From: Porphyra umbilicalis
Lineage: Eukaryota; Rhodophyta; Bangiophyceae; Bangiales; Bangiaceae
Direction of reading: 5' to 3'
Length of the DNA stretch: 64,000 nt
NCBI GenBank assembly: GCA_002049455.2
Contig: KV919066.1
Location: 1-64,000 of the forward strand
This document shows, piece by piece, positions 1-64,000 of this stretch. A program made the translations under genes and the position numbers. Position 1 is the first letter of the stretch, and every line of letters starts with the position of its first letter. The notes under the pieces are model-generated. The model ran no database searches. It saw nothing but the letters and a program-made list of their open reading frames with translations, and was not told where the DNA came from.

Positions 1-466
1 CCAACGATCTTACAGTGATTTCGGTCCCTGCAATTCGGCTGGCCTCAGATTGGGGCATGACCTGGCCCTCTTGATTGCTTTGGAACACCCGTCGGCGGGT
101 GCTCCGGGCCCGCTATGGCACTTCCGCAAAAAATGTACCCCCTTTCTTTGCCGGCGATACATGCAAGGAAACGTGCTGTCAGCAAACGTGCGGCATCAGC
201 AGCCAATGGCATCAGCGCGTTTGTGGACCGGTAGCAGTTTCCCAGCATCTCGGGTGCACAGACCATTCACGGTTTCCTCTACTGAGACCTCTACTGAGAT
301 AGGCAGCCGACCAGAGAAAAATGCAAGGCCAGCCGGCTGGAGTTTCCATCAGCCAGCTGTTTTGCATCACAGCCACCCTCGATTCAGGAATCCCTTTCCC
401 CGCCGATCGTCGGCATGTTGCCCATCTTCCCCCTTCTCTTCAATCGTATCAACGCGGTAGGCAGAG
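1..466. other. No gene recognised
   Basis: I see no convincing gene here. The only notable segment is 114-135 (TATGGCACTTCCGC followed by an A run and TG), which recurs perfectly in reverse complement at 30721-30742. In both places it lies next to GGTGCTCCGGG, so it probably belongs to a dispersed repeat. Confidence 0.4.
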
Positions 467-3190
467 GTGCGTGGCGCGCGCCAACTCGGAACCGCGGGCG
501 GTGACGCCGTTGACGGCGGGTGGGTAGGCTGGTCGCTGGGTCGCCGGTTGGCGGTTACTGCCGCTGGGTCCTTTCGCCGCGGGCGGTCACGCCGCTGGGT
601 CGAGGCGGGCTGGGAGGTTGTTGGTCGACGGTTGTTGCCCCGTGGACTCGGCACCGCGGGCTGTGACGCCGTTGGTGGTGAGTGGGCTGTGAGACCGCAC
701 GCAGTCGTCACAGCGGGCTGTCTCACCCTTGTTGCGCGCTGTCTGATCGGTTGTCCGGCGGCGTCCATTGCCGCGTGGACCTTGAGCCGCTGGCGGTGAA
801 GTCGTTGCGGGGGTGTGGGGTTGCCGGTCTTTGGCTCGCCGTCCCTGGCGCTGCGGGCTGACACGCAGTCAGCGGGCGCCGGGCTGGTTGGCCATCGCCC
901 AGCGGCCGCGCGGTCTCGGCGTCGCCGGCGAACACACTGTTTGGGGGGGGGGCGCTGGTTGGTCGTCACGCGGCATCCGTTGCCGCGCACTCGTCGCCAC
1001 TAGCGATCACGCAGGAAGGGGGGGACGGGCGCCTTGGTGGTCGCGCGGCCCCTGTTGCCGCGCGGACGCGTCGCCGCGTGAGGTCAAGTCGTTGGGGCGG
1101 GGTGGGCGCGTCGGTTGTTACGCGGCGCCTGGAGCCACGCGGACGCGACTTCGCGTCGCGTGCGGTCACGTGGTCGTGGTCAAATGGTTGGGTGGGGGCC
1201 GACGCGACGGGTGTTGCGCGGTGTCCTCCGCCACGCGGTCACGACGCCAAGTGCCGTCAACTCGTTGAGAGGGGCGGGTGCGTAGGTGGTTGCGCGGCGT
1301 CCGTTGAGGGGTGAACGAGGCGCTGGGTGCCGGGTGCGGTCGCGTGGTCTGGCAAGAGCGGACGCGGCGGCGGTTGCGTGGTGTCTATGGGCGGGCTCGT
1401 CGGCGGGCGCGCGGCCTCTGTTGCGTAATGGTCTCGGTTCTGCGCGCCGTCAGGCTGTCAGAGGGCAGCAAGCGCGTCGGTCGTCGCGCGGCGTCCTTTG
1501 CCGCGTGGTCTCGGCGCCGCGTGGTAAAGGCGTTGGGGGAGGTTGTGCGCGTCCGCGGTCGCGCTGCGCGTGCTGCGACGAGGTCCCTTTGAGGCGGGCG
1601 GGTGTGCGTGTCAGCGGTCGGGCGCCGTCTGTTGCGCGCCGTCATTTGCGGTGCGGTGGCAGCGCCGCGTGCGGCCGAGGCGTTTGGGGAGGGTGTGCGC
1701 GTCCGCCGTCGCCCGGCGCGTTTGCGTGGCGGTCCCTTGGAGGCGGGCGGGTGTGCATGTCGGCGGTCGGGCGCCGTCTGTTGCGCGCCGTCATTTGCGG
1801 TGCGGTCGCCGCGCCGCATGCGGCCGAGGCGCTGGGGGAGGGTGTGCGCGTCCGCGGTCGCGCTGCGCGTGGTGCGTCGAGGTCCCTTTGAGGCGGGCGG
1901 GTGTGCGTGTCGGCGGTCGGGCGCCGTCTGTTACGTGCCGTCATTTGCGGTGCGGTCGCCGCTCCGCATGCGGCCGAGGCGTTGGGGGAGGGTGTGCGCG
2001 TCCGCGGTCCCGCTTCGCGTGTTGCTGCGCGGTCCCTTTGCGTCGAGCGGTCAAGTCGTTGGGTGGCGGAGGAAGCGGAGGTGGTGGCGCGGTGGTTGTT
2101 TGCATCCGTTCCCGGTGCCTCGTGCGGTCGAGACGTTGGGGAAGAGCGGGTGCCTCGGTAGGTGCCCGGTGTCTTCTGCCGCGCGGACGCGCCGCGGCGG
2201 GCGGTCAAGTCGTTGGGTGGGGGCAGACGCGTCGGCAGGAGTGCGGCGTTTTTCGCCGCACGGACGCTGCTTCACGTGCGACCGAGGCGTTGCGGGGTGT
2301 CCGGCGCGTCGGCCGTCGCGCAGCGTCTGCCGCCGCGCGGTCTCGGCGGTGTGTGCGGCCGAGCCGTCGGGTAGAGGCGGACGCGGAGGTGGTTGCGCGG
2401 CGTCACTTGCGGTGCGTTCGCCGCGCAGCGTGCGGTCGAGGCGTTGGGGGCGCGTGTTGCGTCGCGGTCTCTTTGTGGTGGGCGGTCAAGTGGTTGGGCG
2501 GCGGCGGACGCGGCGGTGGTTGCGCAACGTTTTTTGGAGCCAGTTCCCGGTGCCGCGTGCGGCCAAGACGTCGTGGGAGGGAGGGTGCGTTGGCGGTCGC
2601 GCAGCGATTGTCGCCGCACGGACGGGCGCGGCGGGCGGTCCAGTCGTTGGGCGGGGGCAGACGCGTCGGCGCGCAACGTTTGTTGGCGCCCGTTCCCGGT
2701 GCCGCTCGTAATCAAGTGGTTGGGCGTCGGCGAACGCGGCGGTCGCTGCGCGGCGTCACTTGCGGTGCGGTCCCCGCGCCGCGTGCGGCCGAGGGGTAGG
2801 TGGCGGGCGTGCGTGTCGGCGGTCGGGCGGCGTCTCTTGCCGCGCCGTCTAGGTGGTGCAAGTGGACGATTCGTTGGGCGGCGGCGGACGCGGCGGTGGT
2901 TGCGCGGCTTCACTTGCGGTGCGGTCGCCGCGCCGCGTGCGGCCGAGGCGTTGGGGGCAGGTGTGCGTGCCGGCGGTCGGGCGTTGTCCGTTGCCTCGCC
3001 GTCCAGGCGGTGTTTGCGGCCGAGTCCTTGGGCGGCGGCGGACGCCGCGGTGGTTGCGCAACTTTTTTAGGAGCCCGTTCCCGGTGCCGCGTGGGGTCAA
3101 GTCGTCGGGGGAGGGCGGGTGCGTCGGTGGTCGCGCAGCGCTTGTCGCCGCACGGACGCAGCGCGGCGGGCGGTCCAGTCGTTGGGCGGA
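467..3190. repeat. Degenerate GC-rich tandem array, unit about 75 bp
   Basis: The sequence keeps returning to a loose consensus of the form GGTCAAGTCGTTGGG, then a G-rich run, then GCGCGTCGGCGGTCGCGC and a CCGCGCGGTC segment. Examples begin near 1082, 2046, 2198, 2485, 2636, 2855 and 3090. Spacing varies from about 70 to 95 bp. Long ORFs run through it in several frames on both strands, as expected from stop-poor GC-rich DNA, so I do not call any of them a gene. Confidence 0.6.
1591..2039. repeat. Three near-identical 150-bp tandem units
   Basis: Units begin at 1591, 1740 and 1890 with GAGGCGGGCGGGTGTGC and differ from each other at only a few positions. Each 150-bp unit looks like two diverged ~75-bp units of the surrounding array, so it is a locally amplified dimer. 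The period is a multiple of three and keeps reading frames open. Confidence 0.8.
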
Positions 3191-4238
3191 TGTCACCCCT
3201 GTTGTCTTGTACAGTATTGAAGTTCGGCTTGTTGCGCCCGCCATACTACGTAATGGCGTCCCACGACACGACATCAACGAGAACATCGGTGTCAAGCGCT
3301 CGACGCTCAAACGGTGGGCTTCGTATTATCGTGACCAGGGATCCCCTTGGCGCGACCCCGTTCAGAGGAACCTCCAGTCGTCGAGTTGCTGGTTCGATCA
3401 TCGGCTGATGTTGGCACTCGTCCCGCTCGTTCGGGACAACCCTCAGGCGCTCCTACGAGAGCACGCGGAGATGCTAGCTGTCATGCGCGACCACCCCAGC
3501 GGGGAGTTCGTAGGTCTGCGGTGCTCTAAGAGCACAGTGGACCTACACATGCGGCGGCTGGGCTTCACGCGAAAGGTCGTGCTGCGTCTTTTTCGTGAGT
3601 CGTTGGACGCCGTTCGTCGGGCACACGCCGTTGCTCGCGCGGTGATCCCCCGTCGGTGAATCGTCTCGGTAGACGAGACACACACAGACGGCGGCGACGT
3701 CTTTCGACGGTACGGCCGAGCTCTGACGAATGAGCGCTCCCGTGAGCGCGGCCTGGACCCGCGGTCAGTTCCAAGGACCAGCACGACGATGGCGTTTTCT
3801 CCAGACGGGCGCATCCTCGGGCTCCAGTCTGTGATCGTGCGCGACGGGGTGTTGAAGGTGGCGGACTGGAGTCTTTTTTTGCAGCTGCTAATGCCGAAGC
3901 TCGGCGTGTACGTGCCCGGGCGGCCGTGGCACCTACAGGCATCCAACTGCGTCGTGTTGTTCGACAACGCGCCCATCCACAACCACGTCGGCGACACCTT
4001 TTAGGGCAGTAATGGCGTGCCTTTCTTCTGTCTCCCTGCCTACAGCCCGGACCGGCAGCCGATCGAAGGCGTTTTCAACGACCTCAAGGTGATTATTCGA
4101 AACCTGGTGTACGTGCAGCCTGAATTGCTGGACGATCCGCATTTGCTGCAGGCCCGGGCTGCAAGTTTTATCACGCGTCGCCAAGTAATTGGCCAATATG
4201 ATCGGGTCAACAAGGTCCTCGAATCGATCTTCGTTTAA
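3190..4238 (+). pseudogene. Tc1/mariner-type transposase (IS630/Tc1 DDE), two in-frame stops
   Basis: This frame encodes a cut-and-paste transposase of the IS630/Tc1/mariner superfamily. An N-terminal helix-turn-helix-like part (NIGVKRSTLKRW and the following ~80 residues) would bind the element ends. The catalytic part follows: first Asp in VDETHTDGGDVF (~3675), second Asp in VLFDNAPIHN (~3960), and the Glu in PAYSPDRQPIEGVF (~4050), about 33 residues after the second Asp. All of this lies in one frame, interrupted by TGA at 3657-3659 and TAG at 4002-4004, so the gene is dead but little decayed. The true start is unclear because the open frame runs back into the GC-rich array. An AATAAA overlaps the final stop (4237-4242). 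I did not find terminal inverted repeats. Confidence 0.85.
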
Positions 4239-4242
4239 TAAA

Positions 4243-6370
4243 TTTGAGTCGGGCTTCATCGTCCGAGATTGTTTTGACAGACTCTTCAGCATCAGCCCAG
4301 TCTCGTCCAACACACAGCCAGAAAACGTCGATCGCGTCGCCCTGTGTCAGCACATCACCTCGGAGTGCCGTCTTCTGCGTCACGCAGTTGCCGTTTTTTC
4401 ACCGGTCGTTCATTACCTTAGCCTCGGTCGGAAAGTTGAGTGGTCGCAACACGTTGCACGTACTCAGCACCGTCATCCTCCGGTCGCTACAGAAGTAACA
4501 TTGACTGCTCAGGTGGGGGATGGAACTCTTGAGAACGTCCACAGCCGCGTTTGAAGGCGACCATCGACACGATGGATTGGTCTAAACAATCGACAAGTGG
4601 ATCGATTAATAAACGAGTTTTAAATTTGGTCCATGGTTGAATTACTGCGCAGTTCGTTGTTTTCCAGCAGCTTCACTGGTGCGAGCTCTAGTGCAGTCCT
4701 GCATTCACAGCTGTGGGCACTGTTGTTGGGGCAGGCGCTGTCTCACCAGTCCACAGTGCACTGTATTATTTCCCAGACCAGGCGGTTGCGAGGCGGTCGT
4801 TTGCATTCTCAACGTGTCTCTGTCTTGGGCGGGACATATGTTGCGTGATTTGACGCCCACAGTAGAGTGCCACTGGAGTCTGTGGCGAGAATGAATGTTG
4901 AGATGGGTCTGTGAGGGGGGGGCGGTCCGGCCGATGCCACCTCTCTCTCACATCCGTCTTACTTCCTCTCAACAATCCGCCTCTGGGCATGTTCGAAAGG
5001 ATGAGGACCTCGGGATGCGCCACTCTCGGCGGGGTCCCCGGCCGGAAGCCGTGCCAAAAAGTGGAACTTTTCAGAGAAGCTGGCCGCGGTGGGCATTGAG
5101 CGCCCTCACCCAGGCGCCAGTTGTCGCCTCTGGCCACTTGCCGCCCCTCGCGGACACATGGTGGCGTGTCTACGTTTCTTTCCCCCTTCTCGCCCGTCCG
5201 CAGAGTCGCCGTGCTGCCGTCATTCCGTCGCGCGGCTCAGCCGTCTTTGCTGTGCTGGCCATAATCGGGCCGGATGAGGTTGCATGCTCCCCGTCCCACT
5301 CGGTACCGAGAGGTTGGTCACAGCCATGAGCGGTGGGTGCCACCATGAGGCATGCGGTAGGCGGCGCGGGCAGTTGAGCGGTTCGTTAACAATGGCCAAT
5401 GGTCCAGTTCTGGACGCACGGGCAGCAGACCCATGTGCGTCGGTCGACTCGTGCATCTGTGGTGGCCTTCGATTTCGCCGAAGTCGAATAAGTTCGACCT
5501 CATCAAATGTGCTTCCACATTCCGCATTTACGCCCCGAAGAGCCTTCCCAAAGAGATGGGAACAGACAATGATGGTCATGTGTGGACACGGGGTCGTTTT
5601 AGTCCCTACAGATCGACTGTCTCGAGCGTGTGACCTCTCGAAATGAGAAAAATTTGAACAAGTGGTCCCTGTTGCGCGATTGATATCCGCCGATCTCATC
5701 CGTGAAGCGCGCCCTGGGTCGTTTGTGTGGGGGGGTGTCTCGCTGAAGCCTGCTGGAGGTCGGTGGTGGTGGGAGGCGGTTGCGCAATAGCGTTTTCTGG
5801 ACCACTAAGGGGGGGGTGGCCACTCGAGCGGAACTGAGGGGGGGGGGTGCGGTGACGCACTATCGTCGTCGTCATCGGTGCTATCGTCGTCGTCATCGGT
5901 GCCGTCATCTTCGTCGTCACCGTCGTCGCCATCGCCGGCGGCGACGTCCACTGTCGTTTGTCGCACTTGCAATGCTGGCACCTCCGTCGGCAGCGCCTGG
6001 CGCAATTGTGCGTCGGGCCGATCATCTCGGGACGCGCGAATTAACGTTGGTCGTCAACTGCACTAGTGCGGCAGTCGGACCGGTATGTTTCGGTTCGTCA
6101 GTCAATCACGATACGGCTGGAATCGGCTGTGCGGCACTGTAGGGAGCATCTGTCGATTTGCGGTTGCGTGTGCGTTCTTTCGTGTGTCTTTTCTCTCGCC
6201 AGTATCCATCGTTGCGTGTGTGGCGTGCTGCACTGTGCCTGACTGTATGTCCAACTCGTCGTTGATAACGACTTTGTCCCGACGTATGTACATGTCGTAT
6301 GTGTCTCGCTGCTTCTTTCATGATACTTTTCAATTTTTTTCCCATGCTGTTTTTTCGGTGCCAGGTCATT
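4243..6370. other. No gene recognised; GAC/GTC trinucleotide run
   Basis: Nothing here looks like a protein domain. Between about 5858 and 5945 there is an imperfect (CGT)n/(ACG)n microsatellite (GTCGTCGTCATCGGTG and variants) that on the minus strand would give an Asp/Glu run. Several poly-G runs of 7-9 bases lie between 5720 and 5850. Confidence 0.4.
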
Positions 6371-6374
6371 AAAC

Positions 6375-6704
6375 ATGGCGTGTGGCTTGTGCGGCCATGT
6401 TGCTGCGATTGGTGAACGCGGACATGTGGCGAGATCCTGTCCGTCACGTGATTTGGTGTGTCGCCATTCTCTATGTCCGAGTGATCCCTTCTTTTTGCCG
6501 AAGCCGAAGTGGGACTGCTACAACTGTTTGAGGGTGTGTACCGTCTGCAGGAGGCATGGCTACGGGCCTGTCTCTCAATTTCCAAGGGCAGGGAGATGGG
6601 ACCTTCGGGGTGGGTTCATTGTGCCCCACCCGCATCAGAGGCTCCTCAACCCCGCTGATTTGGCTTGCGTTAGTTATGTGTTTGAGCGGCAGCCCGGTGG
6701 CTGA
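6375..6704 (+). CDS. Small Cys-rich hypothetical protein
   Basis: This 109-residue ORF starts with MACGLCGH and holds many Cys and His residues in its first 65 positions: C3, C6, H16, C21, then further Cys pairs ending in WDCYNCLRVCTVCRRHG. That spacing could bind zinc. The pattern recalls the N-terminus of the larger minus-strand gene ending at 29813 (Cys-x2-Cys-Gly, spacer, His-x4-Cys). I do not recognise the family. The second half has no clear feature, so this may be a first exon or a remnant of a mobile-element protein. Confidence 0.35.
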   Translation: MACGLCGHVAAIGERGHVARSCPSRDLVCRHSLCPSDPFFLPKPKWDCYNCLRVCTVCRRHGYGPVSQFPRAGRWDLRGGFIVPHPHQRLLNPADLACVSYVFERQPGG

Positions 6705-6719
6705 TAAATTGCCATTCTT

Positions 6720-7800
6720 TTTATTCGAGTTCCGCTTTGTGACGCTTGCGTACTCTTTCTCACAAGTTGGAGCGGGCCAGCGGTCGTGCAATGTCGCACA
6801 CTGGCGCAGTGTTGGCCTTCGATTGGGTGTGGAGTGGCAGATGGGCTATAGCGTCGGGGTAGACAGCGCCGTCGGCGCCGCGGGGAGGAGGCGTGACGGG
6901 GGCGGTGGGTGGGATGTGCGCACGGTGGCGCGCCGCCGCCAGAAGGGCGGCCTAAAAAGGGCCGTTAGTGCCCTCCCCGACGCTGCCGTCTGTTTCGTCT
7001 CTGCGGTTGCCGCCACCACCAACGACGCAACCACGTGCGCCGCTGCCGCTACCAAACGGCGTGCGCCGAGGCGCGTCGGTCGTTGGTGCCATCAGGATGG
7101 CGTTCCTTCTCTACTGCGCGGGCGCCGCATACAGGGAGCGCCGCGCGCCCGGCGGCGGCCGGCGGCGGTGGCGCCAACCCGACGGGGCACCCCACCCACG
7201 CCGGTAGCGGCCGGAGGCCGAGCGCGTCGCGGAGCGTCGGCGAGGCGGGCGGGCCGGGTGGGGGAGCCCGGCGGGGAAGGGGCGCCACTGGGGTACGCTG
7301 ACGCGGCGGCAGTGTGCGGGTGATGAAGGAAGAGAGGCTGGCGTCGGAGACTAGCCCTGACCCACAAAGGACAAGCGTTGAACAACTCTACACGAGTCCA
7401 GCACGGTGAGACGAGACCGTGCGCTCGCGCACTCCGACTATTCGCCCACCCAACCCCGCCGCTGCTGCGCCCGCTGCACGTCATCGCCCGCCCTCCTCGA
7501 CACTCTTTACTGAGGCGTTAACGGGGACTTGTGAGCCGCGGTGGGGGGGAAGCCGCCGGCGCCGCCGCCAAGGACGCTGCCGTCTGCCCCGCCACTGCCG
7601 GCGCCCGACAGGCCGGCGCCCACCCCACAGCCGCCACCACCGGCGTCTCTGCCACCGAAAACGACGAAGGCACCGCCTTCGCACGTGACGCCCAGTACCC
7701 CTTCGCTCCTGGCGGCAGGCATCGCTTCCCCTCCCTCATGACGTCCAGCATATTTCCGCCGCCGCCGGCAGCGAGCATTTCCCCCGTCCCCTCCCATTGA
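6720..7800. other. GC-rich stretch without a recognisable gene
   Basis: This stretch is rich in CGCCG and GGCGG words. Overlapping ORFs exist on both strands but none has a domain, a motif or a consistent frame. Confidence 0.3.
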
Positions 7801-8327
7801 CACCCAGCACCCTGCCGTCGCCGCCGGCAGGCAGCACACGCCCCGCACCAGCGGTGGCCGCGCCAGCCTTGCCGCCTCCACGCGACCGCCACCCCCATAT
7901 GCACCCCACAACGGCAACGCGCACGGCGGGCGGCGGCCCGTCCGCCGCGGCGCCGCCATGTTCCGACGCCCCCGACCGCGCATGTGTTGCCAACCGCCCG
8001 AGCCGCCGCACTCGCCATCCCCGACGCCAAAGCCGCCTGAGTCCACGACCGTATCTGCTCGCCGGAGAGCGCGACCCCCATCGCCGGTGGCGAGCGGTAG
8101 AGTCGGTCCGTCTGCCCCCCACCCCACGCATCCCGCACCCTGCACCAACAGCGCCACCCCCCTACGCCGCCGCCTTCACCGCCACCTCCACCGCCACCCC
8201 CGTCGCCACGGCACAGCGGCAACGCGCACGGCGGGGGGCGTCCCGTCCGCCGCGGCGCCGGCATGTGCCGACGCCCCCAACCGCGTGGCGTCGTCGACCG
8301 CCCGAGCCGCCGCACCCGCCACCCCCG

Positions 8328-8871
8328 AGTTGGAACGTCATGCTGAACACCGCTGTAAGCCCTCCTGCTGTACAAAGCAAAATTCAAGAAACCTGGTATT
8401 GACAGGGTTCGAACCCCCGACTCCCGGACACGACCCGAAGGTCACGCCTAATGAGAGTGGGTGCCTGCTCCTCACTAGGCTACCCATGCGACCTCCTCGC
8501 GGTTTGGTGACCGCTGGTGCTTTCGACATTTGTACCCGTGCGATTTTGAGTGAACTTTTTGCGATTTCACATTTTTTGTTCTTGCGCTTCTGATGCTTTT
8601 ATTTGCGTGGGCTTTGCTGTGATCCCTGATGCATTGATTTGGTGAGTGTTTTGATTTAGAGTGTGGGCGGGCGCGTGCGCGGGCGAGCTGCTTGGGCTGC
8701 GTGGTGGGCTTGATCGCATCGACTTGGACTACTTTAGGAGTTCCCTTGATGGGAAGATGGGCGCTTTCGAGAGATAACCAACAAAGCACGTTCGCACACA
8801 TACACACAATCTCAAGCCACTCAACCACTTCATCGTGGTCCCCCATCCCCTATCCTCACTGCGTTTCAACA
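8328..8871 (+). mobile_element. Solo LTR of a diverged copia family member (544 bp)
   Basis: The right part (about 8640-8871) matches the copia LTRs elsewhere in the window: ACCAACAAAGCACGTTCGCACACA, the CA run, the CACTCAACCACTTC block, and the terminal GCGTTTCAACA. The left end reads AGTTGGAACG, one base away from the family's TGTTGGA start. CCCCG lies directly outside both ends (8323-8327 and 8872-8876), a perfect 5-bp target-site duplication. The flanks fit a unit of the 305-bp array. It is about 126 bp longer than the common 418-bp LTR, roughly the size of the tRNA-like segment inside it. Confidence 0.8.
8394..8490 (-). other. tRNA-like segment inside the solo LTR
   Basis: On the minus strand this carries a good Pol III A box (TAGCCTAGTGAGG, 8482-8470), a D stem GCCT/AGGC, a long variable arm with stem GACC-TTCG-GGTC, and a B box (GGTTCGAACCC). 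The long variable arm recalls Leu or Ser tRNAs. The acceptor strands do not pair and the anticodon arm is poor, so I read it as a tRNA-derived segment (a SINE head or pseudogene) rather than a working tRNA. Confidence 0.5.
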
Positions 8872-9780
8872 CCCCGACGCCAAAGCCGCCCGCGTCCACG
8901 CCTGCATCGGCTCGCCGCAGAGTTCCACGCCCATTGCCGGTGGCAACCGGTAGAGTCGGTCGGTTTCCCCCCCTCTTCCCCCATCTCTAACCCTCAACCA
9001 ACATCGCCGCCCTCGCCCGCCTCCGCCGCCACCGCCACCCTCACTGCCACACCCTTCTCCCCCCCGCCCGTCCCATCCCTCACCCTGCACCCACAGCGCC
9101 ACCATCGCACCCCTCCGCCCCAACTGCCACCTCCACCGCCACCCCCGTCGCCACGGCGCAGCGGCAACGCGCACGGCGGGCGGCAACCCGTCCGCCGCGG
9201 CGCCGCCACGTTCCGACGCCCCCGACCGCGCATGTGTTGCCGACCGCCCGAGCCGCCGCACTCGCCATCCCCGACGCCAAAGCCGCCTGAGTCCACGACC
9301 GTATCTGCTCGCCGGAAAGCGCGACCCACATCGCCGGTGGCGAGCGGCAGAGTCGGCCCGTCTGCCCCCTACCCCACGCATCCCGCACCCTGCACCAACA
9401 GCGCCACCCTCGCACGCCTCCGCCCCCACCGCCACCTCCACCGCCACCCCCGTCGCCACGGCACAGCGGCAACGCGCACGTGGGGCGGCAACCCGTCCGC
9501 CACGGCGCCGCCATGTTCCGACACCCCCGACACAGCGTTTGTCATCGACCGCCCGAGCCGCCGCACCCGCCACCCCCGACACCAAAGCCGCCCGCATCCA
9601 CGACCGTATCGGCTCGCCGCAGAGCGCCACGCCAATTGCCAGTGGCGACCGGTAGAGTCGGTCCGATTCCCCCCCGCCCTTTCCATCTGTTCGCCCCCCC
9701 CATCTGTCGCCCTGCGCCAATGGCGCCGTCCCCGCACGCCTCCGCCCCCGCCGCCACCTCCTTCGCCACCCTCTTGGTCA

Positions 9781-12430
9781 CCGCACAGCAGCAACGCGAC
9801 GCGATCCGGGCCGGTCGCGGTGGGTGCGACGCACATCCTGGAGTGCCCATCCCGGCCGGGCAATCGGCGATTGCCGCCTTATCTGCCACAACCGTCGCCG
9901 CTGCCGCAAGTGGCCCGGCCGCTGCCGTCTCCCACCGCCTCGTCTGCCGTCGACGAAGGTGCCACCCAAAACGGCCGCCACTGTCAGCCTTCAACTCCGC
10001 GGCTGCTGCACGCCAGGCGCTGCCGCCGCCGCCGTCGCTGTCGTGGCGGCCATGCCGGCCGTCGCCACTGCCTAGGCGGCTGCCGCGCCGAACAACGCCG
10101 TCATGCGTCCCACGGGGGTGACGTGCTCTGCCGTCGGGGGATCCCGCGGTAGCGCAGCCGTGATGGAGTGGGGAAGGAAGGGGCGGGGGGGGTTCGGTGA
10201 GGTTGTCGTTGCAGGGGTCGAACGAGCATGGGCTCTGGTGCGTGCGCGCATTGCGCAGGCACGGCCGCCGTCGCGGCCCCGGCCCGAGGCGGCGCCCGCG
10301 AGCCACCGCGGCCGGACCCTGTACGGTCGTCCGACCAGCGCCGGCGGCGGCCGCGTCGGAGAGGCCGCCGCTGCGTGTGTGTCGGCAGAGCAGCTCAAAG
10401 CGATTGCGGCCTCGGCTTGGTCGCGTTGCGCAGCGGCGATGGCCGCCACTGCCGCCCCCGACGCCACAAGACAGCTATATCGTGCGGCTGGCTGCGGCCA
10501 GCTTCGCCGCCATCGCACACGCGGGTGGCTTCATTGGTATCGTTCCCAAAGTGGACGAGGAGGGGCGGTCGTGTGCTTGTTCTTTATGGCATTCTGAGCA
10601 GGCCGAAGGAGGGGTGGATCTTGTCGTCGTGGAAAACGGGCAGTGATAGTCGCTGTGGCTGTGGTTGTTGCGGCAGATATGGGGGCTATGAGGACGATAG
10701 AGCATGGGAATAGTCGCGGTGGTCGTCATACGCGCGAGTGGTGCCGGAAACGTCGGGAACTGTCGGCCATGGCATGTGGACATTTATAGACGGCCACCAC
10801 GAGAAAGCTCAGCAATAAAGCATGTCCTATCAGCGAGGGAGGTTGGCGAGAGCACGCTGTCTTCTCCCGCAATCGAGCCCTTCACACAAGACTGCGGAGA
10901 ACAACTTAAACAGAACGATGAGTCAGGCCACCGCAGTGATTGAGCACCTTCATCTGGAGAGCAAGAGCACCGTTGCACGCATGCCGTGGTCGTCCTCCAA
11001 ACGGCAATCTCAACAAGGGCCAGCAGATGCAGCATGCGCGCGACGACTGGCACCCAACGACGGCATCGGGTCAGAATCCCTCAAAGAACGGCCGGCTGCC
11101 ACCAACATACCAAAAGAGTATGGAAGAGCTTGTACTATGCGGCATTCGCACGACAGTCCGACAGCGCCAGCCTTCGATTGACGCGTTCAGGGGGCGTGTA
11201 GAGGAATGGAAGGGGTGGCGCGGAGGAAGATCATGCCCGCGATTGAGCGGTACCGGGACGGGGGTCGGCCAGGTCGACGACCATGCATGGCCAAACCGCC
11301 AAAACATTACGTCGCGAGCTTAGCGCTCGTCTGCCGCACGTTCTCTGCAATCTCCCGGCTCCGAGCGCTCGGGTTCACAAGACATTGCCCTCAAACGGTC
11401 GGGCGATGATCGAAAGGACGATCGGTCGGTGAAACACATCGACACGGCCAGCGATCTGTTCCCATTGTCGCTCCCGGCTGATGGAAAAGCGTCAAATCCG
11501 CTCTTCTAACTCGAAAAAGCAATTGGCAGTGGTGGAATGGATCGACTTGGCCAAAGTGTCTTTCTCACCACAAGGCCATGCTGCAGGCTCGTGACCAAAA
11601 CAGAGTCTCCGACGCCGTGGACGCTTCCACTGGCGAGGCAGCAGTGGCGACGTGGCGACCACCACCAAGGCCGCCGCACCCGCCGCCGCTGCACTCACAC
11701 CAGCCAGCCGCCCTCCATCGCCCGGAGTGCGGTGACGCCCGCCGCCGCCGCCCGTCACCGCCGTGTTGCCGTGGCCTCGGCGCGGTAGCACGGCGGTGCC
11801 TGCCGTCCCGGCATCTTCCGCGCCACAGAGCATCGACAGCAGCTGTTGCCGCCACCTCGTGGTGTCTCCCCGTTCGTTGTGTATTGATGGCGCGGCGACA
11901 TTGTTCCAAAATGCTTGCACGCACGCCGTACGGATCGAAGCCACCTGGTTGTCATTTTCAGTCTGCTCTGCGGGAGGCCATCGCGATGTACCACGCGCAC
12001 AGACCAGGGGCGAGAAGGGTCTTCCTCTGTTTTTTTTTATACCCCCCTGCGACATCGGAATTCCTCGTCGCTCGACCCACACGGATGTCGCGACTCGTCC
12101 GATCGATTGTGGTGTAGTAGCGGTCGATTGCTGGATCGTCATTCGGCTCACAAGGCACGAGTATTGAAGTACTCGAAAGAACTGGACATAACTCCAGTGG
12201 TACGTTTCAATCATTCCAACATTTCTCGACATTTTCATGTGTTCGCTCCATGTTGACGTGGTGATGCCTCTCGGCTTCACCTCTGCTAAGCAGCTTCGCC
12301 CAGACACAGCTGCTGATGATGGTTCTTGGTCTCTAACTGTGACGTGCCACGTCTAACTGTGACGTGCGACGTCACGTTGCCTCGGGACGGAGGAGAGAGG
12401 TCGGGGCTAGTCATGCAATAACAGGGTCTC
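9781..12430. other. No gene recognised
   Basis: Up to about 10700 the sequence is GC-rich and resembles the preceding array in composition. From 10700 to 12430 it is closer to mixed composition. I see no domain, no LTR and no inverted-repeat element. A short direct repeat (TCTAACTGTGACGTGC) occurs twice around 12332-12370. Confidence 0.35.
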
Positions 12431-15400
12431 TTGGCCGACGCGGCGACTGATGCCGCCTGGCGCGCGTGTCTGATGCCGAGAGGTGATATATCGCCATTCT
12501 TCTGCCGTGCAGTTCGTCCATACCTTTTTTCTCATACTCGCTGTCTTTTTCTGCATGTTTGGTCACCTGGCGGCGCTTTCGGTCGGCTCGAAAAATGTCA
12601 CAGAGACAGGGAAAAGGCACCAGATATTCTTCTTTCTGTCCAATGTAAGAGGGCGCGGTGACCCGCTCACGAGCGGCCCGGACGGTCCTGTGAGCCGGGA
12701 CGTCCGGCAGGTCTCGCGGCCGTCACTGTTGGTCGGTGCGTCACTGTCATTGTGCACCTGCTCCTCTGCTCCCCTCTGTACCTCACGAACCTTAAGGAGT
12801 GCCGCGCGGCCCTCGTACTCGCCCTTTCACCCGTCGGCGTCGCCTGTGGGACGGCGGTCTGTGCCCGTCGTTGGTGGCAGTCGCGGTGTAGGCGCCGTTA
12901 CGTGTCGCGGGGGACATGCGGTCTGTCACTGGCGTGCAGCGAGACGGAGATGCGCACGGCGCGACGGTAACGTAGCGTCTGGGCGGAAAGAGTCTTTTAG
13001 GCGTCTGCGCGCGACGGTTGGAGACGCGGGGACGCGAAAGATTGACCGCCTTGGGACAGACAGCGGTCGCTGCCCCTGCTGCGCCGCCGCCACCGACCCG
13101 CGCACCATGTGCTGCGGCGACGGCAAACTCGCCCGCCGGCAGTTGCGCCGTCGCGAACCGTTGCATTGCGCAGCATTGCCGCCACGCTCGGTGCCAGCAG
13201 TGCGGCGGCGTTCTCCCACCCCACTGTCGCCCTCCCCCTTGCCCTCGCCCTCCTCGTTTCGGCCGCCGCGCACGCGCGCGCCGTTTGTTGGTTGCCCGGA
13301 CGGGACCGTGCAGCTTGGGCGATGGCGGTGGCAACGGCGGCTGGCCGTGGTGCCATTTCGAACTGCCGAGGCACCGTACAGTGCAGCGGTGGACCGTCTC
13401 TCCCATCTTTCCCGCTCGAACGGAGCCACCTTCGCTGTACATCAGCCTACTCGCCACGCCTTCGACGCTGGACCATCACCGGGCGGCCCGCGTGCCGTGA
13501 AGGCAATGAGGACAGACGCGGCAACGGCGCGGCGTCGCTGTCCGGAGCCGCCGAGGCAGCGGCGGCCGGAGCCAGTGTGGCGCCGCTCACCGGCGGCCGC
13601 GACAGTGTTTGTCAGCTGTCCAGGCGCCGCGTGGCCGCGCCACCCTTGACGGTCACGGCGCCGTCAGCGCCGTCCGGCGTCGTGGCGGCGGCCGCCAAAT
13701 CAGCGGCCGCCGAGACCGCCGTGCCGGATGCGCTAGCGGCGCCACAGCCCTTTGCTGCCCGTCCCGCCGTTGCCGCGCTATTGCGTTGGCCGCTCAAGCC
13801 GCCAGCTTCGCCACCGCCGTCGTGACCGGGGCGCCAGGCGGTGTCGACGGCGCAGACGACCATGCTACCTCGCCGGCGGCGTCACCTTCAAGCGCGTCAG
13901 CGCCCGGTTACGACTGTGGCTTTGCTTTCGACACAGTGCCCTTCGTCTCTGGGCCCGCGGGTCCGGGCAGGTGGTGGCTGGTGGTGCGTTTGGATGGGCG
14001 CATCTTCGTGGCGGCGTCGCACTCGGCGACATCGGCTGCCGTGGCGGCGGCGCACTCTGCGGCCTCGGCCGCCAAGACGTTGGGCGCGGCGGCAGCGCCG
14101 TTCGCGAACGGCGCCGCGCCTGGTTGCGGCACGGCGCTCGGCGCGGCCGGTGTCGCGAAACTCCCCCCCCCCCCCCCCTGCGAGTTGCGCGTCACGCGGG
14201 GTGAAGCACCCCCGGCACGTGGTGGCCGCGCAGGCGGCGGCGATTGTCGGGGGCGCCCCGCGGGGGCTCTCGGTGCGATTATCCGCTGGCATGTCAAGCG
14301 CACCTGCTGAGCGCGGTGGCGCCCCCGCCCCCCACTCATGCCGCCCTTCCCTATCCAGGCCCGGACGGCTGTCCCGGCCGGGTTGCGAACTGGGCCTCAG
14401 GGCGGTAATGGTCCGTGAGGCGGCGGCGCCGCTTCATTCAGGGGCGCCATTGGTGCCGCCGCTGGCGGTAGCGGCCGCTGGAGGCGGCGCGGCGGCGCGG
14501 CAGCGGTGGCGGGAGCAGGCGCTGCCGGGCCGCTGCTGTGACGGCCGCTACCGGTGGTTGGTCGGCTGTCGTGTGCGGCAGCCCCCCCCCCTTCTTTCCA
14601 TTTCCCCCTCCCCCCAGTCAGCGCTCGCCGATTGTTAACGTCCAGGCGATGGGCGGGCGCCGGCAGACACACACTAGTCGGCAGCAGCGGTCGCGGCGAT
14701 CGTCGCCGCCTCTTTGGCGGCGGCGGCGGCAGCACGAACGGCGCGGCGCCCGCCGCGGGGTGACGGGTCGTTCTCGCCCACGTCGGGGACCCGACGGGGC
14801 ATCCTCGCCCCTTTCGGCGGCCCCCGCTGCTGTGGACGGGGCGGCTGGTAGCGCCGCTGCGGGGGAAATGTGCCCCCCCCCGCCCCCCCCCCCCCACGGA
14901 CTGTCAACGCCGGACCGCCGCCGGAGCGCCCGCGCGGTCGTCCGAATGGTACTGTATTGATAGGACGGCTGCCAAGAGTAAAGCGCAACACGCAAGTAAA
15001 GGCGCCGACCACGCAATGAAAGAACGCAAACTCGAACGAGCTGCAATCGCAAACGAAACACAGAAAGACATCCCATGCTCACGTCATAGACGTGAACAGC
15101 TACGCAGTAGGGTACCACCAGACGGCATCCCACACCACACACACACCCACACCCGCTTCCACACCACACACACGCATGAAGCAGCTAGCGGGCAGGCTCA
15201 CGTCGATCGGCAGGGCGAGCAGAACCTTTCACCCTAGGGGACGGCGGGTTGCAGGCATGGTTAACAAACGCATCCGCCGACGCACACAGAGTCAGGCAAC
15301 GCGGGCACTCTAGCCACGGGCGCGCGCCAGGCGTCACGATGAACGTCGTCGGTACGCCCGACGAGCTCGACCCACGCGAGCCACCGACGTCATCGGCGCC

Positions 15401-15629
15401 GCCTGCGTCGCCACCTTCCCGCCGCACCGACCGACTGCCACACCCGTAGCGGATCCCCCCGCTTCGCGACCGGCCGCCCACATCCCCGTTGCCCAAGCGC
15501 CTGCGCTGCGATGCACCGCCAGCGTCTCCACCGTCATAAGCCCGCTTGCCGACATGCGCGGCACCACCAGCCCCCGAGTACCACAACCAGCGACGCCCGC
15601 GCCGGGGCCAGCAGCCGGAGCCGAGGCGG
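12431..15629. other. GC-rich, low-complexity DNA without a recognisable gene
   Basis: ORFs of up to ~390 codons run on both strands but overlap heavily and are Ala/Arg/Pro-rich with no motif. Poly-C runs of 10 or more bases occur near 14163 and 14873-14892. A short CA-rich stretch lies at 15138-15178. It ends where the copia LTR starts at 15630. Confidence 0.35.
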
Positions 15630-16047
15630 TGTTGGACTGTGATGCTCGTCGCCGAGTCTCCTGGCGGTTCGCGGATGGATGATGGTTGGTGACCCTTATG
15701 GTACCCCACATGGTACATTTGCAAGACGTGGTCAAGTTGCACACATTCGTGTTGGGTGATCTTGGGGCGTTACTTTTGGCATGTTTTGGATTTGATCTTC
15801 GCTTTGCTATAGTGGCTTTTGATTTGGTGAGTGATTCGATTTGGTGCGAGGGCATGGGCGTCGGTGTGGGCGCGAGAGGGGGGAGCACTTGGGCCGGTTG
15901 GGACTATTTGAGAGGTTCTCTCGGTTGGGAGAGGCGGGCGAGCCTTAGGACAACCAACAAAGCACGCTCGCACACACACACACAAGCTCAAGCCACTCAA
16001 CCACTTCACCGATGTCCCCAAACTCCTATCGCCACTGCGTTTGAACA
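15630..16047 (+). repeat. 5' LTR of E1 (418 bp)
   Basis: It has TGTTG...CAACA ends and a CA microsatellite near its 3' end. It belongs to the subtype with GTGTGGGCGCGAGAGG near position 230, as do both LTRs of E2. Confidence 0.92.
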
Positions 16048-16061
16048 GGTAATGGGCCCAG
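16048..16061 (+). promoter_or_regulatory. Primer-binding site of E1 (half initiator tRNA-Met type)
   Basis: GGTAATGGGCCCAG directly follows the LTR. It matches, with one difference, GGTTATGGGCCCAG, the site of Drosophila copia that pairs with the anticodon stem-loop of initiator tRNA-Met rather than with a tRNA 3' end. Confidence 0.8.
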
Positions 16062-16208
16062 AGCCGGGGCTGTGACAAGAGCAAGGTGTGCCAGCTGGTG
16101 TCGCGGCGGTCGCGGTAAGTGCGAAGAGGACGAGGTCAAGGTGGTTCAAGGACGTGACGGTTAACGCGAACGGCTCGGCAAGGGCGGGCGATACGACAAG
16201 ACGACATC

Positions 16209-19187
16209 ATGGACGGAGGTGCTGCCGGCATGGGCAGCATCACGATCGAAAAGTTGACGGAGACGAACTTCCACGAGTGGCGTCAGCGCATTAAGATGGT
16301 CCTCGCGCTGCGCGACCTGGACGATATGCTTGACGAAGACGGCAAGCCGACGGACGCGGAGACCCGCGAGTTGGCGGTGTGGAAGCGTCGAGACACGAAG
16401 GCGAGCGCCATCATCGGGCTCACCCTTGGGTCTGAGCAGCTCGAGCACGCGTCGGGCTGCAAAACGACGGCGGAAATGTGGTCAACCCTGCAAGGCGTCT
16501 TCCAGCGCAAGAGTTTGATGAACAAGATGAAGGCGCGACGCGAGTTCTACACCGTCAAAATGACCGTCGGCGAGGGCATGCTGGGCTACATCAACCGCGT
16601 GCGCAACCTCGGTGAGAACCTCAAGGCCATGGGCGGCGAGGTGACAGAGATGGACGCTGCCATGAGCGTCCTCAACGGGCTGACGTCAAAGTACGAGATC
16701 CTGCTGGTGGCTCTCGACGCCAAGGGCGAGGACGAGCTGAGCCTTGACTTTGTCAAGAGCCGCTTGCTTCAGGAGGAGCGGCGGCAGGCGGACAAGTCAC
16801 CGGCGACAAAGCGCATTGGCGACATGGTACTCGTCGGCGCCAACTATCGAGGTCACGGCCGCCGTGATGACCTCCCCAAGATCGAGTGCTACTACTGCCA
16901 TACGTTTGGGCACATCTCTCGCGATTGCCCAGAGGTCAAGGCCAAGAAGCAGAGACAGGACAAGGTGGCCGCGATTGCGGCTGACGATGGTAGCGACAGC
17001 GACGACGCCATCTGTCTGGTGGGCAATGCAGCTGACACCGATGACATCTCCAAGTCGTGGCTTGTGGACTCTGCGGCGTCTGCACACATATGCTGGATGC
17101 GCGTGTGCTTTGACGACTACCATACGACCACGGGACGGAGCGTCACGATGGGTGACAAGGGGTCCGTAGCCACGGCGGGCGTCGGAACCGTCGTGCTCAA
17201 TGTCATCGTTCACGGCAAGACGCGCAAGATCAAGTTGGAGAAGGTACTCCATGTTCCTTCAATGGGCTTCAACCTCGTGTCGGTCGGCATGATGGAGGAG
17301 CGTGGGGCGGAAGTGTCATTCAAGGGCGGTAAGACGATCATCAAGATGAACGAGAAGACTGCTGCGTGCGGCACTCTCAAGAACGGGCTCTACCACCCGG
17401 ACATGGCCCCACTGTCGGATATTGCTACGTTGTCCTCTCTTCAGCTCTGGCATGAGCGCCTTGGGCACATCAACGTGGCTGGCGTTAAGCGGATGATCAA
17501 GAACAAGGACATCAATGGACTCAAGTGCTCTTCCATGGCGGTAAAGGACGTCTGCGAGCCGTGCGTGTATGGGAAGGCGGCTATGACGCCTATGCCTAAT
17601 GCAGGAGGTGGTCGAGTGACCAAGCGCCTGCAGCTCGTGCCTTCGGACCTGGGCGGGCCAATGTCGAGGCCGTCGCGTGGCGGTGCGCTCTACTTCGGCA
17701 CCTTCACCGACGACTTCTCCCGTTGGACCGACGTGGTCTTCCTGCAGAAGAAGAGCGATCTGCTCTCTGAGGACAAGAAGTGCCTGACTAAGGCCCAGCT
17801 GCACACCGGAACCAAAATCAAGATCCTGCGATCCGACAATGGCGGCGAGTACGTGTCGAACGCATTCAAGGCTCTCCACGATGAGAACGGCACGACGCAC
17901 CAGACCACGGTGCCCGACACGCCGCAGCAGAACGGAGTTGCTGAGCGGCTTAACCGAGTTCTCGTGCAGATGGCTCGCACCATGATGCGACACAAGGACG
18001 TTGATCGGGATCTCTGGGCGGATGCCATCAAGACGGTGGTGTACATCAAGAACCGCGGCACGAGCAGGGCGCTTCCCGTTGGCAAGACGCCTTTTGAGCT
18101 GTGGACCGGGAATAAGCCCAACGTAAGCCACATGCGGTTGTTTGGGTCGAAATGCTGGGTCGTGCTGCACAAGAGTCACATCGACGGCAAGTTTGGCGAC
18201 AAGGCGGCGAAAGGCGTCTTCTTAGGCTATCCCGACGGCAGCAAGGCGTACAAGGTCATCCTCGACGACGGCAAGGTCGTCAAGGCACGAAGCGTCGTGC
18301 TCGCCGAGACGAACGTATGCGAGGTCGCAAAAGTTGCAGAGGAGCTTCCCGAAGACGAAGTTGTCGAAGTCGAGACGGGCTTGCGTTCTGCAAGCGACGG
18401 CGAAGACGTAGATGCTGACAATGACGACAAGGACGACAAGCAAAACGATGGATCTGACAAGTCCGCGAACGACAATCAAGGTTGTGACGGCTCTCAAGAC
18501 ACGCTTCGTCGGAGGGGCAGAGCGCGGCGACCCCCTGTCGAGTACTGGCGCCCGGTGAGCCTGGTTGCTCACGAGGCGCCCACGACGTACGTGCAAGCCG
18601 TTCAAGGGCAAGAATCGGCTAAGTGGAAGATTGCTATGGACGAGGAGATGGAAGCCATCCGCAAGAACAAGACTTGGCGCTTGACGGATCGGCCGGCCAG
18701 TCGACGCGTGCTGAAGGGCAAGTGGGTTTACAAGGTCGAGAACGAGGTTGAAAAGAACAGGAGCAACACGAAGCGGCACAAGGCGCGCCTGTGCTTCATG
18801 AGGAACCGGCAGATCAAGGGGCTCGACTTCAACGAGACGTTCGCGCCGGTGGCCAAGTTCACCACCATTCGATGCATCCTGGCGATGACGGCGGCGAACG
18901 GGTGGGAGCTTCATCAGATGGACGTCAAGACGGCATTCCTCAACGGAGACCTAGACGAGGAGGTCTACATGAAGCAGCCAGACAGCTATGTCGATCCGAC
19001 GTATCCTGACAAGGTGTGTCGTCTCCTTCAAGCGCTGTATGGGCTGAAGCAAGCCCCCAAGATGTGGTACGTCAAGCTCGACGACTTCCTCAAGTCACAG
19101 GGGTTTGACAACATTGACCCGAATGCATGCCTCTACCTCCTTAGAGCAAGCCCAGCGGTTCGGATTATGGCGGAGAATCTCCGCTAA
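16209..19187 (+). CDS. copia gag-pol, gag to start of reverse transcriptase (E1)
   Basis: This long open frame (~990 residues) starts at the ATG at 16209 (MDGGAAGMGS). Order along the protein: a gag domain of the copia/UBN2 type (residues ~5-200); a zinc knuckle CYYCHTFGHISRDC (Cx2Cx4Hx4C, ~227); an aspartic protease active site VDSAASAHI (~285); a pre-integrase zinc motif (HERLGH ... CEPC, ~414-455); the integrase core with DNGGEY and QQNGVAERLNR (~475-590); an acidic linker; and the N-terminal part of the RVT_2 reverse transcriptase (KGKWVYK, MDVKTAFLNGDLDEEVYM). It ends shortly inside the MITE at 19144. The element's products would form particles and copy and integrate its RNA. This is a fossil copy. 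Confidence 0.88.
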   Translation: MDGGAAGMGSITIEKLTETNFHEWRQRIKMVLALRDLDDMLDEDGKPTDAETRELAVWKRRDTKASAIIGLTLGSEQLEHASGCKTTAEMWSTLQGVFQRKSLMNKMKARREFYTVKMTVGEGMLGYINRVRNLGENLKAMGGEVTEMDAAMSVLNGLTSKYEILLVALDAKGEDELSLDFVKSRLLQEERRQADKSPATKRIGDMVLVGANYRGHGRRDDLPKIECYYCHTFGHISRDCPEVKAKKQRQDKVAAIAADDGSDSDDAICLVGNAADTDDISKSWLVDSAASAHICWMRVCFDDYHTTTGRSVTMGDKGSVATAGVGTVVLNVIVHGKTRKIKLEKVLHVPSMGFNLVSVGMMEERGAEVSFKGGKTIIKMNEKTAACGTLKNGLYHPDMAPLSDIATLSSLQLWHERLGHINVAGVKRMIKNKDINGLKCSSMAVKDVCEPCVYGKAAMTPMPNAGGGRVTKRLQLVPSDLGGPMSRPSRGGALYFGTFTDDFSRWTDVVFLQKKSDLLSEDKKCLTKAQLHTGTKIKILRSDNGGEYVSNAFKALHDENGTTHQTTVPDTPQQNGVAERLNRVLVQMARTMMRHKDVDRDLWADAIKTVVYIKNRGTSRALPVGKTPFELWTGNKPNVSHMRLFGSKCWVVLHKSHIDGKFGDKAAKGVFLGYPDGSKAYKVILDDGKVVKARSVVLAETNVCEVAKVAEELPEDEVVEVETGLRSASDGEDVDADNDDKDDKQNDGSDKSANDNQGCDGSQDTLRRRGRARRPPVEYWRPVSLVAHEAPTTYVQAVQGQESAKWKIAMDEEMEAIRKNKTWRLTDRPASRRVLKGKWVYKVENEVEKNRSNTKRHKARLCFMRNRQIKGLDFNETFAPVAKFTTIRCILAMTAANGWELHQMDVKTAFLNGDLDEEVYMKQPDSYVDPTYPDKVCRLLQALYGLKQAPKMWYVKLDDFLKSQGFDNIDPNACLYLLRASPAVRIMAENLR

Positions 19188-20040
19188 CGCCAAATTATGG
19201 CGGAGAAGGGTGCCCAGCGGTCAGATTTATGGCGCGGAATCCACGCCAAACGTTGGGATGGCGGAGATCCGACGCTATAATCCGGTGGTATGGCGTGAGA
19301 TCTACGCCATCCCAACGTTTGGCGGAGCCATATGGCGGAAACATGCCGCTGCGAATCGAAAGGTCATCTCGAATATGAGGACAGGTGACACTTCGAAGTG
19401 GCCATGTGGTTTCTTTGAATCGCCTGACCAATGACTACAAGACACGTCCGGCTGCAACGTCGCTTTCGAAGCCAGCGACCATGCATTCCCTCCTCCTGGA
19501 AGCACGGTGCAACAGGGAGGATTCAAATGCTGTCGTCTTTTTGCCAGTCACCGCCATTGTGCTCTACATCAACAGAGAAGCGATCTAATATGTGCGTCTG
19601 TTTCTTCGTCGACATCTTCAGTTGATTTCAGCTGGCCGAGGGTCGGGGGGGGGGTGGCGCTGAACTCATGCATTCTTCCTGGCGAGCGTGATGGCCCAGT
19701 CCCCCAAAACACGCCCTTCAACTCATGCGGGGGGGTGCAGGGCGGGGGGGCAATATGCGAATAGAGAGGGAAGGGAGTACATATCTTTACACTTCCGCAG
19801 CGGGCGCTCCGCCAGCAGAAAACGCATGGTTTGCAGCTGGGATGGTGCAGGCGGGGCTCCTCCTCCACTTCCTGGCGCGGTCCCGAAGAATTCGGATTTT
19901 CCGCTATACTCTGGCGCCCGAACCGCTGGAAGACACCGACCATCAGCCGCTCCATAATTTGGAGGGGCCACTCACAATGCGCCACGAATCGAGTCGAAAA
20001 CGCTAAACTATGGCGTTGGCGGGCACCGCTGGGCTTGCTC
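19144..20040. mobile_element. 897-bp MITE with Harbinger-type TTA duplication
   Basis: The ends are perfect inverted repeats, GAGCAAGCCCAGCGGT on the left and its complement on the right, flanked on both sides by TTA (19141-19143 and 20041-20043). A 3-bp TTA duplication is typical of PIF/Harbinger. The terminal block is partly repeated inside (GCCCAGCGGT at 19151 and 19213). A 20-bp perfect hairpin with a ~40-bp loop spans 19244-19324. There is no transposase, so it is non-autonomous. It lies in the reverse transcriptase region of E1 and is therefore younger than E1. Confidence 0.88.
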
Positions 20041-21035
20041 TTATGGATGACGGCGAAATCATCATCGTCCTGGTGTACGTCGACGATCTTCTTTTGGTGG
20101 CATCAAGCCTGGTGGCGATCAAAAAGACTAAGGACGCTCTGCACAAGCGTTTTGAGATGAAGGACCTGGGCGAGGCGAAGGTCATTCTCGGGCTAGAGAT
20201 TAGACGTGACAAAGCGTTGGGCACCCTCAAGCTGTCGCAGGGCAAGTACGCGGCGCAAGAGCTGGAGAAGTTCGGCATGGCGGAGTGCAACCCGATCGGA
20301 GCGCCGCTGGAGGTAGGCCTGCAGCTGGTCAAGGCCGACGAGAGCGACGACGTGCTGCCCTACCGCGAAGCTGTCGGCAGTCTTATGTACCTGATGGTCG
20401 GGACACGTCCTGACCTCGCCTTCGCCATCGGGAAGCTGAATCGTTTTGTCTCGTGCTACGGAAAGGAGCATTGGGCGGTGATTAAGCGCGTTCTACGGTA
20501 CGTCAAGGGTTCGATGGACAAGGAACTGGTTTTCGACAAGAACTCTTCCTGTGTTCTACAAGGCTAAAGTGATGCCTACTGGGCGGGTGACCACGAGACT
20601 CGACGTTCTACGACGGGCTTCACCTTCATTTTTGGGGGAGCAGCCGTCAGCTGGCGTTCTAAGTTGCAGAAGACGGTGGCGCTGTCGACGATGGAAGCCG
20701 AGTACATGGCTCTATGTGAGGCCAGCAAGGAAGCTGTTTGGCTAAACAAGCTCGTGCAAAGCGTTGCAACTCAAGGGCTGCGGACAGCGATCTCGGGCGG
20801 GCCGATCAACATCAAGGTCGACAACAGCGGGTGCATTGACTTCTCCAAGAACCCCGTCGAGCACAAGCGCACCAAGCACATCGACATTCGATACCACTTT
20901 GTGCGCGAGGCCATCACGACGGACAAGGTGACACTGGAGCATTGTGCAACGGACGACATGGTGGCGGACCCGATGACGAAAGAGCTCGGCAAGACCAAGC
21001 ACGACCAGCATGTCGAGGCCATGGGGCTTTGCTGA
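20041..21035 (+). pseudogene. copia reverse transcriptase (end) and RNase H (E1)
   Basis: After the MITE the copia polymerase region resumes with the catalytic YVDDLLL motif. The RNase H region follows ([20 protein letters not shown], the [12 protein letters not shown] block and a final [14 protein letters not shown]). The region has about one break. Its end lies 35 bp before the 3' LTR, as expected for copia. Confidence 0.85.
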
Positions 21036-21070
21036 AAACAAGAACTGCCGCGGCAACAAGCAAGGAGGAG

Positions 21071-21488
21071 TGTTGGACTGTGATGCTCGTCGCCGGCTCC
21101 ACTGGCGGTTCGCGGATGGATGATGGTCGGTGACCCTTATGGAACCCCACATGGTACATTTGCAAGACGTGGTCAAGTTGCACACATTCGTGTTGGGTGA
21201 TCTTGGGGCGTTACTTTTGGCATGTTTTGGATTTGATCTTCGCTTTGCTCTAGTGGCTTTTGATTTGGTGGGTAATTCAAATTGGTGCGAGGGCGTGGGC
21301 GTCGCTGTGGGCGCCGAAAAGGAAAACACTTGGGCCGGTGGGGACTATTTGAGAGGTGCTCTCGGTTGGGAGAGGCGGGCGAACCTCAGGACAACCAACA
21401 AAGCACGTTCGCACACACACACATAAGCTCAAGCCACTCAACCACTTCACCGTGGTCCCCCAACTTCTATTTCCACTGCGTTTCAACA
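21071..21488 (+). repeat. 3' LTR of E1 (418 bp, second subtype)
   Basis: It differs from the 5' LTR most around 21290-21330, where it reads GCTGTGGGCGCCGAAAAGG. That variant is shared only with the 3' LTR of E4 (56947-57363). Both of these LTRs are followed at once by TRIM internal sequence. Confidence 0.9.
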
Positions 21489-21739
21489 GGTTATGGGCCC
21501 AGAAAATTCCAGTTAGAGCTGGTTGACATTGCAGGAGGTCGCAGGTTCAAATCCCTCAAGTTGGCGACTTGGAAGGAAATCAGTCGCAGGAGCCTTGGGA
21601 TTGGCTTCTTATGTGGTGCCCGGCGACTTGAGGTCCTGTTAAGTGAGGGGGAGTGTTGGACTATAAGTTTAAACTCCCCAGGATCATTCACACCGGTATT
21701 GTGGCTGTAGCTGAATGGTACAATTTTCGAATCCCAACA
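21489..21739 (+). mobile_element. TRIM internal region and 86-bp LTR, fused to the E1 3' LTR
   Basis: Directly after the copia LTR comes a perfect primer site GGTTATGGGCCCAGA (21489-21503). It is followed by ~150 bp that match the complete TRIM at 61481-61817, including GAGGTCGCAGGTTCAAATCCC. A purine tract (AGTGAGGGGGAG) leads to an 86-bp LTR (21654-21739, TGTTGGACTATAAG...CCCAACA). The upstream TRIM LTR is replaced here by the copia LTR. Confidence 0.82.
21654..21739 (+). repeat. TRIM LTR (86 bp)
   Basis: It has TGTTG...CAACA ends and shares the first nine bases (TGTTGGACT) with the copia LTR. It contains GTAGCTGAATGGTA (a Pol III A-box match, 21708-21718) and TTCGAATCCC near its end. Confidence 0.82.
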
Positions 21740-23100
21740 CAAACATCCCGACCGCCGCGCCCACTCCCACTCGCACAGCAAGGCGCCTCATCCGCTGGGG
21801 AAGCCGGTTGTATTGTGCCCCGCGATGCTCACAGTCCTCATCGGATGCGTCGCTCGCGTCGCCGTCAACCGACCATCTGTCCAACAATGTGGCACGCGCC
21901 GACTCGGCAAACGAGCTGGTCGTCGCCCGCATGTACTGCACAAACCGCATGCCGGGATCCTCCTCAGCGCGCCGACAAGATCGGCGGGTGGGGACGTAGT
22001 ACGTGTGCACTGGCAACTGCACCTCGGCCGAGAGTGCCGTGACCCGCACTGAGCCAGGGGCAGGAAGCGGCAACTGAGAACGGGCCCCGACGTCCCAGCC
22101 CCAGCCGTTGAAAGTCTTGAAGGCGGAACATGCTGTACGTGGCGCGCCACCGCGGTCAAGCGCCCGCCCGCCGTGCGAAAACAAACGCCCCAGCCTTTAT
22201 GGTGGTGGACGCACAACGCCGCCGACATCGCTCCTGCCCGTCCTGGCCCTGTCACCGCATATGGGACCCAAGACGTCGTCTGCGTCATGTCGCCCGTCAG
22301 CACCACCAGATCGATTGACAAGGCGCCGAATGCCTACCCTCCTAGACAATGCGACCGACGCCACCTCGTTGCTGGTGGTGCCACCGTCTCCGACCCGCGC
22401 CGCACCACCATCATGAAAGTGGCCGCCAACGGCCTCACCTGCGGTTCCCCCCACCCCCTCCCCGTCCCGACAATCACACCAAACACCGTTCTTCCGAACC
22501 ACAGACCACGCATCAACGCCTCCGTCGGCTCGCCCGCCAGCGAGGCGAGCCACCTCCAGTGTCGCTAGCACTGGCGAGGTGGAGTCGCTCGGAGCAGCCA
22601 CCGCAACTGCGCGGCGTTGCCGTTCCGCTGCCGCTCGATTGACGCGGATGGCGTCTTCCACCGCTACGCGGTGGCATCATTGCGTGTGGCGACGCGCGGT
22701 GCAGAGCACGGAGTCAACAGGACAGCCTCCAAAGCGTTTTGCATCACCCGCACGTGCAGCGTCGTCTGCATCAACAGGCAGGTCCAGCTCTGGCCACTCC
22801 AAAAGATGGTAAGTGTCCATAAGGGGCCCCAGGGCGCGACAGGGGAAGGAGCCGACGCCACGAACGTACTGCACAGACGCGCACTTGACCACCAGTGTCG
22901 TGCAAGCGACGAGCTGCGAGGAGCACGCTAGCACCCAGAAGACAATGACAGCCGGCGGCGACAGGGCCTGGGTGCTTGATATTTTACTGAAGCGAATCGT
23001 CAAAATACGCACGTGCAAACTTGTCAACACTGCCACAAGGCCCGTGAGCGCCGGCCTGTTTGAAATGGCAGCGAAAATACAAAAGTAACTACGAACTCCC
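21740..23100. other. No gene recognised
   Basis: Mixed composition with short overlapping ORFs on both strands. None shows a motif or a domain. Confidence 0.3.
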
Positions 23101-23399
23101 GTCATGCATGTCTCTGAGGCATGCCAATTGCGATAGACCATCACAGCTCGGGCACACTTCTGCTGACAACACCCTTTCCGCTGGTATTCTGAAGACGAGG
23201 GCATGCTGCTGACCGCCGCAGCACCTGCAGCCGAATGCACGTCCCTGTCGTGCAGCTGCCAACACCACTACCGCTGCCACCATCTGATCGTCCGAAGACA
23301 CCACAAAGGCAAAGACAGACGAGTTGCGGGAAGGGTCCAACGCAACAAGGGAGGGGACGTAGCAGCAGCGTTGAAGACACGCGCGCTCGGGTCCGCAGT

Positions 23400-24260
23400 C
23401 GGCGGCGGCGGCTGACGCACCACGCCTCTGCCGTCGCCGCCGCCGCCGCCGCCATCTACTCGTCCGTGGTCGTCGGCGGCGGCAAAGGCACGTCACCACT
23501 GCCGTCGCCGCCGCCGCCGCCGCTGCCGACTGCTCCGTGGCCAGCGGCGGCGGTAGACGCACGTTGCTACGGCCGTCGCCGCCGCCGCCGCCTCCATCGA
23601 CTCGTCTGCTGCCAGTAGCGGCGGCAGAGGCACGTCGCCGCTGCCGTCGCGGCCGCCGCCGCCGCTGCCGACTGGTCAGCGGCCGGCAACGGCGACAGAG
23701 GCACGTCGCTACTACCGTCGCCGCCGCCGCCGCCGCCGCCGACTGGTCCGCGGCCGACTGGTCCGCGGCCGAAGGTGGCGGCAGAGGCACGTCGCTACTG
23801 CCGTAGCCGCCGTCGCCGCCTCCATCGACTCGTCTGCGGCCTGTGGCGGCTGCAGAGGCACGTCGGCACTGCCGTCGCCGCCGTCGCCGCCGGCATTGAC
23901 TCGACAGCGGCCGTCGGACTAAAGTACCTACGCTGGATCCGCGCTGCGTTTCCCTGACCAGCAACTCAAACCCGCCCGCCCCACCCGACCCAATCCGACT
24001 CCTTGCCCTCCGCCAAACTTTGCAGACCAAAGCAGCGGCGGTGGCGGCGGCGGCGGCGGCTGTAGCAGCGGCGGCTGCAGCAGCGGCGGCTGCAGCAGAG
24101 GAGGCTGCAGCAGCGGGGGCTGCAGCAGTACCTGTGATGGCGGCGGTGGTGGCGGCGGCTGTGACGAAGGCGGCGGCGGCGGCGGTGGCGGCGGTGGCGG
24201 CGACTGCAACAGCGGCGGCGGGCGCGGTGGCGGCAGCGGCGGCGTTCATGCCACTGAAGG
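23400..24260. repeat. CCG/GGC minisatellite and trinucleotide array
   Basis: Tandem units of about 62-75 bp repeat a GGCAGAGGCACGTCGC block followed by a run of CCG and a GACTGGTC or CGACTCGTC block. At 24061-24128 there is a cleaner 15-bp repeat (GCAGCAGCGGCGGCT, about 4.5 copies). ORFs of 400-540 codons cross it on both strands and are Arg/Ala runs, not genes. Confidence 0.65.
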
Positions 24261-25349
24261 CGTCCCGGGAGGCTGCCGCCGCCACCTCGTACCGGTTGTA
24301 CGAAGGCACCCCCTCGAGCGCGGTGCATCGGCCGGCCGACTGTGCCGGGGCTCCGTCTTGGCGCTGCGCCGCCTTCTCGCCTGCCCCCCGCCCCCTCGCC
24401 CGTTCCCTACCCCTTGGGTCCCGCTGGCGGTTCACCGTCGTGCGCCATTCGGATGGGCCGCGATTGGAGCGTTCGGGTGGCGGCGGACAGCGCGGTGTTG
24501 GCGGCGGGAGCAGCACGGGCGACGGCGGCGAGGAGCAGCGGCTGTCGCGGCCGGTGGCGCCGCTGCGCCGCTGCGGCAGCGGCCCTTGGAGCGGTGGTGC
24601 CCTCGTAGCCGGCGCGGCTGCGCCAACGCTGGCAGTCTCGGCGCGCCCGGCGCCGACGCCAACCGACGCCGTGCGTGTGAAAGCTGCGACGCGCGGTGCC
24701 AGCAACTGGGTGCCGCTCTCCTGCCACCCCCTCGGTCACGTTCTCTCCACCTCCCGCCCCCATTTGGGCGGCCGCGCACGCCGGTGGCAGCGTTGGTGGC
24801 TGGTCCGGGTCTGTCTGCGGCGGCCACAAGGGTGGGATGGGGCGGGAGGCGGTGGCCGCGCAACAGGTGATCGGGGGCCGCCGCGGCAACGGCCAGGGAC
24901 CAGATGGTGCCGCTCAGCGACGGCCACATCGGCGCTGGTCACCTGTCCGGCTGCGGCGCGTCCGCGCGACCTGCAATGGTCGCGACGCCGTCAGCGCCGT
25001 CCGGCTGCTCAGCTACACCCGCCCAATCAGCGGCCTCGGAGCCGGCCACGTGATCAGCTGCTACAAAGCGTGGTGCCGCACGTCCCGGCCTTGCCACCGT
25101 CGTTGCGCTGGCCGGCGGCGCCGCTGTGCTCAGCAAAACCGTTGTTGCCGGAGCGCCAGGCGCCGTCGTCATCGCGGACGACCGCGCCCCCTGGCCGGCG
25201 GCGGCGGCGACAGCGGCGTTCCCACCGTGCGCCGCCGGTGTCTTTGACGCCAATGCCGTGCCCGCCGGCGCTGGGACCCCTGTTTCGGAGCTGCCGATGC
25301 CAGCGCCGTGCTCGGCGGCCCAGCGTCGCGGCGGACGGGACGCGTGGCG
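24261..25349. other. GC-rich, no gene recognised
   Basis: Overlapping Ala/Arg/Pro-rich ORFs on both strands with no motif. No repeat unit is as clear as in the arrays on either side. Confidence 0.3.
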
Positions 25350-26085
25350 GCAGCAAAGGCACCTCGCCACTGCTGTCGCCGCCGCGCCGCCGCCATCGAC
25401 TCAACGACGCAGACGAACAAGATGGAGGGGGAGTATATCAGGGCGGGGGAGCAGGACGTGCCGGCTGAGCTCGCGACACGAGCGCGCGAGTCTGCTGTCG
25501 TCGGCTGCGGCAGACGCACCTCGCCACTGCCGTCGCCAACTCCGCCGCCGCCGCCGACTGTTCTGTGGCCACCGGCGGCGGCAAACGCACGACGCCGCTG
25601 CCGTCGCCGCCTCCGCCGCCGCCGACGACTGATCAGCGGCCAGCGGCGGCGGCAGACACACGTCGTGACTGCCTTCTCCGCCGCCGCCGCCGCCACCGAC
25701 TGGTCCGCGGCCTGCGGCGGCTGCAGAGGCACGTCGCCACTGCCGTCGCCGCCGCCGCCGCCGCTGCCGACTGGTCCGAGGCCAGCGGCGGCGGCAGAGG
25801 CACGTCGCTACTACCGTCGCCGTTGCCGCCGACTGGTCTGCGGCCAGCGGCGGCGGCAGACGCACGACGCCGCTGCCGTCGCGGCCGCCGCCGCCGCCGC
25901 CGACTGGGCGGCGGCCGGCGGCGGCGGAAGAGGCACGTCGTCACTGCCTTCGCCGCCGCCACCGCCGCCGCCGACTGGTCTGCGGCCGGCGGCGTCGGCA
26001 GAGGCACGTCGCCACTGCATGCGCCGCCGCCGCTGCCGCCGCCGACTGGTCCGCAACGGTGGCGGCGGCAGAGGCACATCGCCGC
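25350..26085. repeat. CCG minisatellite, 62-71 bp units
   Basis: The block GCAGAGGCACGTCGCCACTG or a close variant occurs at 25726, 25795, 25857, 25928, 25999 and 26066 (spacing 69, 62, 71, 71 and 67 bp). Each copy is followed by (CCG)n and GACTGGTC. It is the same family as at 23.4-24 kb. The array continues at 26831 after the hAT-like insertion. Confidence 0.75.
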
Positions 26086-26830
26086 CAGGGGTTGTCATGG
26101 ATACATCTCCGAGGAATATATCCGTGCATTATATCCGTATCCACTTCGGATACGAGCCGGGGACGCATATCCCAAATGCATTATGAGAAAAGGAGGTGAG
26201 GATATATCTATCCTGTCCGACAAAAATTGCAAGATTATATCGGATCAGTATTCCAGATGTGAGAGTCAGGATACAAGGATATATACGGTTATGAAGCTTC
26301 CCGCGCCTGGCGAATTCTGGTTAAACACAGTCGACCTCTCTTTTAGCGTGCCGATAATCGCGGAATTAATGTCCGAACATTTGGGAGCGACAAGCGGCGA
26401 TCCAGCCCGACCCAGGTGAAACAGTTCAATCACGCGACTTGACCCAATTGCGTTGTTGCCAGAGTGTAACACGAGATTCCAAACGGTCATTCTGACGTCC
26501 GTTTACACAAACGGCGGGAAAGCGCCCCGACGCTTGGGGCGTTGAAATCAAGTCTGGATTTCAAGTCGTACTGACGTCCATTTGGCGCTCGAACAAGGCT
26601 GGATCGCGTTCTTGTTGGGCTCTTATTCGGTTGTCCGTCGGACTTGGAGGATTATGTCCGGATCTAATAATCGTATCCGGACACAAATATATTCTACTCA
26701 AATATCCGGTTCCGGACGCAAATATCTTGATCCGGATATCAGCTGAGGGAGTTATCCGTAATCAGATACGAAGAATCGGCGTGTATCCGTATCCTACTAC
26801 GGCCGAAAAACCATATCCTGACAACCCCTG
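26086..26830. mobile_element. 745-bp hAT-like MITE
   Basis: The ends are CAGGGGTTGTCATGGATA on the left and the complement of CAGGGGTTGTCAGGATA on the right, so at least 12 bp are perfect. Outside them lie ATCGCCGC (26078-26085) and ATCGCCAC (26831-26838), an 8-bp duplication with one mismatch. An 8-bp duplication and CAGGG ends point to the hAT superfamily. TATCCG/CGGATA repeats many times in the outer ~150 bp of each end, as subterminal transposase-binding repeats do. It is clearly more AT-rich than the CCG array it sits in, and it codes for nothing recognisable. Confidence 0.82.
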
Positions 26831-27780
26831 ATCGCCACTGCCGTCGCCGCCGCCGCCGCCGCCGCCGACTCTTCCGTGGTCGCCACGGGGGTGCAGACGA
26901 ACAAGACGGGAGGGGCGGTACAATGCCACGGGTCAGCGGGGCGTGACGGCTGCATCAGCGACACGCGCGCTCGGGTGCGTGGCCGTCGGCGGTGGCGGCT
27001 GACGCGGCCACTGCGGTGGCCGCCTCCGCCGCGGCCATCGACTCGTCCGCGGCCGGCGGTGGCGGCAGACGCACCTCGCTATTGCCGTCGCCGCTGCCGC
27101 CGCCGCCGCCGTCCGCGGCGGCCAACGCACGTGGCCACTGCCGTCGCCGCCGCCGCCGCCGCCATCGACTCGTCCGTGGCCGGCGGCGGCGGCAGACGCG
27201 CCTCGCCGCTGCCGTCGCTGCCGCCGTCGCCCGCCATCGATTCGTCCACGTCCGTCGGCGGCGGCAGGTGCACGACGCCAATGCCGTCGCTGCCGCCACC
27301 GCCCGCCACCGCCTCGTTCGTGGCCGTCGGCATCGGCAGACGCACCTAGCCATTGCCGTCGCCGCCGCCGCCGCCGCCATCGCCTCTTCCGTGTTTGCCA
27401 CGGGGGTGCAGACGAACAAAACGGGGGGGGCGGTACAACGCGGCAGGTCAGCGGGACGTGACAGCTGCGTCGGAAACACGCACTCTCGGGTGCGCGGCCT
27501 GCGGCGGCGTCTGACGCACGGCGCCACTGTCGTCGCCGCCGCCGCCGCCCGCCATCGACTCGTCCGCGGCTGTCGGCGGCGGCAGACGCACGACGCCACT
27601 GCCGTCGCCGCCGCCGCCGCCGCCATCGACTCCTCCGTCGGCGCCATGGAGGCGCAGACGAACACACGAGGGGGGCGGGGGGGTACAACAGGGCTGCTGA
27701 GCAGGACGTGGCTGCTGTGTTGGCGACACGCGCACTCAGGTCCGTGGCCGTCGGCGGCAATATAGGCACCTCCATTGACT
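26831..27780. repeat. CCG minisatellite, continuing
   Basis: This is the same array family with a variant unit ending in CATCGACTCGTCCGC. A block CGGGGGTGCAGACGAACAA-type occurs at 26884, 27401 and, diverged, at 27650, suggesting longer-range duplications of about 250-520 bp. Confidence 0.6.
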
Positions 27781-29813
27781 CGTCGACGGCCGCCACGCTG
27801 GATGAGATGGCAATGCTGAACAGAGTGAAGGAGGGGATACCGTAAAAAACAAGTGCCAACGAAGGAACAACTACACACCCAGTTGCCCAACCCGCCCACA
27901 AGCCTCTCGCTCAGCTCCCCCCACCCCTCCTCCTCCTCCTCCCCCGAGTCGCCAACGTCACTCCCATCAGACCCCCCCAATCCTGCTTCGTCATCGTCAT
28001 TGTCCTCCTCATGGCCACCACCAGAGCTGCCCTGGCGGCTCCTCGCCGAGCCCCGCCTTCGTGCCGAGCCCCCCTCAGCGGTCGCAAGCTCTCTGTTCCA
28101 CGTCGCCTCCCCCCCGGGAGACACGCCGAGCACCTGAGATGCCGTGACGTTCGAGTCAATATACTTCTTGACCCAACATCCAATAAGAGAGAGGAGATTG
28201 CTGTTGGAAAACATCGTCCGCCGAGAGATCAACTGCTCCGCCACGTCCGCGGGCGACACGACGCCGCATGTGATGTTCATGCCGATCAGGAAGTTGTCCG
28301 TCGCGGCTTGGATGAAATCCTGCTCCATCGCCGAAAAGACAGCCGCTTGCACGCCCAGCGCGCCGCGGAAGACCTTCCGCGCGAGCTCCTCGGGTGACAG
28401 TGCGCTGATAGCGGGGCACTCAAACGTCACCACCCCTTCATACTTGCGGCGCATTTCCGCCTTCCACCGCAGGTGAAAGGGCGTCGCAGAGTCGATAGGG
28501 GTGGCAGGGACCGCCGGGGCATCCTCGCGGGCGCCATCGCGCGCCGCGGCGGCCGCCCCGACACGCACACCGTCCGTTGACCCGGCACCTGTAGCAATCA
28601 AGCGCGACACGCCATCGGCAGCACGCATCGCTTTGGCGTGCATGAGCCCCGTGTGCACCCGCTGCATCTGTGCGGCGGAGCGCGACCCCATGTCCTCCAA
28701 AGAACGACCGCCTGTGCCGCCCCCAGGAAGCACAGACGAGCCGCCACCGCCGTCATGGCTGCCCGGCGAGCCCCCCGCCGCACCACCCGCCGGCGCCCGA
28801 CCAGACTGCATCGTTGAAGACGGCGCTCCACGGCGACTTCCGCGGCCCACACGACCACCGCGGACATCGCCGCGACCATGCACGCGGCGGTCCCATGCGG
28901 GCTCACCGGACGGGCGCAAGGGCGCTGCATCGACACCCACTGCCTCGTTTCTCCCCACAAGCGAGAATCGCGCATGATTGGCCGCCGCGGCGGCGCCGCG
29001 CTGCCTTAGAGACGCCGCAGGCGCCTCTGCTGCAGTCCCGCGTCCGCCACCGTTCCCACCGGACGCAGCCCCCGCACCACGGCCACCCCGCCCGATTCGC
29101 CCCCGCCCCGCAGCCGCGCTGCCGCCTCCGCGCCCAACACGTCCCCCCAATTCCCGCACTATGGCGGCGGCACCGCCGGTTGCTGCCACCAAGGCCGCCT
29201 CAACGGCCGTCTGGCCCGTCTCGTCCGCGGCGTCGACCATCGACTCAAAATGAGAACGGTTCTCGACCCCATTTGTCGCGGCGGCGACACCGTTCACGTC
29301 CATTTCATTCGCCGCCTCGATGAAGTCCCACCCAACCTCGTGAATGTTGGCGGCGAGCCGCGCCGCAGAGGCGGCGAGCACCTGCGCCTTGCGCCCTTCC
29401 TGCCAGCAAGCCGCGTGCTGCACCCGAACCCACTCAGCGACGTCGCTCTCCTGGAGCCAAGTGCAGTCAAGATCAGACTTGGTCAGCGGCGGAGCACCGC
29501 GCCGCCGCGTGATTTTTCCCGTCCTGCCGTCCATCACAAAACGCTGCGGAGACAGTACCATCGTTCCGACGCGGTGCCCCACCGCCCGGCACTTGGACCA
29601 CTTCTCCAGGTACGCGCAGTCCTTGAGATAGCACGTGCCCGCCTTGTGGAATGGGTGGGTGGGGGGCAGGCGATGGAGGCACGGGTGAGACTTCAGGGCA
29701 CACGTGCGCTGCGAGTGTGAACCCGTCCGCTTGTTCCCTTCGTCATCTCGTCCCAATTCAAACCCGCAAAGAAGGCATTTGCCCGTCATCCCCGGAGCAA
29801 CGCACACACACAA
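26955..29813 (-). CDS. Hypothetical protein: Cys/His N-terminus, RGG-rich middle, acidic tail
   Basis: This is the best candidate for a protein-coding gene outside known elements. The N-terminus (from M1, or M9 at 29789) has CLLCG, then a spacer and HSQRTC, then CYLKDCAYLEKWSKC and a His: likely one or two zinc-binding modules. Residues ~220-340 are Gly/Arg-rich with RGRIGRGGRG-type repeats that could bind nucleic acid. Residues ~445-570 form a non-repetitive, globular-looking part (FHLRWKAEMRRKYEG, ISALSPEELARKVF, SLIGCWVKKYIDSN). An acidic stretch (EEDNDDDE, GEEEEEGWGE) lies at ~600-630. Past residue ~645 (about 27880) the frame runs into the CCG array and is probably not protein. I do not recognise the family; a mobile-element origin is possible. 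Confidence 0.5.
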   Translation of the reverse strand: MCVCVAPGMTGKCLLCGFELGRDDEGNKRTGSHSQRTCALKSHPCLHRLPPTHPFHKAGTCYLKDCAYLEKWSKCRAVGHRVGTMVLSPQRFVMDGRTGKITRRRGAPPLTKSDLDCTWLQESDVAEWVRVQHAACWQEGRKAQVLAASAARLAANIHEVGWDFIEAANEMDVNGVAAATNGVENRSHFESMVDAADETGQTAVEAALVAATGGAAAIVRELGGRVGRGGGSAAAGRGRIGRGGRGAGAASGGNGGGRGTAAEAPAASLRQRGAAAAANHARFSLVGRNEAVGVDAAPLRPSGEPAWDRRVHGRGDVRGGRVGRGSRRGAPSSTMQSGRAPAGGAAGGSPGSHDGGGGSSVLPGGGTGGRSLEDMGSRSAAQMQRVHTGLMHAKAMRAADGVSRLIATGAGSTDGVRVGAAAAARDGAREDAPAVPATPIDSATPFHLRWKAEMRRKYEGVVTFECPAISALSPEELARKVFRGALGVQAAVFSAMEQDFIQAATDNFLIGMNITCGVVSPADVAEQLISRRTMFSNSNLLSLIGCWVKKYIDSNVTASQVLGVSPGGEATWNRELATAEGGSARRRGSARSRQGSSGGGHEEDNDDDEAGLGGSDGSDVGDSGEEEEEGWGELSERLVGGLGNWVCSCSFVGTCFLRYPLLHSVQHCHLIQRGGRRRVNGGAYIAADGHGPECACRQHSSHVLLSSPVVPPRPPRVFVCASMAPTEESMAAAAAATAVASCVCRRRQPRTSRWRAAAAATTVAPCVRRRRRPRTRECVFPTQLSRPADLPRCTAPPVLFVCTPVANTEEAMAAAAAATAMARCVCRCRRPRTRRWRAVAAATALASCTCRRRRTWTNRWRATAAATAAARRVCRRRRPRTSRWRRRRRRRQWPRALAAADGGGGGSGDGNSEVRLPPPPAADESMAAAEAATAVAASAATADGHAPERACR

Positions 29814-30794
29814 ACACGCACAGCTCCCCGCACGGCGCTCTGCACAGCCGTACCCGCGTCACAGGTCAACAGTCGGGCGACACCTGCTCCCTGACCCTCC
29901 GGTCGAACTGGGCGAGCCCGCTCGAGTACGTGACGGACTTCGCCACACACACACTCCCTCCTGGTGAAGGTGCTGAGGATCTTCACGGCGACAGAGGGCG
30001 ATTGAGGGGGGTGTGCCCAGGAGTGCATGAGGGGAGTGCATGCGGAAAGGGTGGTGAGCAACATGCAAAAACGCTCGTCGCCGCAACTGAGCAGATGCTG
30101 CGGGGATGCAAACACCCGTCGCGTGACTCTCGGACGTGTGGCCAAGCTTTGTGCTTCTCTGACGACAGCAAGGCCCTGCACGCGCAAGCGACCAATCAGA
30201 TGAAAGAATATCCATGCACAGGGGATCACGAAAGCACGCCGCGGAGGCTGAGGCGCTCCCGGAAGCCATGGAGCCCTCCATTTTTAAGCTTTGCACACAT
30301 CTTGTACCGTTTGCACCTCATCGACCGGAGCACGAAGTGGAGCATGTTTCCTTTCAGACAAGCATCGGCACGCCGCTCAAGTGCTCCGAATTTTCACGAA
30401 ATAGGTGCACCTACCCGGAAGGGGTCTCTGGGAGCCGCCTTATGATCTCAGTTAGGGTCCGATCCGCACAGTGCTGGTCGCTGCTACACGAAGTGGCGCA
30501 CGTTTCCCATGGGATGAGTCTCACTAGGGCCTAAATGAGAATCGGTCCACCCAACTCAGGCTCTGGTAGTCGCAACCCACTCGCGAGCTGGCCCACATGT
30601 CTTGGCGTTTTATCGTGCGATCGCACTGTTCTGTAAGCAAACGCGCACGCTCGACGAAACGTGCCACCCCTGACGGGCCCCCAGGCCGGGATCAAACGTG
30701 CACCGCCGACGAAAAGGGTCCATTTTTTGCGGAAGTGCCATACGCTTTTCGGTCGGGTCGTCAACGATAGGAAACGCAGCCCCCGGAGCACCTG
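29814..30794. other. No gene recognised
   Basis: Mixed composition with only short overlapping ORFs. It contains the 22-bp segment (30721-30742) also found inverted at 114-135. Its last five bases, ACCTG, form one half of the target-site duplication of the solo LTR that follows. Confidence 0.35.
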
Positions 30795-31212
30795 TGTTGG
30801 ACTGTGATGCTCGTCGCCGGCTCCACTGGCGGTTCGCGGATGGATGATGGTCGGTGACCCTTATGGTACCCCACATGGTACATTTGCAAGACGTGGTCAA
30901 GTTGCACACATTCGTGTTGGGTGATCTTGGGGCGTTACTTTTGGCATGTTTTGGAGTTGATCTTCGCTTTGCTCTAGTGGCTTTTGATTTGGTGAGTGAT
31001 TCGATTTGGTGCGAGGGCGTGGGCGTCGGTGTGGGCGCGAGAGGGGGGAGCACTTGGGCCGGTGGGGACTATTTGAGAGGTGCTCTCGGTTGGGAGAGGC
31101 GGGCGAACCTTAGGACAACCAACAAAGCACGTTCGCACACACACACACAAGCTCAAGCCACTCAACCACTTCACCGTGGTCCCCCACCCCTTATCCCCAC
31201 TGCGTTTCAACA
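30795..31212 (+). mobile_element. Solo copia LTR (418 bp)
   Basis: This complete LTR of the E1/E2 family (TGTTGGACTG...TTTCAACA) is flanked by a perfect 5-bp duplication, ACCTG (30790-30794 and 31213-31217). It has no internal region, so a full element was lost by LTR-LTR recombination. It is very close to the common 5' subtype. Confidence 0.93.
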
Positions 31213-32322
31213 ACCTGTAAGAGCTTACCAAGCAACGTCGTTTGCGAACCGTTTTTGCGTATGATTCGTTAAACGTGGCATATTTACCAGTTATGGGCAA
31301 AGGTATGGGAAAACCTGTCATCTCACCACCGTCGCGAACCGGATCTACGATCCGAGACCCTGGTGGGCCAAAAAACAAGTCCAACCGGATAATATGGCGC
31401 TGGTTTGCAGGAGGTTCGCATTTTTTCCCCGACCATACCACTGACGTTTGGGCAGACGTTTTTGCATTTCCGAACATTTTGCGAACCGAAACCGTCTGCA
31501 GTTGTGTCTAAACGGGGGTCAAGCACCCCAATCGGGACGATCGCAGACAAACAAACGGTGCGTTGACGATCGCACAGGCGTCTCGAGATCTGATATTCAT
31601 CAGCATGCGGCCGGGAGTGGCCGCAGATCCCGTTCCAGGCGAAAGCGGCGCACATTGTCGGGACCTGTGGGGGGTGGGGGCGGGCGGGACACGGTTTTTC
31701 CTGGTGGACATCTGCCGCCACGCGCGATTCTGGGTCGGCCCCCCCACGGCTGAATGGATTGAATAGGGCGGCGGGGCCGCCTAGAGGCACTGTCGCATTG
31801 CTTGGCGAACGGTTCCATTGCGGTCGTGCAGCGGTATTCTTTCGCAATGTCGCCCCCCCTGTTGACGCGCTGCTGGTGCCACCAACCTGCGCTGAGAGCC
31901 AATCTGGGGGGGGTTCCGCGCAGCGCAACATTGTATGGCCGGCATGTGACTGTCCGCGCGCAGCCGCACGCGCGGGAATGGGCCGCGCATGGGGGTTTTC
32001 AGGCAGCGCCGCGCAGCCCACAGTATTGGCCACGCGGCCGCCCAGGACCTGCCAATTGCGCATTCTGTTGGGGGGGGGGCGCGGAGGGACAGATCGACGC
32101 GGTGCGCCCGCCACCAGCGGCGCGTCGACCGCACCGTCGTCGTCGGGGGGTGCGCAATTGCGGCACCGCCTTCGTCGGCGACGTCCTTCCCGTTTCCCTG
32201 TTCAGCCCGTCTCCTTTGCCAGCGAAGCGGCCGTGAGCGGCCGTGAGCGATTGTGTGTGCGGCGCCTTTGCTGCCGCTTCTGCGGCCGCTCCAGGTCCCG
32301 TGACGTCGGCTGCCCTGGTGGA
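31213..32322. other. No gene recognised
   Basis: The first ~350 bp are relatively AT-rich; the rest is GC-rich with short ORFs on both strands. Nothing in it matches a known domain. Confidence 0.3.
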
Positions 32323-32740
32323 TGTTGAAAACATAGAAAGGATGGGAGTTGGGGGACCACGGTGAAGTGGTTGAGTGGCTTGAGCTTGTGTGTGTGTGTG
32401 CGAACGTGCTTTGTTGGTTGTCCTAAGGTTCGCCCGCCTCTCCCAACCGAGAGCACCTCTCAAATAGTCCCACCGGCCCAAGTGCTCCCCCCTCTCGCGC
32501 CCACACCGACGCCCACGCCCTCGCACCAAATCGAATCACCCACCAAATCAAAAGCCACTAGAGCAAAGCGAAGATCAAATCCAAAACATGCCAAAAGTAA
32601 CGCCCCAAGATCACCCAACACGAATGTGTGCAGCTTGACCACGTCTTGCAAATGTACCATGTGGGGTACCATAAGGGTCACCGACCATCATCCATCTGCG
32701 AACCGCCAGTGGAGCCGGCAACGAGCATCACAGTCCAACA
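32323..32740 (-). repeat. 3' LTR of E2 (418 bp)
   Basis: It has the complement of TGTTGGACTG at 32731-32740 and of CAACA at 32323. The terminal ~40 bp differ from the 5' LTR more than the rest does. Confidence 0.9.
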
Positions 32741-32775
32741 CTCCTCCTTGCTTGTTGCCGCGACAGTTCTTGTTT

Positions 32776-35700
32776 TCAGCAAAGCCCCATGGCCTCGAAA
32801 TGCTTGTCGTGCTTGGTCTTGCCGAGCTCCTTCGTCATTGGGTCCGCCACCATGTCGTCCATTGCACAATGCTCCATTGTCACCTTGTCCATCGTGATGG
32901 CCTCGCGCACGAAGTGGTAGCGAATGTCGATGTACTTTGTGCGCTTGTGCTCGACGGGGTTCTTGGAGAAGTCAATGCACCCGCTGTTGTCGACCTTGAT
33001 GTTGATCGGCCCGCCCGAGATCGCTGTCCGCAGCCCTTGAGCTGCAACGCTTTGCACGAGCTTGTTTAGCCAAACAGCTTCCTTGCTGGCCTCACATAGA
33101 GCCATGTACTCGGCTTCCATCGTCGACAGCGCCATCGTCTTCTGCAACTTAGAACGCCAGCTGACGGCTGCTCCCCCAAAAATGAAGGTGAAGCCCGTCG
33201 TAGAACGTCGAGTCTCGTGGTCACCCGCCCAGTAGGCATCACTAAAGCCTTGTAGAACACAGGAAGAGTTCTTGTTAAAGACCAGCCCCTTGTCCATCGA
33301 ACCCTTGACGAACCGAAGAACGCGCTTAATCGCCGCCCAATGCTCCTTGCCGTAGCACGAGACAAAACGACTCAGCTTCCCGATGGCGAAGGCGAGGTCA
33401 GGACGTGTCCCGACCATCAGGTACATAAGACTGCCGACAGCTTCGCGGTAGGGCAGCACGTCGTCGCTCTCGTCGGCCTTGACCAGATGCAGGCCCACCT
33501 CCAGCGGCGCTCCGATCGGGTTGCACTCCGCCATGCCGAACTTCTCCAGCACTTGCGCCGCGTACTTGCCCTGCGACAGCTTGAGGGTGCCCAATGCTTT
33601 GTCACGTCTAATCTCTAGCCCGAGAATGACGTTCGCCCCGCCCAGGTCCTTCATCTCAAAACGGTTGTGCAGAGCGGCCTTAGTCTTTTTGATCGCCACC
33701 AGGCTTGATGCCACCAAAAGAAGATCGTCGACGTTCACCAGGACGATGATGATTTTGCAGTCATCCATAAGGAGGTAGAGGCATGCATCCGAGTCAATGT
33801 TGTCAAACCCCTGTGACTTGAGGAAGTCGTCGAGCTTGGCATACCTCATCTTTGGGGCTTGCTTCAGCCCATACAGCGCTTGGAGGAGACGACACACTTT
33901 GTCAGGATACGTCGGATCGACAAAGCTGTCTGGCTGCTTCATGTAGACCTCCTCGTCTTGGTCTCCGTTGAGGAATGCCGTCTTGACGTCCATCTGATGA
34001 AGCTCCCACCCGTTCGCCGCCGACATTGCCAGGATGCATCGAGCGGTGGTGAACTTGGCCACCGGCGCGAACGTCTCGTTGAAGTCGAGCCCCTTGATCT
34101 GCCGGTTCCCCATGAAGCACAGGCGCGCCTTGTGCCGCTTCGTGTTGCTCCTGTTCTTGTCAATCTCGTTCTTGACCTTGTAAACCCACTCGCCCTTCAG
34201 CACGCGTCGACTGGCCGGCCGATCCGTCAAGCGCCAAGTCTTGTTCTTGCGGATGGCTTCCATCTCCTCGTCCATAGCAATCTTCCACTTAGCCGATTCT
34301 TGCCCTTGAACGGCTTGCACGTACGTCGTGGGCGCCTCGTGAGCAACCAGGCTCACCGGTCGCCAGTACTCGACAGGTGGTCGCCGCGCTCTGCCGCTCC
34401 GACGAAGCGTGTCTTGAGAGCCGCCACTACCTTGATTGTCGTCCGCGGACTTGTCAGATCCATCGTTTTGCTTGTCGTCCTTGTCGTAATTGTCAGCATC
34501 TACGTCTTCGCCGTCGCTTGCAGAACGCAAGCCCGTCTCGACTTCGACAACTTCGTCTTCGGGAAGCTCCTCTGCAACTTTTGCGACCTCGCATACGTTC
34601 GTCTCGGCGAGCACGACGCTTCGTGCCTTGACGACCTTGCCGTCGTCGAGGATGACCTTGTACGCCTTGCTGCCGTCGGGATAGCCTAAGAAGACGCCTT
34701 TCGCCGCCTTGTCGCCAAACTTGCCGTCGATGTGACTCTTGTGCAGCACGACCCAGCATTTCGACCCAAACAACCGCATGTGGCTTACGTTGGGCTTATT
34801 CCCGGTCCACAGCTCAAAAGGCGTCTTGCCAACGGGAAGCGCCCTGCTCGTGACGCGGTTCTTGATGTACACCACCGTCTTGATGGCATCCGCCCAGAGA
34901 TCCTGATCAACGTCCTTGTGTCGCATCATGGTGCGAGCCATCTGCACGAGAACTCGGTTAAGCCGCTCAGCAACTCCGTTCTGCTGCGGCGTGTCGGGCA
35001 CCGTGGTGTGGTGCGTCGCGCCGTTCTCATCGTGGAGAGCCTTGAATGCGTTCGACACGTACTCGCCGCCATTGTCGGAGCGAAGGATCTTGATTTTGGT
35101 TCCCGTGTGCAGCTGGACCTTAGTCAGCCACCTCTTGTACTCAGAGAGCAGATCGCTCTTCTTCTGCAGGAAGACCACGTCGGTCCAACGGGAGAAGTCG
35201 TCGGTGAAGGTGCCGAAGTAGAGCGCACCGCCACGCGACGGCTCCGACATTGGCCCGCCCAGGTCCGAGTGCACGAGCTGCAGGCGCTTGGTCACTCGAC
35301 CTCCTCCTGCACTCGGCATTGGCGTCATAGCCGCCTTCCCGTACACGCACGGCTCGCAGACGTCCGTGACAACCATGGAAGAGGACTTGAGTCCGTCAAT
35401 GTCCTTGTTTTTGATCATCCGCTTGACGCCAGCCACGTTGACGTGCCCAAGGCGCTCATGCCAGAGCTGAAGAGAGGACAACGTAGCAATATTCGACAGT
35501 GGGGCCATGTCCGGGTGGTAGAGCCCGTTCTTGAGAGTGCCGCACGCAGCAGTCTTCTCGTTCATCTTGATGATCGTCTTACCGCCCTTGAATGACACTT
35601 CCGCCCCACGCTCCTCCATCATGCCGACCGACACGAGGTTGAAGCCCATTGAAGGAACATGGAGTACCTTCTCCAACTTGATCTTGCGCGTCTTGCCGTG

Positions 35701-36204
35701 CACGATGACATTGAGCACGACGGTTCCGACGCCCGCCGTGGCTACGGACCCCTTGTCACCCATCGTGACGCCCCGTCCCGTGGTCGTATGGTAGTCGTCG
35801 AAGCACCCGCGCATCCAGCATATGTGTGCAGACGCCGCAGAGTCCACAAGCCACGACATGGAGATGTCATCGGTGTCAGCTGCATTGCCCACCAGACAGA
35901 TGGCGTCGTCGCTGTCGCTACCATCGTCAGCCGCAATCGCGGCCACCTTGTCCTGTCTCTGCTTCTTGGCCTTGAGCTCTGGGCAATCGCGAGAGATGTG
36001 CCAAAACGTATGGCAGTAGTAGCACTCGATCTTGGAGAGGTCACCACGGCGACCTTGTCCTCGATAGTTGGCGCCGACGAGTGCCATGTCGCCAATGCGC
36101 TTCGTCGCCGGTGACTTGTCCGCCTGCCGCCGCTCCTCCTGAAGCAAGCGGCTCTTGACAAAGTCAAGGCTCAGCTTGTTCTCTCCCTTGACGTCGAGAA
36201 CCAC
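32776..36204 (-). CDS. copia pol: protease, integrase, reverse transcriptase, RNase H (E2)
   Basis: This open frame of 1142 residues begins at the end of gag. In order: zinc knuckle CYYCHTFWHISRDC (~66-79); protease site VDSAASAHICW (~127); pre-integrase HERLGH with CEPC (~255-295); integrase core with HSDLGGPM, DNGGEYVSN and QQNGVAERLNR (~310-430); acidic linker (~545-610); reverse transcriptase with MDVKTAFLNGD and VDDLLLVASS (~680-900); and RNase H with [10 protein letters not shown] and [11 protein letters not shown] (~1025-1110). All the expected copia domains are present and uninterrupted, which suggests the youngest pol of the set. It ends ~35 bp before the 3' LTR. Confidence 0.9.
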   Translation of the reverse strand: MVLDVKGENKLSLDFVKSRLLQEERRQADKSPATKRIGDMALVGANYRGQGRRGDLSKIECYYCHTFWHISRDCPELKAKKQRQDKVAAIAADDGSDSDDAICLVGNAADTDDISMSWLVDSAASAHICWMRGCFDDYHTTTGRGVTMGDKGSVATAGVGTVVLNVIVHGKTRKIKLEKVLHVPSMGFNLVSVGMMEERGAEVSFKGGKTIIKMNEKTAACGTLKNGLYHPDMAPLSNIATLSSLQLWHERLGHVNVAGVKRMIKNKDIDGLKSSSMVVTDVCEPCVYGKAAMTPMPSAGGGRVTKRLQLVHSDLGGPMSEPSRGGALYFGTFTDDFSRWTDVVFLQKKSDLLSEYKRWLTKVQLHTGTKIKILRSDNGGEYVSNAFKALHDENGATHHTTVPDTPQQNGVAERLNRVLVQMARTMMRHKDVDQDLWADAIKTVVYIKNRVTSRALPVGKTPFELWTGNKPNVSHMRLFGSKCWVVLHKSHIDGKFGDKAAKGVFLGYPDGSKAYKVILDDGKVVKARSVVLAETNVCEVAKVAEELPEDEVVEVETGLRSASDGEDVDADNYDKDDKQNDGSDKSADDNQGSGGSQDTLRRSGRARRPPVEYWRPVSLVAHEAPTTYVQAVQGQESAKWKIAMDEEMEAIRKNKTWRLTDRPASRRVLKGEWVYKVKNEIDKNRSNTKRHKARLCFMGNRQIKGLDFNETFAPVAKFTTARCILAMSAANGWELHQMDVKTAFLNGDQDEEVYMKQPDSFVDPTYPDKVCRLLQALYGLKQAPKMRYAKLDDFLKSQGFDNIDSDACLYLLMDDCKIIIVLVNVDDLLLVASSLVAIKKTKAALHNRFEMKDLGGANVILGLEIRRDKALGTLKLSQGKYAAQVLEKFGMAECNPIGAPLEVGLHLVKADESDDVLPYREAVGSLMYLMVGTRPDLAFAIGKLSRFVSCYGKEHWAAIKRVLRFVKGSMDKGLVFNKNSSCVLQGFSDAYWAGDHETRRSTTGFTFIFGGAAVSWRSKLQKTMALSTMEAEYMALCEASKEAVWLNKLVQSVAAQGLRTAISGGPINIKVDNSGCIDFSKNPVEHKRTKYIDIRYHFVREAITMDKVTMEHCAMDDMVADPMTKELGKTKHDKHFEAMGLC

Positions 36205-36285
36205 CAGCAGGTTCTAGTACTTTGACGTCAGCCCGTTGAGGACGCTCATGGCAACGTCCATCTCCGTCATCTCGCCGCCCATGGC

Positions 36286-36702
36286 CTAGAGGTTCTCGCC
36301 GAGGTTGCGCACGCGGTTGATGTAGCCATGCATGCCCTCGCCGACGGTCATTTCGACGGTGTAGAACTCGGGTCGCGCCTTCATCTTGTTCATCAAACTC
36401 TTGCGCAGGAAGACACCTTGCAGCGTCGACCACATTTCCGCCGTCGTCTTGCAGCCCGACACGTGCTCGAGCTGCTCAGACCCAAGGGTGAGCCCGATGA
36501 TGGCGCTCGCCTTCGTATCTCGACGCTTCCACACCGCCAACTCGAGGGTCTCCGCGTCCGTCGGCTTGCCGTCTTCGTCAAGCATATCGTCCAGGTCGCG
36601 CAGCACGAGGACCATCTTAATGCGCTGACGCCACTCGTGGAAATTTGTCTTCGTCAACTTTTCGATCTTGATGCTGCCCGTGCCGGCAGCGCCTCCGTCC
36701 AT
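36286..36702 (-). pseudogene. copia gag N-terminal part (E2)
   Basis: This encodes the gag domain beginning MDGGAAGTGSIKIEKL, closely matching the E1 gag. It belongs to the same element as the pol frame downstream but is separated from it by a small number of breaks. Confidence 0.82.
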
Positions 36703-36863
36703 GATGTCTTCTTGTCGTAGTGCCCGACCTTGCCGAGCCGTGCGCCTTGACCGTCACGTCCTTGAACCAACTTGACCTCGACTTTTTCGCACTTGCGGCG
36801 ACCGCCGCGACACCAGCTGGCACACCTTGCTCTTGTCACAGCCCCGGCTCTGGGCCCATTACC

Positions 36864-37280
36864 TGTTCAAACGCAGAGGCGATAGGAGTTGGGGGACATC
36901 GGTGAAGTGGTTGAGTGGCTTGAGCTTGTCTGTGTGTGTGCGAACGTGCTTTGTTGGTTGTCCTAAGGTTCGCCCGCCTCTCCCAACCGAGAGCACCTCT
37001 CAAATAGTCCCACCGGCCCAAGTGCTTCCCCCTCTCGCGCCCACACCGACGCCCACGCCCTCGCACCAAATCGAATCACTCACCAAATCAAAAGCCACTA
37101 GAGCAAAGCGAAGATCAAATCCAAAACATGCCAAAAGTAACGCCCCAAGATCACCCAACACGAATGTGTGCAACTTGACCACGTCTTGCAAATGTACCAT
37201 GTGGGGTACCATAAGGGTCACCGACCAACATCCATCCGCGAAACGCCAGTGGAGCCGGCGACAAGCATCACAGTGCAACA
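36864..37280 (-). repeat. 5' LTR of E2 (417 bp)
   Basis: Its end next to the primer site shares GATGTCCCC and CTATCGCC with the 5' LTR of E1 and differs from its own 3' LTR there. Confidence 0.9.
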
Positions 37281-38633
37281 GGGTATTAAGATTTACGCGT
37301 CCACTGATGATGGGTCTCGGTCGTCGAGCGCTGACGGCTGCGGGCAGTCGAAGGGCTCCGGGGACGAGCTGCTTGTGGCTGTCATCGGACAGCAATCTCT
37401 GTCTCTGATGCGCCGTCATCGCAGGAATGCGGCGCAGCGAGCGCGCAGACGGCGTTTTGTCGGGTCTGGGGCCAGGCGGCGTGCCAACAGGCCACGTGAT
37501 GTCGACCAGGGTATGCGCGGCACCATACGGGATTATTCTGGTGTGGATGGGCAGCCGCCTGTGTATGGAGAAGAGACGTTTGAGAGTCGTTTCCGTTTGC
37601 CACGGTCTGCTTTCATGCGCATTTATGAAGCCATCCGGGACCGGCTATTTTGGCGGCAGAGCATCAATGCGACGGGGCGGCCACAAGTTTATGCTCTGGA
37701 GAAGCTGGTGGCCGCCTCTCGTGTCCTCGCGTACGGGGAGACGTCTGATCGTGCGGGTGAGTATTTCCAAATGTCCAAGTCTACAATTGAGGTGGCTACG
37801 AAGAAGCTGATTGAGGTTATTGTTGAGGAGTGGGAACCCGTCTACCTGCGACCCCCTCATGACGAAGAGGTCAAGCGCATGCTGGAGCGCAACGCAGCAC
37901 GGGGCATGCCGGGATGCATCGGCAGCCTCGATTGCTCGCACTGGGAGTGGGCCGCGTGCCCACAAGGGCTTGCTGAGCAGTATCAGAATTGCAAGAAGCG
38001 GCGCTCCATTGTCATGGAGACGGTTTGTGATGAGGACCTTTACATCTGGCATATCTTCATCGGGGCGCCGGGGAGCCTCAATGACCTCAACGTGTTACGC
38101 ATCTCACCGGCGTATTTCGATGCGGTGGAGGGTGTTTGGCCGCCGAAGTCTTTCTCTTTCTGTGTTAATGGTTGTTCACGTCGTTTGTTGTATTATCTCA
38201 CTGACGGTGCTTATTCCAAGTATCCATTTTTTGTTTCTCCGTATCCAAACCCCATCTTACCCGCCTGCAGAAAGCGCTGCGCAAGGATGTCGAGCGGCTT
38301 TTCGGGGTTTTGACCGCGAGGTTCCACACTCATCTGCACCCTGGCCGATTTGGCTTTGTTAAGCAGATGATGCTTGCCGGCAAGGCGGCAGCCATTCCTC
38401 ACAACATGGTCGTTGAGCAGAGGCGTGGCCGGTATGTTGCTCATGAGCGTATGGCAGCGGTGGCGGCCGCAAGGGATGAGGAACCTGCGGCTACCGCCGA
38501 TGATGGCGATGCCAGTGGCGCAGACGACTTCCACTGGGCTGGAGATACGGGATCTGGTGCGGCGGCCGTCGGCGATATCGAGTCGGCGGCGGCCGCCGGC
38601 GGAGTCTCCTTCGCCGGCGCAGTTGGGCAGTGA
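37281..38633 (+). pseudogene. PIF/Harbinger transposase (plant-transposon-protein type), one frameshift
   Basis: This encodes a DDE transposase of the PIF/Harbinger group. The frame is open from the E2 LTR border; the first Met after it is at 37408 (MRRHRRNAAQ). Family blocks appear in order: FRLPRSAFMRIYEAIRD (~37595); the first Asp in GMPGCIGSLDCSHWEW (~37905-37950); FIGAPGSLNDLNVL (~38055); YYLTDGAYSKYPFFV (~38190); then, after a one-base frame change near 38250, RKDVERLFGVLTARF with the catalytic Glu (~38285) and IPHNMVVEQRR near the end. The 5' end abuts copia E2, so terminal repeats on that side are lost. The matching accessory gene, ORF1, lies tail to tail at 40135-41306. The Ala/Gly-rich tail from ~38460 merges into the 99-bp array and may not be real protein. 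Confidence 0.88.
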
Positions 38634-38689
38634 GGAGCTGGTGCCGATGGTGCCGCTGCCGCGGCCGCCGGCAATCGATCGCCAGTAGG

Positions 38690-39760
38690 CATCGGCATTG
38701 GCGGAGAATCTGATGGTGCGGGCGCCATTGCCGCGGCCGCTGGTCTGGTTGGCCCGGCGGCGGCCGTCGGCGGTGGCTCGTCAGCGGGCGTGGGGGGCGG
38801 TGGAAGAGCTGGTGGAGCGGGCGCCGCCGCCGTGGCCGCCCACTTCGGTGGCTGCGCGGCCGCCGCCGGCGGCGACTCGTCACCGGGCGCGCGTGGCGGG
38901 GAAGGAGCTGATGATATGGGCGCCGTTGCCGCGGCCGCCGACTTTGGTGGCTCGGCGGCCGCCGCCGGCGGCGACGCGCCAGTGAGCGTGCGTGAAGGAC
39001 AACCAGCTGATGGTGCGGGCGCCGCCGCCGCGGCCGCCGACTTTTGTAGCTCGGCGGCTGCCGCCGCTAACGACTTCGTGCGTCAAGGAGAAGCAGCAAG
39101 TGGTGCGGGCGCCGCCGCCGCGGCCGCCGACCTTGGTGGCTCGGCGGCCACCGCCGGCGGCGACTCGTCACCGGGCGTGCGTGGCGGAGAAGGAGCTGGG
39201 AAGGCGGGCGCCGCCGCCGCGGCCGCCGACTCTGGTGGCTCGGCGGCCGCCACCGGCGGCGACTCGCCAGCGGGCGTGCGTGGAGGACAACCAGCTCGTG
39301 GTGCGAGCGCCGCCGCCGCCGCCGCGGACTTTGCTGGCTCGACGGCCGCCGCTGGCGCCGACTCGCTAGCGTGCGCTTGCGGAGAAGAAGCAGCTGGTGG
39401 TGCGGGCGGCGCCGCCGCAGCCGCCGACTTTGGTGGCTCGGTAGCCGCCGCCGGCGGCGATTCGTCACCGGGCGTGCGTGGCGGAGAAGGAGCTGGGAGT
39501 GCGGCCGCCGCCGCCGCGGCCGCCGACTCTGGTGGCTCGGCGGCCGCCGCCGGCGGCAACTCGCCAGCCGGCTTGCGTCGAGGAGAAGCAGCTTGTGGTG
39601 CGAGCGCCGCCGCCGCGGCCGCGGACTTTGCTGGCTCGGCGGCCGCCGCTGGCGCCGACGTGCCACCGGGTGCGTGCGGAGAAGAAGCAGGGGTGGCGGC
39701 GGAGGTGCTGATGGTGCGGGCGCCGCCGCCGCGGCCGCTGGCCTTATCGGTCCGCCAGCG
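38690..39760. repeat. 99-bp GC-rich array with a three-unit higher-order period (~297 bp)
   Basis: The block GCCGACTTTGGTGGCTCGGCGGCC or a variant begins near 38937, 39037, 39126, 39227, 39327, 39426, 39522 and 39621 (mostly 96-101 bp apart). Read in one plus frame, unit types alternate in threes: one with SSPGVRGGEGA, one with SPAGVRGGQ, and one with DFAGS followed by ACGEEA. Units three apart are more alike than neighbours, so the triple was amplified as a block. All six frames stay open because the period is a multiple of three. I do not call it a gene. Confidence 0.75.
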
Positions 39761-40134
39761 GCCGCGGGAGGTGGCTCCAGAGCCACAGGACCTGCCGCTG
39801 ATGCGGCCGCCGCGGCGGCTGCAGCTCCTCGTTTGGTGGCTTTGCCACATGCTCCCGTGAATCTGGGCGGCGCGGACCCCCCGCCGGGTTTTTTTCAATT
39901 TCAGTTGCGGGCGCGCCAGACTGCCACGGAGAGAATCGAGTTCTTCTCTCTCCGCGAAGACCTGGCAGTCCGTATTTTCGTGTATTGCGGGTCCCTTCTG
40001 ATGCCGTATCTGTGGCGTTCAACAGGTTTTTTTCCCGCCATCATGGCTTTTTTTTTTCCTCACACATTGGCACGTCGGCGGACGCCGCCACGCCGACCCG
40101 GGATAGCAAAGACTTTTGGACGGCCTCCGTTTTA

Positions 40135-41306
40135 TCAAGGCAGACGGACGAGGCCACCGCTCTGTCTGGCGTAGGCGGATGTTCGCGAGTGGCTTATACT
40201 TTCATGCTGCAGCATGAATGGTAGACAAGTAAGAAGATTGTGCCGTGCTTGCTTCTCAGACGGAGTCGCTGAGTCGGACGAAGTCGATGTGTAGGAAAAA
40301 AAAAACCCGGCGAAGGGGAACCTAGTACCACAGGCAGCGACCTCCTCTTCGTCGCCCGATTCGCCAGCGGCCGCATTATGCGGCCGCGGCGTCATGAAAC
40401 GGCTTGGACCCGACAGGGTGATCCTGGCCGCCGTGAAGCGGGCCTGCTTGGTCTGAAACGCGTCACATCCTCGCCCCTCCCTCTGCTTGACCGAGCCGAC
40501 ACCGGCCGAGGCCGCAGCGCGGCGGGCAACGGCCGCGCTTGCGGCTGCGGCTGGTGATGCGCCGGCACGCGGCGACGCGTCGACGCCGCCACTCGAAGGA
40601 GATAAAGACGGAGGCAATGCGGCCGCACTCGCGGCAGCGCCAGGCGCATGGGACCCGACAGTGCGGTCTGCGGCCGGCGCCAACTCGGCCACTTCGCCGC
40701 CGTTCACAGCCACGCCGCCGGGAGTAGCGGGCGTTCCACCAAACCCGGGAGACATGGCCGCGCCGCCACTTGGAGAAACTGCAGATGCTGACCATGCGGC
40801 CACACTTGGATCCTTACCTGCGGCCGCACCCGCCGCCGCCTCAGCGGCCGCGGTAGCGGCCGCAGAGGTGCCCGACACAGAAGGCGCCGTTGTTGTCGAG
40901 CGGGAAGCGACCCGTGCCTCTGCGGACTTGGCTTTGCGAAGGCTGGCGTTGAAAAGCAGAAGCCGCAGCTCCCTCTCGTTCTTGCGCCACTGCTCCTTCT
41001 CACCCGTCTCACGCACGTCCTTGGCCTTCCAAAAGTCGATGTCGGCGCGCTCGATGGCCGTCTCAGACAAGAACTTGACGGCAGCCGCCGTCGTGGCGGC
41101 CTCCCTTTAGATAGCAATGTCAGTCGAGGCCGCCGCTTTGGCCGCCTGCGTACCGATAGGCCGCTCTTGACAGAGGCCGCGCCGCCTGCCGACCGTGGAG
41201 CTCGAGTGGTCGTTTGAAATGTCCTCGACGGCCTCGTCTGGCAGAGGACGGCAGCCGTGGGCGGCGGCTGCCGTGGCGGCCGTCCCCCACGCGCCTCTGA
41301 ACTTGT
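40135..41306 (-). pseudogene. Harbinger ORF1-like protein, C-terminal part
   Basis: Reading leftwards from the E3 LTR, one frame gives FNNKFRGAWG, then LPDEAVEDISNDHSS and CQERPIGTQAAKAA, then (past a TAA at 41107-41109) FLSETAIERADIDFWKAKDV and a charged helix EKEQWRKNERELRLLLFNASLRKAKSAEA. The block R-P-I-G-x-x-A-A-K followed by a charged helix is typical of the C-terminal domain of the NAM-associated/Myb-like ORF1 that partners Harbinger transposases. It lies tail to tail with the transposase at 37.3-38.6 kb, the usual two-gene layout. Copia E3 cuts it off at 41306. The missing N-terminal part is at 51640-52882 on the other strand. Residues after ~41070 become Ala/Ser/Gly-rich. Confidence 0.6.
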
Positions 41307-41724
41307 TGTTGAACTGCAGTGGAAATAGGGGTTGGGGAACCACGGTGAAGTGGTTGCGTGGCTTGAGCTTGTGTGTGTGTGTGCGAACGTGCTTTGTTGG
41401 TTGTCCTAAGGTTCGCCCGCCTCTCCCAACCGAGAGCACCTCTCAAATAGTCCCAACCGGCCCAAGTGCTCCCCCCTCTCGCGCCCACACCGACGCCCAC
41501 GCCCTCGCACCAAATCGAATCACTCACCAAATCAAAAGCCACTAGAGCAAAGCGAAGATCAAATCCAAAACACGCCAAAAGTAACGCCACTAGATGACCC
41601 AACACGAATGTGTGCAACTTGACCACGTCTTGCAAATGTACCATGTGGGGTACCATAAGGGTCACCGACCAACATCCATCCGCGATCCGCCAGTGGAGCC
41701 GGCGACGAGCATCACAGTCCAACA
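41307..41724 (-). repeat. 3' LTR of E3 (418 bp)
   Basis: It has the family ends. It shares CATCTAGTGGCG in its middle with both E4 LTRs, where E1, E2 and the solo LTR have GATCTTGGGGCG. Confidence 0.9.
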
Positions 41725-44700
41725 CTCCCACTTGCTCATTGCCGCGGTGGTTGTCATTTTCAGCAAAGCCTCATGGCCCCGACATGCTTGTCGTGCTTGG
41801 TCTTGCCGAGCTCCTTCGTCATTGGGTCCGCCACCATGTCGTCCGTTGCACAATGCTCCAGTGTCACCTTGACCGTCGTGATGGCCTCGCGCACGAAGTG
41901 GTAGCGAATGCCGATGTGCTTTGTGCGCTTCTGCTCGATGGGGAAGCGTCCTTAATCTTGTAGATCGCCGCCAGGCTTGATGCCACCAAAAGAAGATCGT
42001 CGACGTACAGCAGGACGATGATGATTTCGCCGTCATCAAGAAAGCGGTAGAGACATGCATCCGGGTCAATGTTGTCAAACCCCTGCGACTTGAATAAGTT
42101 GTCAAGATTGGCATACCACATCTTGGGGGCTTGCTTCAGCCCATACAGCGCTTGGAGGAGACGACACACTTTGTCAGGATACGTCGGATTGACATAGCTG
42201 TCTGGCTGCTTCATGTTGACCTCCTCGTCAAGGTCTCCGTTGAGGAATGCCGTCTTGACGTCCATCTGATGAAGCTCCCACCCGTTCGCCGCCGTCATCG
42301 CCAGGATGCATCGAGCGGTGGTGAACTTGGCCACCGGCGCGAACGTCTCGTTGAAGTCGAGCCCCGTGATCTGCCGGTTCCCCATGAAGCACAGGCGCGC
42401 CTTGTGCCGCGTCGTGTTGCTCCTGTTCTTGTCAACCTCGTTCTTGACCGTGTGAACCCACTTGCCCTTCAGCACGCGTCGACTGGCCGGCCGATCCGTC
42501 AAGCGCCGAGTCTTGTTCTTGCGGATGGCTTCCATCTCCTCGTCCATGGAAATCTTCCACTTAGCCGATTCTTGCCCTTGAACGGCTTGCACGTACGTCG
42601 TGGGCGCCTCGTGAGCAACCAGGCTCACCGGTCGCCAGTACTCGACAGGGGGTCGCCGCGCTCTGCCGCTCCGACGAAGCGTGTCTTGAGAGCCGCCACT
42701 ACCTTGATTGTCGTCCGCGGACTTGTCAGATCCATCGTTTTGCTTGTCGTCCTTGTCGTCATTGTCAGCATCTACGTCTTCGCCGTCGCTTGCAGAACGC
42801 AAGCCCGTCTGGACTTCGACAACTTCGTCTCCGGGAAGCTCCTCTGCAACTTCTGCAGTCTCGCTTACATTGGTCTCGGCGAACACAACGCTTCGTGCCT
42901 TGCCAACCTTGCCGTCGTCAACAATGGCTGTGTATGCCTTGCTGCCGTCAAGATAGCCTAAGACGACGCCCTTCGCCGCCTGGTCGCCAAGCATGCCGTC
43001 GATGTGATTCTTGTGCAGCAAGACCGAGCATGTCAACCCAAGCACCCGCATGTGGCTTACGTTGGGCTTATTCCCGGTCCACAGCTCAAAAGGCGTCTTG
43101 CCAACGGATAGTGCCCGGTTCGTGAAGCGGTTCTTGATGTACACCACCGTCTTGATGGCATCCGCCCAAAGATCCTGATCGACGTCCTTGTGTCGCATCA
43201 TGGGGCGAGCCATCTCCACGAGGACTCGGTTGAGCCGCTCAGCAACTCCGTTCTGCTGCGGCGTGTCGGGCACCGTGGTCTGGTGCGTCGTGCCGTTCTC
43301 ATCGTGGAGAGCCTTGAATGCTCAAAAGGCGTCTTGCCGACGGATAGTGCCCGGTTTGTGAAGCGGTTCTTGATGTACACCACTGTCTTGATGGCATCCG
43401 CCCAAAGATCCTGATCGACGTCCTTGTGTCGCATCATGGGGCGAGCCATCTCCACGAGGACTCGGTTGAGCCGCTCAGCAACTCCGTTATGCTGCGGCGT
43501 TTCGGGCACCGTGGTCTGGTGCGTCGTGCTGTTCTCATCGTGGAGAGCCTTGAATGCGCTCGACACGTACTAGCCGCCATTGTCGGAGCGAAGGATCTTG
43601 ATCTTGGTTCCCGTGTGCAGCTGGACCTTAGTCAGCCACCTCTTGTACTCAGAGAGCAGATCGGTCTTTTTCTGCAGGAAGACCACGTCGGTCCAGCGGG
43701 AGAAGTCGTCGGTGAAGGTGCCGAAGTAGAGCGCACCGCCACGCGACGGCTGCGACATTGGCCCGCCCAGGTCCGAGTGCACGAGCTGCAGGCGCTTGGT
43801 CACTCGACCTCCTCCTGCACTCGGCATTGGCGTCATAGCCGCCTTCCCGTACACGCACGGCTCGCAGACGTCCGTGACAACCATGGAAGAGGACTTAAGT
43901 CCGTCAATGTCCTTGTTCTTGATCATCCGCTCAACGCCAGACACGTTGACGTGCCCAAGGCGCTCATGCCATAGCTGCAGGGAGGCCACCGCAGAAACAT
44001 CCGACAAAGGGGCCATGTCCAGGTGGTAAAGCCCGTTTTTACGCCTGCCGAACGCAGCAATCTTCTCGTTCATCTTGATGATCGTCTTACCGCCCTTGAA
44101 TGACACTTCCGCCCCACGTTCCTCCATCATGCCGACCGACATGAGGTTGACGCGCATTGTAGAAACATGAAGTACCTCCTTCAATTTGATCTTGAGCGTC
44201 CTGCCCTGAACGATGACGTTGAGGACGGCCGTTTCGACACCCGCCGTGGTCACGGACCCCTTTCCAAACATGGTAAAGCTGCGTCCCGTGGTCGTCTGGT
44301 AACCATCGAAGCTCGCGTGCACGCAGCACATGTATGAAGACGCCACAGAATCGACGAGCCACGACTTGGAGATGTCATCGGTGTCAGCTGCATTGCCCAC
44401 CAGACAGATGGCCTCGTCGCTATCGCTAGCGTCGTAAGCAGCCATCGCGGCCACCATGTGCGTTTCTTGCTCCTGGGCTTTAGAACTGGGCAATCGTCAG
44501 AGTTGTGTCCCAACGTTTGGCAGTAGTAACACTCGATCTCAGAGAGGTCACCACGGCGACCTTGACCTCGATAGTTGGCGCCGACAAGTACCATGTCGCC
44601 AATGCGCTTCGTCGCCGGTGACGTTTCCGCCGGCCGCCGCTCCTCCTGAAGCAAGCGGCTCTTGACAAAGTCAAGGCTCAGCTTGTTCTCTCCCTTGACG

Positions 44701-45370
44701 TCGAGAGCCACCAGCAGGTTCTCGTACTTGGACGTCAGCCCGTTGAGGACTCTCATGGCAACGTCCATCTCCGTCACCTCGCCGCCCATGGCCTAGAGGT
44801 TCTCGCCGAGGTTGCGCACGCGGTTGATGTAGCCATGCATGCCCTCGCCGACGGTCATTTCGACGGTGTAGAACTCGGGTCGCGCCTTCATCTTGTTCAT
44901 CAAACTCTTGCGCTGGAAGACACCTTGCAGCGTCGACCACATTTCCGCCGTCGTCTTGCAGCCCGACACGTGCTCGAGCTGCTCAGACCCAAGGGTGAGC
45001 CCGATGATAGCGCTCGCCTTCGTGTCTCGACGCTTCCACAACGCCAACTCGCGGTCTTCCGCGTCCGTCGGCTTGCCGTCTTCGTCAAGCATATCGTCCA
45101 GGTCGCGCAGCACGAGGACCATCTTAATGCGCTGACGCCACTCGTGGAAGTTCGTCTCCGTCAACTTTTCGATCGTGATGCCGCCCATGCCGGCAGCGCC
45201 TCCGTCCATGATGTCCTCTTGTCGTAGCGCCCGACCTTTCCGAGCCGTGCACATTGACCGTCACGTCCTTGAACCAACTTGACCTCGACTTTTTCGCACT
45301 TGCGGCGACCGCCGCGACACCAGCTGGCACACCTTGCTCTTGTCACAGCTCCGGCTCTGGGCTCATAACC

Positions 45371-45456
45371 TGTTGGGATTCGAAAGTTGTACCACTCAGC
45401 TACAGCCACAATACCAGTGTGAATGGACCTGAGGAGTTCAAACCTATAATCCAACA
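45371..45456 (-). repeat. TRIM-type LTR used as the 5' LTR of E3 (86 bp)
   Basis: The minus strand reads TGTTGGATTATAGG...CCCAACA, then the primer site and the copia leader. TTGAC (GTCAA on the minus strand) lies directly outside at 45457-45461. Confidence 0.85.
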
Positions 45457-46050
45457 TTGACGAGAAGGTCTACATGGAGCAGCCAGATGGCTATATCAAT
45501 TTGATGTGTACTGAAAAGATGTCTTTTCTGCTTTAAGCGCTGTATGGTCTGAAAGAAGCCAACAAGATGTGCTTCACCCAGCGGGACGACTTCCGGGCGT
45601 CGCAGGGGTTCGATCACATCGACCCGGATGCATGTTTTTACCTCCTCATGGATGACGGCAAAATAATCATCGACCTCGTGTACGTCGACGATTTTCTTTT
45701 ATTGGCATCAAGCCTGTCGGCGATCTACATGATTAAGGACGCTCTGCACAGGCGTTTTGAGATGAAGGACCGGGGCGAGTCGAAGGTCATCCTCGGGCTA
45801 GAGATTAGGTGTCACAAGGCGTTGGGCACCCTCAAGCTGTCACAGGGCAAGAACGCGACGCAAGTGCTGAGGACGTTCGATATGGCGGAGTGCAACCCCA
45901 TCGGAACACCACGAGGCGTTCACTACGGAAAAGGTGACACTGGAGAATTGTTCAACAGACAACATGGATGCGGACCAAATTTCGGAGGAGGTAGGCAAGA
46001 AAAAGCAACATAAGCATGTCGAGACGATGGGACTTTGCTGTGTGAAGTCG
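45457..46050 (+). mobile_element. 3' part of old copia copy E5
   Basis: This codes in part for copia reverse transcriptase (YVDDFLLLASS) and the extreme end of the pol region, in a clearly more diverged version than E1-E4. It has several breaks and no 3' LTR that I can recognise. The start, TTGAC, is half of a target-site duplication whose other half is at 57606-57610, next to the 5' part of the same old element on the opposite strand. Confidence 0.75.
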
Positions 46051-48314
46051 ACGATGTTGAGTGGGTCCGTTGATTCTTTAGGCACGGCGTTCCCAGGCAT
46101 GCGAAGACGCACATGATAGCCGCCAGGCCACCTCAGCCGCAGCGTCCTCCCAGGCAGCCCCTCTGGCGCGGCCGAAGAGACCCGCACGGCGTCTTCCAGG
46201 GCAGCTGCCGCACTTTCGATGGGTGACCATAGCCTTCCACTCAAGGCGCAACTTCCCACACAAATCTCCCCTGGAGCTCAACCCCTGATGGGTTCCCCGC
46301 TAAAATCGTGCAAACATGTACATGCAGTGTCACAAAACACATGCAGCGACTGACGACCTTCGCAAGGGCCGGTTGTCACTGGGGATTGTAAAAGTACACT
46401 TCACACTCCCCCCCAGTTCTGCGGGGATCATTGCAGCCACCCCGTCGAATACCAGTCAGCAGAAGTCCGTGCAAGGCTCTCCGGGGACGATCCAACCAAA
46501 AGGTCTCAAGCCCTGTAGGCCGCCTTCATGCAGAGCGGTCTGAATCCCTTCAGCCCCATGTCCAGAATTCAGATTTTGAACCAACCTCCGATGGGGACAA
46601 ATCAGACCCGGGAGGATGCCAGAGGCACGTCCGGGCCTGTCTGGCTCACGTACGACCCCATCCGGTACATCGGAGAACACACCCACAGTGATCGTTCTGG
46701 CCTCGAGGCTGAAGCCCGTGAGAAGCCTTCCAAATCTCAGTTTTTCAACCGTCTTCGGAAGGGGCCCAGGAGGGTCCGGGCAGGTGCTCCGGTGACGCCC
46801 GACCCGTCCAGGTGCCCGTTCGACCACATCTATTCCGTCGAGCCCTACCGAAGGAAAGCCTAGAGTTATTTCGCCCCATGACCACGTGTTGCAGTGACCT
46901 CACGTGTTGCAACGACGCCGCGTGTTGCAACGTCGCCACGTCTTGCTCCCGGAACAATCTTCCATGCCACGACATTCGGGCCCGAAATCTTGAAATCGGC
47001 GCCCGGGCCCGCCCAGCCGGATGCAATCACGCCCGTTAGCGCCCCATAGCCGGGCACTTTGACGACGCGCCTTAGCACGCCGGGTCCGGCAGGGATGCAA
47101 GCGTTGCGGGCGACGGCGCAATGCGCGGAGTCGCCCGTAGCCCACTCAGCCCTCCAATCACAAGCGCGCGCCTTGCACTACAGTCTCGCCAACTGTGCAA
47201 AGCCGGAGATGTACATTTTTATAGCCAAGCGGGCCGCTGGCGTTTTGTCAACTAGGAGAATAAACTCGCCCAGGCGCTGCGTGGTTTGCGCTTTGCGCTT
47301 GACGTTGAATTTGGGAAGGACCGCTTTTTTCCGTCGCCGTGTTCACAGTACACGACTCTTTGGCGCAAGCCCAAACGACCAGGTACTTGTCGAAAACCAC
47401 GCTCGACCGCCAGGGCGCGTCCTTGGCAGCTTGCCGCAGCCACCACGGCAACCAGAGCCGCAACCGCCGCGCGCACGTCCCTCCCGCAACGGCCGCGTTC
47501 CTCCCAAAAAGGGCACAATGTAGCCGCGTTAGGAGTTTGATGGACGCGTCGAGCATGCCGCGGAGCAGGTCCTCGGCGTGAGACGTCGGGATCTGGCTCG
47601 CCGGTTTGTTGTGCATCGCCGAGGCTAGGTGCTGGCAACGCTGCCGCTTCTTAAGCCTGCCGCCGACGTGCTTTTTCTGCAGCTTTCGAACTTCACGCCG
47701 CGTAGAGCCTGACGCTCTCTCCAAGGCAAAGCTTTGAGAGCTGTCTGAGTTGCCCGAGTAGTCAAATTCGCCGTCATCGATGCTTTTTCGGCTGTCGACA
47801 GGCCCAGCAGGACACAGCGCCACCTGCAGCAGAGATTGGCGCGTCACCCTCCGGCGAAACACTGCCGCTAAAAGCTACACCACCTCGCCCCACAACCACT
47901 TCACCAACCCCCATCACAACGCCGCTGCCCTTGGTCGCTCCGACAGATCCAGCCTCAGCGGCCAAACATTCAGCATGCTGAATGTCGTCGTCGGCCTTGA
48001 ACACCACTGCAGCAGCACCTTGAGCCCGGGCAAGGTCTTTTAACTTGGATTGAAGTGCAGTGACGCCTTTGCCGTGACGTTGTCAGTGGGCGCGCCGCCA
48101 GCTGCACACGTGATGCCGCCTGCTGCGGCTCCGCGGCTGCCGCTTGCGACCCGAGTGGAAACATTTTATGTCCTCCTTTTCTCTCCCGCAGTGTGCCACT
48201 TACGCGTCCTCTGACCTCTGCCCCTTCCCTGCGCGCCCCTCCGCAAACCGTCACTTCGCCACCGGTCCCTCCGCTGGCCGCCGATTCGCCAGGAGGCGCG
48301 ACTAGTTCGTCGTC
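46051..48314. other. No gene recognised; short minisatellite
   Basis: There are ORFs of 120-200 codons on the minus strand (around 46456-46827 and 47248-47862), but no motif I can name. At 46882-46945 a unit of about 18 bp (CACGTGTTGCAACGACGC and variants) repeats roughly four times. Confidence 0.35.
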
Positions 48315-48803
48315 CTAGGTGGTCAGAGGATGGAAAAAGTCGAATGAGATGCGTGCGGTTTCGGCGGACGCAGGTTTGAGCGCTAGGCGGAAGCCAGAAG
48401 CCGCCATCATGCCGCCCGCGCTCTCAAGGTACCGATACGGCATGCACAGCATTTGCGTGCCGGGAGCGCTCTCCAACACGTTAGGGTCCTCAAGCATCGG
48501 CAGCCAAATGATCTGATTCGTGATGTCGTAGCCAGACACGTGCTCGTAAAAGTTGAAATCGATTTTCGCAAGCGTGTGCATCCGGGCCGACGGGCGGGAT
48601 TCGCCGACACCAGCAACGGCAGAGAGTGTGTTCGGCAACCGCACTGGGAGCAGCGGCGACGAGAAGGGCAGGCCAAGAGCGGGGCACCCCGGGGGCCTGT
48701 GTGGGACCGGCCGAAGCGTTAGCAGCACAGGGCACGCAATTGCAAGCTGGGGGGAGAGAAAACTTCTCGCGCGATTTATGATCTGAGGCACAGCGGCATT
48801 CAC
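48315..48803 (-). CDS. Hypothetical ORF, unrecognised
   Basis: This 162-codon frame has a non-repetitive second half (KIDFNFYEHVSGYDITNQ, IWLPMLEDPNVLESAPG, MLCMPYRYLESAGG, ISFDFFHPLTT) with mixed residue use, unlike the Ala/Arg-rich frames around it. It could be the last exon of a gene or a relic. No family is recognised, and the N-terminal half is Pro/Arg-rich and doubtful. Confidence 0.28.
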   Translation of the reverse strand: MNAAVPQIINRARSFLSPQLAIACPVLLTLRPVPHRPPGCPALGLPFSSPLLPVRLPNTLSAVAGVGESRPSARMHTLAKIDFNFYEHVSGYDITNQIIWLPMLEDPNVLESAPGTQMLCMPYRYLESAGGMMAASGFRLALKPASAETARISFDFFHPLTT

Positions 48804-50790
48804 GTGCCACAGAAGCGTCTGTTAGAGCATACCGAGAAACGTCGGTTGCGAACGGTCTGCGAACCGTTGAAGAGCGCAACGTGTGCGCCTAAGAGTGGCC
48901 AAAAGAGTTTCGGCAGCGATATGCGCAGGCTCTGCGAACCCGCTCCGCTCGGATCGAGAGAACTTGTTGTCTTCTGTCGGCAGATCGCAGTTATCGGGAA
49001 ACGGAGAAGGCGACGTTGCTGGGTTGTCGACCTGCAAACTGGAGCCTGTGAGCAGCTTTCCCGTGAGATGTCCACATTCCAACAGTCCCGTGCTACATTT
49101 CAAGCAAACAGGCCATCCATCGACCTTGCGATCAAGCTGATGTGGACCCCAATTGTCAGCAAATCAGACGGTCAAGAGAGACACGCAGCGCGATAGTCTC
49201 CAAATGGCTGCAAATTCTTTCGATCGAGTTGACACGACGAGGTCAAATGCATAAATGTTGGAGACACGTTGGCAGTATCTCGCATCATCTCGCGGCGCTG
49301 TCGCATCTCGCGACTTACAGCAGGGAATTGTAGGTCTCCCGTTGGTCCGGTCAGCTGGCAGACGTACTGCGTACGTGCAATCTGGTGGCGCTTCCGCCTC
49401 GGTCGGCACTGGAGCATTCTATTCTGCAGCGCCTGTGAGGCGGCCGCTTGGTGTCTGCCGGTCACCGCGACGCAGAGCGGGCTCCTACGTGGTCGCCTGC
49501 GGAGGTCGAGCGACCCGGCCGGCAAGTCTGCCGAGACGCGGCAGGGTCCACTTACGATCGCGTCCCTTGCGGAGCAGCCCCATCGTGCGACCCCCTCCGA
49601 TTTCTGTGTCAGCGATCCGCATGCTCATTGGTCAGACGCACTCTCGCTGTGCTCTTCCCCGGTCACACCCTCGATTGGCCGTCCACAGTGAACGCCCGAC
49701 CGGGCGCCACATGTGGCTCAGAGAGCTCTGCGGCGTTTGAGCGACGCCCGCGAGCCCGGCAGGCCACGCGTAGAGCGCAGCGCCACGCTTGGCGTGACCT
49801 GCTGGGCCCCTGAGCTTGGCAGGCAAGAAAGGCGGCCGCCCGATTCCCCCCGAGCGAAAGGACGATCGAGGGCGGCCTCCTGTTTTTAGGGCGTACGGCG
49901 GGGTCGTGCCACCTGCGAGACCGTCGAGAATGGCCGGGGCGAAGCCTTGCGGGCCCCTTTGCGATCGTCTTCGCAGTGGCAGAGTGGAGGCGCCGCGCAT
50001 CGTCTTGAACTAACGCTTGAGCTTGGAGCAGACTCTATTTGTTGACCATCTGTGGGCGTAGTTCCAGCGCCGGGGGCAACCGCCTTTGGGCTGTGACCCG
50101 TTCGGCGCCGAGAGAGTAGCCGTGTGCATCCGCATGTGTGCGTACCGCCGCAATCGTCGCCAGCGGCCGCCGTTGCAGCGCGGGAAAGGAGACGTCGTGC
50201 GCGCGTGCTTTGTTGCGGCCGCCATCTTCGATGGCGGCCACGTTGCATCACTGGAGGAAGGACGTGCGAGTCGGCGCGCTTTTTCGCGGCCGCCGCTGTC
50301 GTTGGCGGCCGCGGCGGCACTGTGTGTGCGTGCGCGCTGCTCTTGGCGGCCGTCTTTCTTTGTGCCCGCCGCTGGTACACGACCGTTCTTGAACGAGGGT
50401 GCAGCGGGAGGCCTGGTGCCTCACCTTTTTGGCGGCCGCTCTGTGCAGAAGCGGCCGCCTTTCGCTCGCTGCCCACGAGGCGTCGTACTGTGCAAGGACC
50501 GGCCGTTGCGGCAGCATGGTTCTTCATGCGCCGCGTCGAATATCCAAAATGGAGCGCCGGCGCGGTCTGCGGCAGTTCTGCCGTATGTGCCGACGCACGC
50601 TGGGCGTCGGTGACGATCATCCCCTGTGCGCCCCATCCTGCCCATGTCCGTGGGCGGCGCGCACTCGTTTCATATAAGAGGCTTAACCATGAGCAGCTGG
50701 GGCCGACGCGCCACCACCACCAGCTGTACACCCTCCTTGCCTCGGTCCACTGCCGTCCCGTCCGCCGAGCCCGCATCTTCAAGACACGCG
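48804..50790. other. No gene recognised
   Basis: At 50216-50242 there is a short inverted repeat (GGCCGCCATC-TTC-GATGGCGGCC). Around 50545-50640 a plus frame reads QFCRMCRRTLGVGDDHPLC, a Cys/His cluster that could be a zinc-finger relic, but nothing around it supports a gene. Confidence 0.3.
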
Positions 50791-51150
50791 TATCTCCGCG
50801 TTGCGGCCGCCGCCGACGCGGCCTACCAGCCCATCCCGTCAAGGCCCGAGTCCCCCGGACAGGCGGCCGGGACCGTGCCTGCCGCCAAGCCCGACCGGCC
50901 GAGGTCCGCGTTGTTCCGACTGGCAGCCGCCGCCGCAGCTGCCGCCGAGCCCGCTTCGTCAGGGCCTGCGTCTCCCCGATTGGCGGCCGCCGCCGCGGCG
51001 GCCGCCGACCCCGCCCCGTCAAGGCCTGCGTCCCTCCGATTGGCGGCCGGGACCGTGTCGGACACTAAACCCGCCCCATCAAGGCCCACACTCTTCCGAC
51101 TGACGGCCACCGCCGCAGCAGCCGCCAAGCCCGCTTCGTCCAGGCTTGCG
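50791..51150. repeat. 60-bp tandem array, six units
   Basis: Six consecutive 60-bp units (20 codons) have the pattern LFRLAAAAAAAAEPASSGPA in the plus frame. A variant with AAGTV recurs every third unit, suggesting a 180-bp higher-order period. The ORF through it (50626-51159) is otherwise featureless. Confidence 0.7.
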
Positions 51151-51639
51151 TCCCCCTGATTGGCGGCCGGCACCCGCGCGGCTGCCGCGCCCAACTCGCG
51201 CGTACCAGCTGTCGCGAGGATAGCAATCACCGGCGAGCCCACCTCGAGCAAGCGCGCGCCGCACCAAAGTCCGCCCGTCATCATCGGATCCGGGGAGCCT
51301 TATTCGGTAAGGCGCATCTGGGTCCGCCTGGCGCCCGCCTCCGACGCGGCCGCCAAGCCCACTCGGTCGAGGTCCACCGTCTGCTACCAGGCGGCCGTCG
51401 CCCCAGCGGCGGCCGAGTCCCCCGAGCCCACCGCGTCCAGGACCATCTGCACCGACGTGGCCACCTGTCGAAACATCCAGTCCGCCAGGTCTCTTGGAGC
51501 AAGTGCGGCCACAAACTCCACCTGTGGCCGCGGGGGAACTGCGGGAGCTCCAGGAGCTTGCCCACAGAGCGCACAACATGGACCGGACGGCGCGATGGCT
51601 GCTGCTGGAGGGCAGTCCTGACTCCCTGGAGGAGAGCAA
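51151..51639. other. GC-rich, no gene recognised
   Basis: The 60-bp array fades out here. Overlapping ORFs exist on both strands, including a minus frame with CCALCGQAPG, without a recognisable domain. Confidence 0.3.
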
Positions 51640-52882
51640 TTGATGGGAGGCGCGGCAGAACAGGCGGCAGCAGATGAGGCATGGTCACCTGCCGCCTCCT
51701 CGGCCGCGCCCGGCGGGGCCGCCGATCGGGCGGCCCCCGATGCCGCCGCCACGGCCGCAGACCCACGCGCTGACGGAGATTTCGGGGCCCCTCCAAGCCG
51801 CAGCGTCGTGGAACGAGGATACAACCTCATTGCGGGGCGGTCATCAAGGCTGGGGCGAGGCCGCAGAGGTGCACTCGGCGGACCAATCGGCGCCGGCGGA
51901 CGCGGTGAAAGCGGCGTCGGAGATGCCACCCTTGACTCCGATGCCAAGCTTGCAGTCAGCGACCGCGGGGCGGGCAGGCGCGGAGCACTCGGAGGGCGCT
52001 GCCCTATCGGCGGCCGCGGTGCAGTGGTTGCAGAGGTGCGCGAGGCTGAACTGTCTGTCGCCGCGGCCACTTCCGGTATCCCGGCCTCTGACGCTGCACG
52101 AGGCGATGGCGGCGACGCAGAGTCCCGCAGCGCCGCGTTGCCCAGCCGATCAGGTTACGGAGCGGCCGCCTCAGCGGCCACTCACGGGAGTGGATCTGGC
52201 GACACAGCCGGAGCCGCGGCCGCCGACGGCGGCTGCGGCGGCGGAACCGGAGTCGACGATGAAGGGCGTGCACCACCCGCCAAATTCGGCGGGGTTGGGC
52301 ATGGAGAGGGTGCAGCGGCCGCCGGTGGAGGCGGGGACGGTGGCGGGCCCCCTTCCTCCTCAGCCACCGCTGCCACTGCCGACGCCGTCGCTGCTGGCGA
52401 CAGCGAGTCTTCTACCGGCAGGGACAGAGGAGGCTGCCGCGGATGGACCGAGGCAGAGCGAGAAGCTCTCTGCAAGGCCTTATTGGCGGTGGCGCAAGAC
52501 CCGGTGGACGGTACCGACCTGAGCCGAGCAACCTTTGCCGCTGAAATCGTCAACGGGTACGAGTCCCATTGCCCGATGGGCCCTGGACGCAGGGCGTGCA
52601 CGGACACCGCCATCGACCGCGAACTGCGTTATTCAGGTTTCAAGCACTTTCAACACTTTTCAACCCCGATGGTGGCCGTCGGGCGTCGCCAGATGACGGG
52701 CAATTTGACCGAAAAGGATTTGATACGCATGGCCACCGCGCACTTTGACGCCGAGAACCTGTATGAGTCCGTGCAGGTGCATGACAACGACAAAGGACGC
52801 GCTGATGTTGGTGGTGAAGGAGAGCGGCACGGGAGCAGCCGATTGGGTCAAGCGTTGGACGCTCATGCGCAAGTGAAACGAG
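51640..52882 (+). pseudogene. Harbinger ORF1-like protein, N-terminal Myb/trihelix part
   Basis: The first ~260 codons are Ala/Gly/Ser-rich and may not be real protein. From about 52440 a conserved-looking domain follows: RGWTEAEREALCKALLAVAQDP, then GTDLSRATFAAEIVNGY, RACTDTAIDREL, FKHFQHFSTPMVAVGR and TGNLTEKDLIRMATAHF. A Trp-acidic start, the V-x-x-D-P-V-x-G-T-D turn and the closing T-E-K-D-L-I-x-x-A-x-x-x-F block are typical of the Myb/SANT-like domain in the ORF1 that accompanies PIF/Harbinger transposases, where it binds DNA and helps import the transposase. Copia E4 interrupts it at 52883. The C-terminal part is at 40135-41306 (-). Confidence 0.6.
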
Positions 52883-53300
52883 TGTTGGACTGTGACGCTC
52901 GTCGCCGACTCCTCTGGCGGTTCGCGGATGGATGATGGTCGGTGACCCTTATGGTACCCCACATGGTACATTTGCAAGACGTGGTCAAGTTGCACACATT
53001 CGTGTTGGGTCATCTAGTGGCGTTACTTTTGGCGTGTTTTGGATTTGATCTTCGCTTTGCTCTAGTGGCTTTTGATTTGGTGAGTGATTCGATTTGATGC
53101 GAGGGCGTGGGCGTCGGTGTGGGCGCGAGAGGGGGGAGCACTTGGGCGGGTGGGGACTATTTGAGAGGTTCTCTCGGTTGGGAGAGGCGGGCGAACCTGA
53201 GGACAACCAACAAAGCACGTTCGCACACACACACACAAGCTCAAGCCACTCAACAACTTCACCGGGGTTCCCTAAACCCTATCCCCACTGCGTTTCAACA
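52883..53300 (+). repeat. 5' LTR of E4 (418 bp)
   Basis: By eye it differs from the 3' LTR of E3 at about 4-5% of positions. It shares CATCTAGTGGCG with it. ACGAG precedes it (52878-52882). Confidence 0.9.
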
Positions 53301-56300
53301 TGTTACGGTCCCAGAGCCGGGGCTGTGACAAGAGCAAGGTGTGCCAGCTGGTGTCGTGGCGGTCGCGGCAAGTGCGAAAAAGTCGAGGTCAAGGTGGTTC
53401 AAGGACGTGACGGTCAATGTGCACGGCTCGGAAAGGTCGGGCGCTACGACAAGAGGACATCATGGACGGAGGCGCTGCCGGCATGGGCGGCATCACGATC
53501 GAAAAGTTGACGGAGACGAACTTCCACGAGTGGCGTCAGCGCATTAAGATGGTCCTCGTGCTGCGCGACCTGGACGATATGCTTGACGAAGACGGCAAGC
53601 CGACGGACGCGGAAGACCGCGAGTTGGCGTTGTGGAAGCGTCGAGACACGAAGGCGAGCGCCATCATCGGGCTCACCCTTGGGTCTGAGCAGCTCGAGCA
53701 CGTGTCGGGCTGCAAGACGACGGCGGAAATGTGGTCGACGCTGCAGGGTGTCTTCCAGCGCAAGAGTTTGAGGAACAAGATGAAGGCGCGACCCGAGTTC
53801 TACACCGTCGAAATGACCGTCGGCGAGGGCATGCATGGCTACATCAACCGCGTGCGCAACCTCGGCGAGAACCTCTAGGCCATGGGCGGCGAGGTGACGG
53901 AGATGGACGTTGCCATGAGAGTCCTCAACGGGCTGACGTCCAAGTACGAGAACCTGCTGGTGGCTCTCGACGTCAAGAGTGCGGACGATCTGAGCCTCGA
54001 CTTTGTCGACAGCCGCCGGCTGCAGGAGGGGCGGCGGCAGGCGGACAAGTCACCGGCGACCAAGCGCATTGGCGACATGGTACTTGTCGGCGCCAACTAT
54101 CGAGGAAAAGGTCGCCGTGGTGACCTCTCTAAGATCGAGTGTTACTACTGCCAAACGTTGGGACACAACTCTGACGATTGCCCAGTTCTAAAGCCCAGGA
54201 GCAAGAAACGCACATGGTGGCCGCGATGGCTGCTTACGACGCTAGCGATAGCGACGAGGCCATCTGTCTGGTGGGCAATGCAGCTGACACCGATGACATC
54301 TCCAAGTCGTGGCTCGTCGATTCTGTGGCGTCTTCATACATGTGCTGCGTGCACGCGAGCTTCGATGGTTACCAGACGACCACGGGACGCAGCTTTACCA
54401 TGTTTGGAAAGGGGTCCGTGACCACGGCGGGTGTCGAAACGGCCGTCCTCAACGTCATCGTTCAGGGCAGGACGCTCAAGATCAAATTGAAGGAGGTACT
54501 TCATGTTTCTACAATGCGCGTCAACCTCATGTCGGTCGGCATGATGGAGGAACGTGGGGCGGAAGTGTCATTCAAGGGCGGTAAGACGATCATCAAGATG
54601 AACGAGAAGATTGCTGCGTTCGGCAGGCGTAAAAACGGGCTTTACCACCTGGACATGGCCCCTTTGTCGGATGTTTCTGCGGTGGCCTCCCTGCAGCTAT
54701 GGCATGAGCGCCTTGGGCACGTCAACGTGTCTGGCGTTGAGCGGATGATCAAGAACAAGGACATTGACGGACTCAAGTCCTCTTCCATGGTTGTCACGGA
54801 CGTCTGCGAGCCGTGCGTGTACGGGAAGGCGGCTATGACGCCAATGCCGAGTGCAGGAGGAGGTCGAGTGACCAAGCGCCTGCAGCTCGTGCACTCGGAC
54901 CTGGGCGGGCCAATGTCGCAGCCGTCGCGTGGCGGTGCGCTCTACTTCGGCACCTTCACCGACGACTTCTCCCGCTGGACCGACGTGGTCTTCCTGCAGA
55001 AAAAGACCGATCTGCTCTCTGAGTACAAGAGGTGGCTGACTAAGGTCCAGCTGCACACGGGAACCAAGATCAAGATCCTTCGCTCCGACAATGGCGGCTA
55101 GTACGTGTCGAGCGCATTCAAGGCTCTCCACGATGAGAACAGCACGACGCACCAGACCACGGTGCCCGAAACGCCGCAGCATAACGGAGTTGCTGAGCGG
55201 CTCAACCGAGTCCTCGTGGAGATGGCTCGCCCCATGATGCGACACAAGGACGTCGATCAGGATCTTTGGGCGGATGCCATCAAGACAGTGGTGTACATCA
55301 AGAACCGCTTCACAAACCGGGCACTATCCGTCGGCAAGACGCCTTTTGAGCATTCAAGGCTCTCCACGATGAGAACGGCACGACGCACCAGACCACGGTG
55401 CCCGACACGCCGCAGCAGAACGGAGTTGCTGAGCGGCTCAACCGAGTCCTCGTGGAGATGGCTCGCCCCATGATGCGACACAAGGACGTCGATCAGGATC
55501 TTTGGGCGGATGCCATCAAGACGGTGGTGTACATGAAGAACCGCTTCACGAACCGGGCACTATCCGTTGGCAAGACGCCTTTTGAGCTGTGGACCGGGAA
55601 TAAGCCCAACGTAAGCCACATGCGGGAGCTTGGGTTGACATGCTGGGTCTTGCTGCACAAGAGTCACATCGACGGCATGTTTGGCGACAAGGCGGCGAAG
55701 GGCGTCGTCTTAGGCTATCTTGACGGCAGCAAGGCATACACAGCCATTGTTGACGACGGCAAGGTTGGCAAGGCACGAAGCGTTGTGTTCGCCGAGACCA
55801 ATGTAAGCGAGACTGCAGAAGTTGCAGAGGAGCTTCCCGGAGACGAAGTTGTCGAAGTCGAGACGGGCTTGCGTTCTGCAAGCGACGGCGAAGACGTAGA
55901 TGCTGACAATGACGACAAGGACGACAAGCAAAACGATGGATCGGAAAAGTCCGCGGACGACAATCAAGGTTGTGACGGCTCTCAAGACACGCTTCGTCGG
56001 AGCGGCAGAGCGCGGCGACCCCCTGTCGAGTACTGGCGCCCGGTGAGCCTGGTTGCTCACGAGGCGCCCACAACGTACGTACAAGCCGTTCAAGGGCAAG
56101 AATCGGCTAAGTGGAAGATTTCCATGGACGAGGAGATGGAAGCCATCCGCAAGAACAAGACTCGGCGCTTGACGGATCGGCCGGCCAGTCGACGCGTGCT
56201 GAAGGGCAAGTGGGTTCACACGGTCAAGAACGAGGTTGACAAGAACAGGAGCAACACGACGCGGCACAAGGCGCGCCTGTGCTTCATGGGGAACCGGCAG

Positions 56301-56946
56301 ATCACGGGGCTCGACTTCAACGAGACGTTCGCGCCGGTGGCCAAGTTCACCACCGCTCGATGCATCCTGGCGATGACGGCGGCGAACGGGTGGGAGCTTC
56401 ATCAGATGGACGTCAAGACGGCATTCCTCAACGGAGACCTTGACGAGGAGGTCAACATGAAGCAGCCAGACAGCTATGTCAATCCGACGTATCCTGACAA
56501 AGTGTGTCGTCTCCTCCAAGCGCTGTATGGGCTGAAGCAAGCCCCCAAGATGTGGTATGCCAATCTTGACAACTTATTCAAGTCGCAGGGGTTTGACAAC
56601 ATTGACCCGGATGCATGTCTCTACCGCTTTCTTGATGACGGCGAAATCATCATCGTCCTGGTGTACGTCGACGATCTTCTTTTGGTGGCATCAAGCCTGG
56701 CGGCGATCTACAAGATTAAGGACGCTTCCCCATCGAGCAGAAGCGCACAAAGCACATCGGCATTCGCTACCACTTCGTGCGCGAGGCCATCACGACGGTC
56801 AAGGTGACACTGGAGCATTGTGCAACGGACGACATGGTGGCGGACCCAATGACGAAGGAGCTCGGCAAGACCAAGCACGACAAGCATGTCGGGGCCATGA
56901 GGCTTTGCTGAAAATGACAACCACCGCGGCAATGAGCAAGTGGGAG

Positions 56947-57363
56947 TGTTGGACTGTGATGCTCGTCGCCGGCTCCACTGGCGGATCGCGGATGGATGAT
57001 GGTTGGTGACCCTTACGGTACCGCAGATGGTACATTTGCAAGACGTGGTCGAGTTGCACACATTTGTGTTGGGTCATCTAGTGGCGTTACTTTCGGCGTG
57101 TTTTGGAACTGATCTTCGCTTTGCTCTAGTGGCTTTTGATTTGGTGAGTGATTCAAATTGGTGCGAGGACGTGGGCGTCGCTGTGGGCGCCGAAACGGAA
57201 AACACTTGGGCCGGTGGGGACTATGTGAGAGGTGCTCTCGGTTGGGAGAGACGGGGAACCTCAGGACAACCAACAAAGCCCGTTCGCACACACACACACA
57301 AGCATAAGCCACTCAACGACTTCACCGTTGTCCCCCAACCCCTATCCATACTGCGTTTCAACA
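56947..57363 (+). repeat. 3' LTR of E4 (417 bp, second subtype)
   Basis: It contains GCTGTGGGCGCCGAAACGG, the variant otherwise seen only in the 3' LTR of E1, and is followed at once by the TRIM primer site. Confidence 0.88.
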
Positions 57364-57605
57364 GGTTATGGGCCAAAGAAATTCCAGCTGAAGCTTGTTG
57401 ACTTTGCCGGAGGTCGCAGGTTCAAATCCCACCTGAGGGCGACTTGAAATCGCCGGAGTCTGAGGATTGGCTTCGTGAGTGAGACCTGGCGGCTTGAGTT
57501 CCTTTGAAGTTAGGACGAGTGTTGGCATTTATGTTTGAACTCCTCAGGACCATTCACACCGGTATTGTGGCTGTAGCTGAGTGGTACAATTCTCGAATCC
57601 CATCA
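57364..57605 (+). mobile_element. TRIM internal region and 86-bp LTR, fused to the E4 3' LTR
   Basis: GGTTATGGGCCAAAG (primer site, slightly changed) is followed by TRIM internal sequence with GGAGGTCGCAGGTTCAAATCCC, a purine-rich tract, and an 86-bp LTR at 57520-57605. GTCAA follows directly at 57606-57610 and pairs with the flank of E3's TRIM-type LTR. Confidence 0.82.
57520..57605 (+). repeat. TRIM LTR (86 bp)
   Basis: It reads TGTTGGCATTTATG...CGAATCCCATCA and contains TAGCTGAGTGG. It is one of the two outer LTRs of the composite element that was inserted with the GTCAA duplication. Confidence 0.8.
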
Positions 57606-58806
57606 GTCAAGGGCGCCGCTTACGGAGGCTGACTTGACGTCCATATGATGTAGTCCCTATCCGTTCCCCGCTGTCAGCGCCAGCAAGGAACGGATGGTAG
57701 TGAACTGGGCCACAGGCGTGAACGTCTTGCTGAAATCGCGCCCCCCCCTATGCTGGTGACCAATGAATGAAGGGTGCGCCTTGTGCCGCGGCGTGTTGCT
57801 CCCGTTTTTTTCCACCTCGTTCTTGACCGTGATGTCCCATTTGCCTTTGAGCCCGCGTCCAATGGACCCGAGCGATATGTTAAGCCCCAATTCTTGTTCT
57901 TGCGGATGGCATTCATCTCCTCGTCCATCACAACCTGCCTTTCAGCTGCTCTTCGCCCTTGTACTACTTTCAAATACGCCATTGGCTCCTGGTGAGCCGC
58001 CAGGCTCTTCCGGCGCCAGTACGCGAATGTTGGTCGCCACGCTCTGCCGCTCCGACGCAGCCTGTCTTGAGAGTGGGCACAACCCTGATATTCGTTTATC
58101 GACTTGTCGAATATATTGTCTTGCTTTTCATCCTTGTCAAAGTTGTCAGTATCTACGGCTTTGCGGTCGCTTGCAGAACGCAAACCCGTCTCGTCTCAAA
58201 CAACCATGTCACCGGGCAACTCCACTAAATCATCTGCGACGTCGCTTACTTGCGTCTCGCCGAGCACGATTCTTCGTGGCTTGAAGATCTTGCCGCCTTA
58301 TACGCCTTGCTGCCGTCGAGAGAACCTGAAAAGACGCCCTTTGCCGCCTTGTCTCCATACGTGCCGTCGTTGTGACTATTGTGCATCACCGCCCAGCATG
58401 TCGACCTTAACACCCACATGTGGCTTACTTTGGGCTTGTTCTCGGTCGAAAGCTCAAAAGGCTTCGTGCTTCCGGGAATCGCTCGGCTGGCAACGCGATT
58501 CTTGATGTAGACCGCCTTCTTGATGACATCCGCCGAGAGATCCATATCGACGTCCTTGTCTCGCATCATGCTTCGAGCCATCTCCTTTAGGTCTGGGCTG
58601 AGTAGTTTCGCAACTCCGATCTGCTGTGGCGTGTCGGGCACCGTCGTCTAGTGCGACGTGCCGTTCTCATCGTGAACAGGCTTGAAAGCGCTCGAAACGC
58701 ATTCGCCGCCATTTTCTGAGCGCAGGACCTTGATCTTGCCTGCAGTGGGCAGCTGGGCCTTGATCAGCCACTTGTTGTATTGCTGGTTGCCCTTTTTTGT
58801 CCTGGG

Positions 58807-59152
58807 GGACTGGGACTGGGACTGGGACTGACTGTATTCCACCAATCAGGTGACCCCCTGGGACCGACTCTGTCCTTTTCACAGCACCGATGTGCTCATA
58901 CGCATTGGAAATGCACAACGGCATCTCAGCAGTTTTTCATATCTCTAGGGCAAACAGTGAGAATTCTCCGGATCACGGCACGATCTGGACTCGGAGCGGC
59001 AATGATCCCCTTGCAGGGTAGGAAAACAGTGACTTCTCGTCTGTGCAAGGCCCTCGTCACGAACCCGCACGTTTTATTGGCTGAAGTCGCGTCTGACAGC
59101 GCTTCTCAGCCAAATGTAGGCCCTTATTCGCAGTCAGTCCCAGTCTTAGTCC
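58807..59152. mobile_element. Small terminal-inverted-repeat element (~346 bp)
   Basis: The left end is GGACTGGGACTGGG and further copies of the GGGACT hexamer, ending in GACTGACTG. The right end is the complement of GGACTAAGACTGGGACTGACTG. The inner 16 bp of the two ends match exactly as an inverted repeat. It lies inside the integrase region of E5. I could not settle its target-site duplication, so the superfamily is open. Confidence 0.5.
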
Positions 59153-60903
59153 ATTAGGAAAGAATTGGGCAAGAAGCAATGCTCCGCAACAGTATCGCTC
59201 TTCTTCTGTAAAAATATCACGTCCTTGCAGCGGGAGAAGTCGTCTGTTGAGATGCCGAAATAGAGCGAACCACCACGCGACGGCTCTGACAGTGGCCCGC
59301 CCAGGTCCGAGTGCACGAGCTCCGAGCGCTTGGTCACTCGACCTCCTCCTGCACTAGTCATAGGCGTCATAGCTGCCTTTCCATACACGGACGGCTCGCA
59401 GACGTCCTTTTACGCCGTAAAAGAGCACTCGAGTCTGTCAATGTCCTTGTTCTTGATCATCCGCTCAACGCCAGACACGTTGACGTGCCCAAGGCGCTCA
59501 TGCCATAGCTGCAGGGAGGCCACCGCAGAAACATCCGACAAAGGGGCCATGTCCAGGTGGTAAAGCCCGTTTTTACGCCTGCCGAACGCAGCAATCTTCT
59601 CGTTCATCTTGATGATCGTCTTACCGCCCTTGAATGACACTTCCGCCCCACGTTCCTCCATCATGCCGACCGACATGAGGTTGACGCGCATTGTAGAAGC
59701 ATGAAGTACCTCCTTCAATTTGATCTTGCGCGTCCTGCCCTGAACGATGACGTTGAGGACGGCCGCTTCGACGCCCGCCGTGGTCACGGACCCCTTTCCC
59801 AACATGGTAAAGCTGCGACCCGTGGTCGTCTGGTAACCATCGAAGCTCGCGTGCACGCAGCACATGTATGAAGACGCCACAGAATCGACGAGCCACGACT
59901 TGGAGATGTCATCACTGTCAGCCGCATTGCCCAGCAGACAGATGGCGTCGTCGCTATCGCTAGCGTCGTAAGCAGCCATCGCGGCCACCATGTGCGTTTC
60001 TTGTTCCTGGGCTTTAGAACTGGGCAATCGTCAGAGTTGTGTCCGAACGTTTGGCAGTAGTAACACTCGATCCTAGAGAGGTCACCACGGCGACCTTGTC
60101 CTCGATAGTTGGCGCCGACGAGTGCCATGTCGCCAATGCGCTTGGTCGCCGGTGACTTGTCCGCCTGCCGCCGCCCCTCCTGCAGCCGGCGGCTGTCGAC
60201 AAAGTCGAGGCTCAGATCGTCCGCACTCTTGGCGTCGAGAGCCACCAGCAGGTTCTCGTACTTTGACGTCAGCCCGTTGAGAACGCTCAAGGCAACGTTC
60301 ATTACCTTCAATTCGCCACTCATGGCCTTGAGGTTCTCACCTAGGTTGCAGACGCGGTTGATGCAGCCCAGCATGCCCTCGCGGACGTTTTTCTTGACGG
60401 TGTAGATCGTGCGTGGCGCTTTCATCTGGTTCATTAACCTTTCGCGCTGGTAATCACCCAGATGTGTCGTCCACATTTCCGCCGTCGTCTTGCAGCCCGA
60501 CGCGTGCTCGAGCTGCTCAGACTCAAGAGTGAGCCCGATGATGGCTCTCGCGTTCGTATCTGGCACCTTCCACACAGCGAAGTTATGGTCTTTGTCGTTC
60601 TTCGGCTTGCCGTCTTCATCAAGCACTTCGTCCAGGTCGTGCAGCGTGAGGACCATCTGTATGCACTGACGCCTTTCGTGAATGTTCGTTTCCGTCAACG
60701 TGTCGATCGTGATGCCGCCCATGCAGGAGCGCCACTGTCCATGATGCCTGCTTGTCGGAGCGTCCTAGCGTGCCGTACCTGGCGACGTGACTGTCACGGC
60801 CTGGAACCAACCTGTGCTTTACATGCCCGCACTTGCCACGACCGCCGTGACACCATACATCACACCTTGCCATGGTCACAGCCCCGGCTCTGCGTTAATA
60901 ACC

Positions 60904-61320
60904 TCCTGAAGCGCAGTGGGCATAAGGTATGGGGGACCATGGTGAAGTCGTTGAGAAGCTTGAGCGTGTGTGTGCTTGTGCGAACGTGCTTTGTTGGTTG
61001 TCGTAAGATTAACCCACTTCTCCCAGCCGAGAGCACCTTTCAAATAGATCCAATCGGGCCAAGTGCCCCGCCCTCCCGCGCCCACACTGGCGTTCACGTC
61101 CTCGCACCGAACCAAATCACTAACCAAATCAAAAGCCACTAAAGCAATGCAAAATTTAAATCTAAACATGCCAACAAAAAAGCCTCAAGATGTCCCAACA
61201 CGAATGCGTGCAACTTGACCACGTCTTGCAAATGTTCCATCTGGGGTACCATAGGGGTCACCAAGCATCATCCGTCCGCGACCCGCAAGTCGAATCGGCG
61301 ATGAGCATTACAGTCGAAGG
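60904..61320 (-). repeat. 5' LTR of E5, diverged
   Basis: It is recognisable along most of its length (CAACTTGACCACGTCTTGCA, CCTCAAGATGTCCC, the CACTTCTCCCAGCCGAGAGC block) but with many differences from the other LTRs. Both tips have lost the exact TGTTG/CAACA form. Confidence 0.8.
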
Positions 61321-61480
61321 GACATGTGGCAGCTTCTTGATGGTGACCTTGGTCAGGGGCGTGGCGATCTGCGCAGAACCCTTGATGAACCGCGGGTAGA
61401 CACTGTCCGGTCCCATGAAGCTCTTGCGCTCGGGATTTTTGTTGGGTGGGAGCGCCTGCGCCAGGCTCTGGATGAGTTTC

Positions 61481-61566
61481 TGTTGAAATGCGGAAAGTGT
61501 ACCTGTCAGCAACAGCCACAATACCTTTGCGAATGATCTTGGGGACTTCAACCGTATAGTCCAACA
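61481..61566 (-). repeat. TRIM 3' LTR (86 bp)
   Basis: The minus strand reads TGTTGGACTATACGG...CATTTCAACA. Confidence 0.82.
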
Positions 61567-61731
61567 CTCCACCTAACTTCTTCGGACCTCAAGCAGACAG
61601 GTATCTTCTCAGCAGCCAATCCCCAGACCCCTGCGACTGATTTATGTTCAAGTCGCCCACACGTGAGAATTGAACCTGCGACCCCGTGCAAAGTCAATCA
61701 GCTCTAACTGGAAGATTCTGGGCCCATAACC

Positions 61732-61817
61732 TGTTGAGATTCGAAAAATGTTCCAAGCAGCTACGGCCACAATACAGGTGTAAATGGTTCTGGGGATTTC
61801 AAACTTACAGTTTAGCA
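61732..61817 (-). repeat. TRIM 5' LTR (86 bp)
   Basis: The minus strand reads TGCTAAACTGTAAG...GAATCTCAACA, directly followed by the primer site. Confidence 0.82.
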
Positions 61818-62540
61818 TAGTCATTGGTTCACCAGGAGCTTCTCAGGCCGGACGATGCGCCCAAGGAAATCGACCTCTCGAAGGGAGAAATGACACTTGC
61901 ACGGCTTGAGCGAGAAACTAGCACTCTTGAGGAGGAGCAGTACTTTCCAAAGGTGCCGAGCACGGTCGTCCGCCGTGCGGGAATAAACAATGAAGTCGTC
62001 CAAGTAGACCAAGCTCTAGTGCGATCGGAGGCTCGAACGCATGATTTCCAAAGCGCGCTGAAAGGTCGCCGGGGCGTAGACGGGGCCAAACAGCGAGCCG
62101 GAGACCCCGAAAGAAGGTCCGTGTGGGGAGTAAAGGTGGTCTGGTCCCGATCCTAGAATGCCACCGAAACCTGCCAGTACACTGTATTACAACCCAGGGT
62201 GAAGAAAACAGTGGCGTCCATCAGCGAGACCATGCAGTCGTCAATCCGAAGGGCCGGGTACACATCCTTGATGGCTCGCTCGTTCTGGTGGCGGTCGTCA
62301 ACACTTATTGGGAAATAGCCATCCTGCGTAGAGACCACCAAGATAGGAAACGACCATTCCGCGTCCGACGGCTCGATGACGCCCAGCGTCAGCATCTCCT
62401 TGACCAGGGGGAGTCAGAATTTGCCTTTCGGGACAGAGTAGAATACGGGTACACACCAATGCTTTGTATATTATATCGGATGACTCCCGTGCCTGAGATT
62501 CGCATACGGACATCTGCTGCCGAAGCCGCATTATTACGAA

Positions 62541-63719
62541 GAATGAATCATTAACTGAATTCCATGGCCTTTAGACCAGGGTGCTCTCAAAGTGTTGTGA
62601 TGCAAACATATACTTAGATCACGGGACTTGCTCTCCGTTTCAGATGTGGCAGTCTTCATTCGTGTCAGCAGGGATTTGAGGACGTGTCGACGTTGAAAGG
62701 GTCGCAATGACGCTGAAAGCAAATAGAGTCACGTGGCTGAGAAGGACTGTCCTGCCACAAGGGTCACAGGGCCCGGACGGTGCCTGCCCCCCAATCACCC
62801 CCCACCGCCCCGAGTTGGGCGCGGCGACCGCGCGCAGCGACTGTGGTGGTTGAACGCGCCCGTAATGACCCGCGGGTAATCGTGCCTGCGCGCCGGCTTT
62901 GGTTGCGGCGGCCCGTCGGCCTGCCATCTAGCGGCGCGGTTAGAGGTGCGCTGCGCGGCAGAGTGAAGGCCCCTCCCGTCGGCGTAGCGCGACGCCGGCG
63001 AGCCTCCGCCGCTGCGTTGCCGGCGGCGGCACCCTTTTCCCCGCCCCACGTTTCTCCCGCCACGGAAACGTGGCTGTACGTGCCCCCGTGCGCGCTCGCG
63101 GCTATGGAGTCGGCCTGTGTGCCCGAAGTCGGTGCGTCGCTAAGCGCACCATCGCCCTGAGCGCCAGGGTATTGCACGCACGTGCCTGGAATCGATGATC
63201 GTATTAGATTATATTTCCACCCATCCGCCAGACAACGAGACAAGAACGCACGCGGCCCGGACACGTGGACGCCTTGGTCTGCGTCCTGGGGAAGGGCGCT
63301 TAGCAGCGCGCCTTTTCCACCTCGTTTTCGACTCCGAGGTGCCTGGCGAAGTTGTGTGATGCTAAGGATGGAAATTAATGTCCTCCGGGCTCTCCCTGTA
63401 CAGGGTCTCTTGCACGCTTTGAAGGGTGGCGAGCTGGAGGTTGTGAACTGTCTCGGGGTTCCGCCTCCCGGGGACGAAGCCTTGGTCTGCCGGTCATCCC
63501 AGCGGACCGCCTTGGCCAACTGGATGCCTCGGCGGGCGAGCTTCTCCTGCAAACCCAGGGGTACCTCTGGACAGGACACCGCAATGTGGTTCTCCTTGTT
63601 GCGCATTCAGCAGGCCGCATCCATCTGGGTCGCATCCCCCCCTCCGAGCCAGAGAAGGAGTGAAGAGCGTCACAAATCCGCGCCAGCCCTCAGGTCGGCC
63701 GCCCGTTTCTGAGAAGGAT
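62541..63719. other. No gene recognised
   Basis: This lies between the gypsy polymerase pieces and a possible gypsy gag piece. The middle (62760-63180) is GC-rich and could be an insertion. The 280-codon minus frame (62764-63606) has no motif. Confidence 0.3.
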
Positions 63720-64000
63720 TCACCGACAGCTATTATAGGTGCCTTGGGCGGGTACCGACAAGCTCGACGGGACAGTTACGTATTGGGAGCGCCGGTTGCA
63801 GGAGCTGAAGTGCATTGACGTGCTCATGCGTTCCCTGTGTGAAGGACTCCAGTTGCTACAGGGTGTGCTCGGTGAACTGGAGGTTGTACTGCTGGGCGTC
63901 CACTTGCAGGTGCAGCCAAAGACCTTGAATAAAGGCTATATTGAGCTGTTCATTCGAGTACACGTTTCCACATGCCTCACCCGGGTCCCGCAGACCGGCA
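63720..64000 (-). mobile_element. Possible Ty3/gypsy gag fragment
   Basis: A minus frame at the window edge includes NEQLNIAFIQGLWLHLQ, which resembles the conserved F-x-x-G-L block of gypsy gag. Its position and orientation fit the 5' side of the gypsy remnant. It runs off the window. Confidence 0.35.

Follow-up and report, generated by a model that had tools for sequence, protein, structure and literature searches.

Exchanged flanks of two inverted copia elements in Porphyra umbilicalis and the inversion they very probably mark

How do two retroelements in opposite orientation come to carry flanks that fit not their own other end but that of their neighbour? The question is raised by a 64,000-nucleotide stretch of the Porphyra umbilicalis genome (contig KV919066.1, positions 1-64000, our contig C306; hereafter the window; 62% G+C, no N), which we searched against the 83.8 Mb genome of 665 contigs. 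Ten matches to light-harvesting proteins, the best of which has PDB 7y5e, a Porphyridium structure, as its nearest structural entry, would by themselves suggest a red alga. Four elements are named here as A (15630-21739, + strand), B (32323-37280, −), C (41307-45456, −) and D (52883-57605, +), C and D being E3 and E4 of a first-pass annotation of the same DNA; its name E5 is kept for an old copia that lies in two halves. We write LC and iC for the 418-bp LTR and the interior of the copia, LT and iT for the 86-bp LTR and 156-bp interior of a TRIM, and X and Y for the elements as they would have stood before an inversion, X made up of the 5' half of C and the 3' half of D, and Y of the 5' half of D and the 3' half of C. 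L-numbers denote loci fetched from elsewhere in the genome, and C-numbers preceded by 'contig' denote contigs.

Flanks and split hosts

The copia described here is a Ty1/copia LTR retrotransposon, with copia-type reverse transcriptase and integrase domains, LTRs, a primer-binding site and 5-bp duplications. In Pfam searches RVT_2 was found in D (E = 1.7e-50) and C (1.8e-50), and gag_pre-integrase and Pol_BBD in both, while rve was weak in these two elements (3e-05, below the cut-off); element A gave rve at 1.1e-11 and a copia-type gag at 4.4e-33. The primer-binding site is presumably of the half-tRNA-iMet type.

Read in the sense of the element, C is bounded by GTCAA at its 5' end (45457-45461, −) and ACAAG at its 3' end (41302-41306, −), and D by ACGAG at its 5' end (52878-52882, +) and GTCAA at its 3' end (57606-57610, +). 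The flanks agree at only 1 of 5 bases within C and 1 of 5 within D. Across the pair, GTCAA matches GTCAA at all five positions and ACGAG matches ACAAG at four, as the first-pass annotation had noted. Among 200,000 random pairs of 5-mers drawn from the window, 5/5 matches arose in 0.17% and matches of at least 4/5 in 2.1%. The ACAAG target site occurs once in each of 12 aligned copies of the gene that lies beyond these flanks, and the changed base can therefore be placed on the D side. Elements A and B were considered as a second swapped pair and rejected, since their flanks (GGCGG/CAAAC and TACCC/TCCAC) are unmatched in either cross; B has LTRs at both ends, and its own two flanks, TACCC and TCCAC, do not match.

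The sequences outside these flanks fit together in the same crosswise manner. A multicopy gene with a long open reading frame lies in two parts, one at 50921-52882 (+) and the other at 39521-41306 (−), and in aligned copies the first is joined directly to the second, read from 41306 to 39521. An 861-bp query built from the joined gene flank gave 44 candidates, 40 of which were scored, yielding 43 rows: the two window halves, 38 places elsewhere and three further pieces away from the junction (contigs C152, C168 and C114). In all 38 of these scored places, which lie outside the window, the alignment passes the junction, with an identity of 83-90%, and in 36 it spans 766 or more of the 861 bases. 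Copies L009, L010 and L018 are collinear with the window over 50921-52874 and then 41306-39521 (~3.7 kb), passing from 52874 (+) to 41306 (−) with three unaligned copy bases between; the window lacks about 134 bases that these copies carry at 40321. Open frames in the 12 gene copies fetched measured 878 aa in eight, 877 in one, and 708, 685 and 516 in the other three. The first-pass annotation had called this a split Harbinger ORF1 gene: the split is borne out, and the Harbinger label is unconfirmed, the copy scanned (an 878-aa frame) giving only a Pfam NAM-associated match of 17.4 bits, below the cut-off of 27.7. The split gene family ends on both sides in tandem repeats rich in G+C (units of 99 bp and 60 bp; 38460-39784 and 50747-51187).

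The second host is E5, whose displaced 3' part lies at 45457-46040 (+) and whose 5' part, the putative site of insertion of X, lies at 57606-61318 (−). Its division between these flanks onto opposite strands had likewise been recorded in the annotation; when joined, E5 aligned through the junction to B over 932 bp at 78% identity, and to A, C and D over shorter spans. Rather than unrelated sequence at the partner flanks, the finding that the annotation had set against its own proposal, the genome search thus gave continuous hosts at both junctions. A diverged TRIM (61480 to about 61818, −) lies just outside the 5' LTR remnant of E5.

Chimeric elements with mosaic arms

C and D form opposite-orientation arms of ~4.05 kb that are ~98% alike, that is, homologous inverted copies at both ends of the intervening segment. 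In C, an 86-bp TRIM LTR at the 5' end (45371-45456, −) meets the copia interior (41724-45369, −) at the primer-binding site, and a copia LTR forms the 3' end (41307-41724, −). D starts with a copia LTR (52883-53300, +) and a copia interior (53301-56947, +), and continues with a second copia LTR (56948-57363, +), a TRIM interior that begins with the primer-binding site of the copia (57364-57519, +) and a terminal TRIM LTR (57520-57605, +), the outer end of X. C thus opens with LT on iC and D closes with LC-iT-LT, so that neither carries one LTR type at both ends.

Exchanging the halves restores order. X then reads LT-iC-LC-iT-LT with GTCAA on both sides, the second copia LTR of D being internal to it, and Y reads LC-iC-LC, bounded by the 5' LTR of D and the 3' LTR of C. 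On at least four other contigs (C15, C16, C46 and C259) an LT-iC start is followed in the same orientation, at a distance of 4.4-5.2 kb, by an LC-iT-LT end, and all four of these composites, with both ends read, are enclosed by exact 5-bp duplications (TGTGG, CCATC, TGGCC and CGTCC); that restored X shows the same end layout with an exact 5-bp duplication supports the inversion. By the pairing and the type of their LTRs, C and D are each chimeric.

The relationships among the copia LTRs point the same way. The 5' LTR of D and the 3' LTR of C are 95.5% identical, compared with 89.9% for the two copia LTRs of D and 90.7% for the 3' LTRs of C and D. In a tree built from 24 LTR rows (23 of them distinct, L048 being a repeat of the 5' LTR of B; five LTRs too divergent or too short had been dropped beforehand), the 5' LTR of D and the 3' LTR of C came out as sisters with a support of 0.866. 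The kinship agrees with the restored pairing; against it, the support is moderate, and L006, an ordinary copy, is nearer to each of these two LTRs (3.6% and 3.3%) than they are to each other (4.5%). The 3' copia LTR of D and that of element A share a variant (support 0.967) that the other composites compared do not have. Between the two TRIM LTRs of X there are 9 differences in 86 bases, and many other TRIM LTRs are at least as close to them.

Along the arms, the 86 mismatches in 4063 aligned bases are clustered. The least similar bins differ by 7-15% (14/194, 17/200, 20/200 and 12/82) and the remaining bins by 0-3.5%, while the longest mismatch-free runs measure 761, 643, 580 and 338 bases, a summed length reached in none of 10,000 shuffles. 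Two tracts are almost identical, with one difference each: 1403 bp (D 54132-55534, +, and C 43137-44539), a candidate crossover or conversion tract, and 917 bp (D 56082-56998, +, and C 41673-42589). Both interiors carry a 236-bp tandem duplication (D 55114-55585, +; C about 43084-43557) and a ~713-bp deletion (junction in D at 56726-56728, +). The deletion was seen in two of 40 scored rows, C and D themselves, and was absent from the other 38 (562 candidates). The duplication was found in one further place, contig C637 (40 of 305 candidates scored), and because of this third copy it is by itself no proof of conversion.

The mosaic arms together with the common 713-bp deletion suggest repeated exchange between the arms. 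Since X and Y would be separate insertions whose LTRs are about 10% apart, interiors so nearly identical suggest that one arm was converted by the other, and we infer gene conversion as the source of the mosaic; a collapse of reads in assembly would look alike. Contig C637 (L088:1-2964) matches the duplication at 100% over 201 bases, and for this reason first looked promising as a second haplotype. It was rejected as such: it holds another copy of the copia, and the flank beyond its LTR matches neither the window nor the fetched loci. Its copia differs from D at 2 of 528 bases over D 55350-55878 but by 7-12% over 54150-54900; copies of this family look like mosaics.

The point of exchange cannot be read from lineage. 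In a tree of the first 1 kb of the interior (20 rows, composite and ordinary copies, with L048 repeating B), C and D form a sister pair with a support of 1.000, at a distance of 3.0%; each is there the nearest kin of the other, and a location of the crossover by lineage was rejected on that ground. At the other end, the 3' LTR of C does not differ from that of D over roughly its first 50 bases, and the two also have in common a base (in GGATCG) that is absent in the other six LTRs aligned, which may mean, from this one site, that a converted or crossover tract ends inside the LTR.

Course of the inversion and competing accounts

The sequence itself shows the exchange of flanks and of LTRs, the mosaic arms, and the hosts and composite layout that reappear when the halves are exchanged. 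The history that would connect them begins with two insertions: Y, an ordinary copia of the form LC-iC-LC, would have entered the multicopy gene with the duplication ACAAG, and X, a composite LT-iC-LC-iT-LT, would have entered E5 with the duplication GTCAA, the two lying in opposite orientation about 7.4 kb apart. Ectopic homologous recombination between their inverted interiors would then have turned around the segment between them and part of both arms, leaving C as the 5' half of X on the 3' half of Y and D as the 5' half of Y on the 3' half of X. A swap of halves by recombination accounts for the exchange of flanks, LTR types and host halves alike. The exchange would be expected between D 53301 and about 57000, perhaps in one of the two near-identical tracts, and it is by host continuity and the gene copies that 45457-52882 appears inverted relative to the order at insertion. 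We infer that the event took place in the chromosome and is no product of the assembly, and that the exchange lay inside the interior.

That ectopic recombination between X and Y inverted this segment is, in our judgement, very probable, and the crossover between the arms put forward in the first-pass annotation is strengthened by evidence from the hosts, the LTR pairing and the restored composite architecture. Its closest competitor, which we regard as unlikely, holds that the chromosome is un-inverted and that the assembler passed from one inverted 4 kb repeat into the other, turning the segment around and perhaps copying one arm into the other. The breakpoints do lie in long repeats of 98% identity with a 1.4 kb near-identical tract, such tracts could also be produced by read collapse, and of the two orders the un-inverted is clearly the older; moreover, aligning the small contig C637 with D over about 2.5 kb leaves 37 gap columns, and part of the assembly may accordingly be rough. 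Against a misassembly, however, the arms are kept apart by their 86 differences, and there is one N in the 353,124 bases of the window and 86 loci (overlapping loci counted more than once), which, together with contigs that reach 800 kb, suggests a long-read assembly. Searches for a second haplotype or un-inverted copy gave, with 40 of 101 candidates scored, no near-identical second copy of the spacer part 46100-48100, the nearest other match reaching 79%; with the E5-side flank and the joined gene flank, nothing near-identical was seen outside the window among the scored candidates. Two unrelated insertions with flanks that match by chance and no inversion at all are scarcely credible: elements with unmatched flanks do occur in the window (A and B), but host continuity already refutes such a coincidence: both junctions bring a host sequence back together, and for one host this holds in all 38 scored outside places.

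The case resembles inversion 2z3 of Drosophila, for which exchanged duplications and chimeric copies of Galileo served as criteria in the portions of text compared (Delprat et al. 2009, PMC2775673). There too, copies at the breakpoints lie in opposite orientation with swapped target-site duplications and chimeric structure, and ectopic recombination was concluded on the same grounds. In that study (same portions of PMC2775673) the elements were DNA transposons and the sequence of non-inverted chromosomes was obtained as well; our case concerns copia and TRIM LTR elements 7.4 kb apart, known in the inverted order. So far as can be checked within one genome, C and D show both the exchanged duplications and the chimeric structure. 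A literature search on swapped target sites with conversion gave no match, which carries little weight, the search phrase being our own. With flanks, LTRs, two hosts and architecture in agreement as independent marks, the locus offers a compact and legible case of two inverted retroelements rearranging a genome. The inversion itself is an ordinary, well-marked event; composites joined at a primer-binding site are less ordinary.

TRIM-copia composites in the genome

The TRIM has the structure LT-iT-LT, with 86-bp direct LTRs and a non-coding 156-bp interior that carries a primer-binding site and a purine tract, and fits the traits of TRIMs, including 5-bp duplications. Both ends were checked in 17 copies or arrays, of which 13 had exact 5-bp duplications and one an exact duplication of 6 bp (L047); the imperfect ones matched at 4/5 in two (L051 and L073) and at 3/5 in L055. 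A search for structured RNA in the TRIM gave one Rfam match, at chance level (E 0.28), and a tRNA search of the window found none. Typical copia and TRIM copies have about 19 bp in common, consisting of the last LTR bases and the primer-binding site (AACAGGTTATGGGCCCAGA).

The composite searches scored 40 of 357 and 40 of 652 candidates, and the four composites other than X are known from their ends alone. Unpaired LT-iC starts (contigs C70, C102, C118 and C246) and unpaired LC-iT-LT ends (contigs C107 and C123, a second place on contig C15, two on C559 and one on C22) were left out of the count. The outer TRIM LTRs differ at 1 of 86 bases on contig C15, 2 on C259, 4 on C46 and 8 on C16, beside the 9 of X. 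On contigs C46 and C259 the inner copia LTR is of a different subfamily, with similarity confined to the last ~146 bases. The composites did not form one clade, being scattered in the interior tree (first 1 kb, with several nodes weakly supported), and the fusions therefore seem to be recurrent. Related arrays open with LC-iT-LT-iC (contigs C9, C103 and C143) or are tandem TRIMs of the form LT-iT-LT-iT-LT (L040 and L055, on contigs C206 and C345).

Two LTR families joined at a common primer-binding site would fit a reciprocal transfer of plus-strand strong-stop DNA. It is about an even chance that the TRIM and its coding copia partner were repeatedly fused during reverse transcription in this way, the strong-stop DNA of one annealing to the primer-binding site of the other and giving alternating concatemers (LT-iC-LC-iT-LT, LC-iT-LT-iC... 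and LT-iT-LT-iT-LT) that integrate as units. Alternatively, X may not be one insertion: a TRIM would have entered E5 first and later gained the copia interior and LTR from a copia circle at the common primer-binding site. This history, which concerns the origin of X and leaves the inversion unchanged, would end in the same layout and duplication and would draw on the 19 bp that typical copies have in common at the junction. We think it rather doubtful. A stretch of 19 bp is short for homologous recombination, whereas the lack of a single composite clade and the existence of tandem TRIMs with a similar layout would both be accounted for by a switch of template between RNAs packaged together. 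If fusion in reverse transcription is the correct account, the fusions would record co-packaging and name the helper of the TRIM, and composites integrated as opposed copies would seed inversions and conversion. The composites tie the TRIM family to a coding partner.

In rice, Dasheng/RIRE2 chimeras arise where a non-autonomous element recombines with an autonomous partner, much as a TRIM and a copia may have done here; they combine the LTR of one element with the interior of the other and are not known to have the layout LT-iC-LC-iT-LT. Three-LTR insertions with duplications have been explained by template switching between co-packaged RNAs (Sabot & Schulman 2007, PMC1950507). In the portions of that paper compared, the complexes of Triticeae, rice and maize resemble ours in having three LTRs, two interiors, outer LTRs of matching type and a 5-bp duplication. 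They lie within one family (Angela, Squiq or Opie), with the switch proposed between R regions; our composites instead link a copia to a TRIM, elements whose LTRs differ (418 and 86 bp), and do so at the primer-binding site. TRIMs in tandem arrays, among them L3I2, have also been described, with 5-bp duplications around the arrays given in a legend; of 289 plant TRIM subfamilies, no more than 11 were found to have related LTR elements of greater length, and four of these encode full proteins (text portions of Gao et al. 2016, PMC4717578). The tandem TRIMs L040 and L055 are of this kind; in our composites TRIM parts also alternate with a coding copia interior and LTR, a mixed array absent from the portions of PMC4717578 compared. 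Tandem Cassandra arrays with three LTRs, which the text compared explains either by template switching or by recombination of adjacent copies, repeat one family (PMC7215508), whereas here two LTR families are joined.

Further junctions of the two families were seen. Element A reads LC-iC-LC-iT-LT, with three LTRs, mixed ends and unmatched flanks, and is probably another recombinant. On contig C559, two TRIM ends (L062/L066) lie inverted and near-palindromic, each joined to a copia LTR fragment, and on contig C135 a TRIM (L056/L075) sits inside a copia interior with the 5-bp duplication CATGC.
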